32,624 nucleotides of DNA from NCBI GenBank assembly GCA_902529515.1, contig CABZWX010000011.1, positions 1 to 32,624 of the forward strand. Direction: 5' to 3'. This DNA is from an uncultured SAR116 cluster alpha proteobacterium (GTDB lineage: Bacteria > Pseudomonadota > Alphaproteobacteria > Puniceispirillales > Marisalimonadaceae). Both the position numbers and the translations under genes were made by a program. The stretch's first letter is position 1, and the number at the start of each line of letters is the position of its first letter. The notes below the pieces were generated by a model. That model ran no database searches. It was not told the origin of the DNA and saw only the letters and a program-made list of their open reading frames with translations. Shown here one piece after another: positions 1 through 32,624 of this stretch.

Positions 1-133
1 AGGTCGTCAAGCAATACAAACCTTACTAAAGTTCGTCAGGTAAAAATGTTTCGCTATATATCTTCAACGAAGTAGATTTTATAGCTAAACTTATAGCTAA
101 ACATAACAAAAAATCCTTGAAATCCCTAAAAAA

Positions 134-185
134 CGTCAGGCTCATAACCTGAAGGTCGTAGGTTCAAATCCTACCCCCGCAACCA
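134..185 (+). pseudogene. tRNA-fMet 3' half (CAT anticodon), 5' half absent
   Basis: Anticodon arm TCAGG-CTCATAA-CCTGA, then variable region, T arm GTAGG-TTCAAAT-CCTAC, acceptor strand CCCCGCA, discriminator A and encoded CCA. The ending CCCCGCAACCA and this anticodon arm match alphaproteobacterial initiator tRNA. The 5' acceptor strand and D arm are missing: the sequence before 134 has no CGCGGGG or D-arm match. It is therefore a 52-nt remnant, as expected for the displaced end of a tRNA-integrated element. The intact gene would lie left of the window. Confidence 0.8.
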
Positions 186-218
186 ACTATATTTATAAAA
201 TCAATAACTTAGACCGTC

Positions 219-246
219 CTCAAAGACTTCGGTTTTTGGGATTTTT
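219..246 (+). terminator. Rho-independent terminator behind tRNA-fMet fragment
   Basis: Nine-base-pair stem (219-227 with 232-240, two G-T wobbles) closed by a TTCG tetraloop and followed by ATTTTT. It is the tRNA terminator, carried along with the 3' half. Confidence 0.7.
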
Positions 247-314
247 GCTATTTATAATCGTAACTATACCAATATTGGAAATATTAGGTCGTTAGGCTTT
301 TTTATTTTTCTTAA

Positions 315-596
315 TCATAATTCATAGTTTCTATATTTTTTGGCGTGCTTTATAAGCTCTGTTTTATATTCCTCAACAGTGTTACAAACATTTTCAAACT
401 CTAAGAAGTAAAACTTTTCATTTGATGATGCGAAATATCCTTTAACTGTAAGTTTCTCCATTTTAGCGTTTTTATCCTTAATCCCGTGTTGTGCACTTAA
501 AGTTGAAACTATTGAATTAGAATGATCATCATTCATATGTTCAATTATTCTATAAGAAGCTTTTGAAAGCCATTCCGGTAAATCATTTTTCTTCAT
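315..596 (-). CDS. Stand-alone DUF2470 (HugZ C-terminal-like) protein
   Basis: A 93-residue protein with the DUF2470 signature EHMNDDHS at residues 19-26. In HugZ/HutZ heme-utilisation proteins this domain follows a split-barrel domain and contributes to heme or tetrapyrrole binding; here only the C-terminal-type domain is present. It is encoded downstream of the SnoaL-like gene with a 14-bp overlap, so the two are probably cotranscribed and translationally coupled. There is no signal peptide, so it should be cytosolic. A role in heme or flavin handling is inferred from the family only. Its stop codon lies just right of the fading end of the tRNA-fMet repeat. Confidence 0.75.
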   Translation of the reverse strand: MKKNDLPEWLSKASYRIIEHMNDDHSNSIVSTLSAQHGIKDKNAKMEKLTVKGYFASSNEKFYFLEFENVCNTVEEYKTELIKHAKKYRNYEL

Positions 597-1059
597 TTTT
601 TATCTCTGACAAATTAGGATCATCGTTAAATGATCTTTTTAACCACTTTAAAAATACTTTCTCCATTTTTAATGGATTTACACCTAATTGAACCATTGCA
701 AGTCCACCATTAACGGCTTCGCTATAATATTTAATGAATTCATTCTCAAACTCAAAGCAACCGATGCCTGAAATAACAACTGTGCGGCCTTTATAATCAG
801 GTATTTTAGATATAAAACTAAACCTATATTTTACGTAACCTAGGTTATTTTCGAACGCATGATCATACATTTCCCAAAAAAAATCTTCACCATCTCGATG
901 AAAATAATCAGATAGCATTATTGATATATTTTTTCTGCCTCTAAAATTTCCATAAATATAATCATGATAACAGCCATCTTTTGAAAACAAATTAGCCAAA
1001 CTTTCTCCATCGTTTTGGCATACGTATTTAGTGAAAATTTTTGTTAAAGTCTCAAACAT
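583..1059 (-). CDS. SnoaL-like / NTF2-fold protein
   Basis: A 158-residue soluble protein. The N-terminal helix followed by a short acidic-aromatic stretch (SKDGCYHD, near residues 25-32), the R-G-R-KNI segment and the later alternating beta pattern fit the SnoaL-like/NTF2 cone fold. Members are small polyketide cyclases, isomerases or ligand-binding proteins; the substrate cannot be read from sequence. The gene overlaps the DUF2470 gene by 14 bp and is divergent from the cyclase-TPR gene across a 150-bp AT-rich gap. The start at 1059 has a weak GGAATCC-like ribosome site about 10 bp upstream. The fold assignment is moderate because the family is highly variable. Confidence 0.6.
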   Translation of the reverse strand: MFETLTKIFTKYVCQNDGESLANLFSKDGCYHDYIYGNFRGRKNISIMLSDYFHRDGEDFFWEMYDHAFENNLGYVKYRFSFISKIPDYKGRTVVISGIGCFEFENEFIKYYSEAVNGGLAMVQLGVNPLKMEKVFLKWLKRSFNDDPNLSEIKNEEK

Positions 1060-1209
1060 AAAAGGATTCCAATTAATAAATATAATAAAAAATTTTTCTG
1101 AATTTAAATTATAAATATTAAAAATGAATTAACTATTTATTTTATTATAAAATTGCTGTTTCATTTATTTCGATCTTGTAAAAAATTTAAATTTACTTAA
1201 TCTGAATTC

Positions 1210-3177
1210 ATGCCTGCCGAGATAAATCGTAAAATAGCTGTAATATTTGTAGCCGATGTTGTGGGCTACTCTAAACATATGGAAGTAGATGAAAATGGAA
1301 CTCTACAAAGTTATAATGCATGCGAAATAATACTAAATAAACTTTTAAAAAAATATAATGGATCAATATTTAATACAGCTGGAGACTCAGTGCTAGCTGA
1401 ATTTCAAAGTGCTGTAAATGCAGTTGAATGTGGTGTTGAATTCCAGAATGAAATAAAAAAAAGAAATCAGTCTAATAAAACTGAAATGAATTTAGAATTT
1501 CGCATTGGTATAAATATGGGAGATGTAGTTAATAAAGATGGCAATCTTATTGGAGATGGAGTTAATATTGCAGCACGTTTGGAGGCTCTTGCACAACCAA
1601 ACGGCATAACTATATCCAAGAGTGTATATGATTTTGTGGTTCCTAAAACAAAAATCACATTTAATGATCTTGGTGTTCAAAAAGTAAAACAAAATGAATT
1701 TCATGCATTTGATGTACTCTTAGATCCTTCGCAAAGAAGATCTAGCATTAAGAGAGCAAAGATAAACGTTGTCGCTTTAAGTTCTATTGGGTTAGTAGCA
1801 ATGTTGCTTTTAGGGTTTATCTCATTTCAATTCTACAAAAAAAATGAACACTTGAAAGATCCCAGCTTAGAAGACAAACAAGTCGTTCTTGTTCTTCCAT
1901 TTCAAAATTTAGCAAATTCATCTGAACATAATTTTATATCAGAGAGTATGCTTGATCTATTTGTAAGTGGTTTGTCAGGTTATGAAAATTTGAAAGTGCT
2001 TTCTAAAAATACCAGTCTGTTAGCAGCAAAAAAAAATCTGCAAAAAAAAGAATTAATTAATAGTTATAACGTAAGATACCTACTGAGTGGTTCTGTAACT
2101 GTTTTTGGGAAAAATATGAGAACGAATATTGAAATTCGTGATATAAAAAACAATCAAATACTCCTTTCACAATTAAAAAATTCTAAAACTGATGACTTAT
2201 TTAAAGTTCAAGATGAATTGGTGCTATCAGTTCTTTCTAAATTTAATCTTGAAGAGGATAAAATTCGTGTGTCAAATGACGATATTGAAACAATAGAAGA
2301 ATTAAGACTTCTCCAATTTGCTGCAAAAGAAAGGGAAAAGTGGTCAAAAGAAGGTTATTTTGATTATGAAAAAGCCTTAGACAAGCTATATAAAATTAAT
2401 CCAAATGGATATGCGCATAATTTAAGTCAGGCATGGAAACATCATTACAAATTTAGACTCGGTTTTTGTAAACCAAAAAGTAATAAAGCATCAAAAAAAG
2501 AACGAAGAGTAGCGTCAACTGCATGCTTTTTAAAAGCAATGGAATTTGCAACTAAAGCAATTGAAATAAATCCTGATAAAGCTGATGCATATTTAGCACA
2601 AGGTTATTTTTTAGCTTCGGCGCATATCTTAAATCGTGATGGAGACAGAGCCAATGAATGGGGTGGACTTAAAAAAGCTGGAGAATTTGCCGAAAAAGGT
2701 TATAGCCTGATAAACAATAATTCTTATCAATATGGACTTGCAGGAGAAGTGTTTACACTTTGTAACAAGTTTGAAAAAGCAACTGCTTCTTTTAAAAAAT
2801 TATTTGAGTTAGATGATAATCCCTCAGATACATTCACTTCATTTTATATGCAGGCAAGTTTTTTAAATAACGATCTAAAGAAAGTAAAACAACTAGCAAA
2901 AAAAATTATATTAGATAGAAAGAATTCTGATGAAATTGACAACTGCAAAAGTCCTTTTTGTGGAAATGCAGGATATGCAAATGTATTTCTTTTATATGTT
3001 TATGAACAAGAAAAAGACTCTGAAAATCAGAAAAAATATTTACGAGAATACAATCAATTGGAAAATAAATATACAAAAGCTATGTTTACAGGTAGGACAA
3101 ACCCAGCTAATTTTATATGGTCAAAAGAATTTAAGAAAATTATCGAAGTAATGGATACTTTAGGATGGCATGAATAG
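1210..3177 (+). CDS. Membrane class III cyclase with C-terminal TPR region
   Basis: A 655-residue protein. Residues 8-170 form a class III nucleotide cyclase domain with both metal Asp residues (D16 in FVADVVGYS, D59 in NTAGDS) and the transition-state pair N119/R123 in VNIAARLE. One transmembrane helix spans about 186-208. Residues 225-350 resemble the TolB/FlgO-like module of this family, with the motif VLVLPFQNLAN, and from about 440 there are TPR-like helices (KAIEINPDKADAYLAQGY). The usual adenine-specifying Lys and Asp/Thr positions are N55 and N112, so the product and even the activity are uncertain. The gene lies between the two tRNA-fMet modules, so it may be element cargo. Confidence 0.85.
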   Translation: MPAEINRKIAVIFVADVVGYSKHMEVDENGTLQSYNACEIILNKLLKKYNGSIFNTAGDSVLAEFQSAVNAVECGVEFQNEIKKRNQSNKTEMNLEFRIGINMGDVVNKDGNLIGDGVNIAARLEALAQPNGITISKSVYDFVVPKTKITFNDLGVQKVKQNEFHAFDVLLDPSQRRSSIKRAKINVVALSSIGLVAMLLLGFISFQFYKKNEHLKDPSLEDKQVVLVLPFQNLANSSEHNFISESMLDLFVSGLSGYENLKVLSKNTSLLAAKKNLQKKELINSYNVRYLLSGSVTVFGKNMRTNIEIRDIKNNQILLSQLKNSKTDDLFKVQDELVLSVLSKFNLEEDKIRVSNDDIETIEELRLLQFAAKEREKWSKEGYFDYEKALDKLYKINPNGYAHNLSQAWKHHYKFRLGFCKPKSNKASKKERRVASTACFLKAMEFATKAIEINPDKADAYLAQGYFLASAHILNRDGDRANEWGGLKKAGEFAEKGYSLINNNSYQYGLAGEVFTLCNKFEKATASFKKLFELDDNPSDTFTSFYMQASFLNNDLKKVKQLAKKIILDRKNSDEIDNCKSPFCGNAGYANVFLLYVYEQEKDSENQKKYLREYNQLENKYTKAMFTGRTNPANFIWSKEFKKIIEVMDTLGWHE

Positions 3178-3200
3178 TTGTTGTAAATTTTTAATGCTTA

Positions 3201-3254
3201 TTATTTTTTCTTACTCTTCCAATCACCACTGTGTTGATAGTTATTTAAAAGAAA
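3201..3254 (-). pseudogene. 3' remnant of a small zinc-ribbon gene
   Basis: The last 14 codons before the TAA at 3201-3203 read NNYQHSGDWKSKKK and match the end of the ORF at 6564-6752 (STYQYGGTWKGKKK), with similarity also visible at the DNA level. An in-frame TAA at 3255-3257 cuts the frame, and upstream sequence does not resemble the longer copy. This is a truncated paralogue. It ends just before a GTTCGTCAGG motif (3261-3270) and the right tRNA-fMet module, so truncation may have accompanied an integration event; that part is inference. Confidence 0.5.
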
Positions 3255-3393
3255 TTATTGGTTCGTCAGGCACCACATTTTTTAAATAAAGCTCACAATT
3301 TAAACTGTTTGGCTATAAGATTAAATGAAAATCAATTTTTATAGCCAAACTTATAGCTAAACATAACAAAAAACCCTTAAAATCTCTAAAAAA

Positions 3394-3445
3394 TGTTAGG
3401 CTAATAACCTAAAAGTCATAGGTTCAAATCCTACCCCCGCAACCA
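3394..3445 (+). pseudogene. Diverged tRNA-fMet 3' half (anticodon loop CTAATAA)
   Basis: Same 52-nt extent as 134-185. The T arm, acceptor strand and CCA are unchanged, but the anticodon loop is CTAATAA, so the CAT anticodon has become AAT, and the stem is TTAGG/CCTAA. The stem change is paired (C137 to T and G151 to A relative to the left copy). The 5' half is absent, so it cannot act as an initiator tRNA. Confidence 0.75.
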
Positions 3446-3478
3446 ACTATACAAACAAAATCAATGACTTAGATTACC

Positions 3479-3509
3479 TTCAAAAATTCTGTTTTTGGGA
3501 TTTTTTTTG
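3479..3509 (+). terminator. Terminator behind second tRNA-fMet fragment
   Basis: Eight-base-pair stem (3479-3486 with 3492-3499), five-base loop, then A and eight T. It is equivalent to 219-246 with a decayed loop. It faces the convergent end of the phosphatidylcholine synthase gene. Confidence 0.55.
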
Positions 3510-3548
3510 TTTTTTAATCTTTATACCATTAATCATATCAACTGGACA

Positions 3549-4286
3549 TCAGGTTTTTTTTAATTTTTGATAAAGTCTAGATGATAATAAATTAGAAAAA
3601 ACTACGAATAAAATAAAATAACTATTAAATATTAACCATAAAACTAAAAAATAAAAATAAAAATCATTTATAAATTTTACTTCTAGTTTACTCATTAACA
3701 AAATTGAACTTGTAAGAAGTGTTCCAAATAAAAAAAAGATATTAGTTTTTTTAAAGGCAACATTTCGCATTGGGTGAATAACTCTAAATGGAACAAACTT
3801 AAGTAATATAAATAATAAGATAATAAATAAGTTTATCCATTGATTAAAACTCAAAATTTCTAAGTACAATAAAATTACATTCCAAATAGAAGGAAATCCT
3901 ATGTACGAAAATGATGTGTCAACTAACTTGGTATTTACATAAGAATAAAGAGAAACACATATGATGAAAATTGGTATGATTATTGTGAAGTCAGGAGGTA
4001 AATAACCAAACTTATATATTATTATACAAGGTATAAAAATATAATTTATGTAATCAATTATTGTATCTAGAGTCTTTCCGTCAATATTTGGAAAAATTAT
4101 TTCTGTTTTGTATTTTCGAGCTAAGGTTCCATCAACAATGTCAACTAGCAATGCAATACCCAAAAACATAAAAGTTAATAATTTGTAACCCTCAATAACG
4201 GATACTAATGCCATAAAGCTAAATATTATTCCAGAACCAGTAAAGATATGCACTAAACAAGCAGGAATTTTTTGGACATTTTTCAT
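3549..4286 (-). CDS. pcs: Phosphatidylcholine synthase
   Basis: A 245-residue inner-membrane protein with several hydrophobic segments. It contains the CDP-alcohol phosphotransferase motif in the spacing typical of Pcs: DG-x2-AR-x12-G-x3-D-x3-D, reading DGTLAR ... DGKTLDTIIDY. Pcs condenses choline with CDP-diacylglycerol to give phosphatidylcholine and CMP in one step, a pathway best known in alphaproteobacteria and some pathogens; the length fits the family. It would let the cell use external choline for membrane lipid. It is divergent from the UnbV-type gene. Its 3' end lies directly beside the right tRNA-fMet repeat, so it marks the border of the putative island or is cargo of it. Confidence 0.85.
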   Translation of the reverse strand: MKNVQKIPACLVHIFTGSGIIFSFMALVSVIEGYKLLTFMFLGIALLVDIVDGTLARKYKTEIIFPNIDGKTLDTIIDYINYIFIPCIIIYKFGYLPPDFTIIIPIFIICVSLYSYVNTKLVDTSFSYIGFPSIWNVILLYLEILSFNQWINLFIILLFILLKFVPFRVIHPMRNVAFKKTNIFFLFGTLLTSSILLMSKLEVKFINDFYFYFLVLWLIFNSYFILFVVFSNLLSSRLYQKLKKT

Positions 4287-4435
4287 TTAACAAACTACTA
4301 AACTAGAATTACTTGAAAATATTATTAGTAAATAATAATTATGAAATTGATATAATCTTAACCTTATAAATTACAACTCATGATTTTAAAAATTTAATTC
4401 ATTGAAAATTTTTACAGAAATAATATATACATCAA

Positions 4436-5854
4436 ATGAAAACAATAATTACGCTAATCTTCATCTTAATGTTTAATCCTTCTTTTGGTGAATTTTTCCA
4501 AGACATATCTGACTCAATCAAAAATAATCAAAAAAGATTAAGTTATGGGGTTTCTGTAACTGATTTTAATAAAGATGGAAAGTTTGAGTTTGTTGTTACA
4601 GGATTTAAATTTCCTAATTTAATTTTGTCCCACAAGAATGGTTTTTTAGAAAATATTAATACAAATAATTTGTTTGCTGACCAGGCTAGATCCACGATTG
4701 GAGTAGCTGCATGCGATATTGATAATGATGGTTTTGAAGAATTATATTTTCTTAATACTGATACATATAGTGGCCAAAAACAGTTTTCTGATCGATTACT
4801 TGATAATAACAAAGATATAAAAGATTTATTTCAACTTGATAAAAACTTGAGATCTTTAAATTTAACAGCGGGAAGGTCAGTTGTGTGTGTAGATCGAAAT
4901 GGTGATGGTAAGTATGGGATTTATGTTGCTAATTATGGTGGCCCAACCCGTTTTTATGAACTAAAAAATGGAAGCATTGTAGACCAAGCACCGTTACTAA
5001 ACATCAACAGAATTACTGGGGGAAGAGCAGTTATTGCAGGCCACATCTTAAGTAATTATATGGATATTTTTGCAGCAAATGAGAGAGGACCAAACTTTCT
5101 TTATGTAAATGAAAATGGCACATTTAAAGATGTTGCAGAAAGCCTGGGTGTTGAAGATACATTTGAAAATGGTCGAGGTACGACGCTTACTGATTTTTTA
5201 TATAGAGGTAAATTAGATATTGTTAGTGGTAATTGGAATGGTGAACACAGAATTTTTTTAAATAACAGAAACAAGTTTAATGACATTGCTAATTCTGAAT
5301 TCAAAATTCCATCAAGAGTAAGAACTATAATTTCAGCCGATTTTGATAATGATGGTTTTGATGAAATTTTTGTAAACAATATTGGAGAGCCCAATAAACT
5401 TTTTAAAATCTTAAGTGATGGAAAATTAAAACAAATTCAACTAGGTAACGGACTAGAACCTTTAGGATTAGGTACAGGTGCAGCCGTAGCAGATATAGAC
5501 AACGATGGCATTCTTGAATTACTAGTTTCACATGGTGAATCAGGGTTGCAACCACTTTCTTTATTTAAAGCAAATATAAAAAAATCTTTCAATTTTTTAA
5601 GAGTTTTACCAAAAACACCCTTCAATGCACCAGCTAGAGGAGCTACTGTAATACTCAATACTAATATGAGAAATCACGCAAAAACTATTGATGCTGGGTC
5701 TGGTTATTTATGCCAGATGGAGCCCGTTGCTCATTACGGACTGAGAAATGGAGAAAAAGTTAATAGTGTTACAATTAGATGGACTGACGGATCGTCAGAT
5801 AATTTTAATATAAGCCAATTTAATAAAACTTATGTTTTTCGAAAAGGTATTTAG
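4436..5854 (+). CDS. Exported FG-GAP/VCBS repeat protein with ASPIC/UnbV domain
   Basis: A 472-residue protein with a signal peptide (about residues 1-19). Calcium-loop repeats of the FG-GAP/VCBS type recur: DFNKDGKFEF (43-52), DIDNDGFEEL (94-103), DRNGDGKYGI (153-162), DFDNDGFDEI (302-311) and DIDNDGILEL (353-362). The C-terminal part (about 400-465) is an ASPIC/UnbV domain with GSGYLCQMEP, HYGLRNGE and WTDGS. Such CRTAC1-like proteins are predicted seven-bladed propellers, periplasmic or extracellular; the molecular role is unknown. The next gene overlaps it by 23 bp, so the two are probably one transcription unit. Confidence 0.85.
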   Translation: MKTIITLIFILMFNPSFGEFFQDISDSIKNNQKRLSYGVSVTDFNKDGKFEFVVTGFKFPNLILSHKNGFLENINTNNLFADQARSTIGVAACDIDNDGFEELYFLNTDTYSGQKQFSDRLLDNNKDIKDLFQLDKNLRSLNLTAGRSVVCVDRNGDGKYGIYVANYGGPTRFYELKNGSIVDQAPLLNINRITGGRAVIAGHILSNYMDIFAANERGPNFLYVNENGTFKDVAESLGVEDTFENGRGTTLTDFLYRGKLDIVSGNWNGEHRIFLNNRNKFNDIANSEFKIPSRVRTIISADFDNDGFDEIFVNNIGEPNKLFKILSDGKLKQIQLGNGLEPLGLGTGAAVADIDNDGILELLVSHGESGLQPLSLFKANIKKSFNFLRVLPKTPFNAPARGATVILNTNMRNHAKTIDAGSGYLCQMEPVAHYGLRNGEKVNSVTIRWTDGSSDNFNISQFNKTYVFRKGI

Positions 5855-6560
5855 ATTGGTGTTAAGACTCAGCCCTTATTTCATCTTATCTTTATTATTT
5901 ATTATTACAAATGTAGTTGTTTCTTCAGCAAATGATAACAAAGGTAAATATTATCAAAGTCTATCTAAAGACTGGAGGTCAATTTTTCCAGATGGAAACA
6001 GAAATGCAGCTGGACCAAAATTTTATAAACATATTTCAAATAAATATAAGAATTTTTCAGAGTTTAAAGAATATAACAAACATTATTGTGCTGTTTCAGG
6101 ATCTTTGATTGCAGAAAATTCAACACCACAATTTATAAATATAAAAGAGGATATAACTGAAAAAGAAGTTTGTGGTTACTACTACAAATGCTGTTGGCCT
6201 TGTGTATGTGACTTAATGAAATACGCTAAAGTTAAAAAGATAACAAGGGAATTTAAAGAAGGTAACAAGGTTGTATACGCATTAGTTATAGATAATCCAT
6301 GTATAAAGAATGATTTTCCTAAAAAAGTTAATAAGAATTATTTTTGTAGAGGCAATCAATTAGACGATGAACAAGTGGAAATACAAGATGGTAAATTAAT
6401 AATTGGAATGTTACATGAAGCAAAATATTGTGAGCCTTCTGATTTAAGAAAAATATATGCTAATAAGATAACAGGAAGATTTTGTCCATATAGAAATAGT
6501 ACTCCCATTGATGAATTAAAATCTGGCATGGGGGATGTGTTTATAAAGTTAGCAAGATAA
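5832..6560 (+). CDS. Exported cysteine-rich protein, unknown function
   Basis: A 242-residue product that I do not assign to a named family. A hydrophobic stretch at about 13-33 ending in SSA looks like a signal peptide. The exported part holds ten cysteines (86, 114, 120, 121, 124, 126, 157, 172, 200, 218), including the dense motif CCWPCVC. This fits either five disulfides or a metal site. It overlaps the UnbV-type gene by 23 bp. TTG (5856) or GTG (5859) just after that gene's stop are alternative starts that would still leave the hydrophobic segment. The coupling suggests that the two exported proteins act together; this is inference. Confidence 0.6.
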   Translation: MFFEKVFRLVLRLSPYFILSLLFIITNVVVSSANDNKGKYYQSLSKDWRSIFPDGNRNAAGPKFYKHISNKYKNFSEFKEYNKHYCAVSGSLIAENSTPQFINIKEDITEKEVCGYYYKCCWPCVCDLMKYAKVKKITREFKEGNKVVYALVIDNPCIKNDFPKKVNKNYFCRGNQLDDEQVEIQDGKLIIGMLHEAKYCEPSDLRKIYANKITGRFCPYRNSTPIDELKSGMGDVFIKLAR

Positions 6561-6563
6561 TAG

Positions 6564-6752
6564 CTATTTCTTCTTACCCTTCCATGTACCACCATATTGA
6601 TAGGTACTGTTAAATTCAATTTTTATCTTCATTAGACAGTTCCCACATAGAAACACCCAATACTTCCTTTCATCGTATCTACAACGATACAAAATATCTT
6701 TGTATGTAGAGCATTTAAAAAATTGTTTTGTTCTTATTATAGGAATTGGCGA
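6564..6752 (-). CDS. Small zinc-ribbon-like protein, start unclear, possibly decayed
   Basis: Open frame of about 61 residues from PIPIIRTKQFFKCSTY to GTWKGKKK, ending at TAG (6564-6566). It has CSTY (residues 13-16) and CGNC (35-38), so the first knuckle is CxxY instead of the usual CxxC. There is no ATG or GTG near its 5' end; only ATT or ATA codons are available before an in-frame TAA at 6753-6755. A TTG-initiated frame shifted by one base lies just upstream, so the gene may be frameshifted. The C-terminus is repeated in the remnant at 3201-3254, which argues that it is or was a true gene. The rest of the gap, 6753-6896, holds nothing recognisable. Confidence 0.45.
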   Translation of the reverse strand, partial: SPIPIIRTKQFFKCSTYKDILYRCRYDERKYWVFLCGNCLMKIKIEFNSTYQYGGTWKGKKK

Positions 6753-6896
6753 TTAGAATTTTTCAACTACATCTTTACTTCGCTAAATATATTATAGCCC
6801 TAGTAGGAAATTGAGTATTTTCTCTTTTCATACATATTTATTTTATTAAATAATTATAGTTTACAACACAACTATTCAATTTAAAGTATTATAGAA

Positions 6897-7451
6897 ATGA
6901 AAGATTTTCAAAAATTAGATGATTTTTTAAACTTTGGCTGGGCACAAATTTATCGTGGTAAGGCAGATAAAAAATCGCCCGCAAGACATCCCACATTTGT
7001 GACTTCAAGTGCTGATGGTTTCCCGAATGCTCGTACTTTAGTTATGAGACGGTGTGATCAAAAAAATAACCAGATAGAATTCCATACTGACACCGCTTCT
7101 TCAAAAATGTTTGCACTCAAGGAGAATCCTCGCGCTGCAATTCACATTTGGTTGCCAAAAGTGCAATTACAAATTCAGATGGACGTTATTGTTGAAGTGA
7201 AAGTTGGAGACATTACCATTAAAAACTGGAGAAATGTTCCAACTTACTCTAGGATCGCTTATGGAACTATTCCCAACTCTGGTAGTGTCATTGAAGGTCC
7301 CTTTGACTATGATCATGCACCAGATCAGAAACGTTTTGCCGTATTATTATGTGATATACAATCAATTCAACTACTGCTTTTGGGTGTAAAACATATTCGT
7401 GCTCATTATAAAAAGACAACAAATTGGCAAGGTGAGTGGCTCTCACCCTAG
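6897..7451 (+). CDS. Pyridoxamine-phosphate-oxidase-like FMN protein
   Basis: A 184-residue PNPOx-type split-barrel protein. The FMN-site pattern is visible as ARTLVMRRCD followed by FHTDTASSK, the usual strand pair and phosphate-binding Lys/Ser-Lys region, with IHIWLPK for the next strand. It lacks the full PdxH C-terminus, so a role as the vitamin B6 enzyme is unlikely. Family members bind FMN or F420 and reduce or sense small substrates. It stands alone with 183 bp of AT-rich sequence before the next gene, which is also a split barrel. Cytosolic. Confidence 0.75.
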   Translation: MKDFQKLDDFLNFGWAQIYRGKADKKSPARHPTFVTSSADGFPNARTLVMRRCDQKNNQIEFHTDTASSKMFALKENPRAAIHIWLPKVQLQIQMDVIVEVKVGDITIKNWRNVPTYSRIAYGTIPNSGSVIEGPFDYDHAPDQKRFAVLLCDIQSIQLLLLGVKHIRAHYKKTTNWQGEWLSP

Positions 7452-7634
7452 CTTGTAAATTTATTAAAATTTATACTATATACAAGCAAAACAATTTTTT
7501 AGTCTACTTCACAAATATCTATAATTTTTCATATTAAATTTTTCATAATTTAAGTACCCAATTAATTTACTTTTTATATGTTTTAAATTAAATTTAAACT
7601 AGTTTGTTAATAATTTAAACTTTTTGGAAAAATC

Positions 7635-8105
7635 TTGATACCGAACTTAACAATAAATGCATTAGAGCAGGGATTAGGTCATTTTGGAGTTTCGTCCAAA
7701 AACAATAAAACAGTGCATGTAGACACTTTAGGTGTAAAAACTGATAACATACAATCCACACTTACTTGTTTTGTAATAAATTCTGAGTGTAAAAATGTTT
7801 TGCAATACTTAAATGAGTCTGGAAGGGTTAGTTTTTTTGTTGGTATGATAAGTCATGAAGCTTATAATTTTAAAGGCCAATTTGTCTCCTCAGAAAAATT
7901 AAATTATGAAGATCTTAAAATATCAGAAAATTATAGAAATAATGTTATTGATGTTATCATTAGTGTGGGTTTGTCAAAAGAAGCTGCTTTAGATAAATTT
8001 GGGAAAGTGCCAGACCTTGGCATAACTTTTAAAGTTGACAAAGTCTATATTCAAACACCAGGCCCAAATGCTGGTAAAGAAATAACTAATAGTGAAACCA
8101 AATGA
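7635..8105 (+). CDS. Small split-barrel (PNPOx-like) protein, cyclase operon member
   Basis: A 156-residue protein of the FMN-binding split-barrel type. The stretch GRVSFFVGMISHEAYNFKGQF matches the strand-turn-strand that positions cofactor and substrate in the fold, and the end PDLGITFKVDKVYIQTPGPNAG resembles the closing strand. TTG at 7635 is the only plausible start, with GGAAAAATC ahead of it. Its stop overlaps the next gene by four bases (ATGA), a sign of translational coupling, and a GAF-cyclase follows. FMN, heme or another ligand could bind; this cannot be decided here. Confidence 0.65.
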   Translation: MIPNLTINALEQGLGHFGVSSKNNKTVHVDTLGVKTDNIQSTLTCFVINSECKNVLQYLNESGRVSFFVGMISHEAYNFKGQFVSSEKLNYEDLKISENYRNNVIDVIISVGLSKEAALDKFGKVPDLGITFKVDKVYIQTPGPNAGKEITNSETK

Positions 8106-8485
8106 TTAAAGATAAGCACATGCCAGCATTACAAGGAATGTTTCCAAGTTGGATTACAAGTTGTTCATCTGATGGTGAGCCAAACACCACTGTGATATCC
8201 CAGATATGGTATGTAGATGAAAACCATGTAGCTCTCTCATTTCAGTTTTTTAATAAGACAAAGAAAAATATTTCTGAAAATCCATATGCCTATGCAACAA
8301 TTTCAGATCCTAGCACATTAAAACAATACAACTTAGAATTGAAATTTGATCATGAAGAAACTGCAGGTGAATTATTTGATGAAATGGATATGAAATTACA
8401 AGCCATAGCGTCTATGACGGGTATGACAGGTATCTTTAAATTAAGAGCAGCTGATGTATATAAAGTTATATCAATAAGTGAGTAG
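8102..8485 (+). CDS. Split-barrel (PNPOx family) protein coupled to GAF-cyclase
   Basis: A 127-residue protein. WITSCSSDGEPNTTVISQIWYVDENHVALSFQFFNKT is the N-terminal split-barrel strand set, and GIFKLRAADVYKV is the typical last strand. From memory, this version of the domain (ending in TGMTG-F-LRAADVY) also occurs fused ahead of GAF-sensor proteins; here it is a separate gene 31 bp upstream of one. The start overlaps the previous stop (ATGA). Likely role: a cofactor-binding input subunit for the cyclase, or an enzyme acting in the same process. That role is inferred from gene order. Confidence 0.75.
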   Translation: MIKDKHMPALQGMFPSWITSCSSDGEPNTTVISQIWYVDENHVALSFQFFNKTKKNISENPYAYATISDPSTLKQYNLELKFDHEETAGELFDEMDMKLQAIASMTGMTGIFKLRAADVYKVISISE

Positions 8486-8516
8486 TTTTAATTAAATTTT
8501 TTTTAAATTATGAAGT

Positions 8517-10022
8517 ATGTCAGTTTGCATGGATAAAATTTCACAATCTAAAAATGAATTAGAAAATATTAAAATTCTTCTTGATAGAAAATCAAAAGAA
8601 ATCGAAATAATCAAACAAATTTCTAATCAAATAAATAAATCTCTCGATTTAAACTTAATTGCTTCTTCAATGCTATCATTAATGAATGAATTTTTTGGAT
8701 TTAAACACTCTATGATTTTACTAGTTTCTGAAAATAAAAAATATCTCAACGTTTTAGAAACTTATGGATATGAAAAAAGAGGGATTGGTGCAAAAGTTGA
8801 ATTTGGTGTTGGAGTAATTGGCATAGTTGCTGAAAAGAAAAAACTCATGAGAATGGCAAATTTAGGAATGCAGAGAAGTTATATGCAAGCAATTCGTGAA
8901 CAAGTTCAAATTACTAATAAAAATAAATTACAGGACAAAGTTGAATTGCCAGGTCTCAAAAACGTGGAAAGTCAGGTCGCAATACCAATGCTTATAGATA
9001 ATGAGCTCGTTGGTGTATTTTCTGTTGAAAGTGAAAAAATGAACATTTTCGATAAATCTGATGAAATATTGATTGGAATATTAGCAAATCAAACTGCTAG
9101 TGCTTTAGAAAATGCAAGACTTTATCAACTTGAGCAAAAAAGATTAAAAGAATTAAATAAAGCTCATCAAGAACTGGAGAGTTTAAACATAAATCTCGAA
9201 AAAAAGGTTGAGGAAAGGACCTCTGAATTGAAAGCACTTTCAGAAAAGTTGTCAAAATACTTTTCACCTCAAGTTTATGAGTCAATATTTTCAGGCAAAC
9301 TAGACGTAAAGGTCCAAACAAAGCGAAAGCCTTTGACAGTCTTTTTCTCAGATTTGCAAGGTTTTACAGAATTAACTGAAAGATTAGAACCTGAGGTTTT
9401 AACAGAACTTCTAACCCAATATCTAACAAAAATGTCTAATGTCGCTATTAAATGGGGTGGGACAATAGACAAATTTATTGGTGATGCGATTTTAGTTTTT
9501 TTTGGAGACCCTAATTCAAGGGGAGACGAAGAAGATGCAATAGCGTGTGTTTCGATGGCAATGGACATGTTAGAAGAACTCAACAAGCTTAGAATTTCGT
9601 GGAGAAAAAAAGGATTAGCGAAACCTTTAAATGCGCGAATGGGAATCCATACTGGAGTGTGCACAGTTGGAAATTTTGGTTCTGAAGATAGACTAGACTA
9701 CACGATTATTGGTAACGGTGTAAACTTAGCATCTAGGCTTGAGGCAAGAGCTGGTATTAACAAAATTTTATTGTCAGAAGACACATATTTATTAATTCGA
9801 AATAAAATTATCTGTGAAAAAAAAGAGGCTATTAATGTGAAGGGTATTTCTTATCCTGTTCAAACATATGAAGTTGTAAAATTTTCGTTGGAAAATGATA
9901 ATTTGATTGAAAGAAATATTCCAGGTTTGTCTTTATCTATTGATAAGTCAGAGATTGAAGATAATAAAATTGCAATTAAGGTCGTTTCTGAAGTTTTGAA
10001 GGATTTAAAATCAAAGTCTTAA
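8517..10022 (+). CDS. GAF-domain class III adenylate cyclase
   Basis: A 501-residue cytosolic protein. An N-terminal helix (10-40) leads to a GAF domain (about 40-200, with ESQVAIPML-like core and LVGVFSVES), a signalling coiled coil (about 200-250) and a class III cyclase domain (about 265-440). Catalytic residues are complete: metal Asp D279 and D323, adenine-specifying K319 and T396, transition-state N403 and R407. Lys plus Thr is the class IIIb pattern, so ATP to cAMP is expected. It follows two split-barrel genes on the same strand. The catalytic half is closely similar to the PAS-cyclase at 12269-13462, so the two are paralogues. Confidence 0.9.
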   Translation: MSVCMDKISQSKNELENIKILLDRKSKEIEIIKQISNQINKSLDLNLIASSMLSLMNEFFGFKHSMILLVSENKKYLNVLETYGYEKRGIGAKVEFGVGVIGIVAEKKKLMRMANLGMQRSYMQAIREQVQITNKNKLQDKVELPGLKNVESQVAIPMLIDNELVGVFSVESEKMNIFDKSDEILIGILANQTASALENARLYQLEQKRLKELNKAHQELESLNINLEKKVEERTSELKALSEKLSKYFSPQVYESIFSGKLDVKVQTKRKPLTVFFSDLQGFTELTERLEPEVLTELLTQYLTKMSNVAIKWGGTIDKFIGDAILVFFGDPNSRGDEEDAIACVSMAMDMLEELNKLRISWRKKGLAKPLNARMGIHTGVCTVGNFGSEDRLDYTIIGNGVNLASRLEARAGINKILLSEDTYLLIRNKIICEKKEAINVKGISYPVQTYEVVKFSLENDNLIERNIPGLSLSIDKSEIEDNKIAIKVVSEVLKDLKSKS

Positions 10023-10146
10023 CCTCAAGTAGCTATAAATTGATTACACTGCTCATTCAAAAGTATATTTGTAATTTGATTGCATAATTTTTATAGATAG
10101 CGTTTGTAAATTACAAATTTAAATTACGCTCGTTAAAATTGTCATT

Positions 10147-10716
10147 TTAATCATTTTTGCAAAGTGGTTTAACAACCTCAAAATTATCCCCTTCGGTGTC
10201 AAATACATAGATTTGTTTTTTTCTAATACCTTTAAAGTTCTTACTTTGAACTAAAACTCCCAAGGATTTGTCGGATTGAGAAAAATAGTTAAATGTTTTA
10301 ATTATTGGTTCATTAAAGTACATTTTTTCTTTGTTTTGATAATTAAATTTTCGAAAAAATTTTAAAATATTGATATTTAGATCTTTATTATTCGGAAAAG
10401 GTATATCTTGAAACCAAACTGGTTTTCCTTTTATACAAGTTGACTTGGTTGGAATTGGGCCATTAATTATTCTGTAATATTTGACCCAACTAATTTTAAC
10501 TTTGTTTCCCTTATTTCCAAACCATAGCAGACATTTTCTATAGTCTTTAGTTTCACAGTTTCTTGTTTTAAAAAAAAAATTTGAAATTTTAAATTCTTTT
10601 ATAGGTTTAGTACAAGTCTTACCTAAACAAAGTTTGTCAATATCAAAAGTATTATTTTGAGCAAAAGAATTATTAGAAATTACAAAAATTGTCATTAATA
10701 ATAAGATTTTTATCAT
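10147..10716 (-). CDS. Exported protein of unknown function
   Basis: A 189-residue protein with a clear signal peptide (MIKILLLMTIFVISNNSFAQ), probably cleaved near residue 20. The mature part is basic and rich in Phe, Asn and Lys, with several spaced cysteines (LCLGKTC, NCETKDYRKC, TCIKG, PLCKND). No family is recognised. It is predicted to be periplasmic. The gene follows the cupin gene on the same strand after a 13-bp gap, so it may be the last member of that transcript. It converges with the GAF-cyclase gene across 124 bp. Confidence 0.6.
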   Translation of the reverse strand: MIKILLLMTIFVISNNSFAQNNTFDIDKLCLGKTCTKPIKEFKISNFFFKTRNCETKDYRKCLLWFGNKGNKVKISWVKYYRIINGPIPTKSTCIKGKPVWFQDIPFPNNKDLNINILKFFRKFNYQNKEKMYFNEPIIKTFNYFSQSDKSLGVLVQSKNFKGIRKKQIYVFDTEGDNFEVVKPLCKND

Positions 10717-10729
10717 TAAAAAATTCTTC

Positions 10730-11212
10730 TTATTTTCTCTGCCCGTATATTACTCCTTTTTTCCAATTGTCTACATATTCTTCTATCGATAATGTCCACC
10801 CATTTTCCATATTTTCATCAAAATATTCAAATAATATTCCATTAGGCGCATTCATTGACAATAGTACTGTTCCCCCATCTTCGCCTCCACGCTCATCGTG
10901 TGGAAGTGCATCAGCACCTGCTAAGGCATAATCTCCTTTTTTTCTCACGATAGATTTTTTGGATCCGTCTGATTGCCATTCAGTTAAGTGTTGTTCACCC
11001 TCTAAAACCATTGTTAATGTTGAAGCTACATGTCTATGTCGTCTACAGTGACTTAAATTAGCATACCTTAATAGCATATCAAGGCGCCCTGATTTAATAT
11101 CATATCCTAGAAGACTATAATCAAAGTCAACTTTAAAATCCTTATTTTCGGGATCTTTAACGTTTCGCCATTCTACTAGTTTTGGATTAAAACTCTTAGA
11201 TATCATATTCAT
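10730..11212 (-). CDS. Cupin-domain protein
   Basis: A 160-residue single-domain cupin. The first cupin motif is visible as SHCRRHRHVASTLTMVLEGEQH with candidate metal ligands H59, H61 and H75, and the second as DALPHDERGGEDGGTV with H105. Small cupins of this type are metal-dependent dioxygenases, isomerases or ligand-binding proteins; no substrate can be assigned. There is no signal peptide. It sits 124 bp downstream of the PanB-like gene and 13 bp upstream of the exported protein gene, all on the minus strand. Confidence 0.75.
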   Translation of the reverse strand: MNMISKSFNPKLVEWRNVKDPENKDFKVDFDYSLLGYDIKSGRLDMLLRYANLSHCRRHRHVASTLTMVLEGEQHLTEWQSDGSKKSIVRKKGDYALAGADALPHDERGGEDGGTVLLSMNAPNGILFEYFDENMENGWTLSIEEYVDNWKKGVIYGQRK

Positions 11213-11336
11213 AAGTATTATTCCTTTTATAATTTAAAAATTAATTTTTATTAGATGATAGTATTAAAGTTTATTAGACTATCCAATAATTTTACTTATT
11301 TTGGTGCAATATTCTAAATAATTCAAATACGATTTT

Positions 11337-12188
11337 TCATTTTTTTATATATTTTTCAAGTGCATTTGCAACGTCATCATTAGCGCTTACAGTAACGTCC
11401 TTATATGGAAATTTATTTTCCTTTACATCTTTAACATAATTTTTAAAAGCATTTATTCTCGTTAGTTGTAACTTTTGTTTTAACTCATAAAGATTAGCAT
11501 ACTGCTTTGAATGACGTGGAAATGGTCCTTTAGTGTTACCTAAAATATCTTCTGCAAATAAAAATTGTATGTCTCCAATACCACTTCCTAAAGATGATGT
11601 AATTAATGAAGTTTGTGGAGATAGAATGGCCATAATATTTTCTGGTATAACCTCCACTTCAACAGCCCATACACCTATATTTTCAAGAATTTTAATATCA
11701 TCATAGAGTTTTTTAGCTTGTTTTACTGTTTTTCCTACTGCCTTAAACCCCCCTGTCCAAGTGCTTCGTCTAGGCACAAGTCCTATGTGACCTTCAGTCG
11801 GTATACCTGCATGAGCGACAGCTTCAATAAATTTTAAACCCCATGTTCCGCATATTACAGAATCGGCTCCAAGTTCCATCGCATCAAAAGATAATCTTAA
11901 AGCATCATATTCGGATTTTGCAGACTGCATCGGAAGCGCAAAACTCATAAATGTATTTGGAGCAGCAGCTCTTAGAGCTTTGGAAATCTCAGGTCTTTCT
12001 GGATTATGCCTTATATTAAGTGTCTCAATACCAGCAGTCTCAGCAGCTTCAGCTTCTTCTTCTGAAAAAGGAATTGTTTTCGTAAGCTGACGTTTACCTT
12101 TGTATGACTGAATGTCTGCAACAGTAAAATTTCTTAAACTATATTCTCCAGAAACAGTCATTATTTTCTTAGTATTTTTTGTTTTCAT
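11337..12188 (-). CDS. Divergent PanB-like protein (ketopantoate hydroxymethyltransferase fold)
   Basis: A 283-residue TIM-barrel protein of the PanB / PEP-mutase superfamily. GIPTEGHIGLVPRRSTWTGG and FKAVGKT match the PanB stretch GHIGLTPQ...G(Y/F)KVQGK, and AVEVEVIPE matches the region of the PanB catalytic Glu (residue 179 or nearby). However, the segments that supply metal ligands in true PanB (GDSLGM and KIEGG) read NIRHNPE and VICGTW here. It may therefore use a different substrate or have lost PanB activity. It is encoded 80 bp downstream of the PAS-cyclase on the same strand, followed by the cupin gene. Confidence 0.7.
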   Translation of the reverse strand: MKTKNTKKIMTVSGEYSLRNFTVADIQSYKGKRQLTKTIPFSEEEAEAAETAGIETLNIRHNPERPEISKALRAAAPNTFMSFALPMQSAKSEYDALRLSFDAMELGADSVICGTWGLKFIEAVAHAGIPTEGHIGLVPRRSTWTGGFKAVGKTVKQAKKLYDDIKILENIGVWAVEVEVIPENIMAILSPQTSLITSSLGSGIGDIQFLFAEDILGNTKGPFPRHSKQYANLYELKQKLQLTRINAFKNYVKDVKENKFPYKDVTVSANDDVANALEKYIKK

Positions 12189-12268
12189 TTTTTCTTATAC
12201 ACTATAAATTTAAAGTTTAATTGAGTACTTAAGGTTTATTTTAATCAAATTGCTTTGCGAGTAAATTT

Positions 12269-13462
12269 CTAAGTCATAGACTTTTTTATTTTCGATAACA
12301 TACTCTCTAAAGAGGAAATGACCTGATCTTTTGAAGAAACATTTAAATCTACATTTAAATTAAATCCCTCATATTCCTCATTTAAAAGTAGATTATTCTT
12401 TGTTAGATTTTCACTTGTGTCTAAAATTTGATATGTTTGTATTTTGTGAGATATACCTTTAACACTCAATTCTTCTTTTTTGTCACAAACAATATCTTTT
12501 TTAATTAGAGAGTAAGTTTCATGAGAAATGAGAATTTGTCCAGGTTCGGAATTGGATTCAAGACGACTAGCTAAATTTACTTCCCCGCCTATAATGGTAT
12601 AATCTAATCTATCTTCAGATCCAAAATTTCCTACATTGCAAAATCCTGTATTAATACCTATTCTAACTTCTAAGGGATTTGTAATTCCTTGATCTTCCCA
12701 TATCTTCCTTAAATGTTTCATCCGCTCTCTCATTTCTAAAGCCATTAGAGCACACGCTTTTGCGTCTTCTTTTTCGCCTTTTGTTTCAGGGTCACCAAAA
12801 AATATTAAAATAGCGTCACCAACAAATTTATCTATGGTTCCACCATGTTTTAAAGCTATTTGTGACATTTCATTCAGGTAGCTATTGAGTAATGAACTTA
12901 ATACTTCAGGCTCTAATCTATCAGTAATTTCAGTGAAGCCTTTAATATCTGAAAAAAACACTGTAAGTTTTTTTCTATAGGCTTCAATTTTTACATTTTT
13001 CTTTCCAGAAAATATTGATTTATAAACTTGAGGTGATAAATACTTTGACAATTGTGATGCAAGTTGCTCAATTTTATCTTGCGCTTTCACTCTTTGAGTT
13101 ATGTCAACTACAGTCCACAAAACTTCATCTTCATCTGCAACAGGGTCTCCAGCAATCTTAAACCAAATCTCTTCACCATCTTTTTTTTTGAATGGCCAAT
13201 CTAAATTTACGGTTTTTTTATTTCTTACTTGGTTAAAAGCCTTTTCACCAAATTCTTTAAACATTTGATTTGAGATGTGTATTATCTCAGCACTATTACC
13301 TATGAGTTCGTCTTTTTTATAACCTAGTATTTCACAAAATTTTGGGTTTACTTCAATTAGCCTACGATTTTTATCTACTATCATAATACCCACTCCAGTA
13401 TTAAAAAATACTTGTTTGAACCTCGATGATAATTGATTACTTTTGACCACTACTATACTCAT
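12269..13462 (-). CDS. PAS-domain class III adenylate cyclase
   Basis: A 397-residue cytosolic protein from the ATG at 13462; an upstream TTG at 13495 is possible but less likely. It has one PAS domain (about 10-120, GVGIMIVDKNRRLIEVN, LGYKKDELIG), a short linker helix, and a class III cyclase domain (about 160-330) with D172, K212, D216, T289, N296 and R300, the full class IIIb set. cAMP production is expected. The gene starts only about 50 bp after the ABC-transporter ATPase stop on the same strand, so it may be read with the sugar operon and couple uptake to second-messenger output. It is a paralogue of the GAF-cyclase. Confidence 0.9.
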   Translation of the reverse strand: MSIVVVKSNQLSSRFKQVFFNTGVGIMIVDKNRRLIEVNPKFCEILGYKKDELIGNSAEIIHISNQMFKEFGEKAFNQVRNKKTVNLDWPFKKKDGEEIWFKIAGDPVADEDEVLWTVVDITQRVKAQDKIEQLASQLSKYLSPQVYKSIFSGKKNVKIEAYRKKLTVFFSDIKGFTEITDRLEPEVLSSLLNSYLNEMSQIALKHGGTIDKFVGDAILIFFGDPETKGEKEDAKACALMALEMRERMKHLRKIWEDQGITNPLEVRIGINTGFCNVGNFGSEDRLDYTIIGGEVNLASRLESNSEPGQILISHETYSLIKKDIVCDKKEELSVKGISHKIQTYQILDTSENLTKNNLLLNEEYEGFNLNVDLNVSSKDQVISSLESMLSKIKKSMT

Positions 13463-13513
13463 AACTTTATAAAACGATACAAGTTGAAGACCCAAAATTT
13501 AAGAATAAATATT

Positions 13514-14569
13514 TTAAATTAATCTTAAACCATCCTTAGAAAAGAAGTGCACATATTTAGAAATAAGCTTTAAGCCTATCTTCTCATTGAGGATAACTTT
13601 AAAATTTGGGTCTAGTTTTACTATAATTAGTTTATCATTAATTCCACAATCAACATAAACGTACTGTTCAGAACCTAAGTATTCACAAAATTTTATGTAA
13701 CCACTCAATATATTTTTTTTAGATTTGCATATTTCTATATTATCCGGTCTTATTCCCAGCTTGAATATACTCTCTTTTTTTGTTTTAATATTTGTCTTTT
13801 TATTTTTATCAAAATAAATATATCCTTCTTTTTTAAAGCACTTTAAAATATTCATCTTTGGTGTACCAATAAATTCTGCAACAAATAAATTTTTTGGAGA
13901 ATTGTAAAGTTTGTGTGGAGAACCAATTTGAATAATTTTTCCTTCGTTAAGAACAACTATCTTATCTGCTAGTGTCATTGCTTCAACTTGGTCATGAGTA
14001 ACATAAATTGTAGTCACTCCAAGTTCTTTATGCAATTTTGAGATTTCCAAACGCATTTCAACTCTCAGTGCTGCATCTAGATTAGATAGTGGTTCGTCAA
14101 ACAAGAAAGCTTTGGGTTTCCTTATAATTGCTCTTCCAATTGCAACTCTTTGTTTTTGTCCTCCAGATAGTTGTTTAGGAAGTCTATGTAACAGATCTTC
14201 TAATTGAAGAATTTTTGCAACTTCTCCAACTTTTGTTTTTAAAATATCACTGTTTACACCTGAGGTTTTCAAAGAAAAACCTATGTTATCAAAAACATTC
14301 ATGTGGGGATATAGTGCATAAGATTGGAAAACCATTGATAGGCCACGGTCGTATGGAATTTTATCTGTTACATCCAAATCGTCAATTAAAACAGTTCCTT
14401 CATTTAAATCTTCAAGACCAGAGATGATTCTTAAAAGTGTTGATTTTCCACATCCTGAGGGACCTACAAAAACAATGAACTCTCCATCTTTGATATTTAA
14501 GTTAACATTTTTGATTACTTGATTACTCGAAAACCATTTTGAGATATTTTGTAAAATAATAGAAGCCAT
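13514..14569 (-). CDS. Sugar ABC transporter ATPase, MalK/UgpC family
   Basis: A 351-residue ATPase from ATG 14569 (a GTG one codon earlier is possible). Walker A GPSGCGKST (36-44), Q82, signature LSGGQ (134-138), Walker B AFLFDEP (154-160) and switch H192 are all intact. A shortened C-terminal TOBE-like regulatory domain follows from about residue 235. It should energise the MalF/MalG-type permease encoded upstream. It lies seven bases after the hydrolase stop, the last transport gene of the operon. Confidence 0.93.
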   Translation of the reverse strand: MASIILQNISKWFSSNQVIKNVNLNIKDGEFIVFVGPSGCGKSTLLRIISGLEDLNEGTVLIDDLDVTDKIPYDRGLSMVFQSYALYPHMNVFDNIGFSLKTSGVNSDILKTKVGEVAKILQLEDLLHRLPKQLSGGQKQRVAIGRAIIRKPKAFLFDEPLSNLDAALRVEMRLEISKLHKELGVTTIYVTHDQVEAMTLADKIVVLNEGKIIQIGSPHKLYNSPKNLFVAEFIGTPKMNILKCFKKEGYIYFDKNKKTNIKTKKESIFKLGIRPDNIEICKSKKNILSGYIKFCEYLGSEQYVYVDCGINDKLIIVKLDPNFKVILNEKIGLKLISKYVHFFSKDGLRLI

Positions 14570-14579
14570 CACATACTCA

Positions 14580-15869
14580 TTAATTGTTTGTAAGTTTTAA
14601 ATTTGAACTATCTCTACCAAGTGCTAATAAAATTGCAGCAGTCCATGAGAAGTCGTGTCCACCGAGGCCTTTTCCTGTGTGTGGGTTAAAATATTCATAC
14701 ATACCACCAACCTCTATGAGTTTAATAGTATCATCCTTAATTCTTTTGGCTAGTGAAGGTTCACCTTCATTCTCTAAACCATATGAGATCATATAATTCA
14801 TTATTGACCAAACTGGACCTCTCCAATACCTTTCACTTTCGAATTTTTTATGTTTTGGATCGACGCTTGGCATCCCATAAACACAATAATCTAAAATTCT
14901 TTCACAATGCTTAATAGTAAAATTTTTTTGCTTATCTGAACCTGTGCCAGCATATAAGCAAAGCATTGATGCGTTAGTTATAACATCGCAGAATTGATTG
15001 CTTCTCATGTCAAATGCAGTGAATGCTTTTACTTTATCATTCCAAAATTTTTGGCAACCTTCCTCAAGTTTATTTATCCAGCTCTCAATCTTATTTATTG
15101 TGTTTTTATATTTAAATAACTTCGCTAACGATAAAAGATCTTTATTTGCTTTTAAAAAAATAAAATTTATTCCTGGATCAATTGCCAAGAAAGGACCCTC
15201 ATCATACATTTTTTTTGGGTCCCAATTACAGTTTCTTCCATATTGGACTATAGACATAAATTTATCATAATCTTTATTTGTAGGTCTCTGAGATATTTCG
15301 ACATGTGATGTATCGCATCTAACATAATCTCCAAAATTATCTGGAACATTAACATTATCTAAACCTAAGTCCCAATCAGGACAATTATCCCTTCCAGACT
15401 CCCAAGGGTGAATTATGCTAATAAAACCTTCATTATTTGGATCTCTTGCTGAAAAAAACCATTCGTGATAAGCAATTAGAGAGTTAAATAAACTTCGACC
15501 TTTCTGTAAATCATAATTATTTCCATTTTTTACCATATCCCAAATTATGCTTGCCAAAACTGGTGGTTGAGAGTGGCAACTAGTATTAGCATTTGATTTG
15601 ATTTGCCAGTGGTTTGGACCAGGAAAATAATTTGGATTAATTTTATGAAAAATTATATGAGGTATCATTCCATTTTCCCATTGTGCTTTAAACAAAAAAA
15701 TTAATTCTTGCCATGCTCTAGTTTTGTTATAAGTAGAAATACCTAAAGCTGTAAAAGCAGAGTCCCAATTCCATTGGTGTGGATAAAGTTTAGAAGTTGG
15801 GACAGTATATCCACCACGGTCATTTTTGGTTATTATTTCAACAGCATTTTGAAATCTATTTCTAATCAT
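14580..15869 (-). CDS. GH63-type hydrolase, mannosyl-/glucosylglycerate hydrolase-like
   Basis: A 429-residue (alpha/alpha)6-barrel glycosidase without signal peptide, so it acts in the cytosol on imported substrate. Hallmarks of the bacterial GH63 mannosylglycerate/glucosylglycerate hydrolase group are present: QWNWDSAF (32-39), GMIPHI, YFPGP, HPWESGRDN (154-162, candidate acid D161) and MYEYFNPHTG (390-399, candidate base E392). The length of about 430 fits that group and is shorter than eukaryotic GH63. The gene overlaps the MalG stop by one base (TAATG). The likely substrate is an imported alpha-glucoside or alpha-mannoside such as glucosylglycerate; trehalose or another disaccharide cannot be excluded. 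Confidence 0.8.
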   Translation of the reverse strand: MIRNRFQNAVEIITKNDRGGYTVPTSKLYPHQWNWDSAFTALGISTYNKTRAWQELIFLFKAQWENGMIPHIIFHKINPNYFPGPNHWQIKSNANTSCHSQPPVLASIIWDMVKNGNNYDLQKGRSLFNSLIAYHEWFFSARDPNNEGFISIIHPWESGRDNCPDWDLGLDNVNVPDNFGDYVRCDTSHVEISQRPTNKDYDKFMSIVQYGRNCNWDPKKMYDEGPFLAIDPGINFIFLKANKDLLSLAKLFKYKNTINKIESWINKLEEGCQKFWNDKVKAFTAFDMRSNQFCDVITNASMLCLYAGTGSDKQKNFTIKHCERILDYCVYGMPSVDPKHKKFESERYWRGPVWSIMNYMISYGLENEGEPSLAKRIKDDTIKLIEVGGMYEYFNPHTGKGLGGHDFSWTAAILLALGRDSSNLKLTNN

Positions 15870-17092
15870 TACCCTTTAACTCCACCTGCTGAAAGACCAG
15901 ATATTAAAAATTTTTCTAAATAAAGAAAAATTATCATCACAGGAATTGTTGCTATTACTGCACCTGCCATTAGGTGTTGTTGTGGAATTTCTGAAGAGTT
16001 TAAAGACATGATACCTCTGGACAATGTAAATATATTAGGATCATCCAAAAACATGAATGCAATTAAGAATTCATTCCAAGCAATCATGAATACATATAAT
16101 CCAACACTAACAATAGCTGGTTTAGATAGAGGTATAGCTATTTTTAAAATTATCTGAATACGAGAAAGACCATCCATTAACGCTGCATCATCAATTTCAC
16201 TTGATAATGCGCTGAAGTAACCTCTTAGCATATAAAGTGCAACTGGAATTGTAGTTGCTGGATAAACAAGTATTAGACCAAATAAAGAATTTCTTAAGCC
16301 TATATAAGAAAAAATTGCATAGAGTGGAATAATTAATACTATAGAAGGAATTAAATAAATTAAAATTACAGTACCTGAAAAAATTTTTTTGTTAGGTATC
16401 CTCAATCTAGCAAGTGCATAAGCTCCGGGAATTGAAAAAAATAAAGTTATAATAACTGTTGTGCAGGATACAATAAAAGAATTAATTAAAAACAAATGAA
16501 AATTGAAATTAGTAAATAATTCGATGTAAGAATTAAAAAGAGTTTTAAAATCGGTATTTAAATTAACAGATAAATCTAGAGGATTTAAAATCAAGCTCTG
16601 TTGATTTTTTAAACTAGTTATAATCATTATATAAAAGGGAATTAAGGTAATCAAAATTAATATAATCAAACCTATTCCCCACATAAATTTTATGAAAAAA
16701 CTTTCAATATCATGTTTTGACAATTTTCTAGGACTTAAATTATATAAAGAATGGTTCAAACTTAACCATAAAAAAAATGAAGTTAATAAGATTAACATAA
16801 ATATTATTAGTTGATTTTCATCTTCTGCTTGATATGGGTTTCCTAAGTGAGAAACAAAAATAAGCAAAGTAATTATAATTATTGCTGTCAAATGGAATTT
16901 TATGGATAAATGTTTTTGACTTTTTATGTACAAAATTCCTGCTATTGGTCCGATAATCATAATTTGGCTTAACTCTAAACTTAGCGGAGTTCCAAGGATT
17001 AAAATGCCAACTACAGTGAAGAAAATTTGCCAAAAAACACCCCATATACCTCCAGACAAAATCGAAAAAAATAAACCATATTTCCAAAACAT
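15869..17092 (-). CDS. Sugar ABC permease, MalG family, with extra N-terminal helices
   Basis: A 407-residue inner-membrane protein. From about residue 130 it follows the MalG family, ending with the EAA coupling loop EIDDAALMDGLSRIQIILKIAIPLS (from 299). The first ~125 residues add about four hydrophobic segments that ordinary MalG proteins of 280-300 residues lack. AglG-type alpha-glucoside permeases are also longer than MalG, so this may be a family trait. There is one base between the MalF stop and this start, and a one-base overlap with the hydrolase gene. Confidence 0.9.
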   Translation of the reverse strand: MFWKYGLFFSILSGGIWGVFWQIFFTVVGILILGTPLSLELSQIMIIGPIAGILYIKSQKHLSIKFHLTAIIIITLLIFVSHLGNPYQAEDENQLIIFMLILLTSFFLWLSLNHSLYNLSPRKLSKHDIESFFIKFMWGIGLIILILITLIPFYIMIITSLKNQQSLILNPLDLSVNLNTDFKTLFNSYIELFTNFNFHLFLINSFIVSCTTVIITLFFSIPGAYALARLRIPNKKIFSGTVILIYLIPSIVLIIPLYAIFSYIGLRNSLFGLILVYPATTIPVALYMLRGYFSALSSEIDDAALMDGLSRIQIILKIAIPLSKPAIVSVGLYVFMIAWNEFLIAFMFLDDPNIFTLSRGIMSLNSSEIPQQHLMAGAVIATIPVMIIFLYLEKFLISGLSAGGVKG

Positions 17093-17093
17093 C

Positions 17094-18377
17094 TTAAAAT
17101 GTTTCCTTTTTTGAATATCTCATAAAAAGTAAAGAGAATGTAAGTAGAAATATAAAAATTACTACTGCCACAGCTGCTCCTGCTCCAAGATTAGAAATTG
17201 CAAATGCTTGTTCATAAACATTCACAGTAAAGGTTCTTGTTCCTGCGTTGCCGCCAGTGAGTAAGAAAATGTCATCAAATTTATTAAAGGTCCATATGAA
17301 TCTTAGTAAGAATAAAATAGACATAATACCAATTAAAAATGGAAGTGAAATATAATAGAATTGTTGTAATGGTGACGCCCCATCTATTTTGGCTGCATCA
17401 TATACTTCCTCAGGAAATGACTGCATACGTGCAAGAATAAATAAAAAGGAAAGAGGAAAGTATCTCCAAATTTCAAAAGCTATAACCATTGATAAAGCTA
17501 AAGGAAATTTAAAGACATAACCAAAAATAATTATGTCAGTATATTTTTGTCCAAAAAAATTAATTGGTTTATCAATGACATTCATTTGAACTAACATTGA
17601 ATTTACAATACCTGAAAAAGGATCAAATAATATTACCCACGCAAAAGCTACCGCTATTACTGGTGAGACATAAGGGAAAAGAAGTAAACCACGAACAATA
17701 GATCTCCCCCTAAAAGATTTTTGTAAAATTTGTGCTGCTAGAAGTCCAAACAACAATGCTCCAGCGGTACCAAATATAGTATAGTAAAAAGAAACTTTTA
17801 ATACCTCAAAAAATTCGGAAGCAGAAAAAACTTTTTTAAAATTTTCGGTGTTAAATTCAAGAGATGTTAGTATATTTTTACTTGAAAAAGTCACTAACGG
17901 TTTGGTTTTTTTTGGGTTATCTAGTTCTTTTTGCCATTGATCATTCTTATGCACTTTAAGAATTATCTTTCCAGAGGATCTTGAGGAAACATTATCTAAA
18001 TTACACGTCAACTCTTTTAATTTTAACTTACAAAGTTGGGCTGGTTGCAAATCTTTAACTGTGAAACCATTTGGTATTATGTCTTTAATTATTACATTTT
18101 CAAGATCATATTTAATTGATGAATTTCTGTATCTATATTGAATTTCTGCAAGTTGACTTTTGTCAGATAAATTTTCTTTAATGCGTTCTTTTACTACAAG
18201 TTTTGGTGGGCGCAGATCTCCCAAAGATACTGGTTTAAAGGAAATCCAAAAATTAGCTAAGAGTGGAAATATAACTACAGATAATACTATTAAAATAGTT
18301 GGTAGTAGGAGTATTAGGCCAAGTTTTTTTTCTTTTTCTAATAAAGTGTTCTTATTTTTCTTTTTGATATTTGTCAT
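17094..18377 (-). CDS. Sugar ABC permease, MalF family, with periplasmic DUF11-like insert
   Basis: A 427-residue inner-membrane protein. TM1 is about 18-40, the remaining helices lie from about 190, and the EAA loop reads EEVYDAAKIDGASPLQQFYYISLPF. Between TM1 and TM2 about 140 residues project into the periplasm. Residues 75-145 look like a DUF11-type beta-sandwich: N-V-I-I-K-D-I-I-P-N-G-F, then C116, LTCNLDNV (C125) and SSGKIILKV. This is not the position of the large loop of E. coli MalF, which is between TM3 and TM4. It may help dock the binding protein. It pairs with the MalG-type permease. Confidence 0.9.
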   Translation of the reverse strand: MTNIKKKNKNTLLEKEKKLGLILLLPTILIVLSVVIFPLLANFWISFKPVSLGDLRPPKLVVKERIKENLSDKSQLAEIQYRYRNSSIKYDLENVIIKDIIPNGFTVKDLQPAQLCKLKLKELTCNLDNVSSRSSGKIILKVHKNDQWQKELDNPKKTKPLVTFSSKNILTSLEFNTENFKKVFSASEFFEVLKVSFYYTIFGTAGALLFGLLAAQILQKSFRGRSIVRGLLLFPYVSPVIAVAFAWVILFDPFSGIVNSMLVQMNVIDKPINFFGQKYTDIIIFGYVFKFPLALSMVIAFEIWRYFPLSFLFILARMQSFPEEVYDAAKIDGASPLQQFYYISLPFLIGIMSILFLLRFIWTFNKFDDIFLLTGGNAGTRTFTVNVYEQAFAISNLGAGAAVAVVIFIFLLTFSLLFMRYSKKETF

Positions 18378-18405
18378 TCAAAAATACTTAAAATTATAAT
18401 CAAAA

Positions 18406-18434
18406 GTTAGACGACCTTATAAAGATCGTCTAAC
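18406..18434 (-). terminator. Hairpin between binding-protein and malF genes
   Basis: Arms GTTAGACGA (18406-18414) and TCGTCTAAC (18426-18434) are perfectly complementary and extend inward by CTT/AAG past one mismatch. Read on the minus strand it is followed by TTTT. It sits in the 64-bp gap after the binding-protein stop. Such hairpins commonly protect or partly terminate the binding-protein mRNA, giving more of it than of the permease. Confidence 0.6.
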
Positions 18435-18441
18435 GAATAAT

Positions 18442-19784
18442 TTAATTTATTTTTGAAAGTTCTTTATTTAACTTACTAACAGCAGTCTTAACATCAATTT
18501 GATCGTCAATGAATTCACGAACTACTCGATTAATAATTTGAGAATTTATAATTTTTGATGCTAAAGAAAGTTGACCTTCTTTTACACCCCATCTATCAGC
18601 AGTTTGAAGTCCAGAAACAATTTTATTAATTGTAAGATCTGAATATAATTCCGATAAAGGAGCCTTTCTATCAACTCCAACTGGTAACTTTGACCATGCA
18701 TTTACATATTTTGCTGTATCAAAAGGCTCTCCCCTACGAACTGGGAATTTGCCTTCTGGTGCAATTGAAAGTGTAGCAGTATATCCATCTTTCATTGAAT
18801 ATTTAACAAACTCTGCAGCAACATCAGTATTTGCGTCTGAGGTTACTCCAAAATAACGTATATCTGCCCAAGCAGCGCCTGCAGGATTAGATGGACCTCC
18901 AAACGTTGTTACAATTCCAGTCTTTTGCGCTAAGGCCTTTGAAGTTGGGTCATCATTGATTGTTGGTGGTGCGGAGTTTCTTAAACCAGCTAATTCATCT
19001 AAAATAAAAGGTGACCATATAATCATAGCAGCTTTACCAGCAAAATAAATTGCTCGAGATTGTTTCCAGTATAACTCACCAGCTGGAGAAGCTTTAGCAA
19101 TCTTTTTATAAAAATTTAAAACTTCAGAAGTAGCTTTTTCGTCTAGTGGGCTGAAACCATTTTTATTAACAGGCGATACCCCATTAGCTAAAAAAACATG
19201 TTCCAAAACTTGACTCATAAAATTTTCATCAACCTTAGTTGCTGCAACAAAACCATACATGTTTGGTGGGTTATGTAATTTATCAATTGCTTTTTCAATG
19301 TTTGAATAGCTATTTGGTGGAGCTAATCCAGCTGCATCAAAAATATCCTTACGATAAACTACCATTTGTGTCCAACCGTCAACTGGTACCGCAGCAGTTT
19401 TTCCGTCAAATTGTGCCATTTTAATAGCGCCTGGTGCAAACGTCCTTTTCATTAAAGAATTAACTATGTCATCATTAGTTTCTACATCTAAAATACCAGC
19501 CTCTGACCATGGTAGAACATATTGCAATGTATGATAAATAACATCAGGTAAATTGCCTGCAGCAAATGCAGCTGTTGCTCTTTTACCTAGATCTTTTTCT
19601 GATACAGGTATAACCTCTACTTCGTGACCAGTCTTTTGCCAGAAATCTGCGGCCATTGCATTTTGTTTTGCAAGACGCGCAGGTTGCTCCTCTGTAGTCC
19701 AAAATTTTATTGTGTCAGCATAAGCTAAGTTTGAAAATAATAAAAAAATAGACTATAAAAAATATAATTAAAAAACTTATTCAT
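18442..19784 (-). CDS. Sugar-binding protein of ABC transporter, frameshifted signal peptide
   Basis: Extracellular solute-binding protein (family 1). The mature part reads ADTIKFWTTEEQPARLAKQN and continues with DLPDVIYHTLQYVLPWSEAG, VPVDGWTQMVVYRKD and related SBP motifs. A strong ribosome site GGAGGAG precedes ATG 19784, which starts MNKFFNYIFYSLFF; that frame stops soon after, while the A-Y-A signal-cleavage region is in another frame. Adding one A to the seven-A run at 19742-19748 (T on the coding strand) joins the two into a perfect signal peptide. So this is either a sequencing indel or a real frameshift. An in-frame ATG at 19656 would give a 404-residue product lacking export. Confidence 0.85.
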
Positions 19785-20093
19785 TATTTCTCCTCCAATT
19801 TTTTTAATATAGAATGTTATTCCCCAATAACTTTCTAAAGTAGTTTAGGATCGATAAAATAAAATCATGAGTCAATGAAAAGTTAGCAAGAAAGATATTT
19901 GCTTAATAACTAGGCAATAATATATTTGTAGACTTTTTGCCAAATCAATATTTTTATTTGTATTGTTCAAGGAAAAATGATGTATGAAATTATTATTGAT
20001 TAAAAGTTTTGCATCTAATTTTATCGATTTATTATAAGTATTATAAAAATTTAAATGATGCACGAATCAATCTTAGGCACTCTGAAATTATAA
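19785..20093. other. Gene-free stretch upstream of ABC operon
   Basis: It holds the ribosome site and the palindrome of the binding-protein gene. Otherwise it is AT-rich sequence without a convincing gene or RNA. The short minus-strand frame at 19872-20063 has no ribosome site and random AT-driven composition. It presumably contains the ABC-operon promoter. Confidence 0.5.
19816..19831. promoter_or_regulatory. Palindrome GTTATT-N4-AATAAC upstream of ABC operon
   Basis: Perfect six-base arms around CCCC, 32-47 bp ahead of the binding-protein start. It could be an operator for a LacI/GntR-type repressor or a 5'-leader hairpin. No regulator gene lies nearby. Short arms in AT-rich DNA can arise by chance. 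Confidence 0.3.
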
Positions 20094-20708
20094 TTAATTT
20101 CGACTTTTATGAGGGTCATCCTTTGGTAAAATATTTTTTATGTAATCTCTTTCTTTCCATTCAGGCGCAGGTGGAACTCCTTTACCTTTTCTTGGCACAT
20201 AAACTGACGGTTCATCTTTTTCTAGATTCGGAATATACCTTGGACAGTTTGGATATATTTCGCAGTTAATTCGCACTACAAATTTGGCACCAAAATGATC
20301 TTCTAGAGATTTATTGTCATGATGAATAGTTGCATGACCATTTATCCTAATTCTTCGACTTTTCCCGTCAAAGTTCAGAAAAAGCAAAGCTACATTTGGA
20401 TTTTTAGAAATGTTGCCAGCAGTACGATACATTGAATTTCCGTCATATTCAGGGTACTCAATAATTCCTTTTTCAACTATTTTTACAAAACCTGAATCAC
20501 CAGATTTTATGTTACAGTCAATATATCCGTTCCATGAACTAGCAATAAAGAAAAACTTAGAATTTTTAATTAATTCTATTTCATCATCCCAAAATTGATA
20601 ATGTTTTCTATTTTTTTCTATAGCATCAGCTGTTCTTTGGCCGTCAAAAAGATCTTGAAATTCTCTCATACCTTCATGGAAAAAATCTCTTTCTTTGAAA
20701 TTGTTCAT
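20094..20708 (-). CDS. PNPOx-family flavin-binding protein
   Basis: A 204-residue protein from ATG 20708; a TTG four codons earlier is less likely. It is a split-barrel member of the larger PNPOx class: FFFIASSWNGYIDCNIKSGD, then GNSMYRTAGNISKNPNVALLFLNFDG for the cofactor-binding strands, and a C-terminal CEIYPNCPRYIP, a frequent conserved ending of this subfamily. It probably binds FMN or F420-like cofactors and acts as a small reductase; the substrate is unknown. It lies downstream of the epimerase gene on the same strand. Confidence 0.8.
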   Translation of the reverse strand: MNNFKERDFFHEGMREFQDLFDGQRTADAIEKNRKHYQFWDDEIELIKNSKFFFIASSWNGYIDCNIKSGDSGFVKIVEKGIIEYPEYDGNSMYRTAGNISKNPNVALLFLNFDGKSRRIRINGHATIHHDNKSLEDHFGAKFVVRINCEIYPNCPRYIPNLEKDEPSVYVPRKGKGVPPAPEWKERDYIKNILPKDDPHKSRN

Positions 20709-20745
20709 AATAAGTTCCAATTTATGTCATAAAAAAATAAATGAA

Positions 20746-20823
20746 TTAACTTTCAACCCAATACAATATCGTTGGCAAAAAAAGTATGAATAATGAAAAT
20801 AAAACAAGTTCTAATCTATTCAT
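20746..20823 (-). CDS. Possible 25-residue single-helix membrane peptide
   Basis: ATG 20823 overlaps the epimerase stop by eight bases (ATGAATAG). The frame encodes a peptide starting MNRLELVLFSLFILFL and ending in PTILYWVES, with charged ends around a hydrophobic core. No separate ribosome site is evident; translation would rely on coupling. It could be chance in AT-rich DNA, where Phe/Leu/Ile codons are common. Confidence 0.3.
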   Translation of the reverse strand: MNRLELVLFSLFILFLPTILYWVES

Positions 20824-21829
20824 TACCTATTTCTCCTAAAAAAGGATTTGTTTTTAGCCAATCAACCGTTTCCTTTAAAGTTGTAGAAAAATCTTTTATT
20901 TTTACGTTAAGTGAATCTCTTCTAGTAAAATCAAACGTAGTTGGTTTTACAGGTGCTTCAGAAAAATCTTGAGGCATTTTCATGTTAGGTATTAATTTTT
21001 TACATTCATTATAAATATCTTCCCAATGAAGACTTTTATAAACTCCAAAATATCTACCAGATGCACTAGGGTTTTCGTATACTGCTAAAAATATTTTTGC
21101 TAGATCCCTTAAATGTATCATTGAAGCAGAATCATTAGGTATTTTCTCATGTCTAGGACTACCACCATCAATCACTCTTTTTAGCCAGATAAAGGGGTTA
21201 TGCTTAAGATGTATAGGTAAAACGGGATCACCATATAACCCTGTAGGTAAAATAATTGAAAGTCTAATATAATTTTCTTCACAATATTTAATAGCCATTT
21301 TCTCCATAACTGTTTTAGTAGCAGATGTATATTTTTTGGCTTTACATTGTTCTTTTTCATCGGACCAATGTTCTATTTCATTTTTAAAATCTACGGGTGG
21401 AACAGGATTCGTACTAGATGTAGAAGAACATATGATAATATTTTTTATACCTTTATTTTTAGCTGCTTTGATTATGTTCAAACATCCATTAACTGTCGGA
21501 TTAATTATTTCTTGATAGCCTCTTTTATCATCCATCTCTTTGGCTGGGGTCCCGTCTTTACCCTTATATGTGGGAATTAGACATGCTATAAAAACAGCAT
21601 CTGCATTTTCCATCGGAATTATAAAATCTTTTTCGTTTTCCATTTTGGCGCTAAACAATTCTAATTTACTAGAATTCTTGAGTTTTTTTAAATACTTGAC
21701 CTTAGTTATATCGGACTTATCTGTAAGAGTTCCATTTACAAAATAGTCTCTTTCTAGAGCATGTCTGACAATGCTAGATCCGACCAAGCCACTTGCGCCT
21801 ACCACACAAATTTTTTTATTATTTTTCAT
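20816..21829 (-). CDS. NAD(P)-dependent epimerase/reductase, extended SDR
   Basis: A 337-residue Rossmann-fold enzyme. Nucleotide-binding GASGLVGSS (residues 9-17) is followed by the ADAVFIACLIPTYKG region and the conserved strand NIIICSSTSS. The active-site region reads KYTSATKTVMEK, placing Lys five residues after Tyr where the family normally has four. It is similar in layout to dihydroflavonol-reductase-like SDRs acting on aldehydes, ketones or nucleotide sugars; the substrate is unknown. It is divergent from the classical SDR gene at 21940 and probably cotranscribed with the split-barrel gene. Confidence 0.8.
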   Translation of the reverse strand: MKNNKKICVVGASGLVGSSIVRHALERDYFVNGTLTDKSDITKVKYLKKLKNSSKLELFSAKMENEKDFIIPMENADAVFIACLIPTYKGKDGTPAKEMDDKRGYQEIINPTVNGCLNIIKAAKNKGIKNIIICSSTSSTNPVPPVDFKNEIEHWSDEKEQCKAKKYTSATKTVMEKMAIKYCEENYIRLSIILPTGLYGDPVLPIHLKHNPFIWLKRVIDGGSPRHEKIPNDSASMIHLRDLAKIFLAVYENPSASGRYFGVYKSLHWEDIYNECKKLIPNMKMPQDFSEAPVKPTTFDFTRRDSLNVKIKDFSTTLKETVDWLKTNPFLGEIGNE

Positions 21830-21939
21830 TATAAATTAACATTAGGTTTAAATTAAATTTAAATAAATAATTTTTTTATTTCATACTATTATTGTGTAGA
21901 ATTATTATAAAATTGACAGTCATTTTTGGAGTAAAAACA

Positions 21940-22737
21940 ATGATTGAATCCCTTGATTTTGGTCTTAATGAAAAAGTCGCCATTGTTGCTGGAGGCGGAG
22001 CAGTTGGAAAAGACATAGGAAATGGGAGAGCAGCTTCTATATTATTAGCCGAGGCTGGTGCAAAAGTACTTGTTGCTGATAAAGACGATGCTCTGGCAAA
22101 AAAAACTGTTCAAATGATTAAAGACAGAGGTGGAGAAGCAACAAGTATTAATGGAGATTTAACAAAATCTGAACAATGCAAAAAAGTTGTTGATTTTGCA
22201 GTAAGTAAATGGGGAAGATTAGATATACTGGATAACAATATAGGTATTGCTAGCAAGTTATCTGTGGTTGATGAACCAGAAGAAAATTGGGATCATGTTA
22301 TGAATATTAATCTTAAACCAATGTTTCTAATGTCAAAATATGCTATTCCAGAAATGATAAAGTCAGGAAATGGGGGATCAATTGTAAATATATCTTCTAT
22401 TTCTGCTACTAGACCAAGGGGCTTTACTACATATTCTGCTTCCAAGGGGGCGGTTTTATCACTTAGTCAAGCTATGGCAGTGGATCATGGGTCAGACGGA
22501 ATAAGAGTGAATTGTATTCTTCCAGGTCCTGTCTATACACCTATGGTTTATTCAAATGGGATGACCAAACAACATCGTTCTCAAAGACAAAACGCTTCTC
22601 TAACTCAGATAGAGGGAGATGGTTGGGATATTGGAAAAGCTGTTGTTTATCTGTCTTCAAGTTGGGCAAGATATATTACAGGGCATCTCATGGTAGTCGA
22701 CGGTGGATGCTCATTATCATCAAGACCAAGGGGTTAG
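21940..22737 (+). CDS. Classical short-chain dehydrogenase (SDR)
   Basis: A 265-residue enzyme from ATG 21940, chosen because GGAG lies nine bases upstream and the fold starts there; a longer frame to 21892 adds an unlikely tail. The cofactor loop is AGGGAVGKDIGNGRA (17-31), with acidic D47 after the second strand favouring NAD. NNIG (99-102), S152/S153, Y165 and K169 (YSASK) form the catalytic set. The end GHLMVVDGG is typical. It oxidises or reduces an unidentified hydroxyl or keto compound. It is convergent with the multicopper oxidase gene. Confidence 0.9.
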   Translation: MIESLDFGLNEKVAIVAGGGAVGKDIGNGRAASILLAEAGAKVLVADKDDALAKKTVQMIKDRGGEATSINGDLTKSEQCKKVVDFAVSKWGRLDILDNNIGIASKLSVVDEPEENWDHVMNINLKPMFLMSKYAIPEMIKSGNGGSIVNISSISATRPRGFTTYSASKGAVLSLSQAMAVDHGSDGIRVNCILPGPVYTPMVYSNGMTKQHRSQRQNASLTQIEGDGWDIGKAVVYLSSSWARYITGHLMVVDGGCSLSSRPRG

Positions 22738-22740
22738 TTA

Positions 22741-22759
22741 AAAATTAAAACTTAATTTT
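22741..22759. terminator. AT-only hairpin between convergent genes
   Basis: AAAATTA and TAATTTT arms around AAACT lie in the 26-bp gap between the SDR and multicopper oxidase stops. This is a possible shared terminator, but it lacks any GC pair. Confidence 0.25.
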
Positions 22760-22763
22760 AAAA

Positions 22764-24149
22764 TTATGCTACTTCTATGTAACCTATCATACCCGAAGCT
22801 GCATGTTCCAACATGTGACAATGAAAAAGCCATTTACCAGGATTATTTGCTAAATATATAAATTTTGATTTTTCACCTGGTTGCATTAGATATGTGTCTC
22901 TGAGAATTAGTTTGCCATTATCGGAAAATTCTTTTGATTCAACATAGAAATGATTACCATGCAAATGCATACTATGTGGCCATCTTGAGTCATTCCAAAC
23001 ATCTAAAATTATCATCTCGCCTTTTTTTACACTTGCGAGTAAATGTTCATACTTACCTACCTTTTTGTTAAATGCCCAAAATTTTTTATCTTCCATTGCT
23101 AATGAACGAAATTTTTTTTCTACACCTTCAAAATAGGCTTTAGCAAGATTTCCCATTGCACCGCCTTGCATATGAATTTTTAATATTTTTGGATTTTTAT
23201 ACGGTGGTATTTTTTTAAAAGATTGTAGTTTTATGTCTTTCTTTACAATATTTTTTTTACTACTTTGATTAACATTTAGCTTGAAAGCATTTAACGGTTT
23301 TTTACCACTGACTTCAAAGAAATCAATTGTTGACATATCATCAGTTTTTATTAACAAATCAATCCTTTGTCCTGGCCCCAAATCAAATTTATCTTGAATG
23401 AATGGTACAACCGACATCCCATCTATTGAGATGATCTTCAATCCATTTAAACTAGAGCCAAATGAGAGTATCCTTGCATTAGAAGCATTAATAAATCTTA
23501 ATCTTGCATAGCCATTTTTACTTACAGAGTATTCAGGAAATTTTTTTCCATTGATAGTAAGCCAATTTCCAATTCTTCCTGCGTGTGACCAATCATGAAG
23601 TGAGCCTAATGATTTTTTATCTAATTGATAATTTTTATTCAATCTCCAGTCATCAGCTAATATAATGATATCATTATCAAATTGTTTATCTAAATAATTT
23701 TTGACTATCAGAGGTCCATATAGACCTTTCGAAATTTGTTTCCAAGTTTCAAAATGTGCATGGTACCAAAATGTTCCTGCATTATTAACTGGAAATTCAT
23801 ATATATAAGTTTCTCCAGGCTGAACTGGGTCCTGAGTTAAATATGGAACACCATCCATCTTATTAATATTTTTTATACCATGCCAGTGGATTGTGCTGGC
23901 TTCATCTAAATTATTAACAAACTCAACTCTTATGATATCATTTTCTTTTGCCTCAATGACTGGCCCAGGTGATTGTTTGTTATATAACCATAAGCTATCC
24001 AAGACACCTTTCTTATCGAATAAATGTGGGGTGATCTCAGCTGTTAGCTTATAATTACGAATTAATTGATTAGATTGAATTTGATTAGGTAAAGATGTTA
24101 AAGCAATTGTTGCTGCTGAAAAATTTAAAAATTCACGTCGAGATAGCAT
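22764..24149 (-). CDS. Multicopper oxidase, Tat-exported
   Basis: A 461-residue periplasmic laccase-like enzyme. The N-terminus LSRREFLNFSAATIALTSL is a Tat signal. All copper-ligand motifs are present: HWHG (88-91), WYHAH (128-132), HLHGNHF in the third cluster and HCHMLEHAASGM (443-454) with H443, C444, H445, H449 and axial M454. It oxidises a metal ion or an organic substrate and reduces oxygen to water. Compared with CueO it lacks an obvious Met-rich insert. It is the last gene of a three-gene unit after cytochrome c and DUF4396, which suggests electron or copper handling in the periplasm. Confidence 0.92.
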   Translation of the reverse strand: MLSRREFLNFSAATIALTSLPNQIQSNQLIRNYKLTAEITPHLFDKKGVLDSLWLYNKQSPGPVIEAKENDIIRVEFVNNLDEASTIHWHGIKNINKMDGVPYLTQDPVQPGETYIYEFPVNNAGTFWYHAHFETWKQISKGLYGPLIVKNYLDKQFDNDIIILADDWRLNKNYQLDKKSLGSLHDWSHAGRIGNWLTINGKKFPEYSVSKNGYARLRFINASNARILSFGSSLNGLKIISIDGMSVVPFIQDKFDLGPGQRIDLLIKTDDMSTIDFFEVSGKKPLNAFKLNVNQSSKKNIVKKDIKLQSFKKIPPYKNPKILKIHMQGGAMGNLAKAYFEGVEKKFRSLAMEDKKFWAFNKKVGKYEHLLASVKKGEMIILDVWNDSRWPHSMHLHGNHFYVESKEFSDNGKLILRDTYLMQPGEKSKFIYLANNPGKWLFHCHMLEHAASGMIGYIEVA

Positions 24150-24178
24150 ATTTTTTCCATTAATATTTTAATTAGATG

Positions 24179-24679
24179 TTACTTTGATTTCTCACGATTA
24201 TTGATTTGATCGTGGATTTTTTTAACTTTGTTTGGCCAAGTACTTTTTATGTAAGATAATACTGAAATAATTTCTTTATCTGAGAGAATATTTTTATAAG
24301 CTGGCATATTGTTAGGATATTTTTGACCTATAATATCCTCAATACCGTATTTAGTAATCATGAATAAATATTTATCACTATGATGCCAAGTGTGACCTGT
24401 CTCGTCATGAGGAGGAGCAGGCATTAATCCATCTGGGAGTCTGGACATCCAATCTTTTTGACCTTCTAATTTTGCACCATGGCATGATGCACAATTTTGA
24501 ACATATACAGACTTTCCTAATAATATAGTTTCTTTATTATCAGGATTTAAAGTTATAGCTGCTTCAGCAACTTTTTCCTCAGCCAAGTAGATAATCATTC
24601 CTAAAATTAAAATTATTGAAGGAACAATTATTAGAAATAAAAGTTTATTTTTAATAATACTTTTAAAATTTAATGACAT
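24179..24679 (-). CDS. Membrane-anchored class I cytochrome c
   Basis: A 166-residue protein. A single N-terminal helix (about 12-32) anchors it, followed by one heme site CASCH (C63, C66, H67) and a likely distal ligand M125 in NNMPAYK, as in class I c-type cytochromes. The segment between has His-rich HDETGHTWHH. It probably accepts or delivers electrons for the multicopper oxidase encoded 29 bp downstream, or carries copper. The start overlaps the DUF4396 stop by ten bases. Confidence 0.88.
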   Translation of the reverse strand: MSLNFKSIIKNKLLFLIIVPSIILILGMIIYLAEEKVAEAAITLNPDNKETILLGKSVYVQNCASCHGAKLEGQKDWMSRLPDGLMPAPPHDETGHTWHHSDKYLFMITKYGIEDIIGQKYPNNMPAYKNILSDKEIISVLSYIKSTWPNKVKKIHDQINNREKSK

Positions 24680-25113
24680 GCTTTACCTAAAGCTTTTAAT
24701 CGCCAATAATTGTATGGTAGGGGTGTTACAAATCCTGCGATAAGCATAAAAGGAATAACCCACCATGTTAAAATAGCACCACCAGTTAGTACAACATCAG
24801 TTAAATTCATAGCTAATTCCATAGAAACCATAGAAACTAAAGACATCCCAATTGCTGTTTTAAAGGCTAATTTCATAGACATTTGCTTTGACAGTATAAA
24901 AGTTTCAAGTGCAATAGATGTCAATATTCCATTAACAATGGCCAGTGACATAATTAATATAACGGGCCAGTCAATCTGCATGAATTGAAAATATGCAATT
25001 GTACCAAAATCTCCAATACAACATCCAAGCAAACACCACAAAGTATTTTTAGACGACTGTAACCAAGTATGTTGGCAGAACCAGTTTATCTGTATGACAT
25101 CTTGAATAATCAT
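24670..25113 (-). CDS. DUF4396 membrane protein
   Basis: A 147-residue inner-membrane protein with about four helices, of the DUF4396 type (WCLLGCCIGDFG, TSIALETFILSK, MVSMELAMNLTD, PLPYNYWRLKALGKACH). From memory, such proteins often occur next to multicopper oxidases or copper genes. Conserved Cys, Glu, Met and His residues in the helices could bind metal. A GGAG site lies eight bases before the ATG, and the gene opens the three-gene unit. Function is unproven. Confidence 0.8.
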   Translation of the reverse strand: MIIQDVIQINWFCQHTWLQSSKNTLWCLLGCCIGDFGTIAYFQFMQIDWPVILIMSLAIVNGILTSIALETFILSKQMSMKLAFKTAIGMSLVSMVSMELAMNLTDVVLTGGAILTWWVIPFMLIAGFVTPLPYNYWRLKALGKACH

Positions 25114-25331
25114 TTTAACTCCAGAATAATCTTTAAACCCTTTCCTTAGAGGAAGGTAAAGGAAAAAATTAAAAATTTTAATTATAATGCAACATTTAAC
25201 TGTTAATTAATTATTTAATTAAATAATTTAAATACTATTAAAATAGAATAGTTAATTAATTTTATTAAAATAAGATTTTGAATTTATAAAAAAATTAATC
25301 ATAATAATATATAAATTTTAGGAGATAATAA

Positions 25332-25613
25332 ATGAAAGATTACATGGTAGAACATAAATTTAAGTCTGAAGAAATGAGAGATCAGTATTTTGAAGCAATG
25401 AAAGACATGACGCCAGATGATGTGCGTAAAAATATGAAAAATGAAAATGCAAATTTTCAAATGAATTGGAATAATGAAAAGAACGATATGGTTATGTATT
25501 GTTGGTGGAAAGCAAACTCTCCTCAAGCTATTTTAGACACTTTAGGTGATATGGCGGGCATGTTTCATAATGACATAAAAGAGATGTCAAATGTAATGGA
25601 CGTAACCGATTAG
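25332..25613 (+). CDS. Small cytosolic protein, possible ferredoxin-like fold
   Basis: A 93-residue protein with a strong ribosome site (AGGAGATAATA) ahead of ATG 25332. The pattern of strand, helix, strand with MVMYCWWKANSPQAILDTL resembles small alpha/beta monooxygenase-like or DUF4242-like dimeric barrels, but no signature residue lets me name it. It is rich in Met, Asp and Asn. It lies 24 bp upstream of another small protein on the same strand, probably as one transcript. It is divergent from the DUF4396 gene. Confidence 0.55.
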   Translation: MKDYMVEHKFKSEEMRDQYFEAMKDMTPDDVRKNMKNENANFQMNWNNEKNDMVMYCWWKANSPQAILDTLGDMAGMFHNDIKEMSNVMDVTD

Positions 25614-25637
25614 ATTATAAAATCAAAGGATTAATAC

Positions 25638-25895
25638 ATGAACACTCTTATAATTGTGAAGATTAAAAATACTACTTACGATGAATGGAAGAAAAAATTT
25701 GATGCAGATGCAGAAGTTCAGTCCCAAATGATGAGAAATACAATTGTTGGTAAGGTAGATGATAACACAGCAATGATTAGTACAGAAGTTTTTAACCCTG
25801 ATATGGTTAGACAATTTATGTCATCAGATGAATTTAAACAAATGGAAAAAGAACTTGGCTTATCACACGAAGTATATCAACTAACGAAAAATTGA
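25638..25895 (+). CDS. Small dimeric alpha/beta-barrel-like protein
   Basis: An 85-residue protein. The opening NTLIIVKIKNTTYDEWKKKF and NPDMVRQFMSSDEFKQMEKELG fit the DUF3764/antibiotic-biosynthesis-monooxygenase-like ferredoxin fold. Such proteins are cytosolic with diverse or unknown functions. The ribosome site AAAGGA lies upstream. It is encoded with the preceding small gene; the two may form a heteromer or be ancient paralogues. Confidence 0.6.
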   Translation: MNTLIIVKIKNTTYDEWKKKFDADAEVQSQMMRNTIVGKVDDNTAMISTEVFNPDMVRQFMSSDEFKQMEKELGLSHEVYQLTKN

Positions 25896-25999
25896 AATAC
25901 TTCGTAATTTAAGTTTCGCTTGTCACAAGATTATAAGCTTTGCGTTGTTATCAATTCAAAATTAGAATCTTATCATAGCTATTATAATTAGGTTTAAAA

Positions 26000-27667
26000 G
26001 TGGTTCTTTCTTCAAACAATATTCCAGATAGTAAAGGAATAAACGCTTATTTAAGGGATAAGTCGTTTTCAAAATTATTAGAATATTACTGTGGAAAAGA
26101 ATTATTTGAACAACTTGAAAACAAGTTTATAGAGTTAGGAGAGGTTGTAGGTTCTGAATTAGAAGAATTAGCCTTGTCAGCTGACAAAAACCCTCCAAAA
26201 TTGAAAAAAAGATCAAGAATTGGAGAATTGTCAAATGAAATTGAAAAACACCCTGACTTTATAAAAATTGAAAAGTTTGCTTTTGAAAAATTTGGTTTAG
26301 CAGCAATGTCGCACAAGCATGGTGTTTTTGGAATGCAACAACCACTTCCGCCCATAGTAAAATATGGACTTACATATTTATTTGTTCAAAGTGAATTTGG
26401 TCTTTGTTGTCCCTTAAGTATGACAGATTCTTTAACACGAACTCTTACAAAATTTGGAGACAAAAAATTAATTGAAAAATTCTTTGATCAATTAACTTCA
26501 CAAGATCTGGATCATCTATTTCAAGGTGCCATGTTTATGACAGAACAACATGCAGGATCAGACGTAGGGTCTATTGATACATATGCTGAATATGAGGATG
26601 GAAACTGGTTTTTAACAGGAGATAAGTGGTTTTGCTCTAATCCAGATGCAGATCTTGCTATGGTTCTTGCTAGACATAATAAAAACATCAGTGGAACAAA
26701 AGGGCTTGCATTATTTCTTTTGCCAAAAAAACTTGAGAATGGAGATTTAAATAATTACGAAATTATAAGATTAAAAGATAAATTAGGAGGAAGATCTTTT
26801 GCTAGTGGTGAGATTAAATTAAATAGAGCATTTGCTTATCTTGTAGGTAATCCTGATGAGGGTTTCAAACAAATGACTGACATGATAAATATGTCGAGGT
26901 TATCTAATGGAGTTAGAGCATCTGGTATGATGCAAAGGTGTCTTCAAGAAAGCTTGTTTATTTCAAATAATCGTAATGCATTTAATAAAAAATTAATTGA
27001 TCTTCCTTTAATGCAAAAACAACTTTTAAAGATTCTGATAATTACAGAAGCTTCTAGATCTATCGTATTTAAAGCAGCAGATCTCTTAAATAAAGCAGAT
27101 AAAGGAGATATTGTTTCTCAGAAAATTTTTAGGATAATAACACCCCTTATTAAATTTAGAGCATGTAGAGATGTTAGAAAAGTTGCTGGAGATGCAATGG
27201 AGATTAGAGGTGGTTTAGGCTATATAGAAGATTGGCTTGATCCAAAAATTTTGAGAGACTCCCATCTAGGTTCTATTTGGGAAGGCACTAGTAATATTAT
27301 ATCTTTAGATACAATTAGAGCTCTTAAAAAAGACAATAATTTACAAATATTTAAAAATTTTCTCATAGATTCCGTCAAAATTAATTCTGAAAAAAAACAA
27401 GAAAAATATTTATTATCTGTCATAGATGATGTTTTTAATTTTGCTAAAAATGAAGTAAAAGAAGATTTTACTTCTTCATCAAGGCAAATAACTACATCTT
27501 TATATTACTTAAGCTCAGCTATTTTTCTTGTTGAAGAGGGAAACTATTGTGAAGATTTAGCCTATAGATCTAAAATTAGTAAGTTAATTATTAAATATAA
27601 AATTGATAAAAATAGTCCTATCACAAGGGATGATATCGATTATGATCTCATAAATAATTTAATTTAA
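26000..27667 (+). CDS. Acyl-CoA dehydrogenase, AidB-like
   Basis: A 555-residue FAD enzyme, longer than standard acyl-CoA dehydrogenases (380-400) and matching the AidB group. The FAD/substrate loop FMTEQHAGSDVGSIDT, the middle strand GDKWFCSNPDADLAMVLAR, IRGGLGYIEDW and DSHLGSIWEGTSNI are present, with E428 as the likely catalytic base position. GTG at 26000 is the start; no ATG lies near. AidB proteins associate with DNA-alkylation stress, while other members act in fatty or amino acid catabolism. Which applies here is open. Confidence 0.85.
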   Translation: MVLSSNNIPDSKGINAYLRDKSFSKLLEYYCGKELFEQLENKFIELGEVVGSELEELALSADKNPPKLKKRSRIGELSNEIEKHPDFIKIEKFAFEKFGLAAMSHKHGVFGMQQPLPPIVKYGLTYLFVQSEFGLCCPLSMTDSLTRTLTKFGDKKLIEKFFDQLTSQDLDHLFQGAMFMTEQHAGSDVGSIDTYAEYEDGNWFLTGDKWFCSNPDADLAMVLARHNKNISGTKGLALFLLPKKLENGDLNNYEIIRLKDKLGGRSFASGEIKLNRAFAYLVGNPDEGFKQMTDMINMSRLSNGVRASGMMQRCLQESLFISNNRNAFNKKLIDLPLMQKQLLKILIITEASRSIVFKAADLLNKADKGDIVSQKIFRIITPLIKFRACRDVRKVAGDAMEIRGGLGYIEDWLDPKILRDSHLGSIWEGTSNIISLDTIRALKKDNNLQIFKNFLIDSVKINSEKKQEKYLLSVIDDVFNFAKNEVKEDFTSSSRQITTSLYYLSSAIFLVEEGNYCEDLAYRSKISKLIIKYKIDKNSPITRDDIDYDLINNLI

Positions 27668-27672
27668 ATAAA

Positions 27673-28278
27673 TTAAATTTTTATAGCTTTTTGCAACGCA
27701 GGCCTAGACAATAAACGATCAATATAATTTTCTACATTAGTCAAATCTGAAATGTCTGCACCTACTCTTTTTGCCCCTATACATGCGTGTCCTGTCATTA
27801 TGTCAGCTCCAGAAAATGTGCCAGTTAAAAATTCTTTATTTTCTAAGTTATTATTTACGTTTAATAGTGCAACATTTAAAAGTTTAAAAGCTCTCGCAAC
27901 GTTAACTTCGTTCTTTCGTTCAGGAGGTAATAAGATAGTCTCTACTACAATTGTATTAACTTGTGGCATAATTGAGCCTTCAGCATAATGAAGCCATTGT
28001 AGATAATAAGGAAACGTTGGGTCTGTTTTGTTAGGACAAAATTCTCCTTTATCATATTTAGATATTAGGTATTCCACAATCGCACCAGACTCATAAATTT
28101 TTACATTCTCATCTTCCAGTACAGGAACTCTTCCCATAGGATGTAATTTATAATATTCCGGAGTTCTAAGAGCTTTATCGCCTACTGAATATTTTTCTAT
28201 TTCATAGTCCATATCTAATTCTTCAAGAAGCCAGGCTATCCTAACTGCGCGTGAGTTAGGGGCAAAATATAATTTCAT
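27673..28278 (-). CDS. Glutathione S-transferase family protein
   Basis: A 201-residue cytosolic protein. The thioredoxin-like N-terminal domain shows FAPNSRAVRIAWLLEE, the cis-Pro region GRVPVLED and glutathione gamma-Glu-binding YESGAIVEYL. The helical C-terminal domain includes FSGADIMTGHA, the N-capping box Asp of GSTs. The Ser near residue 9 is a candidate for thiolate activation. It converges with the AidB-like gene five bases away. Substrate unknown; detoxification or dehalogenation/isomerisation roles are possible. Confidence 0.88.
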   Translation of the reverse strand: MKLYFAPNSRAVRIAWLLEELDMDYEIEKYSVGDKALRTPEYYKLHPMGRVPVLEDENVKIYESGAIVEYLISKYDKGEFCPNKTDPTFPYYLQWLHYAEGSIMPQVNTIVVETILLPPERKNEVNVARAFKLLNVALLNVNNNLENKEFLTGTFSGADIMTGHACIGAKRVGADISDLTNVENYIDRLLSRPALQKAIKI

Positions 28279-28383
28279 TTAAAACTCCTTCTAAAAAGAT
28301 TAGTTGTTTAGTTTTATAAATAAGCTTGTTACGTTTTCAATAATAAAATTATAAGAAATTATTTTAAAATGTAGAGAGAAAAT

Positions 28384-29289
28384 ATGAATTTAGAAAATAT
28401 CCTTATTACAGGTTCATCTGGTTTAGTTGGTGCTCCCTTAGTCACAAAACTTTTAAACAAGAGTAATCTAATTATTGGTCTCGACCCTGTTATTAATGCC
28501 GAATGTAACGAAAACTATAAGCATATTTCAATTCCTTTAAATAGTGTTGAGGATGTTACAAACTTGTTAGAAAATTACGATATAACAAAAATTATTCATA
28601 CTGGTGGAATTTCTGGTCCAATGTTGGCAAATGAAAATCCAAATATAATCATCGAAAATAATATTTTTTTTACTATGTATTTAATTGAAGCTGCTAGAAT
28701 TTATAAAAAAATTAATAGATTTATCTTCTGTTCTTCTATTTCAGCATATGGAGAGCTTGCAGAAAGTGATACAACAGAAGATCACAAATTTGCTCCAGAA
28801 AATCTTTATGGGGCAACAAAGGCTTCATGTGACTTAGTATTAAAGAAGTATTATGAAAACTATGAGATGGACATAATATCTCTAAGGTTATCAACTATCT
28901 ATGGTCACAGAAGATCAACGAGCTGTTTCATAAATGACATTATAAATTCGGGAATTAAAAATAAAAAAATTACATTACCATTTAAAAGTGAGTTTTGTTG
29001 GCCGTATGTTTATGTTGATGACGTAGTTTCATGTATAGAAAAATGTTTATTTCATGAAAAAGAACATTTTTACGATTATAATGTTTCTGGACCAGATTTC
29101 CCCTCATATTATAAGATAGTTTATGAAGTCAGTAAACACATAGCAAATTTGCAAGTGAACTTTTTAAATCATAACTCTGTGAGTGAGAGGAAACTTTTTA
29201 GTTTGAAAAAAATTAAGAATGATATTCAGTGGGAACCTAAATATTCAATAGAAAGGGGGATTAAAGATTATATTGATAATCTGTCTTAA
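28384..29289 (+). CDS. NAD-dependent epimerase/dehydratase, extended SDR
   Basis: A 301-residue enzyme. Cofactor motif GSSGLVG (11-17), then FCSSISAYG and YGATKAS with the canonical Tyr-x3-Lys catalytic pair, and PYVYVDDVVSCIEKC as the usual substrate-proximal strand. It probably acts on a nucleotide sugar or a related hydroxyl compound; the substrate cannot be read. It is divergent from the GST gene and lies 71 bp upstream of the SBP56 gene on the same strand. Confidence 0.85.
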   Translation: MNLENILITGSSGLVGAPLVTKLLNKSNLIIGLDPVINAECNENYKHISIPLNSVEDVTNLLENYDITKIIHTGGISGPMLANENPNIIIENNIFFTMYLIEAARIYKKINRFIFCSSISAYGELAESDTTEDHKFAPENLYGATKASCDLVLKKYYENYEMDIISLRLSTIYGHRRSTSCFINDIINSGIKNKKITLPFKSEFCWPYVYVDDVVSCIEKCLFHEKEHFYDYNVSGPDFPSYYKIVYEVSKHIANLQVNFLNHNSVSERKLFSLKKIKNDIQWEPKYSIERGIKDYIDNLS

Positions 29290-29360
29290 AAATTACCTTT
29301 TACCTTAGGGTGAATTTGTTGTAGATTTCTTATATCCTTTAATATTATTAGGAGATTTTT

Positions 29361-30716
29361 ATGGAAGGATTATGTTGCGGTCCAGGGTATGCAAGTCCTT
29401 CTGAAGCAATTAGAGCACCCAGTGAAAAATTACTTTACACCATAGCTATTTATACTGGCACTGGCATTCAAAAACCTGATTACTTAGCAACAGTTGATGT
29501 TGACCCAAAAAGTGAAAGTTATTCGAAAGTAATACATAGACTAGAAATGCCAGGAATAGGAGATGAACTACATCATATGGGTTGGAATGCATGTTCATCT
29601 TGTTATGACGATAAAAGTATGAGTAGAAGATATCTCCTTGTCCCAGGCGTTAGATCAAATAATATTTATGTTGTTGATACTGCAACAAATCCAAAAGCAC
29701 CTACAATATATAAAATCATCCAAGGGACCGAAATTAAAACTAAAACTAATTTATCAGGACCTCACACTGTTCATTGTTTAGGATCAGAGATAATTATTTC
29801 TTTCCTTGGAAACGCTAAAGGTGAAGCTCCAGGAGGTTACTTACATCTTAACAAAGACTTTGAAATTTTAGGGCGTTGGGAAAACTCGATGGGCGATATT
29901 CCTTTTAGTTATGATTTTTGGTATCAACCTCGTCACAATGTAATGGTTAGCTCAGAATGGGCAGCACCAAACACTTTTATGCCAGGCTTTGATCTTGAAG
30001 AAGTTGGTCACCTCAAATATGGAAGACGTTTACATATTTGGGATTTCGAGAAGAAAATTCCAATTGAAACAATGTATTTAGGTGAAGATGGACTAATTCC
30101 TTTAGAAGTAAAGTTTTTACACAATCCAATTAGTAGCCATGGGTTTTGTGGTGCAGCCTTAAGTGCAAACGTAATTCATTTTTGGAAAACAAAAAATGGT
30201 AGCTGGGAATGGGAAAAGATAATAGATATTGATAATGAACCTCATCCAGATTGGCCTATTCCTATTCCCGGAGTTATGTCAGCTCTTTTAGTTTCTATGG
30301 ATGATAAATACCTTTATATAAATAATTGGCTTCACGGTGATATGCGACAATATAATATTACTGATCCACACAATCCAGTTTTAACAGGTCAAGTTTGGAT
30401 AGGTGGTCTTCTTGGCAAAGCTCCAATAGTAAATGGTGTCAAAGTTGCCGGAGGTCCACAGATGTACCAATTATCTTTAGATGGGAAACGGATGTATGTA
30501 ACTACGTCACTTTTTTCAACTTGGGATAATCAATTTTATCCGGAAATTAGAACTAAAGGTGGCGTAATGCTCATGATCGACTGCGATGTGAAAAATGGTG
30601 GTATGAAAATTAATAAAGATTTTGTTGTAAACTTTGGCAATGAACCTAATGGCCCAAGTCGTTGTCACGAAAGTCGTTACCCTGGGGGTGATTGTACAAG
30701 TGATATATGGTTATGA
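29361..30716 (+). CDS. mtoX: Selenium-binding-protein-56 family methanethiol oxidase
   Basis: A 451-residue SBP56-family propeller protein. The conserved site GWNACSSCYDD (matching HSGWNTCSSC of human SELENBP1), HTVHC in GPHTVHC, PRHNVMVSSEWAAP and the C-terminal HESRYPGGDCTSDIW are intact, and the length fits. Family members tested (bacterial MtoX, SELENBP1) oxidise methanethiol to formaldehyde, hydrogen sulfide and hydrogen peroxide, using copper. No signal peptide is visible, unlike the periplasmic bacterial enzyme. A ribosome site AGGAG lies seven to eight bases before ATG. It overlaps the ferredoxin gene. The activity here is assigned by family; the gene symbol is tentative. Confidence 0.85.
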   Translation: MEGLCCGPGYASPSEAIRAPSEKLLYTIAIYTGTGIQKPDYLATVDVDPKSESYSKVIHRLEMPGIGDELHHMGWNACSSCYDDKSMSRRYLLVPGVRSNNIYVVDTATNPKAPTIYKIIQGTEIKTKTNLSGPHTVHCLGSEIIISFLGNAKGEAPGGYLHLNKDFEILGRWENSMGDIPFSYDFWYQPRHNVMVSSEWAAPNTFMPGFDLEEVGHLKYGRRLHIWDFEKKIPIETMYLGEDGLIPLEVKFLHNPISSHGFCGAALSANVIHFWKTKNGSWEWEKIIDIDNEPHPDWPIPIPGVMSALLVSMDDKYLYINNWLHGDMRQYNITDPHNPVLTGQVWIGGLLGKAPIVNGVKVAGGPQMYQLSLDGKRMYVTTSLFSTWDNQFYPEIRTKGGVMLMIDCDVKNGGMKINKDFVVNFGNEPNGPSRCHESRYPGGDCTSDIWL

Positions 30717-31081
30717 AAAAAATTACAATAGCAAATCGTAATAATGCAACATATGAGGTTAAAGGTAATAAACCGTTACTATTAGAATTACGTTCACTTG
30801 GTGTTGATTTACCTTATGGTTGTCAATACGGAGGATGTATTACGTGTGCTGCAAAATTAATTAAGGGTAAAGTTGATCAAAAATCTCAAGTAGCACTTAA
30901 CAATAGGCAAATTAACGATGGTTATGTAATATTATGTGTGGCAAGAGCTAAAACAGACTGTACTTTTGACATAGGTGTTGAAAGTCATGATAAATTATAT
31001 AGGAATCCATTTGTTGATCCGTTAGCTCCACATGAATTAAAAGCTGATATTGCATCATTTAGGGAAATTAAAAATGATTAA
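30713..31081 (+). CDS. [2Fe-2S] plant-type ferredoxin
   Basis: A 122-residue ferredoxin from ATG 30713, which forms an ATGA overlap with the SBP56 stop; an ATG two codons earlier is also possible. Cluster ligands are in GCQYGGCITC and VILCVAR, spaced C-x4-C-x2-C-x29-C. A C-terminal tail of about 40 residues (PFVDPLAPHELKADI) is longer than in minimal ferredoxins. It probably passes electrons to or from the SBP56 protein or another oxidoreductase. It overlaps the CoA-binding gene by eight bases, so the three form a tight operon. Confidence 0.88.
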   Translation: MKKITIANRNNATYEVKGNKPLLLELRSLGVDLPYGCQYGGCITCAAKLIKGKVDQKSQVALNNRQINDGYVILCVARAKTDCTFDIGVESHDKLYRNPFVDPLAPHELKADIASFREIKND

Positions 31082-31532
31082 CATTAACCATGATGAACCA
31101 TATGAAGATAAATATCTTCAAGATATATTAAATTCTGTAAAGACTATTGCAATGGTTGGAGCAAGTCCTGACAAAACAAAGTTTAGCTACGGTGTTTTAA
31201 GAGTATTACATGAAACTGGCTATGATATGATACCAGTAAATCCAAAACCTGGATTAAAAGAAATTAGAGGCTTGGAAGTATTCCCAAATTTAAAAAAAAT
31301 TAATAGGCCAGTGGATATGGTTGAAGTATTTAGAAAATCAGAAGACTTATTTAGTATAGCTGAAGAAGCAATTGAAATTGGTGCCAAAGTTCTGTGGGGA
31401 CAAATTGGCGTTATCAATTATGAAGCTGCTCGTATTGCTGAAAATGCAGGCTTAAAAGTTGTTATGAACCGTTGTCCAAAAATTGAATTGTTCCGCCCAT
31501 TTTGGAAACCTAGATTAGATTTTATGATTTAA
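31074..31532 (+). CDS. CoA-binding (YccU-like) domain protein
   Basis: A 152-residue protein from ATG 31074, with an overlap ATGATTAA with the ferredoxin stop; the longer frame to 31050 is unlikely. It has the Rossmann-type CoA_binding fold: TIAMVGASPDKTKFSYGVL near the start, then MIPVNPKP, VDMVEVFRKSED, VLWGQIGV and VVMNRCPKIE. Family members bind CoA or acyl-CoA; enzymatic roles are largely unproven. The conserved Cys-Pro near the end is typical. Its 3' end overlaps the convergent membrane protein gene by 11 bases. Confidence 0.85.
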   Translation: MININHDEPYEDKYLQDILNSVKTIAMVGASPDKTKFSYGVLRVLHETGYDMIPVNPKPGLKEIRGLEVFPNLKKINRPVDMVEVFRKSEDLFSIAEEAIEIGAKVLWGQIGVINYEAARIAENAGLKVVMNRCPKIELFRPFWKPRLDFMI

Positions 31533-32109
31533 ATGTAAAATTAAGATATTTTTTTACTAAAAATGGAAAATTTACCACTATTTTCATTAATAATATAAGT
31601 AGTGTTCCTCCCAAAAAATTACTGAAATTTAAATCTGTTATCTTATTTTCATAAATTAAATTAAAAGAAAAAATAAGAATATTATAAATTAGTGATGCAA
31701 AAAATATTATTAATATAACATGAAAAATACTAATTTTATTTAGTTTAAAATTTCTTCCAGCACCTATTTTTAATTTGAGTTTATCAAGAATAAATACTGA
31801 CATTGGTGTGCAAATGATAAAAGCTAATGATGTCATGAAATAATTATTTAAATGTGGAGTTATGCAGAATTGGTCACATAAAAAAAAATATAAAAAGTGC
31901 CCTAATATGAAAGCAAAAATAATTTTGTTATTAAAAAACAAAAATCCTAAAATTATTATTCCAAATGGAAGATATAAGCTTGTAAAAATGTCATTAAAAT
32001 TTACTAAAAAGTTCCAAAGAAACATGGATATAAGGAAGGTAAATAAAACTATCAAGTTTGATGCAAATATATCTAATATTAATCTAAATTTTATATTAAA
32101 ATGATACAT
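31522..32109 (-). CDS. Integral membrane protein, unknown
   Basis: A 195-residue protein with about six hydrophobic helices and short polar loops (CDQFCITPHLNNYF, KLKLKIGAGRNFK). Its arrangement is reminiscent of MASE-type or small transporter membrane domains, but I see no signature that allows a name. Inner-membrane location is expected. It converges with the CoA-binding gene (11-bp overlap) and is transcribed in the same direction as the porin. Confidence 0.55.
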   Translation of the reverse strand: MYHFNIKFRLILDIFASNLIVLFTFLISMFLWNFLVNFNDIFTSLYLPFGIIILGFLFFNNKIIFAFILGHFLYFFLCDQFCITPHLNNYFMTSLAFIICTPMSVFILDKLKLKIGAGRNFKLNKISIFHVILIIFFASLIYNILIFSFNLIYENKITDLNFSNFLGGTLLILLMKIVVNFPFLVKKYLNFTFKS

Positions 32110-32200
32110 AGAATATTTGCATTTTTGTTAAGCATTTGAGAAATAGTTAGTTTAATTAATAAACTTATTTATATTCTAATTAATTTTTTATTTTGAATTA

Positions 32201-32226
32201 AAAAAGGGCGACAAGCCGCCCTTTTT
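32201..32226. terminator. Bidirectional rho-independent terminator of porin gene
   Basis: Stem GGGCG (32206-32210) with CGCCC (32217-32221), extended by five A-T pairs, six-base loop ACAAGC, flanked by A and T runs. It serves the porin gene on the minus strand, 20 bases past its stop. Confidence 0.8.
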
Positions 32227-32245
32227 ATAATAACTTTTAAAGCAA

Positions 32246-32624
32246 TTAGAATGTTGCTTTAATTGTAAGTTTTGAAGCTGTTCCAGAGTCATTTGTATTA
32301 CCTGTACTGTTTCCAGCTTTGTAATCATAGTCTTCCACGTTTATGTAAGCAGTTAGACCAGACGCAATTGTGTACGCAATTTCAATACCTGAGTTTGAGT
32401 ACTCTTCAGTTTTTATACCATCGTCAGTTTCTGCAGTATAAACAGTTGCAGTTGTACCGTCATTTACTTTAAATGAAACGGCTGCACCTATAGACTCTTC
32501 GTCTGCTTGGTCCATCGCTGTTATTGGAGCTACACGAGCCGCAGTAGCAGTCGATGCACTACCGGCTACAGCTGCACGAGCCGCTGCTTCATATGTTGAC
32601 TGAGATACAGCTGCAGTTATGTTG
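32246..32624 (-). CDS. Outer-membrane porin, C-terminal part
   Basis: The open frame runs to the window edge, so only the last 125 codons are here. Alternating-residue beta strands end in LTIKATF, with the terminal Phe that BAM machinery recognises in porins. Strands such as IGAAVSFKVNDGTTATVY and SGIEIAYTIASGLTAYINV fit a general diffusion porin of alphaproteobacterial type. An Ala/Ser/Thr-rich stretch precedes them. A strong terminator follows. The N-terminal part lies outside the window. Confidence 0.75.
   Translation of the reverse strand, partial: NITAAVSQSTYEAAARAAVAGSASTATAARVAPITAMDQADEESIGAAVSFKVNDGTTATVYTAETDDGIKTEEYSNSGIEIAYTIASGLTAYINVEDYDYKAGNSTGNTNDSGTASKLTIKATF

What the first reader, a model, noticed from the sequence alone, without database searches (positions are those of the whole stretch)
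48..3510. Two tRNA-fMet 3'-half modules with integrase-like arm repeats bracket a 3-kb segment
The two modules share the order inverted 12-mer, two direct 12-mers (TTATAGCYAAAC), tRNA 3' half and terminator, with nearly equal spacing (31 and 32 bp). Each lacks a 5' half. This is what repeated integration into an initiator tRNA gene would leave, with displaced 3' halves at the far side. The cargo between (DUF2470, SnoaL-like, cyclase-TPR) may be a small satellite-like or decayed island, and no integrase is visible.
Basis: partly seen in the sequence, partly recalled or inferred. Interest (0 to 1): 0.7.

Follow-up and report, generated by a model that had tools for sequence, protein, structure and literature searches.

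The report
Phage-ended gene cassettes beside initiator tRNA
In SAR116 ocean bacteria, small blocks of useful genes sit in a row beside the initiator tRNA gene, many of them bounded by attachment-site ends like those of free temperate phages but with no phage-type integrase of their own, which suggests that visiting phages shuffle these genes between species.

Summary
Confirmed: two tRNA-fMet 3' halves, each behind integrase-type arm repeats, flank 3.26 kb. They belong to a wider pattern. In SAR116 relatives an intact tRNA-fMet (in G034 right after the 5S rRNA gene) is followed by arrays of such halves: 87 displaced halves in 42 of 46 stretches examined (29 of 31 genomes). Typical segment: half, terminator region, P' arms, cargo, P arms. 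IMG/VR phages carry the same arms (types A, B, C, E) as attP sites, with tyrosine integrases nearby; one viral contig joins a type C phage to an intact tRNA-fMet with a SAR116-like spacer. Right-end gene and arm type stay linked (85 of 85 pairs) while the next gene changes (same in 5 of 48 pairs, second locus left out). One locus gives an empty/filled comparison. Of 764 array ORFs none matched phage proteins except ORFs across the tRNA half; the only integrases found (318 aa, three stretches) belong to another family. Best reading: an additive island of integrase-less cassettes bounded by phage attP halves, probably moved by phage integrases in trans. That last step is inferred. The window cassette has type A right arms and decayed, probably type B, left arms; it may no longer move.

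The parts
34..40 (+). CGTCAGG core-like repeat before the arms of module 1; the same at 3264-3270 before module 2
   Evidence: also present before the arms in other type A modules and in phage attP
48..59 (-). inverted arm of module 1 (2 mismatches)
   Evidence: read by eye
79..102 (+). two direct type A P arms of module 1
   Evidence: same arms in 6 IMG/VR phage contigs
134..185 (+). tRNA-fMet 3' half 1, from the crossover core CGTCAGG to ACCA
219..246 (+). terminator-like hairpin and T run after half 1
   Evidence: hairpin 219-240; number of hits not above chance; similar stretch follows the half in relatives and phages
261..297 (+). decayed P' arms, probably type B, at the left end of the cassette
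   Evidence: by alignment with the intact P'B of the same cassette in G005, G003, G019; on its own below the typing threshold
315..596 (-). cargo: DUF2470 protein, 93 aa (cluster c22)
583..1059 (-). cargo: SnoaL-like protein, 158 aa (c23)
1210..3177 (+). cargo: cyclase-domain protein, 655 aa (c2)
   Evidence: named relatives are SAR116 single-cell records
3307..3318 (-). inverted type A arm of module 2 (exact)
3339..3362 (+). two direct type A P arms of module 2, right end of the cassette
   Evidence: type A arms at the right end of this gene in 5 of 5 junctions
3394..3445 (+). tRNA-fMet 3' half 2, degenerate
3549..4286 (-). right neighbour: CDP-alcohol phosphatidyltransferase (c4), start of the flank shared with relatives

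Best explanation
The 3-kb segment is one cassette of an array at the initiator tRNA gene of SAR116 bacteria. A typical cassette reads: core, tRNA-fMet 3' half, terminator region, P' arms, cargo genes, P arms, next core. If its two cores recombined, the circle would carry an attP built like that of a free temperate phage (P arms, core, half, terminator, P' arms). Shown: the arrays, the arm types, phage attP sites of the same types with integrases nearby, constant linkage of right-end gene and arm with changing neighbours, matching P' and P types in most segments typed at both ends, and two extra cassettes exactly at one half in one genome where six relatives have a single half. Inferred: a tyrosine integrase supplied by an infecting phage recombines a cassette circle with a half or with the intact gene; entry at the intact gene restores the tRNA and pushes the older half outward. 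The window cassette has decayed, probably type B, left arms and type A right arms, so it may be a fusion of two cassettes and may be fixed.
For: Arrays: 87 displaced halves in 42 stretches, 29 genomes. Right-end gene and arm type agree in 85 of 85 pairs, permutation mean 15.0, 0 of 10000 as high; without the second locus 64 of 64, while the next gene is the same in 5 of 48. P' and P types match in 18 of 23 segments typed at both ends, permutation mean 12.0, 0 of 10000 as high; P' arms follow 15 of 17 intact genes and 55 of 87 displaced halves. Empty/filled comparison at base level, 6 genomes against G009. Phage attP of types A (6 contigs), B (13 contigs), C (6 contigs with P' arms), E-like (L150, L190, L157). 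L149: intact tRNA-fMet with SAR116-like upstream spacer, P'C arms, 371-aa integrase, phage genes. No phage protein among 764 array ORFs apart from ORFs across the half; only the 318-aa integrase family in three stretches.
Against: No circle, no excision and no transfer was observed. Type A and B integrases have no close relative in the 61 genomes, so the supposed helpers are not resident. 5 of 23 typed segments are mismatched (all B-A, the window's type), and P'A was found in no array. 32 of 87 displaced halves have no typed P' arms, 21 of 87 no arm call. The window's own half 2 and P' arms are degenerate. L266 lacks arms and half, L273 most of the cyclase, so ordinary deletion also shapes the locus. 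Homologous recombination between halves could mimic part of the shuffling. Type D phages were not found.
Confidence: 0.62

Rival explanations
1. Decayed prophages or islands: each segment entered as an integrase-bearing element that later lost its integrase and phage genes, leaving its ends around genes that it carried.
For: Ends are attP halves of real phages; partial halves, lost halves and truncated cargo occur; a 318-aa integrase gene and 3'-end fragments of it sit in or near some arrays.
Against: 389 phage proteins found nothing in 764 array ORFs apart from ORFs across the half. Cargo gene and arm type stay linked across genomes with different neighbours, which independent decay would not give.
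Confidence: 0.17
2. Shuffling by ordinary homologous recombination between the repeated half-plus-terminator stretches (about 125 bp), with no current site-specific recombination; the ends are only old scars.
For: The stretch is repeated and often nearly identical. Degenerate ends such as the window's persist. Flank genes of G003 and G019 are as similar to the window as the cassette genes are.
Against: Does not explain why P' and P types match in 18 of 23 segments, why 15 of 17 intact genes are followed by P' arms, or the phage origin of the arms.
Confidence: 0.16
3. Packaged phage satellites: the cassettes are small satellites that travel in helper capsids.
For: Size (59 segments, median 2662 bp) and phage-type ends. 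A type-B-arm-like repeat pair lies between terS and terL of type B phages, which could hint at a shared recognition site.
Against: The window cyclase has no relative in IMG/VR by this search. The contigs found by type A arms carry phage genes, 6 of 6. No replication or packaging gene is among the 20 cargo and flank proteins run against Pfam.
Confidence: 0.05

Closest known systems
Additive flexible genomic islands with a tRNA as insertion target (Alteromonas PMC4119200, Actinomarinales PMC7771536, Methylophilaceae fGI-2 PMC10872708; passages seen)
   Same: A tRNA gene at one end, variable number of gene cassettes, repeats of the tRNA 3' part, cargo with metabolic genes, in streamlined marine bacteria
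   Different: Here the cassette ends are resolved into phage P and P' arms of several types and matched to phage attP sites; the passages seen do not describe this
Tycheposons (Prochlorococcus; seen only through passages of PMC10872708)
   Same: Cargo elements at tRNA genes, tRNA-Met among the targets in Methylophilaceae
   Different: Described there with a tyrosine recombinase and 4-200 kbp; here segments have a median of 2.7 kb and nearly all lack one
tRNA-targeted genomic islands as in Islander (PMC4383910, passages)
   Same: Restored tRNA gene and displaced 3' fragments as end points
   Different: Islander requires an integrase in each island; it lists 4 tandems of three or more. Arrays like these would be rejected
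Integrons
   Same: Works like one: cassettes with a recombination site each, in tandem, shuffled between strains
   Different: No attC/attI pattern was sought and no IntI was found nearby; sites are phage att sites in a tRNA gene
Temperate phages of types A, B, C, E in IMG/VR
   Same: Same P arms, core, 3' half; types B, C, E also share the P' arms with arrays
   Different: Phages carry integrase, lysis, terminase or repressor genes; the cassettes do not

Membership tests
Additive flexible genomic island at a tRNA | Cassettes of varying number and order next to a conserved tRNA | tested here: met
Additive flexible genomic island at a tRNA | Direct repeats of the tRNA 3' part at cassette ends | tested here: met
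Tycheposon | Located at a tRNA gene and carrying cargo | tested here: met
Tycheposon | Own tyrosine recombinase | tested here: not met
   None in the window segment; profile hits only in 3 of 46 stretches, another family
Islander-type genomic island | Integrase gene inside the island | tested here: not met
Integron | IntI integrase and attC sites | not tested
   No attC search and no IntI model were run; only a profile from 12 phage-type integrases was used
Prophage or prophage remnant | Phage genes between the attachment sites | tested here: not met
   (389 phage proteins against 764 ORFs)
Prophage or prophage remnant | Phage attachment-site ends | tested here: met
Phage satellite (PICI, PICMI) | Packaging in helper capsids | not testable with these tools
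   Only indirect: no relative of the cyclase found in viral contigs

The most novel reading that the evidence does not exclude
An integron-like gene-exchange system without a resident recombinase: cassettes with complete phage-type attP ends lie in arrays at tRNA-fMet, and several temperate phage families (A, B, C, E) supply integrases in trans during infection, so that phage infection powers cassette traffic among SAR116 species. Host DNA caught between two phage scars can itself become a new cassette, which would explain mixed B-A ends like the window's.
Probability: 0.42. Interest if true: 0.8.

Novelty: new variant of a known kind. Interest (0 to 1): 0.62.

Why it matters
Additive islands at tRNA genes are a source of gene variation in streamlined ocean bacteria, but how cassettes without an integrase move is unclear. 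Here their ends can be read as attP halves of identifiable phage families, which names candidate recombinases and makes the question directly testable. Island searches that demand an integrase miss such arrays.

Tried and rejected
Initiator tRNA in the window's genome: not found; 16 tRNAs pass the cut-off and the one tRNA-Met called is not the initiator by its sequence.

The 318-aa integrase (L075, L074, L076) was first taken for the array's recombinase. Its upstream side carries arms and, in four loci read, a 3' half of another tRNA with anticodon CAT (probably elongator Met, by eye), so it seems to belong to another site; only its 3' end is fused to the fMet core.

Type F 'arms' turned out to be the end of a dispersed repeat. 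A first threshold for P' typing used a background that still held true arms and was replaced; one search had typed 35 of 104 halves, typed 70. No exact type D match in viral contigs. The GTGGCTAACTRCAAAC scan returned 20 contigs that I did not analyse; type C was settled with other patterns. Cyclase in viral contigs: 25 stretches matched a pattern, no relative. The terL search of 61 genomes was empty; without a positive control it shows little. Structure prediction was not used.

Partial data: one search did not list all its matches, and I fetched a part. Array counts rest on 46 stretches from 31 of the 37 same-genus genomes (own included); 4 stretches hold no displaced half. Order-level loci (L077, L079-L083, L093) were left out of the counts. 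At least two of the 87 halves (G012) match another CAT tRNA. In the arm test 49 of 87 junctions qualified; there A/E calls were set to E, F2 to F, and the c2 cluster was split by length.

Full report
Observation. The window starts with an arm array and a tRNA-fMet 3' half and repeats the arrangement 3260 bases later. The 12-mer is far above chance (5 matches against 0.80 expected, 0 of 100 shuffles reach 5). No tRNA gene is called in the window. The own assembly (1.28 Mb, 79 contigs, 62% complete) holds a third half on contig C33 and no initiator tRNA: 16 tRNAs pass the cut-off, and the only tRNA-Met called differs from the initiator.

Who it is. Named records that encode a relative of the 655-aa cyclase are SAR116 cells, among them AG-359-O10, AG-899-L08, AG-430-M22 and SCGC AAA015-N04 (11 loci).

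Arrays. 50 of 61 genomes searched match the module (this counts intact genes and distant tRNA matches too). In G034 the order is 16S, tRNA-Ile, 5S, tRNA-fMet. 17 genomes show an intact tRNA-fMet on the strand of the array, 14 of them with displaced halves on the same stretch; in G035 the intact gene lies on the other strand. In 46 stretches from 31 genomes there are 87 displaced halves, in 42 stretches and 29 genomes, up to 6 in one genome. Upstream of the cores lie arm repeats of several types, A to G; 66 of 87 have an arm call. 59 segments lie between neighbouring halves, median 2662 bp, range 903-17573.

Cassettes. ORF clustering shows the same gene blocks in different orders: multicopper oxidase - cytochrome c - DUF4396 and CopC-CopD with type D ends, an ATP-grasp / Alpha-E / transglutaminase / proteasome-like block and a polysaccharide lyase with type B (functions), and the window block with type A. 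Gene beside the arm and arm type agree in 85 of 85 same-family pairs (49 junctions, 13 families; permutation mean 15.0, 0 of 10000 as high). Leaving out the second locus, which looks vertical, it is 64 of 64, while the gene after the half is the same in only 5 of 48 pairs (20 of 69 with that locus).

Both ends. After half and terminator region many segments carry a second arm set, then CGTCAGG, then cargo. Typed against a background from the same arrays, P' arms follow 55 of 87 displaced halves (37 B, 18 C) and 15 of 17 intact genes (13 B, 1 C, 1 E). So the 3' part of most intact genes seems to have come with an element. Of 23 segments typed at both ends as A, B, C or E, 18 match (14 B-B, 3 C-C, 1 E-E; permutation mean 12.0, 0 of 10000 as high); the other 5 are B-A. 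P'A was found in no array.

Phages. The exact 3' half is in 62 IMG/VR stretches, many of them with an intact tRNA gene. Type A arms are in 6, and all 6 carry a type A integrase gene (one cut by the contig end). The type B pattern is in 16: 13 have an attP (2 cut by the contig end), 3 only the terS-terL repeat. Type C P' arms or P arms are in 6 contigs, each with a 371-379-aa integrase; P arms of type C were seen by BLAST in two of them. E-like attP sites are in L150, L190 and L157; L190 has a 386-aa integrase. PHROGs names integrases, endolysin, terminase subunits and a repressor. The attP order is lysis genes, P arms, core, half, terminator region, P' arms, then the integrase side. L149 shows the integrated form: an intact tRNA-fMet with the spacer seen in SAR116 loci, P'C arms, a 371-aa integrase and phage genes on one 4.7-kb contig. 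This ties a type C phage to this host group.

Empty and filled site. At a second locus without an intact tRNA nearby, six genomes share P C arms - core - half - P'C - gene c34. G009 has the same left flank up to the core and the same right flank from its last half, with two extra cassettes between. The first of these is B-B, the second has P'B and type F ends.

Absence of machinery. 389 phage proteins hit 14 of 764 array ORFs, all of them ORFs across the tRNA half. A profile from 12 integrases hits three ORFs, all the 318-aa family. Type A and B integrases find only weak matches in 61 genomes (1 and 5 genomes, 25-34% identity), whereas PF00589 rings in 60 of 61, so integrases as such are seen. 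The assemblies are incomplete, and an integrated phage could be missing from them.

The window cassette. The block DUF2470 - SnoaL - cyclase with type A right arms is also in G003, G005, G019 and L263, with three kinds of left neighbour. Its left end is P'B in G005, G003 and G019 and decayed in the window; the half before it is missing in G003 and G019. Against G005 the cyclase is 98.0% identical, c22 and c23 91.1 and 92.7%, flank genes c4, c12 and c13 94.7, 87.3 and 89.6%; against G003 and G019 cassette and flank are alike (93.9-98.0%). So the window's own pair gives little evidence of recent transfer. L266 lacks arms and half, L273 most of the cyclase: ordinary deletion acts too.

Judgement. 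The sequences show cassettes with phage attP ends and their turnover; that phage integrases act in trans is inferred. Papers: passages of PMC10872708, PMC4119200, PMC7771536, PMC9038755 and PMC4383910; others only in listings. The searches listed no paper on SAR116 tRNA-fMet cassettes or on phage attP ends of additive islands, judging by titles and abstract starts in an open-licence library. The original tycheposon paper was not among the listings. That G042 is Puniceispirillum marinum IMCC1322 is recalled from its contig length.

Noticed in passing
L075 4648-5604, L076 4627-5583, L074 10144-11100; fragments in L124, L086, L087, L125-L128: A 318-aa integrase gene whose stop codon lies inside the tRNA-fMet core (the anticodon loop read backwards). 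Copies of only its last ~48 codons sit beside the core behind A, B, C and D arms.
   Followed up: partly
G000:C1:180805-180914, C33:5987-6066, C29:321-374, C29:3594-3634; also L086, L087, L126, L129, L130: A dispersed, comparatively G+C-rich noncoding repeat of about 115 bp; 4 matches in the own genome and further copies in relatives' loci.
   Followed up: partly
L210 2535-2568, L206 6967-7000, L217 14418-14451, L221 1440-1473: In type B phages a pair of type-B-arm-like repeats followed by CGTCAGG lies beside the terminase gene (between terS and terL in L210), about 9 kb from attP.
   Followed up: no
L065 after 8042, L056 after 13627; phages L207, L208, L210, L213, L216: Some cassettes share with type B phages about 60 bases beyond the P' arms, including a promoter-like TTGACTTATAGGCATA...; cargo may be read from a phage promoter.
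   Followed up: no
L060 8165-8346, L072, L246, L254, L258, L259; L066 filled: A second chromosomal locus with an attachment site of type C on both sides of one half and no tRNA gene on the stretch, conserved in six genomes.
   Followed up: partly
L077 9496-9543 and 9856-11268: In G042, of another family of the order, a 470-aa integrase gene lies beside a tRNA-fMet 3' half.
   Followed up: no
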